Of a DNA stretch of 64,000 bases, positions 1-64,000 are shown piece by piece. The notes below the pieces were generated by a model. The model worked only from the letters and a program-made list of their open reading frames with translations, did no database searches and was not told the DNA's origin. Position numbers and translations under genes: made by a program. Where the stretch lies: NCBI RefSeq assembly GCF_007859855.1, contig NZ_SJPK01000001.1, forward strand, positions 614,091 through 678,090, written 5' to 3'. Every line of letters begins with the position of its first letter. The first letter of the stretch is position 1. The stretch comes from Allorhodopirellula solitaria (GTDB lineage Bacteria > Planctomycetota > Planctomycetia > Pirellulales > Pirellulaceae).

Positions 1-999
1 GACGGTTCGACGCTGCAGCAATTGTCTCGCACGGGACGAATCTGGTTCGATAAAACGGGTACGCTGACCTCAGGGCGTCCGGATGCGTGGATCGCTTGGG
101 GAGATTCGGAGAGTGTCGCTGCTGCCGCTGCAGTGGAGCAACACTGTCGTCATCCCGTCGCTGATGCACTGGGTCGTTTATGTCGCCGGCTTGGGACGGC
201 GACGCTATCCGATGCCGTTCTTGACCGCGTCCATCGACAGGGCGTGGTGGGGCATGTTCAAGACAGCGAAGTGCTTGTGGGCAGCCCTTCGTTTCTTCGC
301 GAGCAAGGCTTTGGATTGGGGCAGGTCGTGCGGGATGCAATTGACGATTGTACCGAGAACGCGGCCAGTCCCATTGTGATCGCTCGCGATGGAATCGTCG
401 AAGCGGTCGTTGCGATCTTTGATCCGATCAAAGCCGAGGCAGCTGAAACTGTCGCGTGCTTGCAGGCGAGCGGTTGGCAGGTGGGAATCTTGTCAGGGGA
501 CCATCCGGACATCGTCCGCCACGTCGCCACAACATTGGGCGTACCGCCAGACCTCGCATTTGGTGGACTCAGCCCCGAGGACAAACTGGCAGCCGTGCGC
601 GGCGATGAAAGGTTCTCGAGCGGGACGGTCGAATCAACCACTGTGATGGTGGGCGACGGCGCCAACGACGCTGCTGCATTGGCCGCAGCCGATGTCGGGA
701 TTGCCGTCCGCGGTGGCGTGGAGGTGAGTTTGCAAGCAGCGCCAGTATTTATAGCCAACGATAATCTGGCGGGTGTGAACGAGCTGGTGGATTCGGCACG
801 CCGCACCGAATGGCTGATTCGGACTGCCCTCGCGGTATCATTGCTGTATAATGTGATTGCTGTCGGGCTAGCGATGTGCGGCCGGATCAGTCCTCTTGTC
901 GCGGCGATCCTGATGCCGTTGAGTAGCGTCAGTGTGTTGGCGGTGACCTTGATCTGGCCAACCTATCCATCCCGTCCCACCACCTCCCGCAGGAATTGA
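1..999 (+). CDS. ccoI: Copper-transporting P-type ATPase, C-terminal part (CcoI/FixI type)
   Basis: This is the 3' part of a heavy-metal P1B-type ATPase gene; the frame is open to base 1, so the start lies outside the window. The phosphorylation motif DKTGTLTSG has its aspartate codon at 49-51. An HP motif (HCRHP) follows, then the hinge motif GDGANDAAAL and two C-terminal membrane segments. The family moves Cu+ across the inner membrane. The assignment to the cbb3 oxidase assembly branch (CcoI/FixI), rather than general copper export (CopA), rests on ccoS five bases downstream. The N-terminal metal-binding domains and the CPC motif cannot be seen. A TTG at 22 is internal and is not the start. 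Confidence 0.85.
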   Translation, partial: DGSTLQQLSRTGRIWFDKTGTLTSGRPDAWIAWGDSESVAAAAAVEQHCRHPVADALGRLCRRLGTATLSDAVLDRVHRQGVVGHVQDSEVLVGSPSFLREQGFGLGQVVRDAIDDCTENAASPIVIARDGIVEAVVAIFDPIKAEAAETVACLQASGWQVGILSGDHPDIVRHVATTLGVPPDLAFGGLSPEDKLAAVRGDERFSSGTVESTTVMVGDGANDAAALAAADVGIAVRGGVEVSLQAAPVFIANDNLAGVNELVDSARRTEWLIRTALAVSLLYNVIAVGLAMCGRISPLVAAILMPLSSVSVLAVTLIWPTYPSRPTTSRRN

Positions 1000-1004
1000 G
1001 CCGA

Positions 1005-1157
1005 GTGAGTGTTCTGTACGTCGCCGTTCCCCTCGCATTGGTCCTCGGCGGAGGCGGCCTGATTGCCTGTCTGTTGTGTATTCGCAGCGGCCAATATGAC
1101 GATCTCGACACGCCAGCAGTGCGGATGCTGATCGACGAAGAAAAGTCCAAGGACTGA
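1005..1157 (+). CDS. ccoS: Cbb3-type cytochrome oxidase assembly protein CcoS
   Basis: A 50-residue protein starts at GTG 1005, five bases after the ccoI stop. It begins V/M-S-V-L-Y, has one membrane segment (about residues 4-26) and then the family signature SGQYDDLDTPAVRML followed by an acidic tail. CcoS is a one-span inner-membrane protein needed for maturation of cbb3-type cytochrome c oxidase, in the same process as the CcoI copper ATPase. Tight spacing indicates co-transcription with ccoI. The length and the DDLDTPA motif agree well with the family. Confidence 0.9.
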   Translation: MSVLYVAVPLALVLGGGGLIACLLCIRSGQYDDLDTPAVRMLIDEEKSKD

Positions 1158-1165
1158 GGGTCCGC

Positions 1166-1666
1166 TCAGCCGTCTTTCCGATTGTCCAGCAGAAAACGAG
1201 TGCAATCCTCGCTGAGAATCGAGCCACGGAGGGTCACGTCGATGGAACACTGCTCCGCCAACTCACGGCTCGTCACGCCGAGGCCACCGAAACCGGCCTG
1301 CTCAACGGCAGCCTGGTCGGCACCGAAAACAATGTGCTCTATCCCAGCCATCAGGGCTGCTGAGAAGCACATTGGACAAGGCTGTGCGGTAGCGAGGAGC
1401 CAGCATCCCTTGAGGCTGGGATTGCCGAGACTTTGGCAGGCGATTCGAATTGCGTTGACCTCTGCGTGAGCGGTTGGATTCGTATCGGAGACGGCTGTGT
1501 TGTGCGCGACTGCAATCTGTCGGCCCGATGGCAAGTAGACTGCTGCGCCGAACGGGTTCTCGCCGGCTTGCACTCCCGCCTGCCCATCGGCCAACGCCGC
1601 TTTCATCCACTGCGTGAGTTCGGTGTCGGTTACCGACTCCGGTTGTCTCTCGGTTTCATTGATCAT
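1166..1666 (-). CDS. Nucleoside/cytidine-type deaminase
   Basis: A 166-residue zinc-dependent deaminase of the CDA fold. The zinc site and catalytic acid are visible as HAE (H67, E69) and PCPMC (C97, C100), counted from the chosen start. Related enzymes deaminate guanine, adenosine in tRNA or other nucleobases; the substrate cannot be settled from sequence. I chose the ATG at 1666 (MINETER); another ATG lies six codons upstream at 1684. Either start overlaps the 3' end of the upstream GH13 gene, so the two are probably co-transcribed. It converges on ccoS with only eight bases between stops. Confidence 0.8.
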   Translation of the reverse strand: MINETERQPESVTDTELTQWMKAALADGQAGVQAGENPFGAAVYLPSGRQIAVAHNTAVSDTNPTAHAEVNAIRIACQSLGNPSLKGCWLLATAQPCPMCFSAALMAGIEHIVFGADQAAVEQAGFGGLGVTSRELAEQCSIDVTLRGSILSEDCTRFLLDNRKDG

Positions 1667-3509
1667 GGGTGCTGCCTTCCTCACCGGCGTCTTGAGAATA
1701 GATCAGTACAGTGTATGGGGGCAGCTCGATACGTCCGCGAGAAGGCAGTCCGTCATAGGGCTGCGATCGCCCCTCAATATCGCCACTGGCCTGCCCCGCA
1801 AAGTCGTTGCTATAGATTCGTCGGTCACTGCTAAATCGCCGACGCCACTGTCCACTCGCTGGCAAGCCAAACTCGTACTGCTCGAAATGCTGATTAGCAA
1901 AATTCGCTATCACGACAACGTCGTCGCCCTGACCACCATCATAGCTGCGTTGGAAAGCGACGACTTTGTCGCGATGATTGACATGGAAAACGTTGATGCG
2001 CTGACCGGTCAGCCCCTTGGTAACTCCATCTCGATTGAGCCGCAGGTCGATTAGCCTCGAAGTGAGTCGAACGATTCCTTCATGCTCGCCCTCTTGATCC
2101 CAATCGAGTTCGTCACCGTCTTGAAACCAACCATCGACCAAGAACTCCTGCCCTTGAAACAGCATGGGAATCCCGGGGGCGGTGAGAACGAGAGCGATAC
2201 CGAGGGTAGAACGCTTTTGAGAGTACCAGTCATCGGGATCATCCGAATCGATCTCGGTGGGGACACGTGCCTTCCCGTTGGCGACCTCATCGTGCGACTC
2301 GGTATAGATCACACGTCGAAACGCGTCGCCATCATACGCGTGATAAAGCGCATCGCGAACCTTGTTCATATCCCGGCCTGCGTCGTCGCTCTGGGTGATC
2401 ACATCACGGATCGGGTGAACGAAGGCAGCATCCCATTGGGTGGAAAATGCTGCTCCGCCTTCGCTCTCAGGCTTGGTGAGGTAGGCGTTGTTCTGAAGAT
2501 CTTCAGCGATCGTGATTGCTGAGGGTTTGTAGGCGTGTACCTCCCGGTTCACCCACTGGGTCAGCCCCCAGCCTTCGGGGATCTCTTGCTGGCCGCTCGC
2601 ATCGACACTGCGAATGTAGAGCGTCATATCATATCGCAAGCCATCGACGTGGAAATCTTCCAGCCACATCATGGCGTTGTCGCGAATATACGACCGAACC
2701 TCACCACGCCCATAATCAGGGCGGGTGTCTCCCCACGGTGTCGTGGAACGATAGTCGTTGTAGAAATAGATGCCACCCTTGCCGTTCTCGCTCCAACCGT
2801 CGAACTGCCAAAGATCGAGATCACTCGGACCGAAGTGATTGTAAACCACGTCAAGAATCACGGCGAATCCAGCCTTGTGGGCCTCCCGCACAAACGTCTT
2901 GAACCCAACTGGGCCCCCATACGCCGTTTCGACCGCATACGGGTGGGCAGGGTTGTAGCCCCATGAATAATCGCCAGCGAACTCGGCAAGCGGCATGATC
3001 TGCAACGCGTTGACGCCGAGACGCTTCAAATAATCGAACTTAGTAATGTAGTCTTCAAAGGTTCCTACCCGGTCGTCCTCGCTCCGACTAAACGTTCCGA
3101 TGTGTGTTTCGTAAATGACGAGCTCGTTCCACGAGGGCATCACGAATTCATCATCCTGCCAATCGAACGCAGGCTGATGGATGATCCCGTTACCGACGGA
3201 ATTGGTCACCTCTCTGACCCGCGGATCAATCCGGCAGAACGTTTTCTCGCCGTTCGAAATCTCATACTTGTATTGATCACCCGGTTTGGCATCTTCAACG
3301 TAGGCATACCAATCACCGCTCGGGCTGGATTCCATCGGACTGGCCTTGCCATCCCAGTCGTTAAAATCGCCCACCACGCTGACCGAGTTCGCGTGCGGTG
3401 CCCACACCCGGAAAGCCACGCCGCGATCAAGCACAATCGGCCCCATCCCAGAGGCTTGCGTCGTGGCTGAAGATGTGTTCGCTGCTTCAAGCGAGTGAGA
3501 AGATGTCAC
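1656..3509 (-). CDS. GH13 alpha-glucan enzyme, branching-enzyme-like, with N-terminal CBM48
   Basis: A 617-residue protein with an N-terminal early-set/CBM48 domain (about 20-105, with VVGDFNDWDG) and a GH13 barrel. Catalytic residues appear in order: nucleophile D294 in DGLRYD, acid/base E336 in IAED, and transition-state stabiliser D407 in ESHDE. The architecture fits 1,4-alpha-glucan branching enzyme and malto-oligosyltrehalose trehalohydrolase; I cannot choose firmly between them. No signal peptide is seen, so it is probably cytoplasmic and acts in glycogen metabolism. A second, longer GlgB is encoded at 13937. The start is GTG 3509; no clear ribosome site precedes it, and an internal ATG at residue 22 is possible. 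Confidence 0.82.
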   Translation of the reverse strand: MTSSHSLEAANTSSATTQASGMGPIVLDRGVAFRVWAPHANSVSVVGDFNDWDGKASPMESSPSGDWYAYVEDAKPGDQYKYEISNGEKTFCRIDPRVREVTNSVGNGIIHQPAFDWQDDEFVMPSWNELVIYETHIGTFSRSEDDRVGTFEDYITKFDYLKRLGVNALQIMPLAEFAGDYSWGYNPAHPYAVETAYGGPVGFKTFVREAHKAGFAVILDVVYNHFGPSDLDLWQFDGWSENGKGGIYFYNDYRSTTPWGDTRPDYGRGEVRSYIRDNAMMWLEDFHVDGLRYDMTLYIRSVDASGQQEIPEGWGLTQWVNREVHAYKPSAITIAEDLQNNAYLTKPESEGGAAFSTQWDAAFVHPIRDVITQSDDAGRDMNKVRDALYHAYDGDAFRRVIYTESHDEVANGKARVPTEIDSDDPDDWYSQKRSTLGIALVLTAPGIPMLFQGQEFLVDGWFQDGDELDWDQEGEHEGIVRLTSRLIDLRLNRDGVTKGLTGQRINVFHVNHRDKVVAFQRSYDGGQGDDVVVIANFANQHFEQYEFGLPASGQWRRRFSSDRRIYSNDFAGQASGDIEGRSQPYDGLPSRGRIELPPYTVLIYSQDAGEEGSTHDQ

Positions 3510-3821
3510 GGCGTGGTCTCAAGGGAGGAAGATGAAATGAAAATTCTACAGCAACGGACCCAGCCCGAAGGTCGACACACCGGACGCTGCGTCACCCTTC
3601 GGGCTGGTAGACAATTAGGCGAAACTTGCCGTTAGCTTCCCAATGTTGAGACGAGGGCTGTGAGGCCCTGGGTAGCGCGACCCACCCGGCCGGTAACGCG
3701 TCTCGGCTCAATAAATCGACCGCCCGTGAGATTAACGGACGGGGCTGTGCCGGCCTTCGCACTGAAGGTGCGGAACAAAAGCAACTAACACAGAATTGAC
3801 GGTACCACCGACCTCTGAGGA
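3510..3821. other. Gene-free stretch with a hairpin
   Basis: This 312-base gap lies between the GH13 gene and a small lipoprotein gene, both on the minus strand. Its only clear structure is a hairpin at 3561-3606 with 11-bp perfect arms (CAGCCCGAAGG and complement) and a 24-base loop. No T-run follows on either strand, so a terminator call would be weak. The rest is GC-rich short inverted matches without an open frame I would defend. Confidence 0.5.
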
Positions 3822-4013
3822 TCAGGGATTGGATTCATCCACATCCACAGTGACCGCACCCGTCTCCTTGTTGCGTTCAACCTCAACACCCCCGCCTCCG
3901 GGCGTGTCGACATCCAGCACTGTTTCCTTGCGATCACAACCGGTAGAGACGACGGCAATCATCACTGACGCTGTAACTGCAAGAGCGCCCCGTACATACG
4001 CTTGCTTCAACAT
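3822..4013 (-). CDS. Small lipoprotein, unknown function
   Basis: A 63-residue precursor with a hydrophobic signal sequence ending in a lipobox-like VVSTGC, with C26 as the likely lipid-modified cysteine. The mature part is about 38 residues, hydrophilic, with a glycine run and many Val/Asp/Glu. GGAAAG precedes the ATG at 4013 by eight bases. Tiny lipoproteins like this are common in planctomycetes and usually have no known role. It stands alone, and the inverted-repeat element at 4060-4377 begins about 50 bases upstream of its start. Confidence 0.65.
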   Translation of the reverse strand: MLKQAYVRGALAVTASVMIAVVSTGCDRKETVLDVDTPGGGGVEVERNKETGAVTVDVDESNP

Positions 4014-4059
4014 GACTTTACTTTCCAGGAGTACTCAGGCAGAAAAAGGGCTTAAGAGT

Positions 4060-4377
4060 GGTTCATCCGACGGAAGCGTGCGCAGAGCACAGCGGAAGGT
4101 TTTTTGAGGCATGGCTCTCGTATCCAATGATCGTTCAAAAATGCGTCCCTGACGAACAAACGCTCGCCAGGGACCGACAACACCATTGGCGTACCGCTTT
4201 TGCAGGGAAACGCTGGCGACCGAGATATCCCTTGCCAAGCCAGCACCTCTGCAGAGCTCGGCTCCGTTTCTCCCGGCAGTGCCAGTCTAACATTGATAAT
4301 CACATCCCACAAATAAATCCTTCGATACGGGAGCCATGCCTTGAAAACCTCGGGCGCACGCTTCCGGCGGATCAGCC
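4060..4377. mobile_element. Non-coding inverted-repeat element, copy 1 (about 318 bp)
   Basis: The ends are long imperfect inverted repeats: 4060-4125 matches the reverse complement of 4322-4377. Shared blocks include CGGAAGCGTGCGC, AGGTTTT and AGGCATGGCTC. The interior resembles the interior of a second element at 21645-21884 (ACCATTGGCG, then GA(A/G)ATATCCCTT, then CCGTTT-TCCC-GGCA in the same order). Overlapping open frames on both strands are explained by the inverted repeat and are not called as genes. The structure fits a miniature transposable element without transposase, or a large folded RNA. Confidence 0.6.
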
Positions 4378-4465
4378 CGAATTCTTCGGTATCGCGGCGT
4401 TTCTTGCTTACGCCAGTACAGTACAGTTCCACCAGCACCTTGAGGCACTCCCCAGTCTGACGGCG

Positions 4466-4492
4466 TAGTTTCCTGTCAGACAAGCCACAGGC
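4466..4492. repeat. Degenerate CTTGT/ACAAG-loop hairpin
   Basis: The stretch reads CCTGTCAG-ACAAG followed by a damaged right arm (CCACAGG). It matches one of the perfect hairpins of the nested repeat at 33723-33743 and looks like a decayed copy. It sits just upstream of the 3' end of the FixH-like gene. Confidence 0.45.
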
Positions 4493-4508
4493 TCGCTTCG
4501 ATCGGCTG

Positions 4509-5054
4509 TTAAAACTCGCAGGTTTTTGAAAGGGTCATCGGCGTTCCGGCATTACGGATGTCGAGTTCGAGTTGCCACAACCCTGGCCGAGCCATCGGTG
4601 GCGTCGCCAGGTATCGTCCGCCGCCCACATCTTGCATTTCAAAGCGTTCGATTCGATCCGCATCAGCGTGATGGTAGACCTTACCCACCACGGTCAGGTT
4701 AGTGACCGGTTGGCCTCGATCATCGCTCATGTTGAGATCAACCGCCCTCAGGCCGCGACCATCGGCCACATCGGAAACATCGATCTGTACGTCCCAGCCC
4801 TGTTTGGCTGCCGCACTGGAAGCGGCATGGATGGCGTCCCAATCCAGCGCCGCTTGGTGGTAGTCGGGCACCACGGCGAGCGCCGGATCACCGATCGCGA
4901 GTTTCAACGCTGTGCCGAGAATCGTGAACTGGATCGCGAAGAGCAGCAGCACCAAACCGATATAGAACCGTTTGGCTTTGCGTTCGGATTGGATCTCGTC
5001 GTCTGATTTGGAGGACATTGTTTGAGAGACGTTAGTTGGAGGGGCACTCGACAT
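4509..5054 (-). CDS. fixH: FixH-like protein (cbb3 oxidase assembly/copper delivery)
   Basis: A 181-residue protein with one membrane segment (about 30-55) and a periplasmic beta domain. Family features are PDYHQAALDWD soon after the membrane segment, GWDVQIDV, and the C-terminal block PGLWQLELDIR. FixH/CcoH proteins assist assembly of cbb3 cytochrome oxidase and normally sit between ccoG and ccoI. Here the gene is on the opposite strand, about 3.4 kb from ccoI-ccoS, with three unrelated genes between. The start is uncertain: ATG 5054 is the longest, but ATG 5018 (MSSKSDDE) would keep the whole domain. Confidence 0.8.
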   Translation of the reverse strand: MSSAPPTNVSQTMSSKSDDEIQSERKAKRFYIGLVLLLFAIQFTILGTALKLAIGDPALAVVPDYHQAALDWDAIHAASSAAAKQGWDVQIDVSDVADGRGLRAVDLNMSDDRGQPVTNLTVVGKVYHHADADRIERFEMQDVGGGRYLATPPMARPGLWQLELDIRNAGTPMTLSKTCEF

Positions 5055-5314
5055 CTCCCGATACCGCAGACGGTGAAGATGTCATGCGATTGCCGCGAAT
5101 CGGGTTGCTTCCGCCCATGCGGGATCGCTCGCAAAAGGTTCGAAGACGTCAAGCAAGGTTACACCGCCTGTTCGACTCACGCAATTCGATTGCGATTTGC
5201 AAGAAGCATGCGCCACGATCCGCTGAGTCGTGGCTTACCCCGCCCCAGGGTGCACGAACGCGGGAGGCATGGTTTTTTGAGCTGTGTGACACCTGAGGAC
5301 CTACGTCCTTCGGC
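5055..5314. other. Gap without recognised feature
   Basis: This 260-base gap separates the FixH-like gene from the next minus-strand gene. I see no convincing open frame, promoter or repeat. It probably contains the promoter of fixH. Confidence 0.4.
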
Positions 5315-6121
5315 TCAGGGCTGTAGAGAACTCTCCTTGGGGATCGGTTGTCGGCCGTGGTCGGTTTGCCGATCGAGCTCTCGATAGCGAATCTCCACCA
5401 ACTGGACGATTTTCTCGAACTCGGCGTCCACCGCCTCGTCGAGAAATTCCTGAGCCTCCTCGCTGCCGAGCCTGTTTATCAGTGGCTGGCTCCGCCCCCG
5501 AATCATCTGGCTCCGCCGGGCGGCATCCTCTAGCACCGATAGCGTCTGTTCCCGCGTCAACTCGATTCGGCTTCGTTGTTTCACTGCCGCTAAGAATTTC
5601 GCCTTCAATCGCGGATCACTCGACAATCGGACGTGATCCAGCTCATGTAGGACTAAGGCAGATTCCCAAAACGTCTCCACATCCGGCATCTCCTCCAGCC
5701 ACACTTGGTGGGAAACCGCCAACTGCAGCTTCTGGTACCGCACGTTAATTGCCAGCCGCTGCGCACTCGATGGATTGCGCCACACCCAGCGGCAGCGACT
5801 TCGGAAGGAATGCGTTGCCCGGTAACGTGTCTCGGCTGCGAAATGCCGGGGTTCGGCAGCTGTCGAGCGGCTCGGTTGAGCAACCGACGGCCGCTTCCCA
5901 CCGACGAGGAAAGTCACCTGGCCACGCTCGAGCCAGGCGCGGATTTCGGGCGGGGGTGCTGGTAACTCGTCGAGCCGGAGCTCGCGTTGACCATGCTGAT
6001 TGACCGCGTCGCTGGCGCGAAGAATTGTAGCGGAACCCCATCCGGCCGAAATGCAGATTGCCACCCCGAGCGATACCGCGACAGCCGGGAAGCGGGAAAG
6101 TCGTGCGAAACAAAACATCAA
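5315..6121 (-). CDS. Secreted protein with HExxH motif, putative metalloprotease-like
   Basis: A 268-residue protein with an N-terminal hydrophobic signal or anchor (about 8-32). It carries HELDH at 159-163 within VLHELDHVRLSSDP, which matches the zincin HExxH pattern, and has a charged helical C-terminal third. In zincin families the two histidines bind zinc and the glutamate is catalytic; here activity is inferred from the motif alone. It resembles the DUF922-type predicted secreted Zn-proteases in size and motif position. It ends downstream of the ABC permease gene on the same strand, about 50 bases away, and may be in the same transcript. Confidence 0.5.
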   Translation of the reverse strand: MMFCFARLSRFPAVAVSLGVAICISAGWGSATILRASDAVNQHGQRELRLDELPAPPPEIRAWLERGQVTFLVGGKRPSVAQPSRSTAAEPRHFAAETRYRATHSFRSRCRWVWRNPSSAQRLAINVRYQKLQLAVSHQVWLEEMPDVETFWESALVLHELDHVRLSSDPRLKAKFLAAVKQRSRIELTREQTLSVLEDAARRSQMIRGRSQPLINRLGSEEAQEFLDEAVDAEFEKIVQLVEIRYRELDRQTDHGRQPIPKESSLQP

Positions 6122-6170
6122 TGGAAAAGCCTCGGCTTCGCGAGAGGGGAAAGTTGGGCTCGCACTTTCA

Positions 6171-7865
6171 CTATTCCAAGTGGCCGCCGAGTCGCTTCAT
6201 CTTGGCCGCAATCAGGATCATCGTGATGGCGATGATCGCGAGGCTGCAGGCAAAGTATCCGAGCACCAACATCGGATTGCCCGCGTGGCTCTGGGAGACT
6301 TCGTCGCTGCGCAGAATTTGGTGATCCATCGGCAACGCGAAAAGTGCTCGAAAAGGACTGCTCACGCCCAGCCAATCGATGACTCGCTGCGCCTTTTCAG
6401 GCAGGTTCAGCGTGCTCGCCAAAGTGCTCAGGCCCGCCGGGATGACATACAGCACAATCAGCACGAGATAGGTTGTCATCAATGCCATCGAGGTCCGCGT
6501 CTGGTACAAGGACGCGGTGATGGCGACGAACGCATTGACGACTGCCACCATCACGGGAATCGCAAACATCCCCACGATCAACGCCCAATTGGAATAGAAA
6601 TCAGGATTAAGCAACAAGCCGAGCAGCATCGGCCACACCAGAAAGCTGGTCAGGACAAACGCCACCCGAAACCCCACAATGAACTTACCCCAGAAAATCC
6701 TCCACGGTGAAAGCGTCGTCGTCAGCAACAGATCGAGGGTCTGACGCTCTCGCTCACTCGTGAACGTCCCCGCCAGAAAAACGGGTCCGACCAACAGGTT
6801 GAACACGATCACATAGACGGCGAACCAGGGGGCCCAGCCTGTACGCCAGAACAACAGGACGCCCATCAGCGGAATCGCTAACAGAATGCTGATCTGGATA
6901 ACCAATCTCAGCATCAGTGTACCCTGGCTGAAGATTTCGCCGTGAATCTCTTTGTCGTAGACCGGATTGGCACCATCCTCCATCAGAGTGTCACGTCGGG
7001 GCGGCGCAAACAAGCGATCGGGGAACTGGTCCGGTTGGATCACCAAACCCACCGCTTCGGCAGCCTCCTGTTCGAGATCAATGATCTCCTTGCCCTCGCT
7101 ACCGACGTCAGGCGGATAAAGCAAACGGTTGGCAGTGGCAGCGCTCATCAGAATCACAGCGGCGATCGCGAAGGCGGGCACCACCATCACAATCACCTTG
7201 AGTCGTAGCAAACCGTCACCGGCGAGCGACTGCCACAAGAGCACACCGCCGATCACCAGAGGCAGGATCAGTAAATAGCTAACGACCAGCGAATTGCTGG
7301 TCCGCGAGAAATAGCTACTGCAGAAAACGCCAATCGAACCGAACAAGATCACCGAGACGAACAGACCTAGGTACGCAGCCGCGACCTCGTAAACACTGAC
7401 TCCACCCAAAGGAAGAAACAGCACGATGATCGGCAGCGACGCCACGATCAGAAGCGCCAAATGGGTCAGGGCGGCGACGAGCTTTCCGATCACGATCGCG
7501 CCTGGACGCAGCGGGCTGGCCAACAACATCTCGTAGGTCTGACGCTCTTTCTCGCCCGATATCGTTCCCGCCGCGAAGCTGGGGGCGATCAAGGACGCGA
7601 TCACGTACTGGCCGAGAAAGAACAGATCCACCAACCGCCGCGCCGAGGGAGGATTCTGGGTCAGGTCCAATCGATCGTCACTCGGCCAAGCGATCCAGGT
7701 GACCGCCGCGAGGAGGAGCTGGTAAGCCGCCAACAAAATGAACGAGCGGTTGGTGCGAAGGTTCACAAGCAGTTCCCGCTGCAGGACTGGATTATTCTTC
7801 AACCCCCACCTTGAGAGCAGGTTCCAGTGCGCTGGGTGCAAGGATCGAGGCGCGTGCGCGTTCAC
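6171..7865 (-). CDS. ABC-2 type transporter permease, duplicated half-modules
   Basis: A 564-residue integral membrane protein with about 12 membrane segments. Two copies of the ABC-2 coupling signature are visible: SGEKERQTYEMLLASPL after about residue 100, and TSERERQTLDLLLTTTL around residue 370. Each is followed by a G-K motif and a cluster of membrane helices, which points to a fused tandem duplication of the usual six-helix permease. It is preceded by NPVLQRELLVNLRTNRSF, typical of ABC-2 permeases of the NatB/GldF kind. No ATP-binding subunit lies next to it; it may be encoded elsewhere. The substrate is unknown. Confidence 0.8.
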   Translation of the reverse strand: MNAHAPRSLHPAHWNLLSRWGLKNNPVLQRELLVNLRTNRSFILLAAYQLLLAAVTWIAWPSDDRLDLTQNPPSARRLVDLFFLGQYVIASLIAPSFAAGTISGEKERQTYEMLLASPLRPGAIVIGKLVAALTHLALLIVASLPIIVLFLPLGGVSVYEVAAAYLGLFVSVILFGSIGVFCSSYFSRTSNSLVVSYLLILPLVIGGVLLWQSLAGDGLLRLKVIVMVVPAFAIAAVILMSAATANRLLYPPDVGSEGKEIIDLEQEAAEAVGLVIQPDQFPDRLFAPPRRDTLMEDGANPVYDKEIHGEIFSQGTLMLRLVIQISILLAIPLMGVLLFWRTGWAPWFAVYVIVFNLLVGPVFLAGTFTSERERQTLDLLLTTTLSPWRIFWGKFIVGFRVAFVLTSFLVWPMLLGLLLNPDFYSNWALIVGMFAIPVMVAVVNAFVAITASLYQTRTSMALMTTYLVLIVLYVIPAGLSTLASTLNLPEKAQRVIDWLGVSSPFRALFALPMDHQILRSDEVSQSHAGNPMLVLGYFACSLAIIAITMILIAAKMKRLGGHLE

Positions 7866-7921
7866 GTATTCTGAGTGGGCCAGGGTGTGATCATGAGTTA
7901 GGGTGTGGTCATGGAGAACGT

Positions 7922-9046
7922 CTACAACCGCGTCTTGGATTTTTCGCCCGCGATCTCGCGGACGTAGCGGGGGACGGCGAAGCCGGGTAACCGCGATTCT
8001 AACTGCGCGATCAACTCGAGACCACGTTCCTGCGGAACTTCAAAGTGGGCGGCCCCCGCGACTCGATCGAGTTGATGCAGGTAATAGGGAATCACACGGC
8101 AATCGATCAGTGATCGCGACAACGCCTCCAAGGCCGCGACCGAGTCGTTGATGCCCCGCAGCAGCACGGATTGGTTGAGCACGGGAATGCCGGCGTCGAC
8201 CATCCGCTGTAGCGCCGACGACGTTTCCGCGTCAATCTCTGCCGCGTGATTGCTGTGCACGACCATCCACGCCGACAGCCGCGAGTGGCGCAGTCGCTCG
8301 ACCAAGAAGGAATTCACGCGAGACGGGATGACGATGGGCATCCGGGAATGGATCCGCAGCCGCTTGACATGCTCGATCGCTTCGATCTCGCCGATCAGCG
8401 TCTCGAGAGTTGAATCGGTCATCGTCAGCGGGTCACCGCCGCTGAATATCACTTCGTCGATATCGTCTCGTTGCCGCAGGTAGTCCAGCGAAGGGGCGTA
8501 GGCTTGGCTGCGTGAGCCAGCCTCGTGGTAGGGAAACGCCCGGCGAAAGCAATACCGGCAATGCACACCGCAGGCACCCGTCGTGATGATCAGCGCTCGG
8601 GCAGCGTATTTGTGCAGCACCCCAGGAGCGACATTGGCCTCACGATCACCCACCGGGTCGGCGTCAAATCCGGCCACCTCGACTCCCTCCGCTGAACTCG
8701 GCATGACCTGCAGCAGCAGCGGATCCGAGTCATCCCCGGGCTGCATCCGAGCGGCAAATTCACGGGGGACAAAGACAGGGAAATCATAATCCACCTCTCT
8801 ACCAGACGGGTTCTCTCCGCTGGCCCCATTTTCGGGCCCCGGCGATTCGAGTCCCAGCACGTGTCGCAGTTCGGCGGCCGAGCGGATGGCTCGGCGCATC
8901 GAGTCGAGCCAGCGATCGTCCCCAGCAGGGCCGGGCGGCGGCGAGATTTGGCCAGCCTGCCGGGACGCCGCAAAATCTTTGCTACTCTGGGGTGGGACAA
9001 CCCGACCCTCGCTCGTTAAACTCTGCGCCGTCCGATTCACAATCAC
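7922..9046 (-). CDS. epmB: EF-P beta-lysylation radical SAM enzyme EpmB
   Basis: A 374-residue member of the lysine 2,3-aminomutase family. The radical SAM cluster motif is C159-x3-C163-x2-C166 (CGVHCRYC). FSGGDPL follows, as do IPYYLHQLD and GAAHF. The C-terminus GEKSKTRL matches the PLP-binding lysine region of EpmB (K371). EpmB converts alpha-lysine to beta-lysine for modification of elongation factor P. The divergent gene 33 bases away is efp itself, which supports the name. The start used is GTG 9046; the first 45 residues are low in conservation signals, so a later start is possible. Confidence 0.88.
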   Translation of the reverse strand: MIVNRTAQSLTSEGRVVPPQSSKDFAASRQAGQISPPPGPAGDDRWLDSMRRAIRSAAELRHVLGLESPGPENGASGENPSGREVDYDFPVFVPREFAARMQPGDDSDPLLLQVMPSSAEGVEVAGFDADPVGDREANVAPGVLHKYAARALIITTGACGVHCRYCFRRAFPYHEAGSRSQAYAPSLDYLRQRDDIDEVIFSGGDPLTMTDSTLETLIGEIEAIEHVKRLRIHSRMPIVIPSRVNSFLVERLRHSRLSAWMVVHSNHAAEIDAETSSALQRMVDAGIPVLNQSVLLRGINDSVAALEALSRSLIDCRVIPYYLHQLDRVAGAAHFEVPQERGLELIAQLESRLPGFAVPRYVREIAGEKSKTRL

Positions 9047-9079
9047 TGATTATTTTTCCGTTTGGGAGTGGAGCCGTCT

Positions 9080-9649
9080 GTGGCAAGTTACAACACTAGC
9101 GATTTTCGCAAAGGCCTAAAGGTTCAAATCGATGGCGAACCGTATTTGATGACTGAAATGATGTTCGTCAAACCCGGCAAAGGCAACGCCATGTACAAAT
9201 GCAAGATGAAAAATCTCATTCGTGGCACGACCCTTGACCGTACCTACAAGGGCGGCGACTCGCTCGAATCCGCTGACGTCGAAACTACGACCGTGCAGTT
9301 CCTCTATCGCCAAGCCGAGGACTACGTCTTCATGGATGGGGAGACATTCGAACAGTACGAGGTCGCCTCCGAAGTCGCTGGCGATATCTGGAAGTTCCTC
9401 AAGGACGGCATGGAATGCTCCATGACGCTCTACAACGGCCGCGCGATCATTGTCGAACCGCCCCAGCACGTGCAGCTCGAAGTGATCGAAACCGCACCTG
9501 GAACCAAAGGCGACACCGCCACCAACGTGACCAAGCCAGCCAAAATGGAAACAGGCGCTGAGTTCCTCGTGCCCGGATTTATTAAAGAGGGCAATGTGGT
9601 GAAGATCAGCTCGATCACCGGTGACTACGTCGAACGTGTTAGCAACTAG
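9080..9649 (+). CDS. efp: Translation elongation factor P
   Basis: A 189-residue EF-P with the usual three domains. The modified residue is K34 in KPGKGN, at the same position as in Escherichia coli. GTG 9080 is preferred (M-A-S-Y-N-T-S-D-F-R, like the family N-terminus) with GGAG at 9070-9073; an upstream TTG at 9062 would add six residues not found in the family. EF-P relieves ribosome stalling at polyproline stretches and is activated by beta-lysylation. Divergent epmB fits that. EpmA (PoxA), which attaches the beta-lysine, is not in the window. Confidence 0.95.
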   Translation: MASYNTSDFRKGLKVQIDGEPYLMTEMMFVKPGKGNAMYKCKMKNLIRGTTLDRTYKGGDSLESADVETTTVQFLYRQAEDYVFMDGETFEQYEVASEVAGDIWKFLKDGMECSMTLYNGRAIIVEPPQHVQLEVIETAPGTKGDTATNVTKPAKMETGAEFLVPGFIKEGNVVKISSITGDYVERVSN

Positions 9650-9723
9650 GCATCTATCAGTGAGTTTTCGGCGAGGTCCATAGCCGGCTGGCTGCGGACG
9701 CTTCCAACGGATGAGCCAATCTT

Positions 9724-11058
9724 GTGAGCGGAAAGCAGCATCGCCTGACGCTCGTCTCCATGAGCGGGCTACGGGTCGGGCACAGCGAATTGCTCGCCCG
9801 CGGGATGAGTCTGCCAGGCCTCTCTCGGCGTGCTTCGGCGCTCTCTCAGTTGCCGCCTCTGGGATTGCTGACGATCGCCGCTACGGCACCACCGGACTGG
9901 CAGGTGAGCCTCGTCAGTGATGATGGTGTGGGTGATGAGTCGGCCATCGCCGCACAGATCCAGAGCCATCAACCTGACATCGTGGCGTTCTCCTGCCTGA
10001 CGCCGGCAGCGGACCGAGCAGCTCGAATTAGCGAGCTGATTCGCTCTCAACCGAGTTGCCGCGATCAGGTGGTCACCGTCGTCGGCGGGCTGCATGCGAC
10101 GGCAGCTCCTGATTGGTGCCAAACTCGTTTCGATGTCGTCACCTGCGGCGACGGCGAGAGCACGCTGCCTCGGGTACTCGCAGACTTCGCCGCCGACCGG
10201 TTGCAGCATCGCTATCGGGCCGACGGTTCCTACGCGCTCGCTCAATCACCCACGCCGCGTTGGGAACTGCTCGGACCGGAGGCCCCGCCTCGCTACACTC
10301 TGCAGACGATGCGGGGCTGCCCGTGGGCCTGTTCGTTTTGCGCCGCCAGTCGCCTGCTCGGCCCTGCCCGCACGAAATCGGATCAGCAAATCGAACGGGA
10401 GCTCGCCGCCATCGCCCGCATCCGGCCGCGACCGTGGCTCGAATTGGCCGATGACAATACGTTCGCTAGCGACCGGGACCATGGCCCGATGCTGGACGCC
10501 CTGCGCCGCTACGGTGCCCGTTGGTTCACAGAATCCGATTGGCGAATTGCCCTTCGACCCGATCTGCTGCGCCAGATCGCGGCGAGCGGTTGCCGGCAAA
10601 TTCTGATCGGGTTGGAGTCGAGCGTGTTTCGATACGGCGGAATGGGCGCGAAAACAGCAGACTGGCAGCGGATGATCGATGCCGTCGAAGCGATCCAATC
10701 TGCCGGTATCGTGGTCAATGCGTGTTTCATCGTCGGCGCCGATGGAGAAACCCCCGCGTCGATCGAGCGACTCGGTGATTTTTTGGAAACCGCACCCATG
10801 GGCGAAGTGCAACTCACACTGCAGACCCCGTTCCCCGGCACGAGCCTGTATGATTCCCTACAGGCCAATAGACGGCTCTTACCAGGTGATTTTTCATGTT
10901 ACACTCTCTTTGATGTTGTCTACCGTCCCGATCAAATGACCGCCGACGAGCTACAAAACGCATTTCACGAGTTGATCTCGCGAGTCTTTCGTGACGACGC
11001 ACAACAGCGACGCGACCTTATTCAAAAATCCATCCGGGCGATTGCGAGACGACAATGA
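9724..11058 (+). CDS. B12-binding-type radical SAM protein
   Basis: A 444-residue protein starting at GTG 9724. The N-terminal 130 residues look like a cobalamin-binding Rossmann domain (PPLGLLTIAATAP, DIVAFSCLTP, VVGGLHATAAPDW). The radical SAM domain carries CPWACSFC, matching CxxxCxxC. Other cues are RWELLGPEAPPRYTLQTMRGC and ILIGLESS. The C-terminus has PFPGTSLYD, common in this superfamily (RCCLKC/B12-type enzymes such as methylases and cyclases). The substrate is unknown. Its stop overlaps the start of the next gene by four bases (ATGA), so the two are translationally coupled. Confidence 0.8.
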   Translation: MSGKQHRLTLVSMSGLRVGHSELLARGMSLPGLSRRASALSQLPPLGLLTIAATAPPDWQVSLVSDDGVGDESAIAAQIQSHQPDIVAFSCLTPAADRAARISELIRSQPSCRDQVVTVVGGLHATAAPDWCQTRFDVVTCGDGESTLPRVLADFAADRLQHRYRADGSYALAQSPTPRWELLGPEAPPRYTLQTMRGCPWACSFCAASRLLGPARTKSDQQIERELAAIARIRPRPWLELADDNTFASDRDHGPMLDALRRYGARWFTESDWRIALRPDLLRQIAASGCRQILIGLESSVFRYGGMGAKTADWQRMIDAVEAIQSAGIVVNACFIVGADGETPASIERLGDFLETAPMGEVQLTLQTPFPGTSLYDSLQANRRLLPGDFSCYTLFDVVYRPDQMTADELQNAFHELISRVFRDDAQQRRDLIQKSIRAIARRQ

Positions 11059-12437
11059 TTACCATGCGGCTCCGCGATCCTCTGCTGTTGCTGTTGGGCG
11101 TCCGATCATCGATCGTGCGCGTCCTGCGGTGCCCACGCGCGATCTGGCTAGCACTCGCTCTGGTCGCGACCGCGGCGCTGGCGAGAGAGTACGACGCTGT
11201 CAGTTGGCTGCACCATCCACGAGATCTGTTGGCTCCGTTTGCAGCATCGCTGTTGATCGGTTCGATTGTTTTCGTGTTCATGATGATCGGCATGTTCTCG
11301 ATTGGCCGCAAAACCGAGAGTCTGTGGCGGGATTATCGCGTTTTCATGACCGGTTACTGGATGACCGCCCCGTTGGCCTGGCTGTACGCCTTTCCGATTG
11401 AAACCATCACGGACGAAGTCACGGCCCTGCGATGGAACCTGACCATGCTGTCGATCGTTTCCGTTTGGCGAGTGCTGTTGTTTAGTCGAATTGTCGCGAT
11501 CCAGTTTGCGGTCCCGATGCTCGCGGTGCTCTCCTGGGTATTACTGCCCTGCATGATTATCGCGTTTTTGGCTCTGATGGCGGCTACGCTGTCGATGGTT
11601 TCGATCATGGGTGGAATCCGTTTGACGCAGACGCAGCAGATGCTTGTCGATTACCAAGGCGCGGTCGCAATGATCTGTTTCTATGGCGTCATCCCCATAC
11701 TCGTGCTGGGTTTGGTGGCGATCGGAATGCTGCGTGGCGAGCATGATTCGCAGCAAGAGATCGGTCGGCTCAACGGAAGGATTCATCGCCGGGTATGGTG
11801 GCTGCCTGTCGCGGCAACCTGTTGCTTGATCGCCGCAGCCTTCCAGTTCCAGCCCGGACTTTACCGAGCCACCGAAGTCGACAGCATGCTCCGCCGCGGG
11901 CAAGTGGCGGAGGCGATCGAACAGATGCGGCAACATGGCGAGGATGCCTTTCCCGTCGTGTGGGATCCGCCTCCACGGTTCCCTGATCGCGATAGCCAAT
12001 TACCACTGATCGACGATCTCATGGAGGCGATCGAACAGACGCAGTGCCCACGATGGATCATCGATCGATTGTTGGTGCAGGCCGACGAGATTGCGCTACG
12101 CCAAGAAGGCTGGCACCAGGGAACCCGTGATCTGGATTACCTCCAACGCCAGTTCTTCAGTGCCGGCAACGAGCGGGTTCGTCGCACGATCGTGCGACTA
12201 CGCAAGCTGCAGGAGTTGGAGGTGGGTGATGACGAGACGATCGCTCACCGCACCGCCCTGCTCGAAGCCCTCGAAGCGAAATTCGAAGAGAACCTCGAAG
12301 AGTCGGGTGAAGAGGAACGCGAGCGACCCGCAGCGAGCCCGGACGTCGGTCCGGACACGTCGTTGGAGACCGCTGGCTGGCGAATTGGTGAGCGGCGTAA
12401 GCTTCCAGCTTGCGATTTCTGCCCGATCGCAAGCTAG
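11055..12437 (+). CDS. Multi-pass membrane protein, unknown function
   Basis: A 460-residue protein with about seven hydrophobic segments in residues 25-275. A soluble, acidic, helical C-terminal part follows (about 280-430) with a Glu-rich stretch. No family is recognised. It is translationally coupled to the radical SAM gene, so a shared pathway is likely, perhaps modification of a membrane-associated substrate. The final residues (after about 442) are encoded by an intergenic hairpin repeat at 12394-12448 that contains the stop codon. The original C-terminus may therefore have been shorter. Confidence 0.6.
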   Translation: MITMRLRDPLLLLLGVRSSIVRVLRCPRAIWLALALVATAALAREYDAVSWLHHPRDLLAPFAASLLIGSIVFVFMMIGMFSIGRKTESLWRDYRVFMTGYWMTAPLAWLYAFPIETITDEVTALRWNLTMLSIVSVWRVLLFSRIVAIQFAVPMLAVLSWVLLPCMIIAFLALMAATLSMVSIMGGIRLTQTQQMLVDYQGAVAMICFYGVIPILVLGLVAIGMLRGEHDSQQEIGRLNGRIHRRVWWLPVAATCCLIAAAFQFQPGLYRATEVDSMLRRGQVAEAIEQMRQHGEDAFPVVWDPPPRFPDRDSQLPLIDDLMEAIEQTQCPRWIIDRLLVQADEIALRQEGWHQGTRDLDYLQRQFFSAGNERVRRTIVRLRKLQELEVGDDETIAHRTALLEALEAKFEENLEESGEEERERPAASPDVGPDTSLETAGWRIGERRKLPACDFCPIAS

Positions 12438-12448
12438 AAGCTCGCGCC
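12394..12448. repeat. Hairpin repeat GGCGTAAGCTTCCAGCTTGCGAT
   Basis: Two 23-base arms (12394-12416 and 12426-12448) are complementary at 20 of 23 positions around a nine-base loop. The left arm shares about 21 bases with the reverse complement of a tandem repeat at 35619-35660. The hairpin contains the stop codon of the upstream gene and could also end transcription. Confidence 0.7.
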
Positions 12449-13117
12449 AAAAGTTTTCCTACGCCGAAGGCGTTTTAGACAATAGCCGGTCGTCGAGCGC
12501 AGCGACCACCACCGGAAACGCCGAGAAGCACGCGTGCCAACCCCGAATGGGGTTGAAGATCATTCACCACGAGGTCTGCGACCCACTTCGGGGTCGACGT
12601 TCCACGGCCAACGAACCACCGTAGGTGGCGCTGCGCTGACCTACGGCTATTCTCTCTAATCCCTGACGGGATACTTCTGGGTATCCAGCATCTCTTTGCT
12701 TCGTCCAATGCGACACTTGTTAGACCCACCTCGCGGTAGCCCCAACCTGGGCGGCTCTATTTGCTACCGGTGACCTGACGGGTTAGACGGTCTCTGCCGG
12801 TGATCCGGTCCCCGGGCAAGCTAGGTCGTGCTTTTTAGCCAAGCGGACTTGGGGGAACACGCTGAGTTTGTCGAATGCTATTTGTGTCGAGGCAACGGTG
12901 GCACCCAATCGTTGCTCAGACAGTTCACCTCCAGATTGTGCATCCCTCCCGCACACTTGGAGATGAACGTGCCCTGATCCGTCGGTCGACGGATCGCTGG
13001 CGGCGGCCTGCGTCTCGAGTTCACCCCCCTCCGACTTGACCCGGGCCGCCGCCGACACTTTTCGAGCACACTGATTTCTTTGCATGCACACCGCCGACGG
13101 GCGGACGGAAACCTGCT
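12449..13117. repeat. Gene-free region with modular palindromic repeats
   Basis: This 670-base gap is largely a chain of short palindromes. ACGCCGAAGGCGT lies at 461-473 of the 12 kb block. AGCCGGTCGTCGAGCGCAGC...CACCACCGG follows from 12484. ACCCCGAATGGGGTTGAA comes next, near 12540. CGTAGGT...ACCTACG is a 26-base hairpin at 12621-12646, and a block from 12660 reads TCCCTGACGGGATACTTCTGG...TTCGTCCAATGCGACACTTGTTA. The same modules recur at 17280-17390, 43025-43082 and 61794-61925, partly in the same order. From 12740 to 13117 I see no repeat. A 102-codon minus-strand frame there has no recognisable features. Confidence 0.65.
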
Positions 13118-13843
13118 ATGACTCAACATTCCATCCAAATTGCTTCCGATTCTCTGGCCCTGAATCGCTTGGAGTATGCCGAACGTGCGGTCGCTGAGTC
13201 GCTCCGGTCGGACGACGATGTTGAGAGCACTCCGGCACCGAACCTCGCGTCGCTACTCCTAGTCGTCTCGGCGCAGAGCAGCACCTTGGACGACGGACGC
13301 TGGCAGTTCGCGATCGAAACCGCCGCTGGCGAGCCCATTCTCGAGGCCCAGGACTGCGAGCGGGGCGATCTGAACCGCTTGACCCTGCTAGCGGCGGTCC
13401 GTGGTTTGGAGGCTATTGACGGACCATCCGGAGTGACGTTACTGAGTCACAATCGCTATCTGATCCGCTCGCTGACCGATTCGCTGCCCCGTTGGCGACG
13501 CAGCGATTTTGTCTGGGATCATTTTGGACGGCGGGTCGAAGTCCAACACGCGGACCTGTGGCGACGGATCGATCACGCTCTGAGTATTCATGAGGTGCAA
13601 GCGTGCCTGCTGACGGCGAGGATGGTCAGCCGTCCCGCAGCGGTCGCTCCCAAGAACAGTTTAACCGTCCCTGCGACCCCGAATCCGACAGGGCATGTCG
13701 CACCGACGCGAATCGATTCGCCACACGAAGAGCCGTCGTTCTCCCATAACGGCAATCGACTCCGCGATTGGCTGCTGCAATCAGCAGTCGATACCAGCCA
13801 TCGGGCACATCGCATCGCGATGATGGGCCCAGCGGGCTCTTAG
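13118..13843 (+). CDS. RNase H-like fold protein lacking catalytic residues
   Basis: A 241-residue protein. Residues about 42-165 follow the RNase HI pattern in order: a core strand and hairpin, NRLTLLAAVRGLEA (86-99) for helix 1, a strand ending in SHNRYLIRSL, a Trp-rich segment, and VQHADLWRRIDHAL (142-155), which matches the V-N-x-DLW-x-R-L block of RNase HI. The catalytic Glu (ELxAA) is T89, and the Asp of the T-D-S motif is H111. It is therefore probably inactive as a nuclease. The C-terminal 75 residues are proline/serine rich and have no family. It precedes glgB by about 90 bases on the same strand; any functional link is unknown. Confidence 0.55.
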   Translation: MTQHSIQIASDSLALNRLEYAERAVAESLRSDDDVESTPAPNLASLLLVVSAQSSTLDDGRWQFAIETAAGEPILEAQDCERGDLNRLTLLAAVRGLEAIDGPSGVTLLSHNRYLIRSLTDSLPRWRRSDFVWDHFGRRVEVQHADLWRRIDHALSIHEVQACLLTARMVSRPAAVAPKNSLTVPATPNPTGHVAPTRIDSPHEEPSFSHNGNRLRDWLLQSAVDTSHRAHRIAMMGPAGS

Positions 13844-13936
13844 AGACTCCGCGTCCAAGACGCGATCTCCCGTTCCGATCACCACATTCTCATCACGCAC
13901 CTTCGGCCCCTTTCCTTTCCGGCTTGCTCGCCCGCT

Positions 13937-16141
13937 ATGAACACGCAGCTCTCCCTCTCGAAAATTCAGTCGCTCGTCGACGGCAGTATCGCCGACCCCA
14001 GCAGTTTGCTTGGTCGCCACCCGGTGGACTATCGTGGTACTCCGGCAACCGCATTTCGTATGTTCCAGCCCGAGGCCCATTCGATCTGCTTGATCGATTC
14101 GGCATCCGGTTTGCGACGCCCTATGCGGCGACTGCACCCCGAGGGTGTGTTTGAAGCTATCCTCGATGAATCTCCTGAGAGCCACTACAAGGTCGAAATG
14201 ATGGATAAAAAAGGCAAGACGACCGAGACCGCTGACCCCTACGCCACGCCGAGCCTGCTAACGGATTTTGACCGCTATCTAATTGGACAAGGTCGTCATC
14301 ACAAAATTTATGAGCGATTGGGCGCTCAACTACGCACTGTCAACGGTGTCGATGGTGTGAACTTCGCCGTCTGGGCACCCAATGCGCGAGCCGTCCAGGT
14401 GGTTGGCGATTTCAATGGCTGGGATGGACGCCAACACGGCGCCCGCCAACTCCCCAACATCGGCATCTGGGAGATCTTCGTTCCGGCAGCCCGCATCGGC
14501 CAGCGGTACAAGTTCCGCATCCATAGCGAGCAAGGCCACTGGATGGACAAATGTGATCCGATGGCGTTCGCTTCCGAACTGCCTCCGCTGACGGCCAACA
14601 TCATCTCGGACATCAACTCCTATTCATGGAGCGATAGCGACTGGATGGACAAACGGACCGAGTTTGATCCCCTGCACGCGCCGATGAACGTTTACGAAGT
14701 TCACCTGGGCAGCTGGCAGAAAGGGCCGGGGCGGACCAACGGGTGGTTGGATTATCGTGACCTCGCCAAGCGTTTGGCCGACTACTGTCACCGCATGAAC
14801 TTCACCCATGTCGAGTTGATGCCGATCAGTGAGCATCCCTACTCGGGGTCGTGGGGCTACCAGAGCGTGGGCTATTATGCTCCCACGAGCCGCCATGGCA
14901 GCCCCGAGGATTTCATGTTCTTCGTCGATCACCTGCACCAAAATGGCATCGGGGTGCTCGTTGATTGGGTCCCCGCGCACTTCCCTAAAGACGATCACGG
15001 GCTGCGACGATTCGATGGATCGCCACTCTACGAGCATGCCGACCCACGCCAGGGCGAGCATCCCGATTGGGGCACGATGATCTTCAACTTTGGGCGGAAC
15101 GAAGTTCGTAACTTCCTGATCGCGAACGCTGTGTTCTGGCTCGATAAATACCACATCGACGGGCTCCGCGTCGATGCCGTCGCCTCGATGCTGTATCTCG
15201 ATTACAGTCGTGAGGAAGGCCAGTGGGTGCCCAACCGCTACGGTGGCCGGGAGAACTTGGAGTCGATCGATTTCTTGCGTGAATTCAACAATGCCGTGCA
15301 CGAAAACTATCCCGGCGTGGTCACCGCCGCCGAAGAATCAACGGCCTGGCCAGGTGTTTCTAAACCGACGAGCGATGGTGGTTTGGGCTTCACCTATAAA
15401 TGGAATATGGGATGGATGAACGACACGCTGCGTTACATGCGTGAGGAACCCATCCATCGCCAATACCACCAGAATGAACTCACGTTCAGCCTGATCTATG
15501 CGTTCACCGAAAACTTCATGTTGCCGCTATCGCACGATGAGGTGGTCCATGGCAAGGGATCTCTGATCAGCCAGATGCCGGGTGACATGTGGCAGAAGTT
15601 TGCCAATCTGCGGCTTCTCTATTCCTACATGTGGACGCATCCCGGCAAGAAACTTTTGTTCATGGGCGGCGAATTGGCGCAGTGGAACGAGTGGAACGAA
15701 GACGATGGCCCCCAATGGTTGCTGCTCGACTTTGCGACCCACCGCGGCGTGCAGCAACTCGTCTCCGACCTCAACCTGCTGGTCAATGAGAACCCGGCGC
15801 TGCATCACTTCGATTTCGGACCCGAGGGCTTCGAATGGGTCGATTGCCAGAATGCCCAAGACAGCGTCCTGGTGTATCTCCGCAAAGGCACCGATAACGA
15901 TCCGCCCCTGCTCGTGTGCAGCAACTTCACTCCCGTCGTCCGCGAGGATTATCCCATCGGCGTACCGCAGGCGGGATTCTGGAAAGAAGTTTTCAACAGC
16001 GACGGCGAAGCCTACGGCGGCAGCAACGTGGGAAACTATCCCGGTTGCCAATCGCGAGGAATCGGCCATCATGATCGGCCCGATAGCATCGCGGTAACAT
16101 TGCCACCTCTGGGAACCACGATCTTTCGGCTCGATCAATAA
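13937..16141 (+). CDS. glgB: 1,4-alpha-glucan branching enzyme GlgB
   Basis: A 734-residue full-length GlgB with two N-terminal early-set/CBM48 domains (about 20-115 and 140-225, the second with VVGDFNGWDG), the GH13 barrel and the C-terminal beta domain. Catalytic residues are D413 (GLRVDAVASMLY), E466 (AAEESTAWP) and D534 (LSHDEVVHGKGSL). It creates alpha-1,6 branches in glycogen in the cytoplasm. It is the canonical branching enzyme of the window; the GH13 gene at 1656 is shorter and more divergent. No glgA, glgC or glgP lies nearby. Confidence 0.95.
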   Translation: MNTQLSLSKIQSLVDGSIADPSSLLGRHPVDYRGTPATAFRMFQPEAHSICLIDSASGLRRPMRRLHPEGVFEAILDESPESHYKVEMMDKKGKTTETADPYATPSLLTDFDRYLIGQGRHHKIYERLGAQLRTVNGVDGVNFAVWAPNARAVQVVGDFNGWDGRQHGARQLPNIGIWEIFVPAARIGQRYKFRIHSEQGHWMDKCDPMAFASELPPLTANIISDINSYSWSDSDWMDKRTEFDPLHAPMNVYEVHLGSWQKGPGRTNGWLDYRDLAKRLADYCHRMNFTHVELMPISEHPYSGSWGYQSVGYYAPTSRHGSPEDFMFFVDHLHQNGIGVLVDWVPAHFPKDDHGLRRFDGSPLYEHADPRQGEHPDWGTMIFNFGRNEVRNFLIANAVFWLDKYHIDGLRVDAVASMLYLDYSREEGQWVPNRYGGRENLESIDFLREFNNAVHENYPGVVTAAEESTAWPGVSKPTSDGGLGFTYKWNMGWMNDTLRYMREEPIHRQYHQNELTFSLIYAFTENFMLPLSHDEVVHGKGSLISQMPGDMWQKFANLRLLYSYMWTHPGKKLLFMGGELAQWNEWNEDDGPQWLLLDFATHRGVQQLVSDLNLLVNENPALHHFDFGPEGFEWVDCQNAQDSVLVYLRKGTDNDPPLLVCSNFTPVVREDYPIGVPQAGFWKEVFNSDGEAYGGSNVGNYPGCQSRGIGHHDRPDSIAVTLPPLGTTIFRLDQ

Positions 16142-16190
16142 GAGCCTATCCGAGCAAGGGGTCTGACCCTTGGGAGGCGAGCCATTTGAG

Positions 16191-17186
16191 ATGGTTTTTA
16201 ACAGCCTCGCCGGAGAGGATCAGACTCCTCTGCGGACACAACTGCTGCAAAGTCACTTCATGCTCGATCACGCAGAATACGTTGAACAGGCCTATCTCTT
16301 CGACCTGCTGCGGGAGCGGGTAGCAGAGGGCGTTCCGATGCAGGAACTCCTCGGCCAACTCCGTCACGAACTGCTGGCGACGACTCGGTTACCGATGGCG
16401 ATCGAGTACATGCTCACCGAGCTGCGGCACTCGGGCTTGATGGGCCATGCGATGTCACGGTTGGGACACTACTTTGCATCCTTCCAAACCTTCCTGATCA
16501 GCGAATCGGAAAAGGAAACAGGACGCTTTTCGATTCATCTCGCGCTGCAGGTTCTCCAAGCCGACGCGAAGCTGCGAGCCGATTACACGGCCCGATTGGA
16601 GTCGATCGATGAGGCGGGGAATCTCGGTGAATCCTTTCAATCGGTCCCGCGCGGAGGCCGACTGACCCCAGAGGGGATGGCCCAGCGAGCCCGCAGCGGT
16701 TCCTTCTTCTTCCAATTCGAAGTGCTTTCCCGCAATCGACTCGGCTACGACGCGGGATTGACCGCGATGAGCAATGACCCTGTCTACGATACGGCATGGT
16801 CCAAATGGCTGCTCGACCTTCGCGCCAACGTCGGGCTGGTCGACCTCGCTGATCTCTTGTTCCTCGCCAGCGACGAGTATCGCCGCCGATTGATCGCCGA
16901 AGGACTGGATATTGAGGGCAAGGGGCCGTTTCTATTCGGTGAGAAGGAAGGCCGGATCGCCTTGGCTAACCGCCGCAAAGACCCGGTCTATCTGTTCGGT
17001 GCGATGCAACGTCACCTCGACTATCCACCCGTCCCACGCCCGATCAAAATCGAAAAAGATCGTGATACGATCCCCGCACTGCTCCGCCGAATCGAACGAC
17101 TCGAATCACGCATCAAGCTGATGGAGCAGGAGCAGCGGCAAGAATTCGACCTGAGCAAGTTCTACACGAAGCCAGATCAAGCTTAA
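16191..17186 (+). CDS. Conserved-looking hypothetical protein
   Basis: A soluble protein of about 331 residues with no signal or membrane segment. It is largely helical, with LRERVAEGVPMQELLGQLRHEL near the N-terminus, a region including FQFEVLSRNRLGYDAG in the middle, and a C-terminal coiled-coil-like stretch (RRIERLESRIKLMEQEQRQE). I do not recognise a family. ATG 16191 was chosen; a GGGAGG at 16172 lies a little far upstream, and TTG 16170 would add seven residues. It follows glgB by about 50 bases, probably in the same transcript, and a strong stem-loop follows the stop. Confidence 0.6.
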   Translation: MVFNSLAGEDQTPLRTQLLQSHFMLDHAEYVEQAYLFDLLRERVAEGVPMQELLGQLRHELLATTRLPMAIEYMLTELRHSGLMGHAMSRLGHYFASFQTFLISESEKETGRFSIHLALQVLQADAKLRADYTARLESIDEAGNLGESFQSVPRGGRLTPEGMAQRARSGSFFFQFEVLSRNRLGYDAGLTAMSNDPVYDTAWSKWLLDLRANVGLVDLADLLFLASDEYRRRLIAEGLDIEGKGPFLFGEKEGRIALANRRKDPVYLFGAMQRHLDYPPVPRPIKIEKDRDTIPALLRRIERLESRIKLMEQEQRQEFDLSKFYTKPDQA

Positions 17187-17204
17187 TGCTTGCTGACGTG
17201 GGAG

Positions 17205-17242
17205 GGCGGGACGCCCGAGAACCGGTACGCGGGCGTCCCGCC
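17205..17242 (+). terminator. Perfect 13-bp stem-loop after the unknown gene
   Basis: Arms GGCGGGACGCCCG (17205-17217) and its exact complement (17230-17242) flank a 12-base loop. It starts 18 bases after the stop codon at 17186. No U-run follows, so it may be a non-canonical terminator, an mRNA 3' stabiliser or a repeat. The position argues for a transcript-end role. Confidence 0.6.
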
Positions 17243-17658
17243 GAATTCCGCTTAGCAACGCGTCATCAATAGGTCGTATCCGGTGGTGTTCGCTTGCGCT
17301 CAAACCACCGGCTATTTTCTATCATCCCTGACGGGATACTTCTGGATATTGAGCAGCTCGTTGATTCGTCCAATACGACACTTATTCCTTCCCGCTCCTG
17401 ACTTTAGTCTGCGAAGCGGTCTTACTACCCCGACGCGTGACGGCGTGTTGATTTAGTCGGCGTTCTACCGGTAATGGTGAGCGAGGAACATCTGCTGACC
17501 ATGCAAAGCACTGCATTTTCCTAGCTCGCAGACGCATCGGGTTACCAAGCCAGCCATGCCGAGAAGAACCAGAAAAACCTTCCCCTGCGCTCCGCACACG
17601 CTTCCATCGGATGAGCCCAAAACAACGCTTCATAGCGTTCTCCCATAAGAGCGTTGTC
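17243..17658. repeat. Gene-free region with palindromic modules and a possible MITE remnant
   Basis: At 17250-17260 CTTAGCAACGCG resembles the end of the MITE-like element seen at 21211 and 33448. At 17280-17316 the CCGGTGGTG...CAAACCACCGG hairpin is present in inverted orientation relative to 61818-61851. It is followed by ATCCCTGACGGGATACTTCTGG and TTCGTCCAATACGACACTTATT, the same module as at 12660-12720. No gene is called between 17400 and 17658; a 109-codon minus-strand frame there has no recognisable features. Confidence 0.6.
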
Positions 17659-19989
17659 CTACTCGTACAGTAGGTACTGCGGGCGTGACGCGCGGAACTG
17701 CGATACGCCACTGAGCGATTTCATCCAGGTAGTCATCGCGTCGTCGCCGTCTGTGATGCTGTCATAGACCTGATCGTTGCCGAGCAGCCGGTTCAAACTT
17801 TTGGTCTGCCAGTCGTCTGGGTAGAGCTGATGCAATGCGGTTGCTAGTTCGAGACCGACCCGGACCGCATTGAGCTGATCCAGCTCGGTGACCATGATCT
17901 GAATACCGCCGCACAATTGATCACTGTACTTGCTCGCATCTGGAGTGAACTGAATTGGCACGAACCGCACACCCGGCAGTTCGCGTTCGTTGAGATGCCT
18001 CGCCAGCTCGCGGCCGTCGATCCAGGGGGCGCCGACGGCTTCAAAGGGCGTATCGGTTCCCCGCCCCACCGAGACATTCGTGGTCTCGATCAATCCGATC
18101 CCTGGATAGAGGAACGCCTGCGTCAGATTACGCATGTTCGGAGAAGGGTTGATCCAGGTCAGACCGGTTTCATCCCAGCTATCACTTCGCTGCCAACCCT
18201 GACACTGAATCACTTCGAGATCTAAATCGAGATCGTGCTCGGCGCGGATGAGTTGAGCGATCTCACCAATCGTCATCCCGTGCTGCACCGGTAGGCGTGT
18301 GTAGCCCACAAAGGATTCCTTGCCCTCATCGAGCATCGGGCCCGTGACATTGAGTCCGCCGAGAGGGTTCGGACGGTCGAGCACCACGAAACGCTTCTTC
18401 GCTTCCGCGGCCGCTACCATCGCCTCGCCCATCGTCGAGATATAGGTGTAGAACCGGGTGCCAATGTCTTGAATGTCGAAGACGAGTGTATCGATCTCCG
18501 CAAGCATCTCGGGTGTGGGTCGCCGCGTCTCACCATAGAGGCTGAACACGGGGAGGCCGGTCTGATCATCTTTCGTGTTAGCGATATTGGAATGATCGAG
18601 CCGACCGGCAATCCCGTGCTCCGGACTGAACAATGCCGTCAAAGCAACCTCAGGTGCCGACTGCAGGATGGAGGCCGTACTGGTTCCGTCAGCACTGCGG
18701 CCGGTGTGGTTGGTGATCAACCCCACACGCTGATTCGCGAGTGCCCGAAAGCCGTTCGAAAGCAGCACGTCGATCCCGGGCTGCACGTCGTGCGTCACGC
18801 GGCGCGGCTGCTCGACGAGAGAACTCACCACGACATTGAGGATTTTGCCTGCCAAGTGATTGACACTGCCACGACCGTCGGGGTGCACGCGGTTGCTTAG
18901 AAAGACGAAGAACAGATCGAGTTCCGGATCGATCCACAATACCGTCCCCGTGAACCCACCGTGGCCGAAGGCACTGGAAGAGAGCAGATCACCGCGATTA
19001 CTTGAGTACGCCGTTTGTTTGTCCCAGCCCAGACCGCGGATGCCCGAAGAGACCCGGTAGGCCGCAGTCATCTTGGAAACGGTCGCCGGTGACAATACCC
19101 GGGCTTCTCCATCAGCGGTGTCCGCGCTTCCATTGCCCAACATCATTTGCGCGTAAACGGCAATATCCGTGGCAGTGGAAAACAATCCCGCATGCCCGGC
19201 GACACCGGACAACGCGTGCGCCCGCGGATCGTGCACCTCGCCTCGCATCCAATCCCCATCACGTTTCTGCGTCGGCGCGGCCCGGTGTTTCAAGGACTCC
19301 GGTGGGTTGTATCCTGTTTCGTCCATCCCCAACGGCGCAAACAACTCGTCCTGGGAAAAGACATCGATGCTCTTGCCCGTCACCCGTTCGACTAGCTTGG
19401 CCAGCACAATGAAGTTGACGTCCGAATAACGGAAGCGTTCGCCAATGGGTGAGACGAGCTTCAACTGACAGATCTTTTCCCACGCCACTTCGGGTCCATT
19501 CTGGTAATCCGCCATGGCGTTGTCAGGGATCAACCCGCTCTCATGCAGCAACAGATCCTGGACGGTGATCTCATCTTTGCCGTACGGGGCGAACTCCGGG
19601 AGATGATCGACCACTTTGTCACGCAGCAGCAACTCTCCATTCTCAACCAGCTTCATGATGCTCGTCGCTGTCGCCACAGGCTTGGTCAACGACGCCAGGT
19701 CAAAGACAGTGTCAACGGTCATGGCCTCGGGGGCGTCACCGAGTTGGCGGTTACCGAATGCTTCGAGATACATGACCTCGCCCTGCCGGCCGAAACACAC
19801 CACGCCGCCGGGAAGTCTCCCCTGCGAGATTCCCTCACTCATCAACCCTTCGATCGCCGCCAGCCGCTCGGTCTGCATGCCAACCGGTGCAGCCGTCGAG
19901 GCGGACAAGCCTTGGGATCGCGCCTCATCCAAGGAGATCAACAGGATGGCAAATGCAAATACAGCGGTCCATCTTAAATCAAGCATCAT
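17659..19989 (-). CDS. Fusion of serine beta-lactamase-like hydrolase and NamZ-type DUF1343 domain
   Basis: A 776-residue exported protein with a signal peptide (about 1-25). Residues 40-390 form a class-C beta-lactamase-like serine hydrolase with SLTK (S100, K103), YSD (Y188) and HGGFTG (343-348, in place of the KTG box). Residues 402-776 form a DUF1343 domain with SPEHGI, DIQDIGTRFYTYISTMGEAM and NPLGG. DUF1343 includes exo-beta-N-acetylmuramidase NamZ, which removes MurNAc from peptidoglycan ends. The hydrolase half may cleave amide or ester bonds in the same material. The start overlaps the upstream isochorismatase-type gene by four bases (ATGA). Confidence 0.88.
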   Translation of the reverse strand: MMLDLRWTAVFAFAILLISLDEARSQGLSASTAAPVGMQTERLAAIEGLMSEGISQGRLPGGVVCFGRQGEVMYLEAFGNRQLGDAPEAMTVDTVFDLASLTKPVATATSIMKLVENGELLLRDKVVDHLPEFAPYGKDEITVQDLLLHESGLIPDNAMADYQNGPEVAWEKICQLKLVSPIGERFRYSDVNFIVLAKLVERVTGKSIDVFSQDELFAPLGMDETGYNPPESLKHRAAPTQKRDGDWMRGEVHDPRAHALSGVAGHAGLFSTATDIAVYAQMMLGNGSADTADGEARVLSPATVSKMTAAYRVSSGIRGLGWDKQTAYSSNRGDLLSSSAFGHGGFTGTVLWIDPELDLFFVFLSNRVHPDGRGSVNHLAGKILNVVVSSLVEQPRRVTHDVQPGIDVLLSNGFRALANQRVGLITNHTGRSADGTSTASILQSAPEVALTALFSPEHGIAGRLDHSNIANTKDDQTGLPVFSLYGETRRPTPEMLAEIDTLVFDIQDIGTRFYTYISTMGEAMVAAAEAKKRFVVLDRPNPLGGLNVTGPMLDEGKESFVGYTRLPVQHGMTIGEIAQLIRAEHDLDLDLEVIQCQGWQRSDSWDETGLTWINPSPNMRNLTQAFLYPGIGLIETTNVSVGRGTDTPFEAVGAPWIDGRELARHLNERELPGVRFVPIQFTPDASKYSDQLCGGIQIMVTELDQLNAVRVGLELATALHQLYPDDWQTKSLNRLLGNDQVYDSITDGDDAMTTWMKSLSGVSQFRASRPQYLLYE

Positions 19990-20732
19990 GGGGTCTCAGT
20001 CTCAGGAATTAAACGTTCGACGGTGCCGATTGTATCACCCAGTGTCGTCACGCGTGCGTACCGGTCACGGAGCGTCGCCAGAGACGCGTCATGCAGCTCC
20101 GGTGTCACCGTCGCACAGCAATCCTCCACCACCGTTACCAAGTAACCGAGGTCGCAGGCGTCTCGGACTGTCGTCTCGACACACTCGTTGGTGTACACCC
20201 CGACGATGAACAACGCCTCGATCCCCATGTTGTTGAGCACATAATGCAGGTTCGTCGACGAAAACACGCCGCTGGCGGTCTTGTTGATCACAATTTCATC
20301 TCGCTCCGGATCCGGGGCTACCTGTTCGAGGAAGTCCGCGTCTCGAGATCCCGGAGCCGCCAAAAGATTCAGCCGTTTGTGCCCCTTGCTGCGATCGCGC
20401 CCGTCATGCGTCAAGGCTTGGATCCGCGTGTGGATCACCTCCAGATCATGCGAACGGAAAACGTCTTGCAGTTTCCGTACTCCCGGCAGCACGCGTTTCT
20501 CCAACCGATCGAAGTAGTAGGCCTGCCCCTCTGCCGACACCCCTCCTTGATCCGGCGTCGCAAACACGCCATGACCGGGCGCCGCATCGAGATACTGCAG
20601 ATCAATGCACAGCAGAGCCGCGTTGTGCGAAATCAATAACTCGCGATGCAACGCAATGTCGATCATCGATTGATGATAGACGCTACGCAGCGGGTCGATG
20701 GAATCGGGCGAGGAGGGGTCGGGTTGAATCAT
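19986..20732 (-). CDS. Isochorismatase-family cysteine hydrolase
   Basis: A 248-residue alpha/beta hydrolase of the isochorismatase-like superfamily. The catalytic triad is visible: D44 (LLCIDLQ), K151 (VINKTASGVF) and C184 (YTNECVETTV). The family includes nicotinamidases, N-carbamoylsarcosine amidase, ureidoacrylate amidohydrolase and isochorismatases. The cysteine makes it an amidase-type member. I chose ATG 20732 (MIQPDP); the frame extends to 20810 but the added residues look like leader sequence. It is translationally coupled to the downstream NamZ-fusion gene. Confidence 0.82.
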   Translation of the reverse strand: MIQPDPSSPDSIDPLRSVYHQSMIDIALHRELLISHNAALLCIDLQYLDAAPGHGVFATPDQGGVSAEGQAYYFDRLEKRVLPGVRKLQDVFRSHDLEVIHTRIQALTHDGRDRSKGHKRLNLLAAPGSRDADFLEQVAPDPERDEIVINKTASGVFSSTNLHYVLNNMGIEALFIVGVYTNECVETTVRDACDLGYLVTVVEDCCATVTPELHDASLATLRDRYARVTTLGDTIGTVERLIPETETP

Positions 20733-20944
20733 AGGGGGTAACTCAGAAGAGTGAATCTGCAAAGTGAATCCGATTCGGCTCCCCTGATGACTTACCGAAC
20801 GGCAGGCCAAAGCATAGGGAGCGTCGTGGAGCGATTTCGATGTCCTACCCTACAACACTCCCAGCAATTTCACACCCGACCGCCCAGCCTGCCTCACACT
20901 CCGCTTGGAGCAAGCAGCCGCCATCGCGTGCGCCCCAGCATCCC

Positions 20945-20973
20945 TTGACTGACTTTGTCATACAGCGTATGCT
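20945..20973 (+). promoter_or_regulatory. Sigma-70-type promoter candidate
   Basis: TTGACT at 20945-20950 and TATGCT at 20968-20973 are separated by 17 bases, close to the housekeeping consensus. A start site near 20980 would give a leader of about 20 bases before the ATG at 21000, including GAGG at 20984-20987. Confidence 0.55.
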
Positions 20974-20999
20974 TCATTGAACTGAGGCGGTATCCAATC

Positions 21000-21185
21000 A
21001 TGGCTAAAAAGAAAGACAAGACTAAATCCGAGAAAAAGCTTACCGAGCGAATCAACTTGCGGGTTTCCGAGAAAGAACTCGCATTGCTCGAATCGGCATG
21101 CAGCCAGGATGAACGGTCGCTCAGCAACTGGGCTCGACGAGTCCTCGTGCGGGAAGCACGCCGTCAGCTCTCAGAAGACTTGTGA
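21000..21185 (+). CDS. Ribbon-helix-helix-type small protein
   Basis: A 61-residue protein with a lysine-rich N-terminus (MAKKKDKTKSEKK). It then has the RHH pattern: a short strand RINLRVS, helix EKELALLESACSQ, turn, and helix SLSNWARRVLVREARRQ. RHH proteins bind DNA as dimers, often as repressors or antitoxins. No toxin gene is adjacent, so a solitary regulator is more likely. ATG 21000 is supported by the promoter and GAGG upstream. An in-frame upstream start at 20955 lies across the promoter and was rejected. Confidence 0.7.
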   Translation: MAKKKDKTKSEKKLTERINLRVSEKELALLESACSQDERSLSNWARRVLVREARRQLSEDL

Positions 21186-21210
21186 CACCGCGATGGACAC
21201 GCGATGCATA

Positions 21211-21320
21211 AGCAACGCACGATCAATTTCTGTCGTAGTGGACGAGGCGACGAGTTCAAAGCCGCTGGACTCGTCGCCTCGTCCACTACTAAAACCGACA
21301 CTTATTCATCGTGTGTTGCT
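21211..21320. mobile_element. MITE-like element, copy 1 (complete, about 110 bp)
   Basis: Left end AGCAACGCACGATCAATTTC and right end CATCGTGTGTTGCT are inverted repeats that extend through GTAGTGGACGAGGCGACGAGT and its complement, so the whole element folds into one hairpin. It is flanked by TAAG at 21209-21212 and at 21320-21323, consistent with a 4-base target duplication. It has no coding capacity. Related copies lie at 33448, 45654 and 55330. Confidence 0.75.
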
Positions 21321-21402
21321 AAGTCGAATCGTCAGAGGCGATGTTCTCTCTGACGCAATCCAAACCGCCGGCAGTCGCCGTCGGTATCCTTTTGAAAGAG
21401 AA

Positions 21403-21597
21403 ATGAAAATGGCTGGCAAGAAAAGCAAGAAGGACAAGTCCAAGAAAGGCAAAAACAAGAAAAAGGGCAAGAACACCAAAGACCTGAAGCTCAAGGGTAA
21501 GAAGAAGAAGAAAGGCAAGGGCAAGAAGGGAAAAGATTCCAAAGCGAAAAAGGGTAAAGATAAGAAGGGCAAGGGCAAAAAAGGCAAGAAGAAATAG
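21403..21597 (+). CDS. Extremely lysine-rich small protein
   Basis: A 64-residue protein of which 37 residues are lysine and 11 glycine, arranged in KGKK-type units after MKMAGKKSKK. It has no hydrophobic core and is probably disordered. Such tails bind nucleic acids, like the C-termini of histone H1-like and some ribosomal proteins, but nothing proves that here. GAAAGAG precedes the ATG closely. Its start (MAGKKSKK) resembles that of the RHH gene upstream (MAKKKDKT). Coding is likely but not certain, because A/G-rich repeats can make such frames by chance. Confidence 0.55.
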   Translation: MKMAGKKSKKDKSKKGKNKKKGKNTKDLKLKGKKKKKGKGKKGKDSKAKKGKDKKGKGKKGKKK

Positions 21598-21644
21598 CTC
21601 TTCCGACTAGGTCTTCACGGATGCTAGTGGCTGCAGTCGAGGAT

Positions 21645-21884
21645 GTTGGATTTTCGAGGCATTGACTCCCGCGTCCAATGAGCAAAATAAGGAAGTCTTC
21701 GACGAGAGTTTCCCCGTCGAGAACTTGTCGCACCATTGGCGCACTGTCAGCCGAAATATCCCTTCCCAGGCCCGCGTCCCAGCACTGCCCGAGTCCGTTT
21801 TCCCCGGCACAAGTCAGTGCACCGTCTGCTCTCGAACAATGCAAAAAACAGTGGACGCAGGAGTAGGTGCCTCGAAAATCCACC
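21645..21884. mobile_element. Non-coding inverted-repeat element, copy 2 (about 240 bp)
   Basis: The ends 21645-21677 and 21852-21884 are imperfect inverted repeats (TTGGATTTTCGAGGCA...CCCGCGTCCA). The interior shares ordered blocks with the element at 4060-4377. It lies between two converging genes. A 149-codon frame through it (21662-22111) is not called as a gene. Confidence 0.6.
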
Positions 21885-21937
21885 ACCCTGTGCAGGTCAC
21901 CCAGGAATCAATCCCCGAATTCATTGCCACTTTTCCC

Positions 21938-22002
21938 GTGAGCGGTAAGGCGCTAGCCGCCGGTGTCAGTGCAATACCGACGGCTAGCGTCTTGCCGCTC
22001 AC
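21938..22002. terminator. Long hairpin between convergent genes, possible bidirectional terminator
   Basis: Two 27-base arms (21938-21964, 21976-22002) match at 24 of 27 positions; the mismatches are G-U compatible in one orientation. The loop is 11 bases. ACTTGTTTGG follows on the plus strand. It lies between the lysine-rich gene (ends 21597, plus) and the amidohydrolase gene (ends 22105, minus), where a shared terminator would be expected. Confidence 0.55.
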
Positions 22003-22104
22003 TTGTTTGGTCATTGTGCAACCCCTCCGAGCACGGCAACGCTATTGGCCCTCACTGATCTCGCTCCACAGAGGTCGCATCAAATTCAGTGGATTCATAG
22101 CTCA

Positions 22105-23337
22105 CTACTGATCGGCAATGCTCATCAGGGTATGCAGCATCAGGTTCGCTCCTGCCTCGATATCCGACCAGGCCGTCCATTCAGCGGGCGAGTGACTCTG
22201 TCCGCCCTTGCTCGGGACAAAGATCATGCCGACGGGGACCATCCGGCCCATGATTTGAGCGTCGTGGGCAGCCCCGCTGTGCATGCGATTGGCCTCGAGT
22301 CCGAGTCGTTCGCTCTGCCGAGTGAGTTCCTCGACGAGTTCACCACCGCACTGGACCGGTTGCAGATAGCTTTTCTGTTGGAACTCAAACATCAATCCAC
22401 GGCGACGGGCGATTGCCGAGAGAGCTTTGCGAAACGACTCGGCCAGCTCCCTCAAGACGTCCTCAGAGGTGTCGCGGACATCGAGCGAAAACTCCACTAG
22501 TCCGGGCACGGTGTTGGCCGCCCCCGGCAAGATTTGTGCTTTACCGATCGTCGCCCGGCTGCGAGGGGAACCGTTCTCATCCAGGATGCGGGGCACCTCA
22601 TGGGCGAAATCGGCGAGCCCCATGAACGCATCTTTGCGCATTTCCATCGGGGTCGTCCCAGCATGGTTGGCTTCTCCGCGAAACCATACCGACCACGTGA
22701 ACAGTCCGGTGATTTCATCAACGATCCCGATAGGTTTCTTTAAGTGGTCGAGCACTGGCCCCTGCTCAATATGCAGTTCCAGGTAGCTGGCGATGGATTC
22801 GGGGTCACGCGCCGCTTCGAGAGCAGCGAGCGGCTCGTAGCCGTGTCGATGCATCTCATCGGCTAGCTTGATGCCATCGAGGTCGTCCATCGTTGCGATC
22901 AGTTCGGGATTAATCAAACCGCAGACGGAGTGCGATCCGAACATCCCGCCGAAGCGTCCTTCTTCATCGCTGAAGGCGATCAGTTCGAGGGTCCTCCGCA
23001 GCGAGACGTTCTCTTCGTGGATCCGCCGGAGGCATTCCAGCCCGACGATCACACCGAGCGTCCCGTCCAAAGCGCCTGCGCAGGGAACGGTGTCGATATG
23101 CGAGCCGACGAGCACACGAGGCGAATCGGATGTGCCGGCCCGGATCGCTGAAATATTGGCAGCCCCATCGACCGAGGCCTGCAAGCCCGCTGACTCGATT
23201 CGCTGCGTCAACCAACGCTTGCCTTCCATATCCGCATCGGTGAACGCCATCCGGTAGATACCGCGATCATCGGCATGACGGCCGATCTCCGCCAAGGTGA
23301 GGATGTCGGATTTAATGCGTTCGAGGTTAACGTGCAT
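22105..23337 (-). CDS. M20-family amidohydrolase (N-carbamoyl amino acid hydrolase/allantoate amidohydrolase type)
   Basis: A 410-residue metallopeptidase-like enzyme. Metal-site motifs follow the family order: GSHIDTVPCAGALDGTLGV, SDEEGRFG, and HIEQGPVL. NHAGTTPM marks the dimerisation domain. The subfamily hydrolyses carbamoyl or ureido bonds (N-carbamoyl-L-amino acids, beta-ureidopropionate, allantoate). ATG 23337 lies one base after the asnB stop; the longer frame to 23496 runs into asnB and is not used. As last gene of a symporter/carbamoyltransferase/asparagine-synthase operon, it probably acts on a ureido or N-carbamoyl compound. Confidence 0.85.
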   Translation of the reverse strand: MHVNLERIKSDILTLAEIGRHADDRGIYRMAFTDADMEGKRWLTQRIESAGLQASVDGAANISAIRAGTSDSPRVLVGSHIDTVPCAGALDGTLGVIVGLECLRRIHEENVSLRRTLELIAFSDEEGRFGGMFGSHSVCGLINPELIATMDDLDGIKLADEMHRHGYEPLAALEAARDPESIASYLELHIEQGPVLDHLKKPIGIVDEITGLFTWSVWFRGEANHAGTTPMEMRKDAFMGLADFAHEVPRILDENGSPRSRATIGKAQILPGAANTVPGLVEFSLDVRDTSEDVLRELAESFRKALSAIARRRGLMFEFQQKSYLQPVQCGGELVEELTRQSERLGLEANRMHSGAAHDAQIMGRMVPVGMIFVPSKGGQSHSPAEWTAWSDIEAGANLMLHTLMSIADQ

Positions 23338-23338
23338 C

Positions 23339-25261
23339 TCAGTCCACCGCTGGGAGAGGTTGGCCTTCGACGTATTGGCCGTGCAGCATGTGTAGCTGCA
23401 GCATGTGATTGATAAGAATGTCGTTGCGACGAGCAATCGTGCCGTCGGTTTCACGCCACGCGTCGTGGATGAAACGCTCGACCGCACTGTGGTCAAAGAA
23501 CCCGACTTCGGCGACGCGTTCCGGGGTCAACCAGTGATCAATCATCTCTTGAACGGCAGCCCGTTTAACCGGGTCGGTATGGGCAGGCGGCGCCATGAAC
23601 GCGAACTTCTTGCGTTCATACAACTCGCGTGGCAGCACGTTGACCATCGCCTCCCGCAGCACCCATTTTTCCACTCCGTCGCGAATCCGAACTTCTGGTG
23701 GGATCGTGGTGGCATACTCTGCGAGATGATGGTCCAAAAACGCCGGTCGGGCCTCCATGGAATTGGCCATGTCCATGCGGTCACCGCCCCAAGTCAGGAT
23801 CTGGCCCTCGAGCATCGTTTTGCTCCACGTGTACTGCGAGATGTCAAGCCGATGGCGTCCTCGCACTGCCGCTGGATCGATAGCGTCAGCGATCTCGGCG
23901 ATGGGATCGTACTCATTGAGTAAATCCTTCAAATCGCTCGACAGCAGTGGCGAACAACGTTGGAGAACGAGCATCCAGGGCTGCAACCATGACGGGGTGA
24001 ATCCGCAGAGGTCTTGCCAGGCCGCATGTTTCTGGTCCTCTTCGGCGAGGATCGCGCCAGCGAACACACCCGCCTCTTCTCCCTCGCGGCCGAGCCAATC
24101 GCGTTTAAAGAAGGGGTACCCGCCGAACAATTCGTCACTTCCCTCGCCCGTCACCACGGCTTTGTAGTTGCACGCCCGCACCCGGCGGCTCATGTGCCAC
24201 TTCGCCACCGCGAGCGTGTTGTAGAACGTTCGCTCGGCATGCCATGTGGCCCGCTCGAAGGCTGGACCGTAGAGTTCCTTCTCAGTCAGACGCAGCAGTT
24301 CTTGTTCCGCACCGGTACGCTCTGCCATCCGTTTGGCAATGTTGGATTCGTCGTACTCGTCGCTATCAAACGCGATCGTAAACGCCTTGACCGACGACTG
24401 CATCAACGTCGTTGCCAAGCCGAGGATCGAACAGCTGTCGATGCCGCCGGAGAGATAACAGCCCACGGGGACGTCTGCCTCCAACCGCGTCGCCACAGCA
24501 TCGATCAACCGGTCCTGAACACCCTGCACGTACTCGGCGGGATCCGGATTGGGATCATGGGATTCGGGAAACGTGAAATCCCACCAACGCTGCGTGTCAA
24601 TCTCGAGCCGGCCGTCTCGCAATTGAGCGACCAGCATGTGCCCCGGCTGGAGCGCGTCGACACCTTCAAACGCCGTCGATCCCGGCACCATCACTTGCAT
24701 CATCTGATGCACAGCCGCCTTGGGACAAAGCTTGGCGGGGACATCGGGATGCTGCAGAATCGATTTGACCTCGGAACCCCACACGAGCCCGTTGTCACCG
24801 GCGGCATAGTAGAGCGGTTTGATTCCGAACCGATCCCGGATCAGGATCAAGCGTTGTTCGCGATGATCGTAGAGCACGATCGCGAACTCACCACGCAGGT
24901 GCTCGACCATTGCGAGACCGTATTTAAGGTACAGCGGCAAAGCGATCGAACTATCACTCTTGCCGTTGCACTCGAGGCTCTCGCACGCCAATTGGGTGCG
25001 GATGCGTTTGTAGTTGTAGAGTTCGCCGTTGACCGTGACGGCATAGTCACCGTCGTCCGTGGAGATGGGTTGGTGGCCGCAATCCAGTCCAATGATCGAC
25101 AACCGCGTGTGCCCCAGGGCCAGCCCCTGATCGATAAACAATCGACTGCCACGTTCATCAGGACCGCGATGATCGAGCACATCGAGCATCCGGTCGAGTG
25201 TCGAGCGGAGGTCGCGTTCGCTATTGCGTTGAGGGTTCCAGAACCCGGTGATGCCGCACAT
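23339..25261 (-). CDS. asnB: Asparagine synthase (glutamine-hydrolysing)
   Basis: A 640-residue AsnB-family protein. M-C-G-I-T-G-F puts the glutaminase cysteine at position 2 after methionine removal, so ATG 25261 is the start. The N-terminal Ntn glutaminase domain covers about 1-210. The synthetase domain has the PP-loop LSGGIDSCSILGL and GEGSDELFGGYP. It makes asparagine from aspartate, ATP and glutamine. Related proteins amidate other carboxylates in biosynthetic clusters, and the unusual operon leaves that open. A 430-codon frame on the opposite strand is a shadow. Confidence 0.9.
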   Translation of the reverse strand: MCGITGFWNPQRNSERDLRSTLDRMLDVLDHRGPDERGSRLFIDQGLALGHTRLSIIGLDCGHQPISTDDGDYAVTVNGELYNYKRIRTQLACESLECNGKSDSSIALPLYLKYGLAMVEHLRGEFAIVLYDHREQRLILIRDRFGIKPLYYAAGDNGLVWGSEVKSILQHPDVPAKLCPKAAVHQMMQVMVPGSTAFEGVDALQPGHMLVAQLRDGRLEIDTQRWWDFTFPESHDPNPDPAEYVQGVQDRLIDAVATRLEADVPVGCYLSGGIDSCSILGLATTLMQSSVKAFTIAFDSDEYDESNIAKRMAERTGAEQELLRLTEKELYGPAFERATWHAERTFYNTLAVAKWHMSRRVRACNYKAVVTGEGSDELFGGYPFFKRDWLGREGEEAGVFAGAILAEEDQKHAAWQDLCGFTPSWLQPWMLVLQRCSPLLSSDLKDLLNEYDPIAEIADAIDPAAVRGRHRLDISQYTWSKTMLEGQILTWGGDRMDMANSMEARPAFLDHHLAEYATTIPPEVRIRDGVEKWVLREAMVNVLPRELYERKKFAFMAPPAHTDPVKRAAVQEMIDHWLTPERVAEVGFFDHSAVERFIHDAWRETDGTIARRNDILINHMLQLHMLHGQYVEGQPLPAVD

Positions 25262-25297
25262 GAGCAAGAGGGGGAAAGAGGGAAAAGTGGGAGAGAG

Positions 25298-26362
25298 CTA
25301 GACTGATTTGATGCCGCTGATGCGGTCGAGGCGATCGAGGATCGATGCGAGGATCGCTTGGCGAACAAACACGGCACCGGCGGCTTGAGCGAAGTAGAGG
25401 TTGTGATCCGTCTCGTCCAATTCAACCGACAGCTCTTGATTGCGTGCCAACGGATGCAGGATCACGGCCCCCGGTTTCAGATCGCTATCGCAGTCCAATT
25501 GATATCTCGCATCGAGATTGCGGTAGCTGTCTCCGAGGAATGCGATGGAGTTCATGTACACAACGTCCAGCTGTGGCAAGACGCTCTGCACGTCATTGGT
25601 AATGTCGATCTCAATCGGCGATTCTTCGATCGGTTCGGTCAAATCCAACCCGACTGGATCGGCGAGTTCAGAAATGATCGTGATCTTCTTGACCGATCCG
25701 CTGAACATCAACGCCAGACGCAGGAAACTTTTGACCGTCCGCATCGAGCCTGGCGTCCCGATGATGCCGATGTGGATTTGCTTTTCAGCAGGACAGATCA
25801 CCCGCGATAGGTCCGGACGCCACTTCAGCAATGCGTACCAATCGATCAATGCTTGCGTGGGATGGTGCCCCGAGCCATTGCCGGCATTGATGAGGGGCCG
25901 ATGCAGATTCTTGCTGATCTGTTCCAAGGAATCCGTGTCGGGATGTCGCATGATCACGACGTCACCGTAGGTGTTGAACATTTCACCGATGTCGGCAATC
26001 GACTCACCTTTGGCGATGCCGGTGACCTGCCCATCGGGAACGGACAGCACCTTCCCGTCGAGCCGCAGGACAGCGCTCTCGAAGGACAACCGGGTCCGCG
26101 TACTGGCTTCGAAAAAAGCGGTAATCGCAATCTTCCCATCGAGTGGCTTATCCATCTCGACGTTTCTTGATTCCAGGAGCGCCGCGAGCTGAGCGATCGC
26201 TGTCACGGTCCGGCGATCGAGTTGCCTGGGATTGAGCAGAGACGTGCCCGCCAACGCACTGAGCGCTTCGCGATCCACCGCTCCGTCAGTAACCGCCAAC
26301 AGAGGCTCAGGCCACAATCGCGGCCCTTTGGAATTGGCCGCCATCTCAGTCGGACTCACCAT
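25298..26362 (-). CDS. Aspartate-carbamoyltransferase-like protein with altered substrate pocket
   Basis: A 354-residue transcarbamylase. The carbamoyl-phosphate site is intact: STRTR (87-91), K118 (AKGE), R139-H140 (MRHP), HPTQ (167-170). R208 matches R167 of the E. coli enzyme. The loop that binds the side-chain carboxylate of aspartate is changed: E. coli YMTRVQ reads YMNSIA here, so R229 and Q231 become S272 and A274, and P268 of HPLPR becomes A306. The fold is clear; aspartate as substrate is doubtful. Start ATG 26362 follows GAGG and overlaps the upstream small gene's stop. It is the fourth gene of the symporter operon. Confidence 0.8.
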   Translation of the reverse strand: MVSPTEMAANSKGPRLWPEPLLAVTDGAVDREALSALAGTSLLNPRQLDRRTVTAIAQLAALLESRNVEMDKPLDGKIAITAFFEASTRTRLSFESAVLRLDGKVLSVPDGQVTGIAKGESIADIGEMFNTYGDVVIMRHPDTDSLEQISKNLHRPLINAGNGSGHHPTQALIDWYALLKWRPDLSRVICPAEKQIHIGIIGTPGSMRTVKSFLRLALMFSGSVKKITIISELADPVGLDLTEPIEESPIEIDITNDVQSVLPQLDVVYMNSIAFLGDSYRNLDARYQLDCDSDLKPGAVILHPLARNQELSVELDETDHNLYFAQAAGAVFVRQAILASILDRLDRISGIKSV

Positions 26363-26475
26363 ATCTGTTTGCCTCGAGTGTCGAGTACCAGGAAAACGAT
26401 CAGCAGAACAATCCCCACACACGTGAGGATCAATCCACCAACTACGAGAAATTGAAGCAGCCACAAAGGAAACAT
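26356..26475 (-). CDS. 39-residue single-span membrane protein after the symporter
   Basis: It starts four bases after the symporter stop, with ATG at 26475, and encodes one membrane helix (FLVVGGLILTCVGIVLLIVF) followed by DTRGKQIW. Its stop overlaps the ATG of the carbamoyltransferase gene. Size and position match the small accessory proteins found next to some sodium/solute symporters, which are thought to stabilise or modulate the transporter. The coding call rests on tight packing between two certain genes and a clean hydrophobic profile. Confidence 0.65.
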   Translation of the reverse strand: MFPLWLLQFLVVGGLILTCVGIVLLIVFLVLDTRGKQIW

Positions 26476-26479
26476 GATA

Positions 26480-27973
26480 CTAGGCTCCCGCCGCGGTAGT
26501 GGGTTCGATGTGACGGACATCGTCGCTCGGTTGAGGCGCCGGTTGCGACAACAACTCAAAATCGAAATCGTCCGGCTGCCACCAAACCAACAGCGCGAAC
26601 ACGACCCCGGACACCGCTGCTCCGACCAGCGACGCCACCATCCAACCGATCGCGTAGTATGCCAGCAATCCAACGAGACTGCCGCTAATCATCGCCGCTG
26701 CTGCCGCAATGCCACCGGGACGTCGATAGTAGAGACCGCCGACGATGGGCCAAATGCAACTGCCCACCAGCGGACCGGCGAAAAACAGCACGGTGGCAAG
26801 GTCCGAAACATTGGGCAGCGCCACCGCCCACGCCAAAGCGCCCAGGGCGACGATACTCAGGCTGGACCAGCGTCGCTTTTGCTTCTGCGTCGCACCGCCC
26901 GGGACCAACGGTCCGGCAATATCATTGACGATGAGATCCGAGGTCGCCGCCAGCAGCGAATCGATACTCGAAGCGAGTGAACAGAAAATAACAATGAACA
27001 CCAATAGGGCGCCAACATCCCCGAGCAGCGTCGCGGCCACCAACGGCCCGACCGTGTCCGGCTGGCTGATTCCGATTCCCAACGCAGGGGCCGCCAACCC
27101 TAAAAAGCCAGCCACGATTGGGATCGGCAACCAGAGCAAGCCCCCGAGCACGTAGGCTTTTGGCCCCACGCCTTCGCGCATCGCGAAAGCACGGCTCCAC
27201 CATACGTTGCTATGGAAAATCTCACCAAAACCAAACAGCATGTTGTTGAAAATCGCCATCAACGCCGCCGGGAAGAAAATCGAAAGCAACATCGGACGGT
27301 CAGCTCGCAACTTCTCATGCACGTCTGCGATCTCGACCTGATTGAGAACGGCAACAGAGACCACCACGAGCCCGATCATGATGATCAAACTCTGGATGAA
27401 GTCCGTGCCGATGACGGCATACATCCCGCCGAAGAGCGTGTAGGCAACGCAGACCAAGAGGACCACGGTCATCCCGACCTCATAGGGAATCCCCGCGAGC
27501 ACCTCGAGCAACTTGCCACCGGCCATCGACATCGAGATCAACCACGTGATCGCATAGAACAATGAGATCAACAAAAAAGGCCCCGTCGCGACCACGCCAT
27601 AGCGACGCCGCACAAACTCCACGGCGGTGTAGCCTTCAGGCATCAACTGGCGAATCCGGCCGCTCATGGGCGCGAACGCGAAGAGTCCGAAACTCGCGGT
27701 GCTGTAGGCCAAAGCCCCCCAGACACCGAGTTGCAGAGCAAACTGCGGCGCGAGCATCGTGGTGTTGGACGTGATCCATGTCGCAACCGCTGTCGCGGTC
27801 CCCAACGCCAAGCCAACATTGCGGCCCGCCACCGCAAATCCTTCATAGGAATTCGCTCGCCTGCCCCACCAAACCCCTAACGCGACCCACAACACGCTGA
27901 AAATAGCCAACAGCACATACCCCGCCATTGGCGAGAGTATCGGAGCGGCACCGATCATCCACCCGTCTCCCAT
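26480..27973 (-). CDS. Sodium/solute symporter (SSS family)
   Basis: A protein of about 497 residues with roughly 13 membrane segments. Family cues are GRNVGLALGTATAVATWITSNT in the second segment, GGMYAVIGTDFIQ, and the Na2-site-like SLASSIDSLLAATSDLIVND. It resembles the urea/proline/pantothenate branch, although the substrate cannot be read off. ATG 27973 is used, five bases after the stop of the FN3-like gene; the open frame extends to 28111 through that gene and is not used. The following genes suggest uptake of a nitrogen-rich ureido or amino compound. Confidence 0.85.
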   Translation of the reverse strand: MGDGWMIGAAPILSPMAGYVLLAIFSVLWVALGVWWGRRANSYEGFAVAGRNVGLALGTATAVATWITSNTTMLAPQFALQLGVWGALAYSTASFGLFAFAPMSGRIRQLMPEGYTAVEFVRRRYGVVATGPFLLISLFYAITWLISMSMAGGKLLEVLAGIPYEVGMTVVLLVCVAYTLFGGMYAVIGTDFIQSLIIMIGLVVVSVAVLNQVEIADVHEKLRADRPMLLSIFFPAALMAIFNNMLFGFGEIFHSNVWWSRAFAMREGVGPKAYVLGGLLWLPIPIVAGFLGLAAPALGIGISQPDTVGPLVAATLLGDVGALLVFIVIFCSLASSIDSLLAATSDLIVNDIAGPLVPGGATQKQKRRWSSLSIVALGALAWAVALPNVSDLATVLFFAGPLVGSCIWPIVGGLYYRRPGGIAAAAAMISGSLVGLLAYYAIGWMVASLVGAAVSGVVFALLVWWQPDDFDFELLSQPAPQPSDDVRHIEPTTAAGA

Positions 27974-27978
27974 TGCAT

Positions 27979-28473
27979 TCACCGCAGGACGTCTCCTGCG
28001 AACCGTTTCGGAGAGCGTCCACGGACCGCGCCGTGGACAATCACTCCCACCAAAATCAGAAAGACTACCAGCCCGATCACGAACAGCGACATCGCTTGCG
28101 TCAGGGACCAATGCTCGACTCGCACGACAGCCGGCCCGCTACCCCGGGCGAGAATGCTGCCCTCGCTATCGACCGCCCAAACGTCAAAACGGTACTCACC
28201 GTCGGGCAACCCAGAAATGAACGCCATTGGCAAATGGCCGCGGTAGTACGTCGTCCCCTCACCATCTTTAACGAGGTAACTCGATTCAAACTCCGCCTCG
28301 TCGAGAATATCATTCCACTCCAGCGTCACGTAGCCCGCTCGGACATCGTCGAACTCGACTTGCTTAAACGCCATCATGCCCGACGGAGGTGCATCCCGCG
28401 ACGTACCTTGGGCGACCACAGACCCCGCCTGAAAGAACAGCAACAACGTTAGACCGAGATGGAGCGGTCGCAT
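27979..28473 (-). CDS. Secreted FN3-like domain protein with C-terminal membrane anchor
   Basis: A 164-residue protein with a signal peptide (1-22), a beta-sandwich domain with FN3-type spacing (YVTLEWND...YLVKDGEG...ISGLPDGEYRFDVWAVD) at about 35-110, and one C-terminal membrane helix (about 128-150) with a basic tail. The domain would face the periplasm. As first gene of the operon it may bind substrate for the symporter or organise it in the envelope; that is inference from position. Confidence 0.65.
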   Translation of the reverse strand: MRPLHLGLTLLLFFQAGSVVAQGTSRDAPPSGMMAFKQVEFDDVRAGYVTLEWNDILDEAEFESSYLVKDGEGTTYYRGHLPMAFISGLPDGEYRFDVWAVDSEGSILARGSGPAVVRVEHWSLTQAMSLFVIGLVVFLILVGVIVHGAVRGRSPKRFAGDVLR

Positions 28474-28736
28474 GGAAGCGATGTGAAAGCTTTACCACCC
28501 AGCGTCTGAGCAGTAAAAAACACGTACCTTGGTGAATGGTGAAAGTGGTTTCGTCCGCCGGCGAACCACAAAAAACAGTGAACTCAGGGATGATATTGGT
28601 TTTCGGCACCAGGCTAACACGATCTCGACGACCGCGAAACCGCCGCGGTGTCTCGACCCTTCGCAGCGAACCCACAGCATAACAGAAGATTCCAACGATC
28701 TTGATCTCGAACGCCGCGTTGACTAGAATCTTTGGC

Positions 28737-29135
28737 ATGAAACCTGTGCTCCTCTCTCTGCTGCTGATCATCAATTTGTTGATGTGTCCGCTGCGTTGCC
28801 ATTCGTGCGATGCGAATCCAACGTCGGCGGAGGAACCGAGGGTTGCTGCTTGCCACTGCTGCTCGGAGCACGTCGGTGCCCCGTCACCCAATGCGCCCAA
28901 ACCCTGCGAAGATGGCTGCGACTGCCCGAACTGCATCTGCGAGGGTGCGATCGTCAACGCGGATGTTCAGCTTTCCGATCCGGTGAGCCGCTACGACGCG
29001 GATCTGCCAGGATTGATCGTGAGGAACACACCGAGCGTCGTTTCTACTGCCTGGGCTTGGCGGCCGGTGCTGCCGACGGGGCAACTTCTGGGCGGGCGTG
29101 ATGTCCGCCAATCGCTGCAATCTTGGCTGCTCTGA
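28737..29135 (+). CDS. Small exported cysteine-rich protein
   Basis: A 132-residue precursor starting at ATG 28737, with a strong signal sequence (MKPVLLSLLLIINLLMC). A cysteine cluster region follows: RCHSC, ACHCC and EDGCDCPNCIC. The rest is low in complexity and has no known domain. Closely spaced cysteines suggest metal binding or disulfides. It is followed after about 350 bases by an ABC export operon that also encodes a cysteine-rich lipoprotein, so a link to metal handling is possible but unproven. Confidence 0.6.
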   Translation: MKPVLLSLLLIINLLMCPLRCHSCDANPTSAEEPRVAACHCCSEHVGAPSPNAPKPCEDGCDCPNCICEGAIVNADVQLSDPVSRYDADLPGLIVRNTPSVVSTAWAWRPVLPTGQLLGGRDVRQSLQSWLL

Positions 29136-29481
29136 GCCATTCATGATCCAGTGGCCATTGATCACCGAGTGGATCGCTCCGTAGCGGTTCCACAGGCAGT
29201 GACAGAGCCAAATCGGTCCTCATGCTGAGGCGATCGATGCGCTCGCATGCAGGCCGGAAAGTCATTCGGGGCAAACCCAATGGGGCCGGGGCGGTAGCCT
29301 CAGTTTTCCCCGCCAAACGCAATTCGTTTTGAGAACCGGCATTAGTGCCCACCGGCAATGGTATCGAACAATTCGCACGCACCAGCTCGGCGGACAGCGC
29401 CTTGATCTTCGGCTTCTCCCGAACTTGAGGTTTCAGGCGATTTCCGCATTCACCCGTTCCTAGCTCTCTCGTTTCCGCACC
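29136..29481. other. Gap upstream of the ABC export operon
   Basis: This 346-base gap has no open frame I would defend and no repeat family member. It probably carries the promoter of the operon starting at 29482. Confidence 0.4.
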
Positions 29482-30636
29482 ATGCTTCTTCCTTGGGAAT
29501 ACGGAGTTCGCAATCTGGCCCGCCGGCCCGTGCGAACAGCCTTAACGCTCGTCGCCTTGGCGACGGTCGTGATGTTGGTGTTTGTCGTGGTGGGATTCAT
29601 CCGCGGCCTCGAGCGGTCCCTCGCCGTTAGCGGTGATGAAAACGTCGTCTTGGTCTATTCAGTGAACTCAGAGGAAAACATCGAAAATTCATCCATCGCC
29701 GCCCGCACCCCGTCATTGATCTCGGCCAGCTTCGATTCGGTGGTCGATCGTTTCGGTGTTAATCACATCTCTCCTGAGTTGTACTTGGGTACTCGGGTGA
29801 CCAGTTCAGCGGGTGACGAAGGCTTAGGCTTGGTTCGCGGCGTCACCCTCGCAGCGCCACTGGTCCGTCGTTCGGTCCAATTGATCGAAGGCGACTGGCC
29901 AGAGGATGGCGAGGTGATCGTCGGCCGATTGGCCGCGGCGAAACTCGGCAGCACGAACGCGGCCATGAGCATTGGAAAGAGAATTGAGTTCGAGGGCCGC
30001 AGTTGGACGATCGTGGGCCGCTTTGCTGCGGGCGGTGCCGCCTACGAATCGGAACTCTGGTGCCCACTGGACGATTTCCAGACGGCGACCAAACGCCAGG
30101 ACCTGAGTCTCGCCGCGATGCTGCTCTCACCCAGCGGTTCGCCCGCGGAGGTTAAATTATTTTGTAAAGAACGCACGGACTTGGAACTCAGGGCCATCCG
30201 TGAAACCGACTACTACGCGACCCTGCAACAACACTACAAACCGGTTCGGATACTCGCTTGGTTCGTGGTCGTGCTGGTGTCGGGCGCGGGTGTTTTTGCT
30301 GGATTGAACATGATGTACGGAGCGGTTGCCGGCAGGATTCGCGAGATCGCGACCTTGCAAGCAATCGGGTTTCGCCGTCGGGCGATCCTAGTCAGCCTGA
30401 TTCAAGAAGGCGTCCTGCTGGCAGCAGCCGGGTCGCTTCTCTCAGGTGTGATCGCACTGACGATGCTCAATGGCATGGCGGTGCGGTTCACGATGGGTGC
30501 GTTTGCATTACGCATCGATAGCGTCGCAATCCTGATTGGGTGCGGCGTTGGTTTGTTGTTAGGCGTCTTGGGCGCGTTGCCCCCGGCGCTCAAAGCGTTG
30601 CGAGCAGAAGTCGCAACGAGTTTGAAAGCTGTTTAA
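29482..30636 (+). CDS. FtsX/MacB-type ABC transporter permease
   Basis: A 384-residue membrane protein with the MacB arrangement: one N-terminal helix (about 19-40), a large periplasmic domain, and three C-terminal helices (about 255, 305 and 350). Cues are [19 protein letters not shown] at the start and [20 protein letters not shown] before the last helices. Such permeases work with a cytoplasmic ATPase (gene at 32758) and a membrane-fusion adaptor (31198) to expel or remodel envelope substrates. First gene of a four-gene operon. Confidence 0.85.
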
Positions 30637-30654
30637 TTTCCTTTCGGAGAACTG

Positions 30655-31194
30655 ATGATGAGAATGTTGACAAATTGGACTGCAGGCCTGGGGCTTGCCG
30701 CGTTATTGGCCGTCGTGTCGGGTTGCCAGCAAGGCGCAGACGTGGCATCGAATGAGGGAGGCGATTCGCCCAGCCCTCGATCGGCCTACGCCGTGGACGT
30801 TGAACCGGCCGACGCAGTGCCAGTCGGCGAAGCACGCGAAAACTCGGAGGACGGGCAAGACATTACCCTCGTGGGCTTGGTCGGTGGCTCGAGCGAACCG
30901 TTCGTCGAAGGCTTGGCTGCCTTCACGATTGTCGATCCCAAGGTCCCCTACTGTGCTGCCGAAGAAGGCTGCCCCACGCCCTGGGACTATTGCTGCCAAA
31001 CCGATGACGTCAAAACCAACATCGCGACGGTCAAGATTGTCGATGCGTCTGGCGCACCCGTTGCTCAAGATGCCCGGGATATTCTCGACGTCAAAGAGTT
31101 GTCGACCGTTGTCGTCAAGGGCAAAGCCCAGCGTGATGACCAAGGCAATCTCTCGGTCACCACCAGCGAAGTCTTCGTCCGTCCAAGTGCCTAA
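30655..31194 (+). CDS. Cysteine-rich lipoprotein in ABC export operon
   Basis: A 179-residue precursor with the lipobox-like VVSGC (cysteine about position 23). The mature part is acidic and contains [16 protein letters not shown] near the middle, then a beta-rich end ([18 protein letters not shown]...SEVFVR) suggestive of an OB-like fold. The four clustered cysteines could bind copper or form disulfides. It sits 18 bases after the permease and four bases before the adaptor gene, so it belongs to the export system. Function is not recognised. Confidence 0.65.
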
Positions 31195-31197
31195 GCA

Positions 31198-32757
31198 ATG
31201 ACCAACGCTCCTTTGGACCTCAGCCAATTGGCGCTCGATCGCTCACCCGAGGGCGAGCGATCCGCGTCGCCCCGACGACGTCGCCAATGGCTGGCGAGGT
31301 ACCTGCTACCCGCTACCATCCTACTGGGGTTTTTAGTATTGCTCGTTGCTGCGGCCGGCCGTGGTTTGATGCCGCGCCAGGAAGTCACTGTGGTTCCCGT
31401 GATCGTCAAACGGTCTGTTGTCCAGCAGGCCGGGACTCAGTTGTTTCAGGCCCCCGGCTGGATCGAGCCTCGCCCCACCGCTATCAGTGTCGCGGCTCTC
31501 GCTCCCGGCGTGATCCAGGAACTGCTCGTTGTCGAAGGACAGTTCGTTAAAAAGGGAGAACCAGTAGCTCGATTGATTTCCATCGATGCGGAGCTGAGGG
31601 TCGAGCAAGCGAGAACGTCCCTTGACATTCGACAGGGTGAACTCGAAGGCGCTCAGGCCGAAGTTGAGGCGGCGAAGATCCGATTCGCGAATCCGGTGCA
31701 TCTGCAGGCGCCCCTTGCCGACGCTCGCAGTTTGCTGGCAAAGACCAAAACAGAAATTGATAAATTACCGTACCTGATTGAGGCAGCCGAAGCGCAACTC
31801 GCCTACGCCTTGGACAGCCGGGACGGCAAACGATCTGCCAAAGGCGCGGTCTCCGATCGTGTGATCGCTCTGGCGGAGAGCGATTACGCATCCGCAAACG
31901 CCAATCTGCTCGAACTCCGCAATCGCAAACCCAACCTGCAAAGCGAAGCCGATGCACTCGCTGACAAGGTGCAGGCCCTCGAGCGGCAGCTCGACTTGAT
32001 GGTCGAAGAGACGCGGCAGATTCAAGCCGCCAAGGCGAAACTACAATCCGCCGCGGCGCTTAAGAGCGAAGCGGCGCTGAAACTCCGCCAAGCCGAACTG
32101 GAACTCCAACGAAACGTCGTCGTCGCTCCGCTGAGCGGCCGCGTGCTGCGGCTCGTTGCCTCCCCCGGAGCGCGGGTGATGGGACTGGATTCACTCGCGT
32201 CTCATAGTTCGAGCACAGTGGTCGAAATGTACGATCCCGAGCGATTGCAAGTGCGTGTCGACGTGCGATTGGAAGACGTGCCGCTCGTGATTCAGGGACA
32301 AGAAGTTGAGATCGAAACCGCTTCGAGTAAGCAAGTGATCAAGGGCCGGGTTCTGCAGTCGACAAGCTCTGCCAATATCCAGAAAAACACTCTCGAGGTG
32401 AAAGTGGAACTGCTCAATCCACCCGTGACCGTCAGCCCGCAAATGCTCGTCACGGCGACGTTCCTAGCGCCCCTGACCGACCAAGAACTTCAACAGGACG
32501 AGGCGACCGAACGGGTCTTCGTGCCAAGTTCCCTGGTGACGCAGGGTGACGACGGCGCATCGGTGTGGATCGTTGACGCCGATGAAACCGCACAACAACG
32601 GCGCATCGAGATCGGCAGCGAGAGCCCCGATGGGTTGGTGGAAATTAAATCGGGCCTTCAGGTAACCGACAAGATAATCAGCAGCGGACGTGATCGTCTA
32701 GAACAAGGTACCGCGGTCGAAGTCACCGGGGACGATGCAACCATGGGAATCAGATAG
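31198..32757 (+). CDS. HlyD/MacA-type membrane-fusion adaptor
   Basis: A 519-residue protein with a cytoplasmic basic N-terminus, one membrane helix (about 33-55), a lipoyl-like half-motif (ALAPGVIQELLVVEGQFVKKGEPVARL), a long coiled-coil hairpin (about 140-300), the second lipoyl half (VVAPLSGRVLRLVASPGARV) and beta-barrel domains. It links the inner-membrane ABC permease to the outer envelope. Its stop is directly followed by the ATG of the ATPase gene, indicating coupled expression. Confidence 0.88.
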   Translation: MTNAPLDLSQLALDRSPEGERSASPRRRRQWLARYLLPATILLGFLVLLVAAAGRGLMPRQEVTVVPVIVKRSVVQQAGTQLFQAPGWIEPRPTAISVAALAPGVIQELLVVEGQFVKKGEPVARLISIDAELRVEQARTSLDIRQGELEGAQAEVEAAKIRFANPVHLQAPLADARSLLAKTKTEIDKLPYLIEAAEAQLAYALDSRDGKRSAKGAVSDRVIALAESDYASANANLLELRNRKPNLQSEADALADKVQALERQLDLMVEETRQIQAAKAKLQSAAALKSEAALKLRQAELELQRNVVVAPLSGRVLRLVASPGARVMGLDSLASHSSSTVVEMYDPERLQVRVDVRLEDVPLVIQGQEVEIETASSKQVIKGRVLQSTSSANIQKNTLEVKVELLNPPVTVSPQMLVTATFLAPLTDQELQQDEATERVFVPSSLVTQGDDGASVWIVDADETAQQRRIEIGSESPDGLVEIKSGLQVTDKIISSGRDRLEQGTAVEVTGDDATMGIR

Positions 32758-33447
32758 ATGGCATTGGTAGAACTGCGTGGCGTCTCGAAAAGCTTTCGCA
32801 AAGGCGACGAAACGATTACTCCCTTGGACGCCATCGATCTCGATATCGAGGAAGGTGAGTTCGTCTCGCTGATGGGACCGAGTGGTACCGGCAAGAGCAC
32901 GTTGTTGAATCTCGTCAGCGGGATCGATCGACCGGATGCAGGCACGATTACCGTCGACCAGACGGAGGTCACCAAGCTCTCACGCAGCAAACTCGCGGAC
33001 TGGCGGGCTGCGAATCTCGGCTATATCTTTCAAACTCATAATTTGATCCCCGTGCTTACCGCCTACGAGAATATCGAGCTACCGACCTTGCTACTGAAGC
33101 TTTCCAGCGCCCAGCGCCGGCAACGGGTACAGATCGCTCTCGAAGCGGTGGGACTGAGCGACCGCGCCGACCACTATCCGCGCCAACTCTCTGGGGGCCA
33201 AGAACAACGCGTCGGGATCGCTCGAGCCATCGTGGCCCACCCCAAGGTCGTTGTTGCCGACGAGCCCACCGGTAGCCTCGATACGCAGACGAGTGAGCAG
33301 GTCCAGGTCTTACTGCAGCGACTGAACCAAGAACTTGGGATCACCCTGCTGATGGTTACCCATGATCAAGATGTCGCCGGCATCGCGTCGCGGCAACTCG
33401 TTCTCGATCGAGGCAAGTTCCTGCCTCGGAATCAACAACCCGCTTAG
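32758..33447 (+). CDS. ABC transporter ATP-binding protein, LolD/MacB type
   Basis: A 229-residue ATPase with Walker [11 protein letters not shown]-loop ([15 protein letters not shown]), signature [14 protein letters not shown], Walker [13 protein letters not shown] and H-loop VTHD. It powers the MacB-like permease at 29482. The stop codon TAG at 33445-33447 lies inside the TTAG that flanks the MITE-like element, so the element inserted exactly at the gene end. Confidence 0.92.
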
Positions 33448-33820
33448 TAACGCACGATCAATTTCTGTCGTAGTGGACGAGGCGACGAGTCCAAAGCCGC
33501 CGGACTCCTCGCCTCCTGTTGATTACCCACAAGTTTGCTCCCCCGTGTGCTTGTCACACGGGAAGCGACGTTTTCAAATTAGAAAACCGTGGTATCGACA
33601 CACGTTCCCCTGTCAGCTTGTCTGACAGGAAACCAAGTCGATAAACTTTGCTGTCATGCGGGGCAAGCCCGCATGGGAGCGGGGTGAACGCTCCATCTTT
33701 ATCTAATCACAAAACGGAGATTCCTGTCAGACAAGCTGACAGGGGATCCGGTTTTGTGGGTAAAGACGGACTCCTCGCCTCGTCCACTACAAAAACCGAC
33801 TTTTATTCATCGTGCGTTGC
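33448..33820. mobile_element. MITE-like element, copy 2, with a nested insertion
   Basis: The outer ends AACGCACGATCAATTTCTGTCG and CATCGTGCGTTGC are the same as in copy 1, and the element is flanked by TTAG at 33444-33447 and 33821-33824. Inside, a 252-base segment (33516-33767) is bounded by a 14-base direct repeat GGACTCCTCGCCTC (33502-33515 and 33768-33781). It starts TGTTGATTACCCACAA and ends TTTTGTGGGTAA. The right end of the element supplies the last four codons and the stop of the minus-strand gene at 33807. Confidence 0.75.
33516..33767. repeat. Nested repeat with CTTGT/ACAAG-loop hairpins
   Basis: It contains a CCGTGTG-CTTGT-CACACGG hairpin near 33543, CCTGTCAG-CTTGT-CTGACAGG (33609-33629), CATGCGGG-GCAAG-CCCGCATG (about 33656-33676) and CCTGTCAG-ACAAG-CTGACAGG (33723-33743). 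The first hairpin and its leader (TGTTGATTACCCACAAGTT) recur at 55380-55430. Conserved five-base loops with variable stems suggest a REP-like family. Confidence 0.7.
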
Positions 33821-35372
33821 TTAGTTCGCCGGTTTCGCTGCGGCTTCGCTCCAAGACCGCCGGAATCAGCTCCATCGATCGCTCCTCACAACCTCGTTTG
33901 ATGTGGTCGAGCACGCGGCAGTGAATCGCGTGGATCGTCGGCGCGGCCCATGCCTGCCAATAGAGCCGCGGCCGGACATCGATGTCATACCACGTGGTGC
34001 CAGTCAAGCGGGTCCGGTTGCCCGGCATCGGCTCGAGCAAGAACTGGCCGCGTCGACTGACGAAACCGTCTTCGAGATGCGGTGGGTGCAATCCCGAGAA
34101 AGGAGTCCACTCACGCATCGGTTGCGGTTGCTCGGCGACATCGAAAGCGAGTCGTCCAGCTTTGCTGCTCGGCGACGGGGGCAGCCAAACGGTGATCGGT
34201 TCGACAAACGGTCCAGTCGTGAATTCGCAATAGCGGCACGCCCCCACGCCTTCCCCATCAATCCGGGCACGGATCGGTGCCGCGATGCCTAAACGAAAGA
34301 ACCATGCAGGCCTTTCCGTTATCTCGGGAAACGCAATAACCTGTTCCCAGACGCGATCTGCGGGCGCATTGATCACGACCGTCGTGTCGACGCGGTGCAG
34401 CACTCGATGATCGTCAAAAGGCTCGAGTAGTATCGCCAATGGCAACAACAGCATCGTACCGATCATTCCTCGCCGCTCATCACGGTACCGAAGTCTCGCC
34501 ACCGAAATGGCACGCCCGGCCAACCCACCGAAGAAGCTCAATGGCCACAGCAGAGGGAACGCCATTAACAAACAGATCGCACCATCAAGCCCCACGCCGA
34601 GCATGAGTGCAAACGAAGCGATATTCATCAGAGCAATCAGCCCAAAGAGGCCGCCCAAACCAAACGCACAGTGGCGATTGTAAACCGCACCCGAGATCGC
34701 TCCGGCAATGATCGGAGTGGTGAAGAACAGCACAAAACCGTACTCGCGGAACACCCATACGCTGAGTAAGCCGACAATCACCTGAACCGCACACCCAATG
34801 CCAATCGCGGCCATTGCTGCGGCGGGTTGGTCGGGTTCACGCTCCGACAGGCGTCGCGTAAACGCGTCGTTGGGATGGTCTGATATCGCCGGTGGCGCGA
34901 AGGCAGTGCTGACCTGTGCCCTTTCCTCGTCAGCGATCGCGTCCAGGGCTCGATCGCGGCCTGGCGCAATCGATAGGATTGCCATGAACGCAAAATTCAC
35001 GATCGGGACGAGCATCGAAAGGCCCCACCAGGGACTCCATCCCGCATCGGCGGCGCGGCGGACACTCATCGAAACCGCAATCGCCACAAAGGGCAATGTG
35101 AACAGCAGCCATCCCATCGCCACGGCAGGATAGGCGTCGAGCACCCCGGCCTTGCTATTGAGCCAGGGGTTGAGAAAGTTCAGTGGCGTGAAAAATCTCC
35201 CTGTCAAGATCACGAACACAGATAGCTCAATCAGATACTTGAGCAGCGCCAACCCAAAGCCGAGCACCACGTATTCGTACCGCGAGACCGGACCGTCGAT
35301 CCAGAACCATCGTGTCCAGTGAAAAAGCACTGACTCATCCTGTCGCTCGATATCGGATGCGGTTTCGTCCAT
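33807..35372 (-). CDS. Membrane protein with DUF805-like and SRPBCC-like parts
   Basis: A 521-residue protein. The N-terminal part (about 20-150) resembles DUF805 (WFWIDGPVSRYEYVVLGFG, then several membrane helices with RRAADAGWSPWWGLSML). Further membrane helices occupy about 185-330. The C-terminal 190 residues look like a soluble SRPBCC/START-type lipid- or ligand-binding domain (TTVVINAPADRVWEQVIAFPEI). The function is unknown; proteins with this pairing may sense or carry hydrophobic ligands. The last residues SNAR and the stop are encoded by the MITE-like element, so the ancestral C-terminus was different. Confidence 0.65.
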   Translation of the reverse strand: MDETASDIERQDESVLFHWTRWFWIDGPVSRYEYVVLGFGLALLKYLIELSVFVILTGRFFTPLNFLNPWLNSKAGVLDAYPAVAMGWLLFTLPFVAIAVSMSVRRAADAGWSPWWGLSMLVPIVNFAFMAILSIAPGRDRALDAIADEERAQVSTAFAPPAISDHPNDAFTRRLSEREPDQPAAAMAAIGIGCAVQVIVGLLSVWVFREYGFVLFFTTPIIAGAISGAVYNRHCAFGLGGLFGLIALMNIASFALMLGVGLDGAICLLMAFPLLWPLSFFGGLAGRAISVARLRYRDERRGMIGTMLLLPLAILLEPFDDHRVLHRVDTTVVINAPADRVWEQVIAFPEITERPAWFFRLGIAAPIRARIDGEGVGACRYCEFTTGPFVEPITVWLPPSPSSKAGRLAFDVAEQPQPMREWTPFSGLHPPHLEDGFVSRRGQFLLEPMPGNRTRLTGTTWYDIDVRPRLYWQAWAAPTIHAIHCRVLDHIKRGCEERSMELIPAVLERSRSETGELSNAR

Positions 35373-35723
35373 CGTAGAAATCCCAATCGAAATGATAACG
35401 ATCGCCTGACCTCAGAATGCGAATCGCCGATGGGCACACCAGGCGAACACGTTCGGGCACGCTACACTACCGACCGCAGTAGAAAGTGACGCACAACAGC
35501 ATCCGCGACAGAAAACGAGTCCGTGAGCGGGGAACGCCGGCAATTTTTGCGGAAAAGTCTGTGGGATTTCACCGAGTTGGTGGTGACTACTCCATGAACA
35601 GCCCACTTTGCTGAGCAACATCGCAAGCGGGAAGCTTGACATCGCAAGCTGGAAGCTTACGCCACTTTGAAACTCGCCAGATATAGTGCTCGCGTTGCGG
35701 AAACGAACAGGAAGACCAACTCA
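35373..35723. other. Gap with a 21-bp tandem repeat
   Basis: The gap lies between divergent genes. At 35619-35660 the unit CATCGCAAGC(G/T)GGAAGCTT(G/A) occurs twice in a row. Its reverse complement forms one arm of the hairpin at 12394. The promoter of the sigma-factor cassette should be here; I could not identify it with confidence. Confidence 0.55.
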
Positions 35724-36215
35724 ATGCGGCGTCAGCAAATCCACGACTTACTCGAATCAGAAGGGGCGGCCCTCAGGTTGTTCGCTACCCAGTGGTGTCA
35801 CTGGCCCGATGATGCCGTTCAGGAGGCGTTCATCGATCTCGTCGACGTACCTGTCTGGCCCGATAATCCACGAGCCTGGTTGTACGCCGCCACGCGTAAC
35901 AAAGCCAAGAACTTGGGACGAGCGGAGCGTCGCCGCGCGACACGGCAACAACGGGTCGCAGAACATGCACAGGACGCCTGGTTTTCTGACTCCCACCGGT
36001 CGCCTGTTATCGATCAACGAGAGTTGCAAACCGCCCTGGAGCAACTCGATCCTGACGAGAGACAGATCGTCGTTGCCCGGGTCTGGGGTGAGATGAAACT
36101 CGAGGAACTGGCAGACCTGGTGAGCTGTTCCACTTCGGCAGTCCACCGCCGCTATCACGCCGCGATTGCAAAACTACGCCGACAATTGGAGGTTGAAAAT
36201 GCCACCGATCAATGA
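35724..36215 (+). CDS. RNA polymerase sigma factor, ECF-like, cassette A
   Basis: A 163-residue sigma-70-family protein. Region 2 spans about 20-75 (DAVQEAFIDLVDVP, PRAWLYAATRNKAKNLGR). Region 4 spans about 105-155 (LDPDERQIVVARVWGEMKLEELADLVSCSTSAVHRRY). ATG 35724 follows AGGAAG. The next gene overlaps it by 17 bases and encodes a membrane protein likely to act as anti-sigma factor. The same order occurs in cassette B at 47451. Confidence 0.85.
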   Translation: MRRQQIHDLLESEGAALRLFATQWCHWPDDAVQEAFIDLVDVPVWPDNPRAWLYAATRNKAKNLGRAERRRATRQQRVAEHAQDAWFSDSHRSPVIDQRELQTALEQLDPDERQIVVARVWGEMKLEELADLVSCSTSAVHRRYHAAIAKLRRQLEVENATDQ

Positions 36216-36768
36216 ATTCGAAAATGACCTAAAACGATCCACGCCGCGCCCACTCTCCGACGACGCACGGGCTGCAGTCGAGGCGCGGCTGCTTGATGCC
36301 GAGTCGGCACGTCCCAGGGGGGAACCCCGCGCGGCGCCCTCCCACGCTGCCCTAATCGGCATTTGGGCGAGCGGATTTGCGATTGGTGCGGCCGCGATGT
36401 TGATCCTGGCTCCCTGGTTGGGATCGCCGCCGGAGCCGTCTACGCCCAGTGCCCCCATCGCTGGACCACGCGTCCCTGAGCGGGATTTCCCCATCGCAGC
36501 GGCAACCGAGGAGCCGCCCTCGGATCGCTTGATTGCCGTTCCAGTCGCTCGCGAGTTTGGACGTCGGCATGCGGGCGACCGGGAGGTTCTCACGGTGGGT
36601 AGATACCCCAGCGTGCTGCGAAACCATCGCTCGATTCCTCCCGGTCGACGCGGTCCGCCCGCAGACCACAACGAAGCTGCCCCCCGTAACACTGTCCCGA
36701 GTCCATCGGGTTCTGCCGAGCAAATGACACGGCGAGAACTCATGGACGAACTCTTGGATGAGGCATAA
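36199..36768 (+). CDS. Putative membrane anti-sigma factor, cassette A
   Basis: A 189-residue protein with a cytoplasmic N-terminus (about 1-50), one membrane helix (AALIGIWASGFAIGAAAMLIL) and a proline/arginine-rich outer part ending in REL-MDELLDEA. It has no zinc-finger anti-sigma motif (HxxxCxxC). The anti-sigma role is inferred from topology, overlap with the sigma gene and the matching gene in cassette B. Confidence 0.6.
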   Translation: MPPINEFENDLKRSTPRPLSDDARAAVEARLLDAESARPRGEPRAAPSHAALIGIWASGFAIGAAAMLILAPWLGSPPEPSTPSAPIAGPRVPERDFPIAAATEEPPSDRLIAVPVAREFGRRHAGDREVLTVGRYPSVLRNHRSIPPGRRGPPADHNEAAPRNTVPSPSGSAEQMTRRELMDELLDEA

Positions 36769-39738
36769 ATGATGAAGTGGCCACCGACCCAATACTCTGT
36801 CGACGCGATTTTGACTCGCGGCTTCGTGAGTCTGTTATTGCTCACCGCGGCGATCGCATCAGCACCTGCGATGGAGCCGGTTCAGGTTTCGTCAGAATCG
36901 TCCGGCGAGGCCGATGAGATTCTGCGGCATGAGGAAGACGGGTGGAAAGAATACGACTCCCCACGTGGCCGACTGCTTCGCCGCGAGCTAACCATCTATC
37001 CCGCAGCCGTCAACGCAGCATCGGATTCGATCCGCTTGCTACCCGAGGATGAGGAGATGCGGGATGCCAATGCCGCCCTTTGGTACCTCCAGGCGATGGG
37101 CTTTCTCGAGCAGACAGCGGCGCGACAAGCGATGGAGCGGTTTCATTCGGAACAAGCCGAGCAGAGAGCGACAAACGCCAGTGGCCAGGCGGCCCCTTGG
37201 ATATGGCTGGAAACCGCACCGGATGAGTTGCCGATCGCCGAGGTGAGAGAATACCTCACCTACTCCCGTTTCCAGCGTCGGTTGATGCACCGCGCTGCCC
37301 GCTGCCGCAATTTTGATCTCGATCGAAACATCTATGAAATGGACGACCTGTACGGATTCCTGATACCTGAGATCCAAGCCCTGCGACAACTCAGTCGGAA
37401 TCAAACCCTCCGTGCACGCCTGGCCATCGCGGACCAGGACTTCGCCACCGCAAGAATCACGATCGGTGAAAACCTGCAGCTCGCCCACCATCTCTCCGCT
37501 GAGCCGTTCGTCGTCTCGACACTCGTGGGAATCTCAATCGCACGATCCAGTTTCGACGATGCTGTCTACTTGGTCGCCGAGCCAGATAGCCCGAATCTCT
37601 ATCAGGCAATCGCGGCACTCCCCAATCCGTTGGTCGATCCGACGCGGGCGGTCGAGTTGGAGATGGACATGCTGTTCCATCAAGTACGCCCGCTCCGCGA
37701 AATTGGCGTGACGCCGCTCAGCGACCAAGATTGGTCCAAGTTTCTGCAAGCAGTCCTGCCGATGTTGGGGCACGAATGCGAACTCGTCGAACGATTCCAA
37801 GACTCCGGTTTGCTCGGGGCTACGTTGTTCATCGCGGCAGCAGGGCGAGAAGTCGAAGCGTATCTGCTCAACGAATGCGGTGTCACCACAGAGCAGTTCA
37901 CGGCAATGCCCGCCACGCAAAGCTTCTTTCTGGCGGTGCGACGAATGTACGAGGCATCCGCCCAAGAAGCACTTCAACTCTATCGTGCCCCCGCATCCGT
38001 CCAGGCCGATAGGATCGCCCGTTCTCGCGAACGTCGTGATCGGAATGCCACAGAATATCCGATGCTGCATGACACGATTGGGCAGCTAATCCTGAACACT
38101 GCTCTTATCGTTCAGCCACGCTGGCGTCTCCAACAGCGACTGGCAATCCTGCAAACAGTCGAGGCGATCCGTGACCATCTAGCCACTCATGATTCCCAGT
38201 GGCCCGAGCGACTGAGTGATCTCGCCCTGCCCGCTCCGCACGATCCGGTCTCGGGCGAGCCCATGGCTTGGTCGATCAAGGGTGACGCTGCCACACTCAC
38301 CGCACGCCCCGTGGGAGGCGAAGTTCTGGAGATTGTTCTGCGGAAGGGAGAAACGGAGAAGCCGGGGTCCGATACCTCGAGTCCGCTTCCCACTCCCCAA
38401 CCTTCCGGTTCCCAGTGGCACTCGGCCTTGCAGATCGACGAGCAGCCGACCAACGGGTGGCTCCTATCGGATCGCACTCTTGGAAAGCTCTCGCCAACGG
38501 ATCGTGGCGTTTGGAAAGCACTGCAACGCAAGCTCAACAGCGTGCCGGGCAAAGAGGGCGCGGTCGGTCAGGAGCTGCTCGCCGATATTTTGGCACCGCT
38601 CCTGCCTCAGGCCGGAAACCTACACGATGCCCCACCGCAGGCGCCGCCCTCGCAACTCGATGCCTCCTTGCAACCGGGACTCGATGCGGTTTCGGACTAC
38701 CCCATCCGCTGGGTCGTGTCCGTCCCCAGGTCCTTTCGCCAAGTCTTTGCGGAGGTCCAGCCTGCCATCGATCAGGATTCGGCACCGCAGCACTCCCTCG
38801 GTTGGATCGAACACGTTCGCTGGGTTGGGATTGGCGTGGATCCAGACGAGGGAATCGTCCAAACCATCGTTCAGTGCAGGGGCGAGGATTCGGCAGCCAA
38901 GGTACAGGATCAACTCCCGCATCTCGTCTTGGCAATGTACCGTCATTGGGTCGATCCGGCAGCAGACGAACTCCCCGCCACAGAGAGGGAAGGTTTTGCC
39001 AGCGTCATCGTTGGCGATCGGGTGACCTTCACTGCCGGCGGCGGTGGGGAAGATGACGACGGGATCGTCCGTCTGATTCGATTGCTCAGCGTGGGGTATC
39101 AGAGTTCGCTCAATGCTCGCATCAAAGCGAAAATGGCGAAATTGTTACTGGCCACCCACAACTACCATTCCGCCTATGATCGGCTGCCGCCGTTTGCTCA
39201 GTTCGCTGACAACACCCAGCGTTTGGGCCTGAGCTGGCGAGTGTTCTTGTTGCCATTCGTCGGGGAATCTGAGCTGTTCGAGAAGTTTCGTCTCGATGAG
39301 CCCTGGGATAGCGAGCACAATCTGGCCCTAGTCAAAGAGATCCCGGAGGTCTACCAAAATCCGCTGCCGATAAACGATTCGGATCCGCAGGTAGGCCAGA
39401 CGACACTGCTTGCTCCAGCAGGAACGTCGGCGCGGTTCCTCGGGGGGCAGCAAGAGCATGGTTTCCGGCACATCTCTGATGGGCTATCCAACACGGTCGC
39501 CATCGTCGAAGTTCGCCCGGAACTCGCGGTGCCGTGGACCCAACCGGCCGACTATGTCTACGACAATCAGGATCCCGTGGCAGGGTTGATGACCCGGGAT
39601 GGGAAAACCGTGATTGCCTTGGGTGACGGCTGGACGGGAATCGTTCCCATCGACCAAGGCGACGATAATTGGCGGGGGATGTTTACGATCAACGGGCGTG
39701 AACCGATCAGAGTCGACCTGGGTGACACAAGCGACTGA
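36769..39738 (+). CDS. Large exported protein with helical domain and C-terminal DUF1559 domain, cassette A
   Basis: A 989-residue protein with a signal sequence (about 16-35). Residues 60-550 resemble the separate 499-residue protein at 48618: both share a segment like LLPEVQETRSLARLLRLRAKL and a block around SxLVGxxIA. Residues about 760-989 carry the DUF1559 pattern: LLLATHNYHSAYDRLPP, LSWRVFLLPFVGESELF and HISDGLSNTVAIVEV. DUF1559 proteins are exported and numerous in planctomycetes; their function is poorly known. The N-terminal pilin-like helix typical of many DUF1559 proteins is missing. It starts directly after the anti-sigma stop codon. Confidence 0.8.
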   Translation: MMKWPPTQYSVDAILTRGFVSLLLLTAAIASAPAMEPVQVSSESSGEADEILRHEEDGWKEYDSPRGRLLRRELTIYPAAVNAASDSIRLLPEDEEMRDANAALWYLQAMGFLEQTAARQAMERFHSEQAEQRATNASGQAAPWIWLETAPDELPIAEVREYLTYSRFQRRLMHRAARCRNFDLDRNIYEMDDLYGFLIPEIQALRQLSRNQTLRARLAIADQDFATARITIGENLQLAHHLSAEPFVVSTLVGISIARSSFDDAVYLVAEPDSPNLYQAIAALPNPLVDPTRAVELEMDMLFHQVRPLREIGVTPLSDQDWSKFLQAVLPMLGHECELVERFQDSGLLGATLFIAAAGREVEAYLLNECGVTTEQFTAMPATQSFFLAVRRMYEASAQEALQLYRAPASVQADRIARSRERRDRNATEYPMLHDTIGQLILNTALIVQPRWRLQQRLAILQTVEAIRDHLATHDSQWPERLSDLALPAPHDPVSGEPMAWSIKGDAATLTARPVGGEVLEIVLRKGETEKPGSDTSSPLPTPQPSGSQWHSALQIDEQPTNGWLLSDRTLGKLSPTDRGVWKALQRKLNSVPGKEGAVGQELLADILAPLLPQAGNLHDAPPQAPPSQLDASLQPGLDAVSDYPIRWVVSVPRSFRQVFAEVQPAIDQDSAPQHSLGWIEHVRWVGIGVDPDEGIVQTIVQCRGEDSAAKVQDQLPHLVLAMYRHWVDPAADELPATEREGFASVIVGDRVTFTAGGGGEDDDGIVRLIRLLSVGYQSSLNARIKAKMAKLLLATHNYHSAYDRLPPFAQFADNTQRLGLSWRVFLLPFVGESELFEKFRLDEPWDSEHNLALVKEIPEVYQNPLPINDSDPQVGQTTLLAPAGTSARFLGGQQEHGFRHISDGLSNTVAIVEVRPELAVPWTQPADYVYDNQDPVAGLMTRDGKTVIALGDGWTGIVPIDQGDDNWRGMFTINGREPIRVDLGDTSD

Positions 39739-39877
39739 TTGCAGTCCGAGGGGCAACAAATCGGTGCCACTGCGATACAAACCGACACACAACCGCTGTG
39801 GTACTGCCCCCCATTTTCGAGTCCAATGGTGCACATCGCTTGAGCCGATTTTCCGGCCCAAACGAGTTGGCAGCACC

Positions 39878-41632
39878 ATGGGAGTCTATTTGATGTCGAG
39901 ACTGGGATTCGTTGTACTCGCCCTCGCACTGTTTCATTATTCATCGGTCGACGCGGCCGATGCGAAATCGGCACGGGGCCTGGGCCAATCGGTCGAGCCG
40001 TTCACGCTCGACAATTGCTACGGCAAGGCGGTATCGCTCGATGACTTTTCTTCGTCCAAGGCGATCGCCATCGTCTACTTGGGTACCGAATGCCCGCTGG
40101 CGAAACTCTACGGGCCCCGCTTGTCCAAGATTCAGCGTGAGTATTCCAAACGTGGCGTGCAGGTCATCGGGATCAACTCCAACAAACAAGACAGCTTGAC
40201 GGAGCTGGCTGCGTACGTGCACCGGCACGAAATCAACTTCCCCGTGCTGAAGGATCCTGGTAATCGCGTCGCAGATGCCATGGGAGCTGAACGCACCCCC
40301 GAGGTTTTCCTGCTCGATCAGGAACGGATCGTTCGCTACCACGGCAGGATCGACGATCAGTACGGCGTGGGCTACTCCAAAGAGCGCGATGCCAAGCCCG
40401 AACTGACCCTGGCAATCGATTCGCTGTTGAATGGCCAAGCCATTGAAGTCCCCGAAACCGAGGCGGTGGGTTGCTACATCGGCCGGGCCAGTGAGATCGC
40501 GCCCAGTGGGGATGTGACGTTCACGAAAGACATCGCTCCGATCTTCAATAACCGCTGCGTGAGCTGTCACCGCGACGGCGAGATCGCGCCCTTCACGTTG
40601 ACGAGCTACGATGACGTCTTGGGATGGGAGGATACGATCCTCGAAGTGATCGCCGACAACCGCATGCCGCCCTGGTACGCCGACCCACAGCACGGCACGT
40701 TCGCCAACGATGCTCGGCTCAGCCAAAAGGAGCGTGATCTGATTTCAACCTGGGTCGACAACGGCATGCCCGAAGGCAACCCAGACGATCTCCCCACACC
40801 ACCCGTGTTCGCCGAGGGATGGCAGATGCCGCAGCCCGATGAAGTCTTCGCCATGGCTGAGAAACCCTTCACGGTGCCCGCCGAAGGGGTTGTCGATTAC
40901 CAACACTTCGTCGTTGACCCCAGCTGGCAGGAAGATAAGTACATCGTTGCTGCGGAGGCGCGGCCGGACCAACGCGGCGTCGTACACCACATCCTCGTTT
41001 ACGTGATCCCACCTGGCAACAAACGTCGTGACTTTCGACAAGTGGTCGCTGGCTACGCTCCTGGCATGCCACCGCTAGCGCTAACTGACGGCGTGGCCTT
41101 GGAGGTCAAGGCTGGAAGCAAGCTGCTATTTGAGATGCATTACACCCCCAACGGCAGTCCCGCCAATGATCTGAGTTACCTAGGGGTTCAGTTTACCGAC
41201 AAGTCCAACGTGCGCAAGCGGCTTCGCGGCGGCCTCGCGATCAACCAACGATTCGAGATCCCCGCCGGCGATGACCATCATGTTGTCGACGCAACTTACG
41301 TCGCGCGGCGAGACGAGAAACTGCTCAGCATGACGCCTCACATGCACCTGCGTGGCAAAGCGTTTCGCTATGATGTCCGCTTCCCCGACGGACGCGAGGA
41401 GACCCTGCTTAACGTCCCCAACTACGATTTCAATTGGCAGCTTAAATACGTTCTCGAAGAACCCCTTACGCTGCCCAAGGGAACTCGCATCGAGTGCACC
41501 GCGGTGTTTGACAACAGCGAAAGCAATCTAACCAATCCCGACCCAACGAAGCCGGTGCGTTGGGGTGAGCAAAGTTTTGAAGAAATGATGATCGGATTTC
41601 TCGACACCGTGCCCGTGGAAGATGAGTTTTAG
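39878..41632 (+). CDS. Redoxin, c-type haem motif and copper-monooxygenase-like fusion
   Basis: A 584-residue exported protein (signal about 1-26). Domain 1 (35-190) is thioredoxin/AhpC-like with a single cysteine in GTECPLAKLYGP (C72). A haem-binding-like CVSCH (227-231) with a later MPPW follows. Domain 3 resembles copper type II ascorbate-dependent monooxygenases (PHM), with HH (370-371), H421 in FEMHYTPNG and HMH (488-490), which are candidate copper ligands. Such fusions are known from planctomycetes and related bacteria; the substrate is unknown. ATG 39878 was chosen; the frame upstream overlaps the DUF1559 gene. The next gene follows after two bases. Confidence 0.78.
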   Translation: MGVYLMSRLGFVVLALALFHYSSVDAADAKSARGLGQSVEPFTLDNCYGKAVSLDDFSSSKAIAIVYLGTECPLAKLYGPRLSKIQREYSKRGVQVIGINSNKQDSLTELAAYVHRHEINFPVLKDPGNRVADAMGAERTPEVFLLDQERIVRYHGRIDDQYGVGYSKERDAKPELTLAIDSLLNGQAIEVPETEAVGCYIGRASEIAPSGDVTFTKDIAPIFNNRCVSCHRDGEIAPFTLTSYDDVLGWEDTILEVIADNRMPPWYADPQHGTFANDARLSQKERDLISTWVDNGMPEGNPDDLPTPPVFAEGWQMPQPDEVFAMAEKPFTVPAEGVVDYQHFVVDPSWQEDKYIVAAEARPDQRGVVHHILVYVIPPGNKRRDFRQVVAGYAPGMPPLALTDGVALEVKAGSKLLFEMHYTPNGSPANDLSYLGVQFTDKSNVRKRLRGGLAINQRFEIPAGDDHHVVDATYVARRDEKLLSMTPHMHLRGKAFRYDVRFPDGREETLLNVPNYDFNWQLKYVLEEPLTLPKGTRIECTAVFDNSESNLTNPDPTKPVRWGEQSFEEMMIGFLDTVPVEDEF

Positions 41633-41634
41633 CT

Positions 41635-42999
41635 ATGAATCGAGCCCTGCTGCTGTCACTGCTCGCTGTATGGACCACTGCCGCGTCAGCGGCGGATAAC
41701 TTCACCCGATTTCGCGGCGCTGACGCGACGGGCGTGGCCGACGATCATCCGTCGCTGCCTACGCAGTGGAGCAAAACCGACAACGTCGCCTGGGTTGCCG
41801 ATGTCCCCGGCCAGGGCTGGGGGAGCCCGATCATCGTGGGAGACCGGGTGTTCGTCACGTCCGTCCTCGCCGACGAGGAGAACCTCAAACCTCAGAGCGG
41901 TCTGTACATGGGCTTGGGTGTGCGAGACCCGGCGAAAGGAGTCCATCACTGGATGGTGTACTGTTTTGATCTCAACACCGGCGAAGAAGTCTGGAAGCAC
42001 GAGGCCCACACCGGCCGCCCCGTTGTTCCGCGGCATCCCAAGAGTTCCTATGCTGCCGAAACGCCAACCACGGATGGCGAGCGACTCTACGTCCTCTTCG
42101 GTGACCTCGGACTTTACTGCTACCAGCTCGATGGCGAACTGCTCTGGTCGCAAATGATCCAGCCGCAGAAGACCAACATGGATTATGGTGCGGCGTCGTC
42201 ACCCGTCGTGCACGAAGGGCAGGTTATCGTGGTCTACGATAATGAGGAGGATTCGTGGATCGCCGCTTTTGACGCCGAGACCGGTAAGCAGCGGTGGCGG
42301 ACAGCTCGTGAGGAGAAACGCTCTTGGGCGACTCCATTCGTATGGGAGAACAATGCCGGCACCGAGATCGTTGTGGCGGGCGAAAATGCCAATCGCAGCT
42401 ATTCTCTCGATGGCAAGGAGCGGTGGAGTTTCAACGGTGATATGTCCATGCTGGTGATCCCATCCCCGTTCGCCGCGCACGGGATGTGCTACATCTCGTC
42501 AGGTTACGTCGGTGACGCACATCGCCCGACCTTCGCAATCCTCCCCGGTGCCGAAGGTGAGATCGCTGTCGACGGCAAGTTCGAAGACAGCGATTGGATC
42601 AAGTGGTACCAACCGCAGGCGTCTTCCTACAACTCGACCCAGATCGTCTATGGCGACTACCTCTATACGGTTTACGATCAAGGCTTCATGACCTGCCACA
42701 ACGCTTTGACGGGTGAGGAGGTCTATGACAAACGGCGGTTCTCACCGAAAGGGTCCTTTACCGCCTCACCCTGGGCCTACGACGGCAAGGTATTTTGTTT
42801 GAGTGAAGATGGGCTCACCTATGTGATCAAGGCCGGCCCCAAGTTTGAAATCCTTGCTACCAACCCGCTCGACGAACTCTGCATCACCACCCCGAGTGTC
42901 GCTGGCGGCAAGCTACTCATTCGCACCCTCAGTCAAATCTACTGTGTTACCGATCCGAGCAGCAGCAGCGAGCGAGAGCCGGCACCGAGTGAGCGATAG
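41635..42999 (+). CDS. PQQ-like beta-propeller protein, exported
   Basis: A 454-residue protein with a signal peptide (1-20) and repeated blades of the quinoprotein/BamB type, for example WSKTDNVAWVADVPGQGWGSP, VYCFDLNTGEEVWKHE and SWIAAFDAETGKQRWRT. No catalytic PQQ dehydrogenase motif is evident, so it may act as a scaffold or binding protein. It is co-transcribed with the redoxin/PHM gene (two-base gap). Confidence 0.8.
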   Translation: MNRALLLSLLAVWTTAASAADNFTRFRGADATGVADDHPSLPTQWSKTDNVAWVADVPGQGWGSPIIVGDRVFVTSVLADEENLKPQSGLYMGLGVRDPAKGVHHWMVYCFDLNTGEEVWKHEAHTGRPVVPRHPKSSYAAETPTTDGERLYVLFGDLGLYCYQLDGELLWSQMIQPQKTNMDYGAASSPVVHEGQVIVVYDNEEDSWIAAFDAETGKQRWRTAREEKRSWATPFVWENNAGTEIVVAGENANRSYSLDGKERWSFNGDMSMLVIPSPFAAHGMCYISSGYVGDAHRPTFAILPGAEGEIAVDGKFEDSDWIKWYQPQASSYNSTQIVYGDYLYTVYDQGFMTCHNALTGEEVYDKRRFSPKGSFTASPWAYDGKVFCLSEDGLTYVIKAGPKFEILATNPLDELCITTPSVAGGKLLIRTLSQIYCVTDPSSSSEREPAPSER

Positions 43000-43024
43000 C
43001 TTCCTGCCGGTTGCGGATAATAAA

Positions 43025-43082
43025 CCTACGCCGAAGGCGTTCTCAAAAAGAGCTGACGTAGGTGGCACTGCGCTGACCTACG
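43025..43082. repeat. Palindromic module repeats
   Basis: CCTACGCCGAAGGCGTTCT at 43025-43043 and the hairpin CGTAGGTGG...TGACCTACG at 43057-43082. The 26-base hairpin differs by one base from the copy at 12621-12646. Confidence 0.7.
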
Positions 43083-43167
43083 GCAGTTCTCTATGAGCCC
43101 TGTCAGGAACCGACAGGGCAAGTGCCCGGGAGCGGAATGCCGGCTAACACCGCGTCCCAACACTCGC

Positions 43168-44016
43168 TCAATCGAGCAGCGCGCTCATGGCAGTCGAGAA
43201 GCGTTGCCCCAGCAACAGTTGGCTCTCTGCGTCAAAGTGGGTTCCGGGATCGGAGGTATTCGTACCGTCGGCGGAAACCAAGCCGACTGTCGAACTCTCG
43301 GCTGCGACGGACTGAATCGCGGCGCGGACGCTGTCGCGTTTGCCGTTGTCGAAGACTTCGCCGACGACCACCGGCATGTTCGGCACGCCGACGTCCTCAC
43401 GGATGCGGGTAATCAGTTCGTTCAAGCGTCGGTGGTAGGTCTCGGCGCTCGACTTCGAGTCCGATTCACCCTGATGCCACAGCATTCCGCGGATCGTGAA
43501 GGAGTCTCCGCGCTGTCGCAGTTGCTTTGTTGCCATCTCGATCGTATCGATGAAGTCGCGGTAACGCGGCCCCTGACTCTCGCGGTCCCCCTTCACGCCA
43601 GGCTTCCAATCGGATCGCAAACTTGTCCCCCCCTTGGAACCCTTGATCAAGGCCAGCTGCAAGTCCGGTTTGCCCTGCACCATGGAATGAGCGAATCCCA
43701 GTTCAGGCCCGAAAGTCGGCGACGGTAGTTCACCTTTGAATCTCGGCGGTACGCTGAACCCAGGACCGAGTTGCTGCCAACCGTCGCTGGAGCGTAGTAC
43801 ATTTCGATAGTAAATGATGGCCTGGTCGATCGGGGCCTGTTGCTCGGGTGACAACTGACTCGCCAGTCCGCGCCCATCCATATTGGACTGTCCCGCCAAC
43901 AGATAGACGTCATAGTCCTCAGCAGCACCGAGGCTGGCAGACGCCGACAAAATCGCCACTACCAAGAGTCTGAGCAGGAGCGCGGGGAAATTCGCTAATG
44001 AGATCGCCAATTGCAT
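43168..44016 (-). CDS. Sialate O-acetylesterase-like SGNH hydrolase
   Basis: A 282-residue exported esterase (signal about 1-32). LLAGQSNMDGRG contains the nucleophile serine of the SASA/DUF303 family, and GMLWHQGESD marks a later conserved block. The catalytic Asp-x-x-His pair is likely in the C-terminal DPGTHFD. It removes acetyl groups from carbohydrates in known relatives. Its coding strand faces the sulfatase gene divergently, and together they suggest attack on modified polysaccharide. Confidence 0.8.
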   Translation of the reverse strand: MQLAISLANFPALLLRLLVVAILSASASLGAAEDYDVYLLAGQSNMDGRGLASQLSPEQQAPIDQAIIYYRNVLRSSDGWQQLGPGFSVPPRFKGELPSPTFGPELGFAHSMVQGKPDLQLALIKGSKGGTSLRSDWKPGVKGDRESQGPRYRDFIDTIEMATKQLRQRGDSFTIRGMLWHQGESDSKSSAETYHRRLNELITRIREDVGVPNMPVVVGEVFDNGKRDSVRAAIQSVAAESSTVGLVSADGTNTSDPGTHFDAESQLLLGQRFSTAMSALLD

Positions 44017-44214
44017 TGTGGGTTCACCTCGGTTTCAGAAAGGGACTGTGATTTCGCAGGGTGTCGTCGACGAGACCATGCCAGGCGCGATAGAATCAGA
44101 CTGCTGTCCTGCCATCGCCGCGCAAGGCCGAGGTCATGTTCTACCACGCAGCATCATCGTGAGTAGGCCACCGATCCCTGAGACTCATTGCAGTACCCCA
44201 CGAGATTGAGAACC

Positions 44215-45645
44215 ATGAAATCACTGTGCTTTTTATGCTTATTGGCCCTCTTCTCCTTTCAGGGCGCAGCGGCATCGGATCGGCCCAATATCGTCTATCT
44301 GATGCTCGATGAATGGGGTTATTATGAGTCCGGGCATATGGGGAATTCCGAACTGCGAACGCCCCATATCGATCAATTCGCCAGCGAAGGCATGCGTTTG
44401 ACCAACGCGTATGCTGGCGCCCCTGTCTGTGGGCCTACCCGTTGTGTCCTGCTGACGGGACTGCACTCGGGCCATACGTCCATGCGAGCCAATGACGGAG
44501 CTGCGCCCATTCGCGAGGACGAACCGACCCTCGCTAGCATGCTCAAGTCACGTGGCTATGCAACGGGCGGCTTTGGCAAGTGGGGCATCGGCGGCCGTGG
44601 CACGTCCGGGGTCCCCGAAAAACACGGTTTCGACGAGTTCTTCGGTTATTACCACCAGGTCCACGCACACAACTTCTACCCCCAGTATCTGATCCGCAAC
44701 AGCCGCGAGGTGCCCTTGAAAGGCAATTCAGGACAGAGTTTCTACGATGGGGAAACTCACGCCCAGGATGAGATCTTCAAAGAGTCGCTTCGCTTTATCA
44801 ATGACAACAAAGATCAGCCCTTCTTCTGCTATCTGCCTTGGACACCGCCACACGGCCTGTGGGGCATCGACGAGGATGATCCTTCCTGGCAATTGTTCAA
44901 GGACAAACCATGGACAGCGGGCCAGAATACAGATCGAGATGCGAAAGTCTACGCTGCCTTCCTTCACATGGTCGACCGTCAAATTGGTGAAATCCAATCC
45001 CTACTGCAAGAACTCGAGATCGACGACAATACGATCTTTGTGGTCTGTGGCGACAACGGTGGGCAGGATTACTTCAAGACGGAGGATCACCCCCACGGCT
45101 TCTTTGCCCCCAATCTCAATCCGAAAACGGGCGAACGCTTCCGTGCAGGCAAAGGCTCGCTCTACGAGGGCGGGCTGAAAGTACCGTACCTCGTCCGCTG
45201 GCCGGGCAAGATCGAACCCGGCTCGGTCTCGGATCACTTGCTGTGCTTCCAAGACGTCATGCCGACGCTGGCCCAGGCGACAGGAGCGACATCGCCCCCA
45301 ACCGACGGCCTGTCATTCCTGCCAACCCTGCTCGGGGAATCCAATCAGCCCACACATCCCTACCTCTACTGGGAATACCAAAATCAGACCGCCGTGCGGA
45401 TGGATCAGTGGAAAGCGTACAAGCCGGGAAACGGAGCCTGGGAACTCTATGACCTCTCCAAAGACGTCGAAGAGCAGCAGAATATTGCGAACGATCGACC
45501 CGAGATTCTCAAGCAAATGATTGCCGACGCTGAGGAAGCTCACGAGCCGATCCGACCCGGCACCGTCTACACTCGCGAGTGGATCAATAAAGATCGCCGC
45601 CAGGCGCCCCACCATCGCCCAAAAACCTTGCCCCCGAGCAAATGA
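44215..45645 (+). CDS. Arylsulfatase-type sulfatase
   Basis: A 476-residue exported sulfatase (signal about 1-20). C72 in VCGPTRCVLLTG is the position converted to formylglycine (C-x-P-x-R). Metal-site cues are LDEWG near the start and GDNGG later. It removes sulfate esters from organic substrates, probably marine polysaccharides. ATG 44215 gives a clean signal peptide; a TTG at 44188 is rejected. The half-copy of the MITE-like element begins nine bases after its stop. Confidence 0.9.
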   Translation: MKSLCFLCLLALFSFQGAAASDRPNIVYLMLDEWGYYESGHMGNSELRTPHIDQFASEGMRLTNAYAGAPVCGPTRCVLLTGLHSGHTSMRANDGAAPIREDEPTLASMLKSRGYATGGFGKWGIGGRGTSGVPEKHGFDEFFGYYHQVHAHNFYPQYLIRNSREVPLKGNSGQSFYDGETHAQDEIFKESLRFINDNKDQPFFCYLPWTPPHGLWGIDEDDPSWQLFKDKPWTAGQNTDRDAKVYAAFLHMVDRQIGEIQSLLQELEIDDNTIFVVCGDNGGQDYFKTEDHPHGFFAPNLNPKTGERFRAGKGSLYEGGLKVPYLVRWPGKIEPGSVSDHLLCFQDVMPTLAQATGATSPPTDGLSFLPTLLGESNQPTHPYLYWEYQNQTAVRMDQWKAYKPGNGAWELYDLSKDVEEQQNIANDRPEILKQMIADAEEAHEPIRPGTVYTREWINKDRRQAPHHRPKTLPPSK

Positions 45646-45653
45646 CAAGACGT

Positions 45654-45689
45654 TTATTCCACTACGACAGAAATTGATCGTGCGTTGCT
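45654..45689. mobile_element. MITE-like element, half copy
   Basis: TATTCCACTACGACAGAAAT followed by TGATCGTGCGTTGC is the reverse complement of the left end of the element at 33448. The other end is missing. Confidence 0.6.
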
Positions 45690-45722
45690 CAATCGTCTTG
45701 GCTGATGATAGCTCATGACAAC

Positions 45723-45805
45723 GCCCCAACGGGGCTGTCCTATGACAGCCCCAGGCAACGCCTGGGGTTTCAGACGCCACCACCGGGCGGAAGCCCCAAC
45801 GGGGC
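45723..45805. repeat. Three AAC-loop hairpins
   Basis: GCCCC-AAC-GGGGC (45723-45735), CCCCAGGC-AAC-GCCTGGGG (45749-45767) and GCCCC-AAC-GGGGC (45793-45805) lie in a row. They run into the 3' end of the minus-strand gene at 45770 and encode its final residues. Confidence 0.65.
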
Positions 45806-46360
45806 GGCCCTATTTGCTGATGCGTCAGCTACAAGCTCCAAATGCACTTCGCTCATAGGAAGCCAATAATCGTTTTTGTGGTGAGTGTCGTTTGAACGGA
45901 CGAGGTTGAGACTGATTTGCAACTTCTTCAGCGCCGTTTCAAATTGGCTTTTGGTACAGGCAAGACGGTTCATCGCTCGTTTGCGAAGCTCGCCCGTGTA
46001 GCCCTGTTCCAACCGAACCATCTCAAAGATTTGTTGCTCAAGTTGCCCCAACTGCTCGGCCGGTTTGTGGAACTGCGGGTAGTGTTCCTCACGAAAGTGC
46101 TGCATCTCCATCAGCACTGCGTCGCCGCCTCTGACTTTGCCATAGAAGACTTCGTCGGGATAGGTCTGAGGGAGACGGGTTTTCCAATCCCAAACCGCAG
46201 TGACCTTGGGACTCCATCCACCCGCTTTGGGTTTCGCTTCAGACAACGCAGTGCCGTCCCACAACGATGGGTAAGGCGATCCTTTGCTCCCGAAGACCGT
46301 GCAGACTTTCTGTTCCAGCACGAATTGGTAAGCATCATCAAAAGTTTTGATTTGTCTCAA
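45770..46360 (-). CDS. Unrecognised protein, possibly AlkZ-related winged-helix type
   Basis: A 196-residue soluble protein. Visible cues are FDDAYQFVLEQKVCTVFGS, YPSLWD, WDWKTRLPQ and a helical second half (QLEQQIFEMVRLEQGYTGELRKR). This loosely resembles a winged-helix protein related to the AlkZ DNA glycosylase group; I am not sure. TTG 46360 is the likely start, with GGAG seven bases upstream. The frame extends to 46414 without support. The C-terminal AAPLGLPPGGGV is encoded by the hairpin repeats at 45793. It is divergent from the next gene, with 66 bases between. Confidence 0.5.
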   Translation of the reverse strand: MRQIKTFDDAYQFVLEQKVCTVFGSKGSPYPSLWDGTALSEAKPKAGGWSPKVTAVWDWKTRLPQTYPDEVFYGKVRGGDAVLMEMQHFREEHYPQFHKPAEQLGQLEQQIFEMVRLEQGYTGELRKRAMNRLACTKSQFETALKKLQISLNLVRSNDTHHKNDYWLPMSEVHLELVADASANRAAPLGLPPGGGV

Positions 46361-46426
46361 TCGAAAACTCCAAAGGAAAGCGGTAGACTGATGCCTCCAC
46401 AAGCGGCCCGACATCAGGAGAAACGC

Positions 46427-47242
46427 ATGACATGGTTCACCAAGCTTACCGGAATCGACGAAGAATCACCCGATCAGGTTCGCCGAATGTTGTCCGTCGA
46501 GGGGGAGCATTTGATCTGCGCGGGCGGGACACGCATCGCTTTCGGAAAACTTGAGACACCGAAACTTTCCAACCTCAGACAATCCGTCGCGGATCTCAAT
46601 CTCCAACCAAAACGCTCAACGATCTATCGGAACTACTTTGCCCCCGTCAATGACTCGATCGGTCAAAGCGAAATCAACCAAATCGACTGCTCCTCTGATC
46701 TAGGAAACCGACTCGGCAACGATGGCGGTGAGCTCTGGACGATGCGAAACGGCTATCTCTTCCCGTCCGACGATGGTCTCGGGCAGATTGAGGCGAAGCT
46801 GCAGAACTCGAGTGAAGACGAGCGGAACGATCTTCGCGGCCAACTGCGAATCGGCTTGCAGTGGCAAGCCGACGTGACGCTATCCGGGGCCAGCCACCGG
46901 GTCAGCCAAGCGTACTGTTCGGCACTGCCAGTCGCCTACGGCCGCCAGCCAACCGATCAATGGACCGACTTTGCCAAACTGATCCTCGACGCGGCTTACG
47001 AAGCGACCTTCGGCGCCGCGGTTCTCAACGCGGCCCGAAGCGGCAACCCCACGCTCTACCTCACCCTGCTTGGCGGCGGAGTCTTTGGCAACCGCGACAA
47101 TTGGATCACCGCCGCCATCGAACGCGCGTTCAATCTGCACCGCAAACACGGCCTCGACGTCAGAATCGTCTCGCACGGCCGATCCCAACCGGCAGTGACC
47201 GACTTGATCCATCGGATCAGCCAGTCTGAATCACGGCCGTAA
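46427..47242 (+). CDS. Unrecognised protein with macrodomain-like C-terminal motif
   Basis: A 271-residue protein starting at ATG 46427, six bases after AGGAG. The C-terminal third carries AAYEATFGAAVLNAARSG, then YLTLLGGGVFGNRDNWI, then AIERAFNLHRKHGLDVRIVSHG. This resembles the glycine loop and following helix of macrodomains, which bind ADP-ribose. The N-terminal 120 residues have no match I know. A macrodomain assignment is a hypothesis. The frame upstream to 45917 overlaps the divergent gene and is not used. Confidence 0.5.
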   Translation: MTWFTKLTGIDEESPDQVRRMLSVEGEHLICAGGTRIAFGKLETPKLSNLRQSVADLNLQPKRSTIYRNYFAPVNDSIGQSEINQIDCSSDLGNRLGNDGGELWTMRNGYLFPSDDGLGQIEAKLQNSSEDERNDLRGQLRIGLQWQADVTLSGASHRVSQAYCSALPVAYGRQPTDQWTDFAKLILDAAYEATFGAAVLNAARSGNPTLYLTLLGGGVFGNRDNWITAAIERAFNLHRKHGLDVRIVSHGRSQPAVTDLIHRISQSESRP

Positions 47243-47450
47243 AGTACGCTCATCCAACTGACTCGCACATCAGCACGATGGACGAGCGTTTTTCCAGGCG
47301 GTAAATCGAAATGGCTCAGTTTGTTCAGCGACCGCGATGCTTCCTCGGTAGGCCAGCATCCTCGCAGTCCCCACTCACAATGGCATGGACCGAAGCTATC
47401 GACACCTGCGGCCGAAGTACCCCTCCGTCCGATGAGCTTTTATTTCTGGG

Positions 47451-48041
47451 ATGAAACCAGCGCCGTGGCGTCCTTGTGATAGCGGTTGCCTTTTTGAAAT
47501 CCCAAGCACGAGAGAAATAGCGGAAGTGACCCCCCAACGGCTCTGCGAGATCTGGGACGACCACCACGCCCGATTGCTGCTGATCACACGTTCGATCGCG
47601 GGCGGGGTGACAATTCCTATCCTCGAAGATGCCGTCCAGGATGCGTTCATCGAACTGGCCAAACGGGCGGTCGAGCCGGACGATGTGCTGGGTTGGCTCG
47701 CCCGGGTCGCTCGCAACCGCATGCTTGACAGTATGCGATCGGAGTCACGACGCCAACAACGCGAAATCGCTCACGGAGAACAGTGTTGGTTTACCCCGCC
47801 TGTGGCTCCGCCGAATTTGGATCACCCACCACCGCTGGAACCCGAACAGTTGTCTCGCGCCATTAAGTCACTCCCCGACCTGCCACGCCAAGTACTGACC
47901 ATGCACGTTTGGGGTGAAATGACGTTTGAATCTATTGCTGAGGTGCTGGGACTCTCTCGCAGTTCCGCCCACCGGCATTACCACCGAGCACTCGACACTC
48001 TCCGAAACCAATTTCAAGAGGATTCCCATGTCGCGCGATGA
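47451..48041 (+). CDS. RNA polymerase sigma factor, ECF-like, cassette B
   Basis: A sigma-70-family protein of about 196 residues, or 171 if GTG 47526 is the start. Region 2 has EDAVQDAFIELAKRAV and LGWLARVARNRMLDSMR. Region 4 has LPDLPRQVLTMHVWGEMTFE and LGLSRSSAHRHYHRAL. It shares VWGEM and the Ser-xx-HR(R/H)YH motif with the cassette A sigma factor, so the two are paralogues. The start is uncertain because neither candidate has a strong ribosome site. Confidence 0.83.
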   Translation: MKPAPWRPCDSGCLFEIPSTREIAEVTPQRLCEIWDDHHARLLLITRSIAGGVTIPILEDAVQDAFIELAKRAVEPDDVLGWLARVARNRMLDSMRSESRRQQREIAHGEQCWFTPPVAPPNLDHPPPLEPEQLSRAIKSLPDLPRQVLTMHVWGEMTFESIAEVLGLSRSSAHRHYHRALDTLRNQFQEDSHVAR

Positions 48042-48621
48042 AACCGAATTGGCCGATTTGGTCAACAGCCTCCGCCGATGCAAACCTGTTGTGGGTGGAT
48101 CGGATCCACGGAGAGCGTTTTACGAAATGGGATTCGCGGCGGCTTCGGCGCGACAGATACGGTCCACTTCGCCACCGCACCGAACACTCCGGAGGTTTGC
48201 TACAGCGGCGTCTGTCGCGGCGTGTTTGTTCATCGCGTTTGTGGCGGGATACTCATCCGCCCCGTCATCACCAGCCTCACCGCCCGCCTCACACTTCGCC
48301 CAATCGCAGGATCGTCATAGCGTCCAGGCCCCGCTCGGCTCGGCACCTGCGGAGCAAGCGATGGAAGATGCCTTGAATGAAAACGTGCTCGCGTCCGCGT
48401 CGGCCTCATCGCTGGCGTCCCGCCGACTGCACAGCGAGATGTTTTTCATCGAGTCGCAGTCCCCCATGCGGGAGCACCTTTCCATTAACGCATATGGCGC
48501 GTCTGTTTCTAGAACGCCTGGCTCGCCCCTATCCACTCAGACCGGTGGCATCGACGATCACAACACACTTGTCTCGAAGCTAACCCGTTTGGACTATCTC
48601 ACCTGGGAGGACTCCTTATGA
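48028..48621 (+). CDS. Putative membrane anti-sigma factor, cassette B
   Basis: A 197-residue protein with a cytoplasmic N-terminus, one membrane helix (about 55-75, FATAASVAACLFIAFVAGY) and a Ser/Pro-rich outer part. ATG 48028 follows AAGAGG by seven bases and overlaps the sigma gene by 14 bases. It is functionally matched to the cassette A protein by position and topology, with little sequence identity visible. Confidence 0.6.
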   Translation: MSRDETELADLVNSLRRCKPVVGGSDPRRAFYEMGFAAASARQIRSTSPPHRTLRRFATAASVAACLFIAFVAGYSSAPSSPASPPASHFAQSQDRHSVQAPLGSAPAEQAMEDALNENVLASASASSLASRRLHSEMFFIESQSPMREHLSINAYGASVSRTPGSPLSTQTGGIDDHNTLVSKLTRLDYLTWEDSL

Positions 48622-50117
48622 ATCGACTCATGATCCGAATCGCCAGCATGTTGCTGGTGACCACCAGCGGCGCGAGCGTGTGGGCTCAATCGAAGGGGAC
48701 CGCTGCAGCCAATGGCGATAAGACCTCCGACATGTCGGAGGTCATTTCGCTGCGTCTGTCGCCTGCGGACGAACCCGCCGACGCATTGCGATATCAGTTT
48801 TGGCCGCCGCTGGACCAACAACAGCCCACCAATGCAATGCCATTTTTCTCCCGCGCGGTTTTGATGGCGACGACGACGCGGATCGGAAATAGCGAACATC
48901 AGTTGACCCACGATCGCCACCGTCGATGGTTCGAATCACCCTGGCAACCAGAATACGAAGGTGAACTCCGCGAATTCCTGAAGCCGTACAGGAACTCGCT
49001 CGCCGAACTCGATCGTGCCACCGATCGGATGCAGATTGATTACCCGATCGTGGATTCCACCATGGCGCTTGACAAAATGTACGAGACCTTACTGCCGGAG
49101 GTCCAAGAGACCCGCTCTCTCGCCCGACTGCTGCGACTTCGCGCCAAGCTGGAGATGCACGCGGAGCGTTGGGACGATTTCACTCGTACCGTGCAAACCC
49201 TGTTTCGTTTGTCGGAAATGGCTGGTCACGCCGGTGAGTATCTCGTCAGCAGACTGGTTGGCCTCGCCATCGCCAACATGACGCTACAGACAATCGAAGA
49301 GGCGTCGTCGCTGAAAGGATGCCCGAATTTTTATTGGGCGTTGGCGTCGGTGCCGAGTGAGTTTCTATCCGTCCGCGACGCGCTGGATCAAGAGATCCTA
49401 TCGGTGAACAAACTCGCTCGTGGGCTCCAAACGAATCCCGACACACCAATCGGCGCAGTGGCAGCTCGCGCCCAACTTCGAGAAATCATCCAAACCGTTG
49501 GCAAACTTAAGGTGCTCGCCGACGGTCGCAGTGACGACGAGTCTCCATCCCTAGTGCAGCTTCAAGCCGGGCTCGTGGTTGTTTCTTTGGCGGATGAGTC
49601 GCGGCACTTCCTACAAACTGAAACTCGCTGGCGAGATTGTGCTCAGCAGCTTTCTGACAGCGAATGTGTGCTGCGTGCCTTCGCCATCGAAATCGATCGG
49701 ACGACCGCAAACGTGTTGAAATGGGCCTGGCTGCCCGACTCCATCCGCTTGCAGTACGCCCACTCCAGCAGTGACTCGCTGCGTCGTCTCGGCAAGTCGA
49801 CTTCTGGCGAAATCAATCCGGCGAGTTGCGTGATCAGCCTGGTTCTGCCCGCGACGTCCGCAGCCTGCCATACCGAATACCGCTGGAAACAAGCATTGGC
49901 AACTCAAGCGACTTTGCAAGCGATCCGTGACTACGCTGCCGAGCACCAGCGGTTGCCTGAATCGCTCAACAAACTCGACCTGCCCGCTTGGCCGGATGCG
50001 ATCACCGGGCATCCCTTTCTCTACCATCAAAGTGCGCCACACACCGCGACGCTGACCCGCAGGGAACGCTATTCAGGTGATGACATAGCCACTTTTTCTT
50101 TAGAACTTACGGAGTAG
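48618..50117 (+). CDS. Exported helical protein, cassette B (counterpart of cassette A N-terminal half)
   Basis: A 499-residue protein with a signal peptide (about 1-24). It matches residues about 60-550 of the protein at 36769 through LLPEVQETRSLARLLRLRAKL, YLVSRLVGLAIAN and later IRDYAAEHQRLPESL (IRDHLATHDSQWPERL in cassette A). No catalytic motif is evident. It overlaps the previous gene by four bases (ATGA) and is followed after four bases by the DUF1559 gene. Together these two genes equal the fused gene of cassette A. Confidence 0.7.
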   Translation: MNRLMIRIASMLLVTTSGASVWAQSKGTAAANGDKTSDMSEVISLRLSPADEPADALRYQFWPPLDQQQPTNAMPFFSRAVLMATTTRIGNSEHQLTHDRHRRWFESPWQPEYEGELREFLKPYRNSLAELDRATDRMQIDYPIVDSTMALDKMYETLLPEVQETRSLARLLRLRAKLEMHAERWDDFTRTVQTLFRLSEMAGHAGEYLVSRLVGLAIANMTLQTIEEASSLKGCPNFYWALASVPSEFLSVRDALDQEILSVNKLARGLQTNPDTPIGAVAARAQLREIIQTVGKLKVLADGRSDDESPSLVQLQAGLVVVSLADESRHFLQTETRWRDCAQQLSDSECVLRAFAIEIDRTTANVLKWAWLPDSIRLQYAHSSSDSLRRLGKSTSGEINPASCVISLVLPATSAACHTEYRWKQALATQATLQAIRDYAAEHQRLPESLNKLDLPAWPDAITGHPFLYHQSAPHTATLTRRERYSGDDIATFSLELTE

Positions 50118-50121
50118 ATTT

Positions 50122-51618
50122 ATGTTCCGATTGACCTTCCTGATCGCGGCGTTACTCGTGCCGATTCCACTGGCCGGGGCTCAAGACTCCAACTCGACTC
50201 CGCCGCCCGCGTTCGACGAGTCAACGGTCGCGGCCCTCGAAATCAACCTGACGGAGATCGATGTTGCGGGTCTGCGAGCAGCCGCGCGTCCGTATTTCAA
50301 GAGTGTCTCCGATGAAGAGATGGGGTCGCTGTTTGCTCACTTGAAGGTTGAGATCCAGCGACTGCGGGAAACTGGCACCGATCGGCTCGTTCTGTCGTGG
50401 CAAACCAATGATCTACTCGGCGGCACGCCTCTCGTTCAAGCGCCGACGACCAACTCAGAGGAATTGCGTCGGGTGCTTTCCACTTGGTTTCATAGGATGT
50501 TTGGAAATGACACGTCTCGAATCTCTGTCTCATTGGGCTGGGCATCGCTCGGTAGCGAAACGGAGCTGGATAGGATCACCGGGCAGGATCGGAAAACGAC
50601 CCAGCGGTTTGCTTCAGCAATGGCTGATCGCAAGCTCGATCATCAACTGATCGTGAGCTTACCGCCACAATCCCGCGAGGACTTGATCACGCTGTGGCCG
50701 GACCAGTGGCCGCCTGGCTCGATCGATTTCGACGTCTCACCGCGTCAGCTCGTCCGTGACATCACGATCGTTGATGCGCAGTGGTCGCTACCTCCCAAGG
50801 CTGCGATGAGCATGACCTTGCAGACCACGAGCACTAAAACCGCCAAGCGGCTCGCCGAGCAGATAAAATCTTTTATCACGCTTCATGAACGCTGGAGCGC
50901 GGCGATCCGCGTGAGCACACTCGACAGCACCGTGACGCTCGACTCGGCCCCGCCGCCCAACGCCAGTGCCTTCACACTGCTGATCGAGGAATTGTCCACT
51001 ATCGTTCGGCGGCAACGTGAACGGGCACAAGAACTCCAGACCATGAACGATTTGAAACAGATCGGTTTGGCCATGCACAACTACTACGACGCGTTTGACC
51101 ACTTCCCGCCACCAGCGATAGAGAACGCTGATGGGGACACATTGTTCAGTTGGCGGGTGGCGTTGCTTCCGTTTTTGGAGCAAGAGGCACTCTATCGAGC
51201 CTTCGATAAAACACAGGCATGGGACTCGGCAGCCAACCGACAAATCACCGACACCATCGTGCCGGTGTTCAGATCCCCAGGCGTTGAAGGTAGCAAGACG
51301 GCAATCCGCTTGCCCGCGATTACCGGGTCGATGTGGGACGGTACCCGGGAGTCGCTCCAGTTTCGCGACATCACCGATGGAACCAGCAACACGATCGCTG
51401 CCGCCATCGCTCCCCTCGATGAAGCCGTTGCGTGGTCCAAACCGGAGGTGTGGAGGCTGGACGAAAACGATTTAATGGGCAGTTTTTTCGGCGATCGTGA
51501 AGAGATTCTTGTGTTGATATTCGACGGTTCCGTGAACCGGCTCAAGAAGTCTGACATGACCGAGAAGAACCTCCGCGCCCTGCTGACCATTGCTGGCCGC
51601 GACGTCGCGGAGTGGTGA
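50122..51618 (+). CDS. Exported protein with C-terminal DUF1559 domain, cassette B
   Basis: A 498-residue protein with a signal peptide (about 1-20) rather than the pilin-type helix. The C-terminal 180 residues contain the DUF1559 pattern: IGLAMHNYYDAFDHFPPPA, FSWRVALLPFLEQEALY, FRDITDGTSNTIAAA. The middle region corresponds to residues about 600-750 of the cassette A fusion. It is the last gene of cassette B. Confidence 0.8.
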   Translation: MFRLTFLIAALLVPIPLAGAQDSNSTPPPAFDESTVAALEINLTEIDVAGLRAAARPYFKSVSDEEMGSLFAHLKVEIQRLRETGTDRLVLSWQTNDLLGGTPLVQAPTTNSEELRRVLSTWFHRMFGNDTSRISVSLGWASLGSETELDRITGQDRKTTQRFASAMADRKLDHQLIVSLPPQSREDLITLWPDQWPPGSIDFDVSPRQLVRDITIVDAQWSLPPKAAMSMTLQTTSTKTAKRLAEQIKSFITLHERWSAAIRVSTLDSTVTLDSAPPPNASAFTLLIEELSTIVRRQRERAQELQTMNDLKQIGLAMHNYYDAFDHFPPPAIENADGDTLFSWRVALLPFLEQEALYRAFDKTQAWDSAANRQITDTIVPVFRSPGVEGSKTAIRLPAITGSMWDGTRESLQFRDITDGTSNTIAAAIAPLDEAVAWSKPEVWRLDENDLMGSFFGDREEILVLIFDGSVNRLKKSDMTEKNLRALLTIAGRDVAEW

Positions 51619-51764
51619 GCTACGCCCCATCACTGTTTGATGATTCTTCGCTTTCTCCAACCGGGGAAGCAGCGGAACTGCCCGTGTGTTCATAGGGAAT
51701 GGCAATTCAATTCGGAGACGCGGCATAAAGCTGGACAGACTTGGTGAGCGGCACGCTGTCTTCC

Positions 51765-52940
51765 CTAACTCAGAAGCATTCGCTCCTTTGCTCTTGCCCC
51801 GTCCAAAATGTGCTGATGCAACAGATATCCAAAACCTGCATTTTCCAGTCGCAGGATCAGGTCATTCTTGCGGCACCCAAGCGAATCAGCACATTGTGCC
51901 AAGTTCCAATCGTGTCCTGCGAGCTGGCTCAACAAGTATGCTCGGCGCGTTTGAGCCGATGACAGTCGGTACGTTTTCAAGTATTGCAACGTGCCATCAT
52001 CGGCATAGATCGCTTCGCCAAGGTGATTCTCCGCCGTCGGATCAAGGTCGCTGATAAAACGCTCAAGACGGAATGGCTTGAATCGATAAATACGCTCGCT
52101 GTGGTAGGGACGATCGAACAACGCCGGCGACATCATCTCATTCATCTCGGCCCACCGGCTTCGCAAGCAATCCACCTCGCGACGAAGATCCGCTAGGCTG
52201 TTGATCGACTCGACCTCGATCGGATCAGGTAGAACCACGTTCTCGGTGCCGTAGAAACCATGCTGCCAGATCAGCTCACCGTAGAAGTCAGCAATCAAGG
52301 TACGGTGCAGGTTGGTGTAGTCGTCCGGATGAGGCACGACAAACGCGGATGCCAGCGTCTCAGCAACAAACACTATCATGCCGACTTGATTGTCATGAAC
52401 TTCAAACAATCGAAGCGCATCATCGAGGCCTGCGATCTGCTCGCCCGGCGCAACGACTTCGCTTCGAGGAGACAAGCCGGAACGCATCACAGAGTGAGAG
52501 TACTCGGTCCACGCAATATCAGGACCACCAAAATGTAACGCGAGCAATCCTTCCATGGCCACGTGCAAAGGTAGAAAACGAAGTTGGGTCTTGCCTTCGC
52601 GTCGAACCATCTTTCGCAATCCGCGAGCAGTAACAAATTGACCGTACGACTTGCCGTCCTTCTTCTTCGTTGCCCGCGCCAGTTGCGATCCAAAAACTGC
52701 TCCGCCATCGGTCGTCCAGTTTGCCACCAGCCCGTGCGGTACGTAGCTGGCGTAGATTGTCTTCGGATCGACTTCGACGAATGCGAAATCTTCGGGATAG
52801 ACACGTCGCGACAAGCGTAAGTCGTCGCGGTTGTCAGTGCGAATCAGCGGCACCAATCGAACGCTGCCGAACACTTGCGGCGGTGCCAGCGTCAGCCCGC
52901 TCAATGGTAGGCCGCTCATCACTCGCTTGAGATCAGTCAT
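51765..52940 (-). CDS. Unrecognised protein, partner of the VWA gene
   Basis: A soluble protein of about 391 residues. The N-terminal part (SGLTLAPPQVFGSVRLVPLI...YASYVPHGLV) is beta-rich and may belong to the ARPP-type group of conflict-associated proteins, but I could not confirm it. The C-terminal 60 residues (AGHDWNLAQCADSLGCRKNDLILRLE) look like a helix-turn-helix of Fis type. ATG 52940 lies inside the end of the VWA gene, eight bases of overlap, so the pair is translationally coupled. The longer frame to 53042 is not used. Confidence 0.55.
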   Translation of the reverse strand: MTDLKRVMSGLPLSGLTLAPPQVFGSVRLVPLIRTDNRDDLRLSRRVYPEDFAFVEVDPKTIYASYVPHGLVANWTTDGGAVFGSQLARATKKKDGKSYGQFVTARGLRKMVRREGKTQLRFLPLHVAMEGLLALHFGGPDIAWTEYSHSVMRSGLSPRSEVVAPGEQIAGLDDALRLFEVHDNQVGMIVFVAETLASAFVVPHPDDYTNLHRTLIADFYGELIWQHGFYGTENVVLPDPIEVESINSLADLRREVDCLRSRWAEMNEMMSPALFDRPYHSERIYRFKPFRLERFISDLDPTAENHLGEAIYADDGTLQYLKTYRLSSAQTRRAYLLSQLAGHDWNLAQCADSLGCRKNDLILRLENAGFGYLLHQHILDGARAKERMLLS

Positions 52941-54420
52941 GGTGATTTCCGATAAAACGAGCAGCCAAATTCCCAAGGTAGGTCTCGAGTTCCGCCTGGG
53001 ACGCTTCCCCAGCTGCGAACTTGGCGAAGCCCATCGAGGCACCCAGGTCTTCGGCGTCGCGGAGGCCGATCGTGGTCAGCGAGCGACCGAGCGGTTTGGG
53101 CGAAAAATGATCGGGATCGAACACAGGATTGGCGTGAATGAAAGCGATTGCGTGGGATCGTGCGAGCCGTTGCTGATAGACGCGAATGATTTGATCCGTT
53201 GCATCGACGGGTGCGTTCTCGTACCCATCGGAAATGATGACGATGTTCTCGGGTTGCCACTCGATGGCGGCCAGCAGCGGGGAGGCCAAATCGGTCTGTC
53301 CACCCGCTTCGATCAGAAAGACGTGGTCACTGCCCGACGCTGAATTCGGCTGTTCAACACGTGATGGCGTCCAAAACGTCCGCAAGGCATCCGTACTCGC
53401 AGCTAGCAAATAGTGGACAGCGACTGCGACAGCCAAAGGACGCCGACGCCTTTCTCGCGTTCCCCAGGTCGATTGGCTGCGATCGAGAACAGCAGCAACC
53501 TTCCCAAGTTGAACTGGGCGCTTTCGCGAGGCTCTCGCCGCCGAAACGCGAAGCGAATCGTGTAACTCGACTGCCCGGCACTGGCGTTCCTCCAGCGACA
53601 GCCCCATCACATAGATCGCCAACTTCGTCAGCGGAGTCCGAGTCATATCGACGCTGGGCGGGTCAATGCCGAGTCTCCCGGCAGTCGATTGGGTCCGTTG
53701 CTTCTCAGTATGTGTCATCTGCGGTTGGATCTTCCGCATGAACTCCGACCGAGGAATTTCATGCCTCGCCGAAAACCCTTCCGCTACCGAGTAGGGCAAC
53801 TCATAGACCGCCTGTTTGGAATAGTGTGCACGCAAGAACGAATCAAACAGAGGCGATTGAAACCGCTTCTGTGACTTCAGTGCGAATAGAAACTGCCCCT
53901 GTTCCTCGTCGAGTTTCAGATGAGCATGGCGCGCCGCGACGCGAATTTTCGTCCGATACTTCACCGCATCGAATACTGGATTGGCTCGCGATTTCATGTA
54001 GTCGCGAACAACCGCGCGGCTACGACGATTGTTGATTTTCATGGTTCGCAATCGGTTGAACAACGCGAACACACGATTGGCAGGAAGGCTGCGCAGCGTC
54101 TCCGAGATCAGTCTGCCTTCCTCGCCCCGATCATTCTCGTCATTCGGTGCTCCGGCCTCGAGAAGCTTCATGACGATCCGTGCTCGATTGAAATCATTGA
54201 CCCCGGCGGCCAGAACGCGGCGATAGACCGCGCGGTAGTTCGCCAGCACGTAGCTATGTAGAAAGTCAATTGACACGCGACCGCGATCGCGACCGGAGTA
54301 GTATTCGGTCTGACCAGTCGCCGCGAAGCACGCGTTGATGAACATGACGAGATCTTCCCGTTCGCTCGCCTCTTTCTGAGCCGCGTAGAATTCGTCTCGG
54401 ATCTGAGATGCGCTCTTCAC
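52933..54420 (-). CDS. VWA-domain protein with helical N-terminal domain (TROVE/Ro60-like layout)
   Basis: A 495-residue soluble protein. Residues 1-300 are helical and could form HEAT-like repeats (FALFNRLRTMKINNRRSRAVVRDY, TRTPLTKLAIYVMGL). Residues about 305-495 form a VWA domain with a complete MIDAS: D313-S315-S317 (DRSQS), T376 (GGQTD) and D398 (ISDGYEN). This layout matches TROVE proteins such as Ro60/Rsr, which bind Y RNAs and misfolded RNAs. I cannot prove a TROVE domain from sequence by eye. It is coupled to the partner gene at 51765 and has a 1.1 kb gene-free region upstream. Confidence 0.65.
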   Translation of the reverse strand: MKSASQIRDEFYAAQKEASEREDLVMFINACFAATGQTEYYSGRDRGRVSIDFLHSYVLANYRAVYRRVLAAGVNDFNRARIVMKLLEAGAPNDENDRGEEGRLISETLRSLPANRVFALFNRLRTMKINNRRSRAVVRDYMKSRANPVFDAVKYRTKIRVAARHAHLKLDEEQGQFLFALKSQKRFQSPLFDSFLRAHYSKQAVYELPYSVAEGFSARHEIPRSEFMRKIQPQMTHTEKQRTQSTAGRLGIDPPSVDMTRTPLTKLAIYVMGLSLEERQCRAVELHDSLRVSAARASRKRPVQLGKVAAVLDRSQSTWGTRERRRRPLAVAVAVHYLLAASTDALRTFWTPSRVEQPNSASGSDHVFLIEAGGQTDLASPLLAAIEWQPENIVIISDGYENAPVDATDQIIRVYQQRLARSHAIAFIHANPVFDPDHFSPKPLGRSLTTIGLRDAEDLGASMGFAKFAAGEASQAELETYLGNLAARFIGNHHD

Positions 54421-55500
54421 AGCTGACTTTCGTGGCTCCCAAAAAATGGTTCGCCCGGGGAATAGGATAGGACAACGAGCTCTTCAGCTTCAGAGGCTAA
54501 TGCGGAAGTTGCCCCAAAGTCCCACGGACGAACCGTATGCAGTATAAGCACATCGGGAGAAATGATTCCACACAATTCTTGTGAGCCGACCTGCTTAGCA
54601 TTGGGCGTCCCTGCACACGAAGAGCCGCACGCCCGGTCAAAGGTTCAGGGTGAATTCAGCTGAGATCGCTGCGTACTGACCCCAATGCGTTCCTGATGTG
54701 CTTAAAGGGAATCACTTCAGTTCATTCTCCCCGAGCACTCCAGCGGGCAGTGCTGTATTGTCGACCGACGGCTCCGCCCGTCGCGAGCACCAACCGATGC
54801 GCGCTTCGCACGAGGTCCTTCACAACCAGCATCTCTGTTTCCTCGAACAATCGCGACCATGTCTTCGCCCTTCATCTTTCTTCCAAACTTCTGTCTATCC
54901 TTGACACTCGAATCCGTCTATCGGTCGATCTCGAAGTCGTCCATCGCACGACCATGAGACAATGGATTCGCTCACGACGGATTCATGAACACCGGCCACG
55001 ATTAGTGATGCTGGATGGGTGCATTAGCTCGTTTGAAATGTAACGGGCATACTTTCCGGAGTGGATACCATCGGCATAGTGCAGCGCGCACCCTTGTCAT
55101 TCTCGGTTCCCGATAGCCGGTTTCTAGCAACGACGATACGCAAGTTCCGCTAGTCCGTTGTCAGCAGTTCACGGGCGCGGCGGCGGAGGTGATAGTGACG
55201 ATGCGTTCTATGGTACCGCATCGACTCAACACACGCGGGACGCCTCGCCACACTGCAGAACAAACTCTCGAAGTCACTGATTCGAGAGAATTGAAAACGC
55301 CAGCAGATCGACGCTGGAAAGGCTGTAAGCAACACACGATGAATATGTCTCGGTTTTTGTAGTGGACGAGGCGACGAGCTGTTGATTACCCACAAGTTGG
55401 CTCCCCCGTGTGCTTGTCACACGGGGGAGCGAATTGGTGGGTAACTGACTAACTGGATCAATCAGAGTCCCCATCTGCCTTCGGCACGAAGCTCTGCCTC
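54421..55500. other. Gene-free region of 1.08 kb upstream of the VWA operon
   Basis: No frame here has recognisable features; the longest (54696-55043, plus) shows none. The 3' part holds a MITE-like half copy and a perfect hairpin (55330-55445). The stretch 54475-55140 could contain a promoter and a structured RNA for the VWA system, but I could not fold it. No tRNA-like GTTCGA arm is evident. Confidence 0.5.
55330..55445. mobile_element. MITE-like half copy joined to nested hairpin repeat
   Basis: TAAG at 55326-55329 is followed by CAACACACGATGAATATGTC...GTAGTGGACGAGGCGACGAG, the right-end type of the MITE-like element. It is followed directly by the nested repeat TGTTGATTACCCACAAGTT and the perfect hairpin GCTCCCCCGTGTG-CTTGT-CACACGGGGGAGC (55400-55430), ending GTGGGTAAC. 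The second half of the MITE-like element is absent. Confidence 0.7.
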
Positions 55501-57873
55501 TCAGCGAACACGTCTCTTCTGCGGTTTTCCGAAGCGATGAGGGGGGCCATTTACCGGCACGGGGGTGACGGACATCTTCGCGTCGAGTTCGCCTTTGGGA
55601 GAGAACACCACCCAGCCGCCGGGCGGCGAATTGACTTCATAGATGCCGTCGCCGGCCTCTTTCACAGTCACGTTCTTGGAACTCGTCCACTCTACGGCAG
55701 CTAAGCTCGGATCCACCTCCACGCTGCCTCCGACAGTGGCCTCAATGAACACCCATTTTGTTTCACCCTGTTCGCGGCGGGCGCTCACGAGAAATGCGCC
55801 CTCCCCACGAAGCTGGTGAAATTGAATACCAGGCCACGCTGATGGCGCCCCAGGAAAGATACGCAGTCGGCCGCCCCAACTCTGCAGCAGCATTTCTTGC
55901 ATGGCGGTGGCCCCGTGCAGAGGTGTTTCAATAACCGGCAGCGAGCCCGCTTCGGAATAGAACGTGTTCGCATGCAGAAAGGGCTTCAACCGATTGAGAA
56001 ACTCGAGGGCCTGATCGCCATCGCCCAGCAGCGCTGCCATGCAGGCGCCACCGGTGGCGGAGTAACCGGCCAGCCCCGCTTTGAAGGAATGCCAGTGGTT
56101 CAGACTGATGGTGATCATCTCGCGGTCCTCAGGCGTTTCGGGAGTGAGGCTGCGCAGTGGGTAGATCGCCAGCAAATGCGACCAATGACGGTGCGGACCG
56201 GAAAGGGCGACATCGCGCCCAATCATACGCCCCGTCTCATTGGTGTAACTCGGCACGAGTTTTCGCTGGATCTTTGTCCATGACGCGATCAGGGGTTGGT
56301 CTTGCTCGGAGAGCCCTTTTTCCGCTGCCAATTCCAGCAATCGGCCGCTGCCCCAACGCAATAGATCGAGGTCGTAGGTGCAGTCCTCGGCCAGCCTGTA
56401 TTCAGGGCTGTAGGTTTGCGGCAGGTGCAATAGACCGTCGTCCTTTTCGACCAGAAAATGACGGTAGTAATTCACCGCCCGCAGGAGGAGCGGGTAGAGC
56501 ACCTGGTCGCGCAGTTCGGTGTCCTGCCAGTAGCGATACTCCAGATCCACGTTGTGCAGTGCCCATAGCAAGTTTCCACACTCGCGACCGATCAATCGAT
56601 CCATTGGCGGCCGGCCGGTGCCAGGCTGGCCAGCGTATCCCAAGAGATCCCAGCCCGACGTATTGCGACCGATCGCATAGGAATCGGCGCGATACTCCTG
56701 AGCGACATTGCGCGCGAGGTTGTCACGATGGATATCGAGTTGATGGCTTAACGCCGAGCCCATCGCCCGCCGGTTGGCCGTGGCGAATCCGCTATGCGAG
56801 AGCTGCGCGTTGAGGTTCCACCAAATCGCATTCCATGCCGTCGGTTGCAGCCATGGACCTTGGTTATCGAGAATCCAACCCTTGTCGCGGGTCGCCGATG
56901 CGATCTTGTACTGCTGGGCCCAATAAAACGCGTCCCAGAAGGGGTCGCCGGTCGAGACAAAGCTTTCCGGATAGTACTCATGCCACCAAGTTCGATGGGA
57001 TTGCAACCAAGCGTCTTCGTCGGCAGCCACCGCGTTTCGGACGGCCTCGATTGCCTTGGCTGACGCCTCATCTCCGGGAAAACTGTGCTGCACACTCAAC
57101 CATAGCCGCTGCTCACCGGCGACGTTGAGTTGTTTCCACGCAACAGCCGTCTGGCCGCCGGCCTGCAGATGGTGAACTGCCGTTTGTACCCCGTCGGCGA
57201 GTTCGGAGAGCACTGCAGGCGGGTTGGCGGGAACCCGCGGGGTCTTGGCGCGGATCGCACGAGGATTGGTTGCCTTCTCAGCGACATAGGAAAACGACAT
57301 GCCCTGAAGATCCCCCTCCGCCTTGCATTGCAACCGCATCACTGGCTCTGTGGCATGCACCAGAGCAGACCAATCCGCACTGCCCGCCGCGGAATGAAGC
57401 GTCCCTGTCGCTTCGGCGTCCCACAACGCCAGTCGCGCCGTACCGCCGGCCAGGACCGCTGGAGACTTCATCTCCAAATGCCCGATGAAGTGCCGCCCGC
57501 GATTGAGCACCGTGACATTCTTTTCGGTGAGATCATCCTGTTCCAACGGGCGATGATCATGAGCGGCCGAGCACCCCACATCCCATCGCAACGTGCGCCG
57601 GTCGAGCTGATACATCATCGTGCCCAGCTCTCCGTTACCCAAAAACGGGGCCTCTTTCCAACCGCGTGGTAGCTGTTCCCAAATCATGTCATGTGCCGCG
57701 AGCATCTCAGCCCAGTCCACCTCGTCAATCACAGGGTTCGACTCCTGCTGCACCTCGAGTGTGGTGTCTGCCGTGACAGGGGTCTTAGGCGAAGCCAAAT
57801 CATCGGCCCCGGCTCTCGAGAGCAAAGACACCGAGATGAACGCGAGTAGCAGAATGAGCAGTCGGTGAATCAT
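55501..57873 (-). CDS. GH95-like glycoside hydrolase, exported
   Basis: A 790-residue protein with a signal peptide (about 1-23). The N-terminal domain has PRGWKEAPFLGNGELGTMMYQ, typical of GH95 and related inverting enzymes. The catalytic barrel region has SGPHRHWSHLLAIYPL and the later block MLLQSWGGRLRIFPGAP, both matching the GH95 pattern. GH95 contains alpha-L-fucosidases and alpha-galactosidases; I cannot assign the sugar. It is the last gene of an operon with a sulfatase, so the target is probably a sulfated polysaccharide. Confidence 0.78.
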   Translation of the reverse strand: MIHRLLILLLAFISVSLLSRAGADDLASPKTPVTADTTLEVQQESNPVIDEVDWAEMLAAHDMIWEQLPRGWKEAPFLGNGELGTMMYQLDRRTLRWDVGCSAAHDHRPLEQDDLTEKNVTVLNRGRHFIGHLEMKSPAVLAGGTARLALWDAEATGTLHSAAGSADWSALVHATEPVMRLQCKAEGDLQGMSFSYVAEKATNPRAIRAKTPRVPANPPAVLSELADGVQTAVHHLQAGGQTAVAWKQLNVAGEQRLWLSVQHSFPGDEASAKAIEAVRNAVAADEDAWLQSHRTWWHEYYPESFVSTGDPFWDAFYWAQQYKIASATRDKGWILDNQGPWLQPTAWNAIWWNLNAQLSHSGFATANRRAMGSALSHQLDIHRDNLARNVAQEYRADSYAIGRNTSGWDLLGYAGQPGTGRPPMDRLIGRECGNLLWALHNVDLEYRYWQDTELRDQVLYPLLLRAVNYYRHFLVEKDDGLLHLPQTYSPEYRLAEDCTYDLDLLRWGSGRLLELAAEKGLSEQDQPLIASWTKIQRKLVPSYTNETGRMIGRDVALSGPHRHWSHLLAIYPLRSLTPETPEDREMITISLNHWHSFKAGLAGYSATGGACMAALLGDGDQALEFLNRLKPFLHANTFYSEAGSLPVIETPLHGATAMQEMLLQSWGGRLRIFPGAPSAWPGIQFHQLRGEGAFLVSARREQGETKWVFIEATVGGSVEVDPSLAAVEWTSSKNVTVKEAGDGIYEVNSPPGGWVVFSPKGELDAKMSVTPVPVNGPPHRFGKPQKRRVR

Positions 57874-57957
57874 CGTTCCAATGAACCTTTGGTTGAATGG
57901 GTACGTCTGGCGAAATCAATCTGCCGCAATGCCGGACTCAGCGGGAGTCTCGAGCGG

Positions 57958-59691
57958 TTAGGGAATGACTGCCTGAGCGGATTCATTGCCACTGAGAAAG
58001 TACCCCATGAGTTGGTTCTTGTTGCTCTTTACCAACCAAACTTGTCCGCTACGGCTCGTATAGGGTTTGAACCAGCCCGTCTCGAGAATCCCGTACGAGT
58101 GCCGGCTTTTGTCAGCGTCGACCCGCACAATTTCCACGGGCTGACCGCTTTTGTTGTGGAAGAAAATCTCCAACTCCGTGTCATTTGGAATCGCGGGGGG
58201 AAGCGACTCGATGTCCGTGTGCCACGTCAACGCCGGTAGCGTTCCCCCATCGGCAGGAACGAATTGGGCGAAATCATGCGGCGCACGGGCCCGCAGCGAT
58301 GCCTTCTGAGCGGCGAACGCAGGGTCGTCGGCTAGATTGGTCCATTCGTATGGATCCATTTGGATGTCGTAAAGTTCTTCGTCCCCGTTATCGTAATGGA
58401 TATACCGATATCGCTTGCCACTGATGCCGTAGTTATTCGGCCTTTGCAGGTGGGTGATGGCCACGTGAGGCCAGGCGGACTCCGGGTCTTTCAAAATCGG
58501 TACCAAACTGGGTTCTGTGGAACCTTCTTTCGGCGGCAGTCCAGCAATATCCGTCAGCGTCGAATAGAGGCTCGCCAAACTCACCGGCTGGTCACAGATT
58601 TGGCCGGCCGTCGTCCCCTGAGGAAGACCAGGGACTCCACGCGGGGCTTGGATAATCAGAGGAACTCGGCTGCACAATCGCCACGCGGTGTATTTCTGCC
58701 AGTGCTGTTTCTCACCGAGGTGCCATCCATGGTCACTCCATAACACCACGATGGTGTTGTCTGCATTGGGACCTTGTTCGAGCGCATCTAAAACGCGGCC
58801 GACCATGGCATCGGCGAACGCGATCGAAGCGAGGTACCCCTGAACGCCCCGCTTCCATTGGTCCTCTTGAAGAATGTGTTCGAAGTAGCGATTGGGGCCG
58901 CGTTTCCTTCCCGCGGGAGGTAGGTCGTCCAGGTCGTCCGCACGATATCCGGGCGGCAGTTGGATTTCCTCCAACGGGAACTGGTCGAAATACTTCTTCG
59001 GGACGAACCAGGGTTCGTGCGGCCGATAGATCCCGCAGGCAAGAAAAAAAGGCTTGTCGTGCTGCCTACGAAGCTGTTTGCCGATCCAGTCCGAGACCAA
59101 CCAGTCACCGCCGAACTCTTCGTCGCTGACATCCAACGGCCCCCAATCGGTTTCGACATATTGCCAGCTGCCGCCACGCGGTAGACTAACCGGACGGTTC
59201 TCTGGATAGAGCGTCCGCGGGAACGGGTTCTCGGTCGATCGATCCGGAAAGTAATCGTCCCAGGAGTTTTGGTCGATAAAGTAATGCAGGATCTTGCCGG
59301 ATCCTGCCGACCAATATCCATGCCGCGAAAAGTACCGCGGGATCAACTCCGCGTCAGGGAGGACCGTTCTCATGCGTTGTCGGTTGTCGTATAGCCCCGA
59401 CCGATAGCACGGCATCCCCGTCATCACCGCTGTCCGTGACGGGTTGCATGAGGGCGACGAACAATGCGCGTTGCGGAACAGGACTCCACCGGCAGCCAAC
59501 CGATCAATATTTGGGGTTTTCGCCTGGGGATGCCCGGCTAGACACCCGGTCCAGTCATTGAGATCGTCGATCGATAGGAACAACACGTTCGGCGGGGCGT
59601 CGTCGCTCGCCCCTATCGGAGCGTTAGCGACGAACGCGATCGAGATAGCGATCGACGCCAGCACGTCGCGTCGAGTGAACAGCAAGGACAT
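57958..59691 (-). CDS. Sulfatase (iduronate/choline-sulfatase-like), possible Tat substrate
   Basis: A 577-residue sulfatase. C82 in SCNPSRTAVMTG is the formylglycine site. LSIDDLNDW and LWSDHGWHLGEKQHWQK fit the iduronate-2-sulfatase-like branch. ATG 59691 gives MSLLFTRRDVLASIAISIAF, a twin-arginine-like signal; the frame extends to 59733 but adds non-signal residues. It lies between the small lipoprotein and the GH95-like gene on the same strand. Confidence 0.88.
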   Translation of the reverse strand: MSLLFTRRDVLASIAISIAFVANAPIGASDDAPPNVLFLSIDDLNDWTGCLAGHPQAKTPNIDRLAAGGVLFRNAHCSSPSCNPSRTAVMTGMPCYRSGLYDNRQRMRTVLPDAELIPRYFSRHGYWSAGSGKILHYFIDQNSWDDYFPDRSTENPFPRTLYPENRPVSLPRGGSWQYVETDWGPLDVSDEEFGGDWLVSDWIGKQLRRQHDKPFFLACGIYRPHEPWFVPKKYFDQFPLEEIQLPPGYRADDLDDLPPAGRKRGPNRYFEHILQEDQWKRGVQGYLASIAFADAMVGRVLDALEQGPNADNTIVVLWSDHGWHLGEKQHWQKYTAWRLCSRVPLIIQAPRGVPGLPQGTTAGQICDQPVSLASLYSTLTDIAGLPPKEGSTEPSLVPILKDPESAWPHVAITHLQRPNNYGISGKRYRYIHYDNGDEELYDIQMDPYEWTNLADDPAFAAQKASLRARAPHDFAQFVPADGGTLPALTWHTDIESLPPAIPNDTELEIFFHNKSGQPVEIVRVDADKSRHSYGILETGWFKPYTSRSGQVWLVKSNKNQLMGYFLSGNESAQAVIP

Positions 59692-59748
59692 GTACAGGTC
59701 GCTCCGGATGATGTCATGAGAAAGTGAAATCACCGACGCCTGAGACCG

Positions 59749-59934
59749 TCAATCGATATCACCGGATTCTGGCTCCGAATTCAGTTCTTCGTCAGAAATA
59801 ACGAGCTCGGGATGCTCTTCCAGATATGCCTCCATCTCACTTTGATCAGTGGGCACAGTCGGCGTGTCCGAGCCGCACCCAGAAACAGCGAGGCAAGCGG
59901 TCAAAAACAATAGCGGCAGTGATTGAATGTTCAT
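59749..59934 (-). CDS. Small lipoprotein, unknown function
   Basis: A 61-residue precursor starting at ATG 59934 with lipobox-like AVSGC and an acidic mature part of about 40 residues (MEAYLEEHPELVISDEEL). Small lipoproteins are frequent after DUF1559 genes in planctomycetes. It follows the DUF1559 gene by about 65 bases and precedes the sulfatase. An in-frame start at 59949 is possible. Confidence 0.65.
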   Translation of the reverse strand: MNIQSLPLLFLTACLAVSGCGSDTPTVPTDQSEMEAYLEEHPELVISDEELNSEPESGDID

Positions 59935-59998
59935 AACTTGTTCCTGCAATCGTAATCAAATCTGAAAAGGGAAGCGACGGTCGGTCAGGCGCGGATCG

Positions 59999-61234
59999 TT
60001 AAAAATCCTGCACGATTTCGCGTGACGCGCGAGTTCCCAACGCTCCCCACAGGCCGTACGGACTTCCAATCCCCGCCCGCGATTCGGGATCGGTATGCTG
60101 GGCGTGGATGCCCACTTGACCGCGTTCAGGGTTGCCAGCCTCGATGGAATCCGTGACAAATTTCACTGCTCCATCGCCCATCAACACATGCACGCCGCCC
60201 TGGTGCCGACTGCTCGGCGGGGCGACGACGATTGAATAGTAGAAGTTGTTTCCGCAGAGCTCAGCGTTGGGTGGCAAGATCGTCACCATTTGAGAATAGA
60301 TCGGAAGCAGCGAAGCCCACTTCATACCGCGACGCTCTTCACCACTGCCCGTCAAGCGGTTCGGCGAAGGGTCTTGAGCCCAGAACTGGGGTCGCTGCGG
60401 ATCAAGACTCTGACGGCAACCAAGATTGCCGCCCATGTTGAGAATGTTCATGGGAACATTATCGGCGAGGTGCGTCCGTGCATCGCGATCACCCAAGTCT
60501 GTCAGAATTTCGCCAGCGACGATTGTGTTGGACAATCCGTCAAGAATGTCGCGAAACTTAGAATCGAGTTGGACCACGAAGGCTCCACGCTGTGAGGCTT
60601 GAACGCGTGAGTTCATCGGAGGCGAACCACCGGTTTGAGTGGCCCCGGTGGCACGATTGAGTGCACCGCCGTACCCCGTATCACACGAGTCGCCCGTGCA
60701 CATCGCATAGTTCGTCCGTCCGGTCGCAGGAAGCCCCGTGCCGGGATCGCTCGGGCAACGAAGCGTCGGAATGTTCGTCAGCCATGGATCGTAGTTGCCC
60801 CAATTCAAGTGAGCCGAAAGTGGCATCCCAGGCCAAGGCCCCATTGGGTTGTAGGTTCGAATCGTTCCGCTGCTATCAGTCGTTTGAAAGGGATTGCTGA
60901 TCTGCTGCCATAACGCTTGCTGCTCAAAAAACGGAGTCAGCGCGACCAAGGCCGAGCGTTCCAGCCGGTTGTTACCCCGAGGACCACTTTCGTGCCGTCC
61001 GGCATGGGTGCCTTGCGTTCCACCGCCCTGCACCGGAAGCTGCTGGTAGGTGGCATGATAGTTGTGAATCGCCAAGCCAATCTGCTTGAAATTATTACTG
61101 CAACTCATCCGCCGGGCTGCTTCGCGGGCTGCCTGGACGGCAGGCAACAGCAGCCCAACCAAAACTCCAATAATCGCGATCACAACGAGTAGCTCTACCA
61201 ACGTGAAGCCACGTTTGATTGATCTAACATTCAT
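59999..61234 (-). CDS. DUF1559 protein with pilin-type N-terminus
   Basis: A 411-residue protein with a type IV pilin-like prepilin sequence (KRGFTLVELLVVIAIIGVLVG): cleavage after G and methylation at F are expected. The DUF1559 body has FKQIGLAIHNYHATYQQLP, ALVALTPFFEQQALW and ILDGLSNTIVAGE, and ends with the typical HVLMGDGAVKFVTDSI. Such proteins are exported and abundant in planctomycetes; they may form surface fibres or bind polymers. First gene of the likely operon reaching to 55501. Confidence 0.9.
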   Translation of the reverse strand: MNVRSIKRGFTLVELLVVIAIIGVLVGLLLPAVQAAREAARRMSCSNNFKQIGLAIHNYHATYQQLPVQGGGTQGTHAGRHESGPRGNNRLERSALVALTPFFEQQALWQQISNPFQTTDSSGTIRTYNPMGPWPGMPLSAHLNWGNYDPWLTNIPTLRCPSDPGTGLPATGRTNYAMCTGDSCDTGYGGALNRATGATQTGGSPPMNSRVQASQRGAFVVQLDSKFRDILDGLSNTIVAGEILTDLGDRDARTHLADNVPMNILNMGGNLGCRQSLDPQRPQFWAQDPSPNRLTGSGEERRGMKWASLLPIYSQMVTILPPNAELCGNNFYYSIVVAPPSSRHQGGVHVLMGDGAVKFVTDSIEAGNPERGQVGIHAQHTDPESRAGIGSPYGLWGALGTRASREIVQDF

Positions 61235-61962
61235 CTCAATGCCTCTCTAAATAAGTCAAAAGAAGTAGAATGAATCCTCACGACTCGCCAACTGCGGTCG
61301 GTGCCGTGCGCTCGTAGACTTTCTGCATAGAACTGACACGAGCATCTCCGGTTCGCAACAATTAGACGGTCCGTCTAATCACCAGATTCCTAAAGATCCA
61401 TGCACAGCACCCCACCGGAGTGCCATGACAGGCATCTAGTTTAAATAGACAAATCCCTGTTCTAGGATGACGTTTTGCGTCGCCGCAGTAACGTTTTGCG
61501 TCCGATAGCATTTTGGGAGGGCATGGATCACCTTCAAAAAGGCAAATGCGACGACGGCGAATAAAACGCGTCTGGACGCCGAAATGGAGTCGGGGCGCCC
61601 TTACCGAGCAGCTAGTGGTTGCGACGGCACCACTTGAAAGATCCGCCACTGGCTGCGGGGGAGGACACTCTCAACGGGTGCCGCTGCAGCGCACATCACC
61701 GATTTTTTTCTGAAATTCTCAAATCGAGCGCGATTTTTCAGCGAAATCAAGATAATTCCAGGCAACGCCCCGTCCTTTGCCCACGAGCTGTTCGACGCCG
61801 AAGGCGTTAAGAATAATAGCCGGGTGGTTTGAGCGCAAGCGAACACCACCGGATGCGACGCGCCATTTAAGTGCTAACCCCGAATGGGGTTGAAAATCAT
61901 CCCGTTCGGGGTACGCGTGGGTCATCGACAGGGCAACGCCTGCTTAACGATGCGGTGATCTC
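61235..61962. repeat. Gene-free region with palindromic modules
   Basis: The 728-base gap contains ACGCCGAAGGCGT (from 61795), AATAGCCGGGTGG...CACCACCGG (about 61814-61852) and AACCCCGAATGGGGTTGAA (about 61876), in the same order as at 12459-12560. A palindrome lies at 61361-61379 (listed separately). The promoter of the DUF1559 operon should be near 61250-61400. Short frames here are not called. Confidence 0.6.
61361..61379. promoter_or_regulatory. Perfect palindrome, candidate operator
   Basis: ATTAGACGG-T-CCGTCTAAT has nine-base perfect arms around one base. It is about 127 bases upstream of the DUF1559 ATG at 61234. It does not belong to the repeat families seen elsewhere in the window. 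A dimeric regulator site is plausible. Confidence 0.4.
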
Positions 61963-63027
61963 TCAGTGGTCACCACTCTCTGCCCGGATCCCCTGCTTCT
62001 TCAGGCGCTCCTTCCATCGCTCACGTGCCAACTTCTGCATGTCGACGGTTTCGTCCTGCTCGTCGACAATCTCCAACCCCAACAACGTTTCCAGCACGTC
62101 TTCGAGCGTGACGATTCCTTCGACGCCACCAAACTTATCCATCACGATCGCGATGTGGGCACGGGCATCGAGAAGCGCATCGAAAACGCTCGTGAGGCTA
62201 TCGTCTTCATGAACAGCAAGGAGCTCACGGGAGAATGATTCCAGCGTCCGATCGAGATCACCTGCCGCAACCGCTGTGAGCAGATCGCTTCGCAGAGCAA
62301 ATCCGGACACCGCGTCACGACGATTATGATAGAGCGGAATCCGAGAGACCGGCAGCGCCGAGACCTCATCGACCACGTCGGAAAGTGTGTTGGATTGCTC
62401 CATCGAGATGACGACCGTTGCTGGGGTCATGACATCTTCGACGGTAATCGACTCGAGCCGCAGCAGATTTTCGATAATGCGAGACTCGCTCTCCTTCAGC
62501 AGGCCCTCGTTTGTTCCCAGCTCCGCCACCGCCCTGATCTCGGCCCGGGTAACCAGTTTCTGTTTCTCGTTGCCGGCGAGCCAGCGTGTGAGAATCTCAG
62601 AGAGCCACACCAACGGGAACATCAGCACGATCAACCAACGCACAAATATCGCTACGACGCCAGCGAGTTTTCGCCAATGCAGTGCCCCGATCGTCTTGGG
62701 AATGATCTCACTGAGCACGAGTATCAGCAGCGTCAACACCGCACTGATGACACCAACGTACTTATCGCCGAACATATTGGCAGCTTGAGCCCCCACTCCT
62801 GCTGCACCGACCGTGTGGGCAATCGTATTGAGGCTCAGGATCGCCGCGAGCGGCCGATCGATATTCTCCTTCAACGCAATGATTCGCTGGGCCGATTGCG
62901 ACTTATCCTTGCGGCGTTCGGCGATGTAACTCGGCGTGATCGATAGTAATACCGCTTCCGCAATGGAGCAGAGAAAGGAGAAACCAATGGCAATGGAAAG
63001 GTAAGTAAAAAGGAGAACATAATCCAT
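61963..63027 (-). CDS. CNNM/CorC-type membrane protein (DUF21 plus CBS pair)
   Basis: A 354-residue protein. The N-terminal DUF21 domain has about four membrane segments with SFLCSIAEAVLLSITPSYI and LSEIIPKTIGA. A CBS pair occupies about 195-320, with VEDVMTPATVVISM at its start and KFGGVEGIVTLEDVLETLLG at its end. The short C-terminus lacks the usual CorC/HlyC transporter-associated domain. The family takes part in divalent cation (Mg, Co) handling. Confidence 0.88.
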   Translation of the reverse strand: MDYVLLFTYLSIAIGFSFLCSIAEAVLLSITPSYIAERRKDKSQSAQRIIALKENIDRPLAAILSLNTIAHTVGAAGVGAQAANMFGDKYVGVISAVLTLLILVLSEIIPKTIGALHWRKLAGVVAIFVRWLIVLMFPLVWLSEILTRWLAGNEKQKLVTRAEIRAVAELGTNEGLLKESESRIIENLLRLESITVEDVMTPATVVISMEQSNTLSDVVDEVSALPVSRIPLYHNRRDAVSGFALRSDLLTAVAAGDLDRTLESFSRELLAVHEDDSLTSVFDALLDARAHIAIVMDKFGGVEGIVTLEDVLETLLGLEIVDEQDETVDMQKLARERWKERLKKQGIRAESGDH

Positions 63028-63108
63028 ATTGCTGTTCCAAAAAGGAGCGCGCTTGGTGTGGAGTCAGGCTTGAGCGCCGTCTACGTTGGCCACCACCGAT
63101 CGGCGAGG

Positions 63109-63134
63109 GTGCTTGATCATATACGATCAAGCAC
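63109..63134. terminator. Stem-loop between minus-strand genes
   Basis: GTGCTTGATC (63109-63118) and GATCAAGCAC (63125-63134) form a perfect 10-bp stem with a six-base loop. It lies about 80 bases beyond the stop of the AsmA-like gene (minus strand). No U-run follows, so terminator function is only likely by position. Confidence 0.45.
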
Positions 63135-63216
63135 TTGAGCAAAGTCCGGTTCGCAGCGAATGCGATGCTCACATCCGAACAGCATCAAAGTCGACATGCA
63201 ATTGCGGAAACCGTCA

Positions 63217-64000
63217 TCAGTTACCGAAGAGGTTGTCGAAGCGAAGCTTTTCCAATCCCTTATTGATCCCCTGTTCGAGTTGTTGCTGGCCGCGACCGAA
63301 CTGCTGCTGCAGATAGTTGCCGGCTGCATCTTGAGCCGCCTTGACTCCGAAATCGGCCGCCACGCGGCGAATGCCGTCTGAATCGAGACTCGGTCGATTG
63401 AGCGTCCCGTCGATTGGCAACGTCAAGGTTTGCCCGGCGAGCCCACGCAGATCGCTGCCGAGCCATTTCGCGTCGAGTGGAATCTGGGCGATCAAGTCGA
63501 GGCGTCCGTCAAAATCAACTTGCCCGCTCGTCACCACGCGTGCGCGGTCGATATCGAGCAGCATGGCGCGATGTGTCACAGCGCCCTGGGAAACATGAAA
63601 TTCGACGCTCTGCGCGGGCAGGGTAATCAGTGTCCGTCCCGTCTGCGGTGGCTGGGTGGTGTTCCCGAGCGCCGCCAAGGCCTGCAGCTGCCGCGCTCCT
63701 GCAATGACTTGATCGGCCAAGGGTCCGGCATTCATCTGCACGCGTTCAATATCCAATCGGCCCCGCACCTCGCTGCGCCGTGGATCGTCGATCCAGACCA
63801 CCGCGTGCTCAATATCGGCGTGGAACGTACCCTCGACTCGGGCCGCGTCCGCAGCGATCGGTGCCATGTACTTCAGCCATTGGCTCGTCATCTCGGGGGT
63901 GAGCTGCACATCTCGAGCGATCGGCCCGGGGCGAAGCTCTACACACAACTCTGGGCGGTAATGCACATCGCCAGCAATCAGGATCTCGCCACTCGGCGAG
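63217..64000 (-). CDS. AsmA-like large envelope protein, C-terminal part
   Basis: The frame is open from the window edge to the stop at 63217 and gives at least 260 residues. It shows the C-terminal beta pattern of AsmA/TamB-like proteins (VVTSGQVDFDGRLDLIAQIPLDAKWLG, then TLPIDGTLNRPSLD) and a short helical tail. Such proteins act in lipid transport or outer-membrane assembly. The start is outside the window; a GTG at 63966 is internal. Confidence 0.6.
   Translation of the reverse strand, partial: SPSGEILIAGDVHYRPELCVELRPGPIARDVQLTPEMTSQWLKYMAPIAADAARVEGTFHADIEHAVVWIDDPRRSEVRGRLDIERVQMNAGPLADQVIAGARQLQALAALGNTTQPPQTGRTLITLPAQSVEFHVSQGAVTHRAMLLDIDRARVVTSGQVDFDGRLDLIAQIPLDAKWLGSDLRGLAGQTLTLPIDGTLNRPSLDSDGIRRVAADFGVKAAQDAAGNYLQQQFGRGQQQLEQGINKGLEKLRFDNLFGN

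Follow-up and report, generated by a model that had tools for sequence, protein, structure and literature searches.

A carbamoyltransferase encoded in the window (the whole stretch of 64,000 nucleotides analysed here) belongs to the aspartate carbamoyltransferase (ATCase) branch, has lost the residues with which ATCase holds the side chain of aspartate, and is encoded within a conserved gene cluster (Table 1). We tentatively favour, at somewhat less than even confidence, a reading in which the enzyme uses carbamoyl phosphate but not aspartate and the cluster makes, moves and recycles an N-carbamoyl amino acid amide. This scheme would give every enzyme of the cluster a role, and beyond the alignment each of its steps is one that we infer.

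Table 1 The carbamoyltransferase gene cluster of the window
Feature	Coordinates	Strand	Length and basis
Isochorismatase-family cysteine amidohydrolase	19986..20732	(-)	248 aa; Pfam PF00857
M20 hydantoinase/carbamoylase-family amidohydrolase	22105..23337	(-)	410 aa; TIGR01879, NF006771
AsnB-type glutamine-dependent amidotransferase	23339..25261	(-)	640 aa; TIGR01536; the genome has other AsnB-type paralogues
Carbamoyltransferase (pseudo-ATCase, orthologous group of R. baltica RB13301)	25298..26362	(-)	354 aa; Pfam, alignment
Single-helix membrane protein, between symporter and carbamoyltransferase	26356..26475	(-)	39 aa; overlaps carbamoyltransferase start
SSF-family symporter	26480..27973	(-)	497 aa; nearest solved structure that of plant urea symporter DUR3
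Membrane-anchored protein	27979..28473	(-)	164 aa; N-terminal hydrophobic stretch, beta-rich middle (Fn3-like by eye only), one C-terminal membrane helix

Loss of the aspartate side-chain contacts

The carbamoyltransferase has the STRT and HPxQ carbamoyl-phosphate motifs and the ATCase/OTCase fold, with the Pfam domains OTCace_N and OTCace both above their cut-offs. ATCase is its nearest NCBI model, at scores below both ATCase cut-offs (170.3 vs 263 and 169.8 vs 236.95 bits); the OTCase model is farther (86.4 vs a cut-off of 306), and the knotted YgeW enzymes, as represented by two NCBIfam models, also score below cut-off (25.3 vs 500 and 25.2 vs 453 bits).

Alignment with PyrB of E. coli MG1655 (residue numbers excluding the Met) shows that the carbamoyl-phosphate residues are retained, S52-T55 as S87-T90, R105 as R139, H134 as H167 and Q137 as Q170, together with K84 as K118 and R167 as R208. 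In contrast, R229, Q231 and P268 are replaced by S272, A274 and A306, the RxQxER motif is gone, and the 240s loop has 12 residues (Y269-Y280), three fewer than the 15 of E. coli (Y226-Y240). S80 of the E. coli chain pairs with G115, where the loop is one residue shorter. A sequence-only reading of this DNA had claimed that the carbamoyl-phosphate residues and R167 are retained and had named the same three replacements, and the alignment confirms both. It had also named R229 and Q231 as aspartate contacts, which agrees with the available text of a review in which R229 and Q231 anchor the β-carboxylate of aspartate and R167 and K84, the latter from the neighbouring chain, contact the α-carboxylate (PMC4581275). 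The pointer to an α-amino acid substrate that these kept α-carboxylate contacts give, and the earlier publication of the group, are additions to the sequence-only reading.

These changes are shared by the relatives of the enzyme. All 15 aligned family members, down to 56% identity, share K118, R208, S272, A274 and A306, and in each of them SIAFLG replaces the ATCase motif of the 240s loop. RxQ, by comparison, is kept in each of the 19 ATCase rows of the PyrB alignment (one further row is a fragment). Of 27 ATCase-like frames found on IMG/VR contigs, 24, several of them near-copies, have RxQx[ED], and the other three are fragments of 109-133 aa. Judged from these alignments, the residue loss is family-wide and goes beyond chance or a single decayed gene. 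The same genome encodes an ArgF above the OTCase cut-offs and a separate, canonical PyrB above the NCBI ATCase cut-offs (360.5 vs 263 bits), whose gene adjoins that of a dihydroorotase; no pyrimidine genes adjoin the carbamoyltransferase gene of the window. That the whole family lacks RxQ, and that the genome encodes PyrB separately, speaks against aspartate as substrate. The proposal of the sequence-only reading that the enzyme accepts another amine is therefore probably right, with indirect support from the loss of R229 and Q231 in all 15 relatives, from the canonical PyrB, for which that reading had suggested a search, and from a distinct set of co-occurring genes.

Phylogeny and predicted structure

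In a tree of 36 rows, all family members used group together (100/100) within the ATCase side, on a long stem and apart from YgeW and four OTCases. The tree, which includes the enzyme groups that the sequence-only reading had named for comparison, leads us to reject kinship with YgeW or OTCase, and we read the Ser/Ala common to YgeW and the family as convergence. Because the branches are long, the nearest ATCase sister is unsure. The tree and the PyrB alignment used 12 of the 36 available family rows, leaving out locus L039 and near relatives; the fragment X_L059 was removed before tree building, L080 was omitted from alignment A5 (stop in frame), and letters X were stripped from rows in the PyrB alignment and in the family scan of cluster flanks.

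A first structure model, based solely on 15 family rows, was of low quality (pLDDT 69.2), and a second, in which 14 family rows were combined with 16 ATCase-like sequences from IMG/VR contigs, reached a pLDDT of 91.9. Its best fold match is ATCase 1ml4 (Z 37.8, 1.7 Å over 296 residues), and ATCases account for 50 of the 50 fold matches listed for the second model, a likeness that is partly built in because the model alignment held 16 ATCase-like rows. Confidence in the model is lowest for the changed loop, residues 271-280, with a mean pLDDT of 57. Structure prediction, which the sequence-only reading had proposed as a check, agrees with an ATCase fold; the make-up of the pocket was judged by alignment alone.

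A conserved gene cluster

On the minus strand, the AsnB gene lies downstream of the carbamoyltransferase gene, the M20 gene begins one base past the AsnB stop, and the isochorismatase-family gene lies 1.4 kb beyond the M20 gene. Upstream of the carbamoyltransferase are the overlapping gene for the 39-residue protein, the SSF symporter and the 164-residue protein, for which neither Pfam nor NCBIfam gave a match. One scan of named genomes yielded 25 loci, comprising 18 Pirellulaceae-type records or bins, 4 Phycisphaerales bins, 2 Polyangia bins and one other planctomycete bin. The symporter adjoins the carbamoyltransferase in all 25, the 164-residue protein and AsnB are each present in 24, the M20 gene was seen in 19 loci and that for the isochorismatase-family enzyme in 18; the 39-residue protein, too short for good detection, was found in 17 at E 1e-4. 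Five of the six loci without M20 end inside or just past the cluster, and the sixth (L039) has 6 kb beyond AsnB without M20. At loci L038 and L039, one amidase and one M20 are absent nearby; the L039 genome has an amidase elsewhere, and genome G450 has none. Since the last two genes sit together on the other strand in the three distant loci L033, L036 and L037, we regard the cluster as two modules. A family scan of the flanks in distant loci found no further neighbour conserved between distant lineages.

A profile search of 199 Pirellulaceae genomes found the carbamoyltransferase in 42 at E below 1e-60. It is also present in 2 of 392 genomes drawn across the phylum and in 1 of 235 genomes from the phylum of a Polyangiaceae bin, namely that bin itself. 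Plasmid and IMG/VR searches returned ordinary ATCases only. Within the 199 Pirellulaceae genomes, the cluster AsnB occurs in exactly the 42 that have the carbamoyltransferase, and the isochorismatase-family amidase occurs in those 42 plus one (G841, 85% complete, 1210 contigs); a genome of the same genus as the window genome (G001) lacks all three. The amidase lies at most 8 kb from the carbamoyltransferase in 34 of the 42, on the same contig but distant in 3, and on another contig in 5, some of these last placements being due to contig breaks. It is kept though distant at 658 kb in G007 (L007; carbamoyltransferase at C1:1232700, amidase at C1:574640), 3.4 Mb in G805 and 21 kb in G842. A Fisher test of carbamoyltransferase against amidase (42/0/1/156) gives 1.8e-42, a value to be read with the caution that related genomes are not independent draws; shared descent partly explains the co-occurrence.

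Between the M20 and isochorismatase-family genes, the window holds two tight inverted repeats, at 21235-21289 and 21938-22002 (24-nt arms 96% and 27-nt arms 89% complementary); in most relatives the two genes are close together, unlike this repeat-bearing stretch. The same gap contains a small, very Lys-rich frame on the plus strand at 21109-21597 (MAGKKSKKDKSKKGKNKKKG...), whose Lys-rich part, 21415-21597, has several short internal repeats. In the R. baltica BR-MGV record (L018:9059-10974), the reading frame of the cluster AsnB is interrupted, so that two frames cover it, by a sequencing error or a real break.

Partner enzymes and transporter

The cluster AsnB scores above the asparagine synthase model TIGR01536 (404.5 vs 267.1 bits) and below the N-acetylglutaminylglutamine amidotransferase model TIGR03104 (276.8 vs 570.1), and could therefore simply make asparagine; it also falls below the cut-off of the XrtA-type amidotransferase model. 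Among solved structures, the hydroxyamidotransferase 7ylz is nearest to it (E 9.9e-71), ahead of E. coli AsnB (3.4e-55). C2, R53, N78, G79, E80 and D103, which we take to be the glutaminase residues, are invariant in the 10 rows of the AsnB alignment. Because these residues are intact, the enzyme should deliver ammonia for an amide rather than close a lactam. Elsewhere the genome carries two further strong AsnB-type genes and a single weak match; the AsnB at G000:C1:898645 is 30% identical to that of the cluster.

The cluster M20 enzyme scores above the TIGR01879 and NF006771 cut-offs, and its best solved relative is the N-carbamoyl-L-amino acid hydrolase 3n5f (2.2e-75), ahead of the allantoate amidohydrolase 1z2l (1.7e-58). 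By its NCBIfam score (529.1 vs 399), the enzyme falls into the subfamily that bears the name 'allantoate amidohydrolase'; against the model for the N-carbamyl-glutamate hydrolase ErtE, it scores below cut-off (360.8 vs 520). H80, D91, E126, H189, Q192, H225, R288 and H382 are invariant and N275 nearly so, R288 being presumably the Arg that binds the substrate carboxylate. In the isochorismatase-family amidase, D44, K151 and C184 are invariant, and its nearest solved relatives, by a distant likeness, include biuret hydrolase, RutB (ureidoacrylate) and N-carbamoylsarcosine amidases. The symporter matches DUR3 at E 8e-27, with a choline transporter next at 1.5e-8.

Proposed function and alternatives

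Since R167 and K84 hold the α-carboxylate, and R229 and Q231 the side-chain carboxylate, the substrate of an enzyme that keeps the first pair and lacks the second would be an α-amino acid with an uncharged side chain larger than that of aspartate, for example glutamine. The carbamoyltransferase would carbamoylate the α-amino group of such an amino acid, and the cluster AsnB would convert the free α-carboxylate of the N-carbamoyl amino acid to an amide in a glutamine-dependent reaction. The resulting N-carbamoyl amino acid amide would be neutral and rich in nitrogen, and the DUR3-like symporter might move this solute. When the solute is no longer needed, the isochorismatase-family enzyme may strip the amide, after which the M20 carbamoylase may strip the carbamoyl group, releasing the amino acid, ammonia and CO2.

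A narrower version of this proposal names the product as the osmolyte Nα-carbamoyl-L-glutamine 1-amide, with the pseudo-ATCase as glutamine N-carbamoyltransferase, AsnB as N-carbamoylglutamine 1-amidotransferase, the isochorismatase-family enzyme as its amidase and M20 as N-carbamoylglutamine hydrolase, the cluster thus serving biosynthesis, transport and recycling. We consider this version conceivable but doubtful. The available texts describe the compound as an osmolyte of Ectothiorhodospira marismortui (PMC1224877, citing Galinski and Oren 1991; PMC7824335), and it is the same compound that the order of the cluster enzymes would yield from glutamine; it is known as a compound, and our searches found no genes for making it. 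Several points count against the proposal in either version. AsnB passes the asparagine synthase model, the M20 enzyme has the NCBIfam name and the ErtE score given above, and the basic residue 281 (see below) could stand in for R229. The solutes of R. baltica also count against it: the main ones given in the available text are glutamate, sucrose, trehalose and mannosylglucosylglycerate (MGG), with no N-carbamoyl amino acid amide (PMC3694870). The available text of an R. baltica salt-shock transcriptome study contains no mention of the cluster genes (PMC2754498), and in that of a 2026 study of observed or predicted planctomycete solutes the word carbamoyl was not found (PMC13342039).

The cluster might instead serve a catabolic route like those of the YgeW, ureidoglycine carbamoyltransferase (UGTCase) and putrescine carbamoyltransferase clusters: a ureido compound taken up through the DUR3-like symporter would be cleaved by the carbamoyltransferase with phosphate and then degraded further by the hydrolases. 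The symporter type and the presence of two hydrolases from families that open ureido or amide bonds suit such a route, and a related pseudo-ATCase, the UGTCase of Rubrobacter, phosphorolyses allantoate according to the available text of PMC4016543. However, an ATP- and glutamine-using AsnB has no evident place in this breakdown and is yet the strictest partner of the carbamoyltransferase (42 of 42). Moreover, carbamate kinase is above cut-off in none of 9 genomes with the cluster, one weaker match (G451) lying below cut-off, and this absence from 9 of 9 fits a biosynthetic use. We regard the catabolic route as unlikely.

About equally improbable, in our estimate, is that AsnB is a plain asparagine synthetase supplying the amine acceptor, in a cluster for the making or use of N-carbamoyl-asparagine or a different specialised N-carbamoyl compound. 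AsnB does pass the asparagine synthase model, and Ser and Ala at the R229 and Q231 positions would suit a carboxamide side chain, but since the genome already carries two strong AsnB-type genes outside the cluster, a dedicated supplier is unneeded, and the pocket also lacks P268.

An aspartate carbamoyltransferase with altered kinetics is very unlikely. Residue 281, beside the shortened loop, is basic throughout the 15 relatives (11 Arg, 4 Lys) and could in principle replace R229 in the pocket, as judged from its position in the alignment. With the loop poorly modelled, another cation in the pocket, which the sequence-only reading had named as a finding that would refute its proposal, is conceivable. 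The closest profile and the fold are likewise those of ATCase. On the other side, RxQ is gone from the whole family and present in all ATCases examined, the genome has its separate canonical PyrB, and the gene set is unrelated to pyrimidines.

We reject, as the least credible reading of all, an identity as UGTCase in purine breakdown with M20 as allantoate amidohydrolase: the Rubrobacter xylanophilus enzyme is also ATCase-derived, lacks RxQ and keeps R167 (PMC4581275, available text), it falls within the same pseudo-ATCase set in the available text of PMC4016543, and the NCBIfam name of the M20 subfamily agrees, but it has H(T/S)LP where 15 of 15 members of the window family have HPLA (PMC4581275), and its purine-catabolic context with a carbamate kinase neighbour differs from a cluster without purine genes. 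Of 8 genomes with the cluster, a single one has an allantoinase above cut-off, and that of the window genome is below it, on which ground allantoin use was rejected as well. The few allantoinases and the lack of carbamate kinase together argue against purine use and against an ATP-yielding breakdown.

Relation to the marine pseudo-ATCases

Barba et al. 2013 (PMC4016543) defined pseudo-ATCases by the missing RxQ and included a marine subgroup, with R. baltica RB13301 / Q7UHC6, Nitrosococcus oceani, Synechococcus WH 8102 and Kangiella koreensis, whose function is left unassigned in the available text. The window carbamoyltransferase has in common with this subgroup HPLA and SIA (the published set has HPLA with AIA, AIS or SIA), STRT and HPTQ, as well as the Na+ symporter and a nearby HyuC-type hydrolase, and it is a new member of that subgroup. 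The neighbours given there are a Na+ symporter, a 'putative asparaginase' and HyuC; the window cluster has an asparagine-synthase-type enzyme in place of the asparaginase, a word that may be a slip, and an isochorismatase-family gene, of which the available text makes no mention. In that article, Table 1 numbers the HPLA/SIA set 1 and the legend of Figure 5 numbers the R. baltica set 3, a mismatch that we checked against the R. baltica sequence. A search of the open literature, with most subscription papers and all preprints outside its reach, found no later functional work on pseudo-ATCase, UGTCase, RB13301 or Q7UHC6.

New here is the conserved set formed, on sequence grounds, by a DUR3-like symporter, a second AsnB with a predicted intact glutaminase site, a putative M20 N-carbamoylase and an isochorismatase-family amidase. 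Since 2013, a third ATCase-type activity in marine bacteria has gone under the name of 'pseudo-ATCase' only, and databases label such genes aspartate carbamoyltransferase. The full gene set, its all-or-none distribution and the kept and lost carboxylate contacts reduce the candidate substrates to a short list. Were the product carbamoylglutamine amide, an osmolyte that has been known since 1991 (PMC1224877, available text) would for the first time have genes assigned to it, and marine bacteria from Planctomycetes to Nitrosococcus and Synechococcus, as in the published list, would share a cryptic nitrogen-rich solute.

Other genes of the window

Elsewhere in the window, an EpmB-type EF-P lysylation enzyme (7922-9649) adjoins elongation factor P in a divergent arrangement. 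Two glycosidases of the branching-enzyme/trehalohydrolase type lie at 1656-3509 and 13937-16141; the first is above no model's cut-off, and the second alone passes the GlgB cut-offs.
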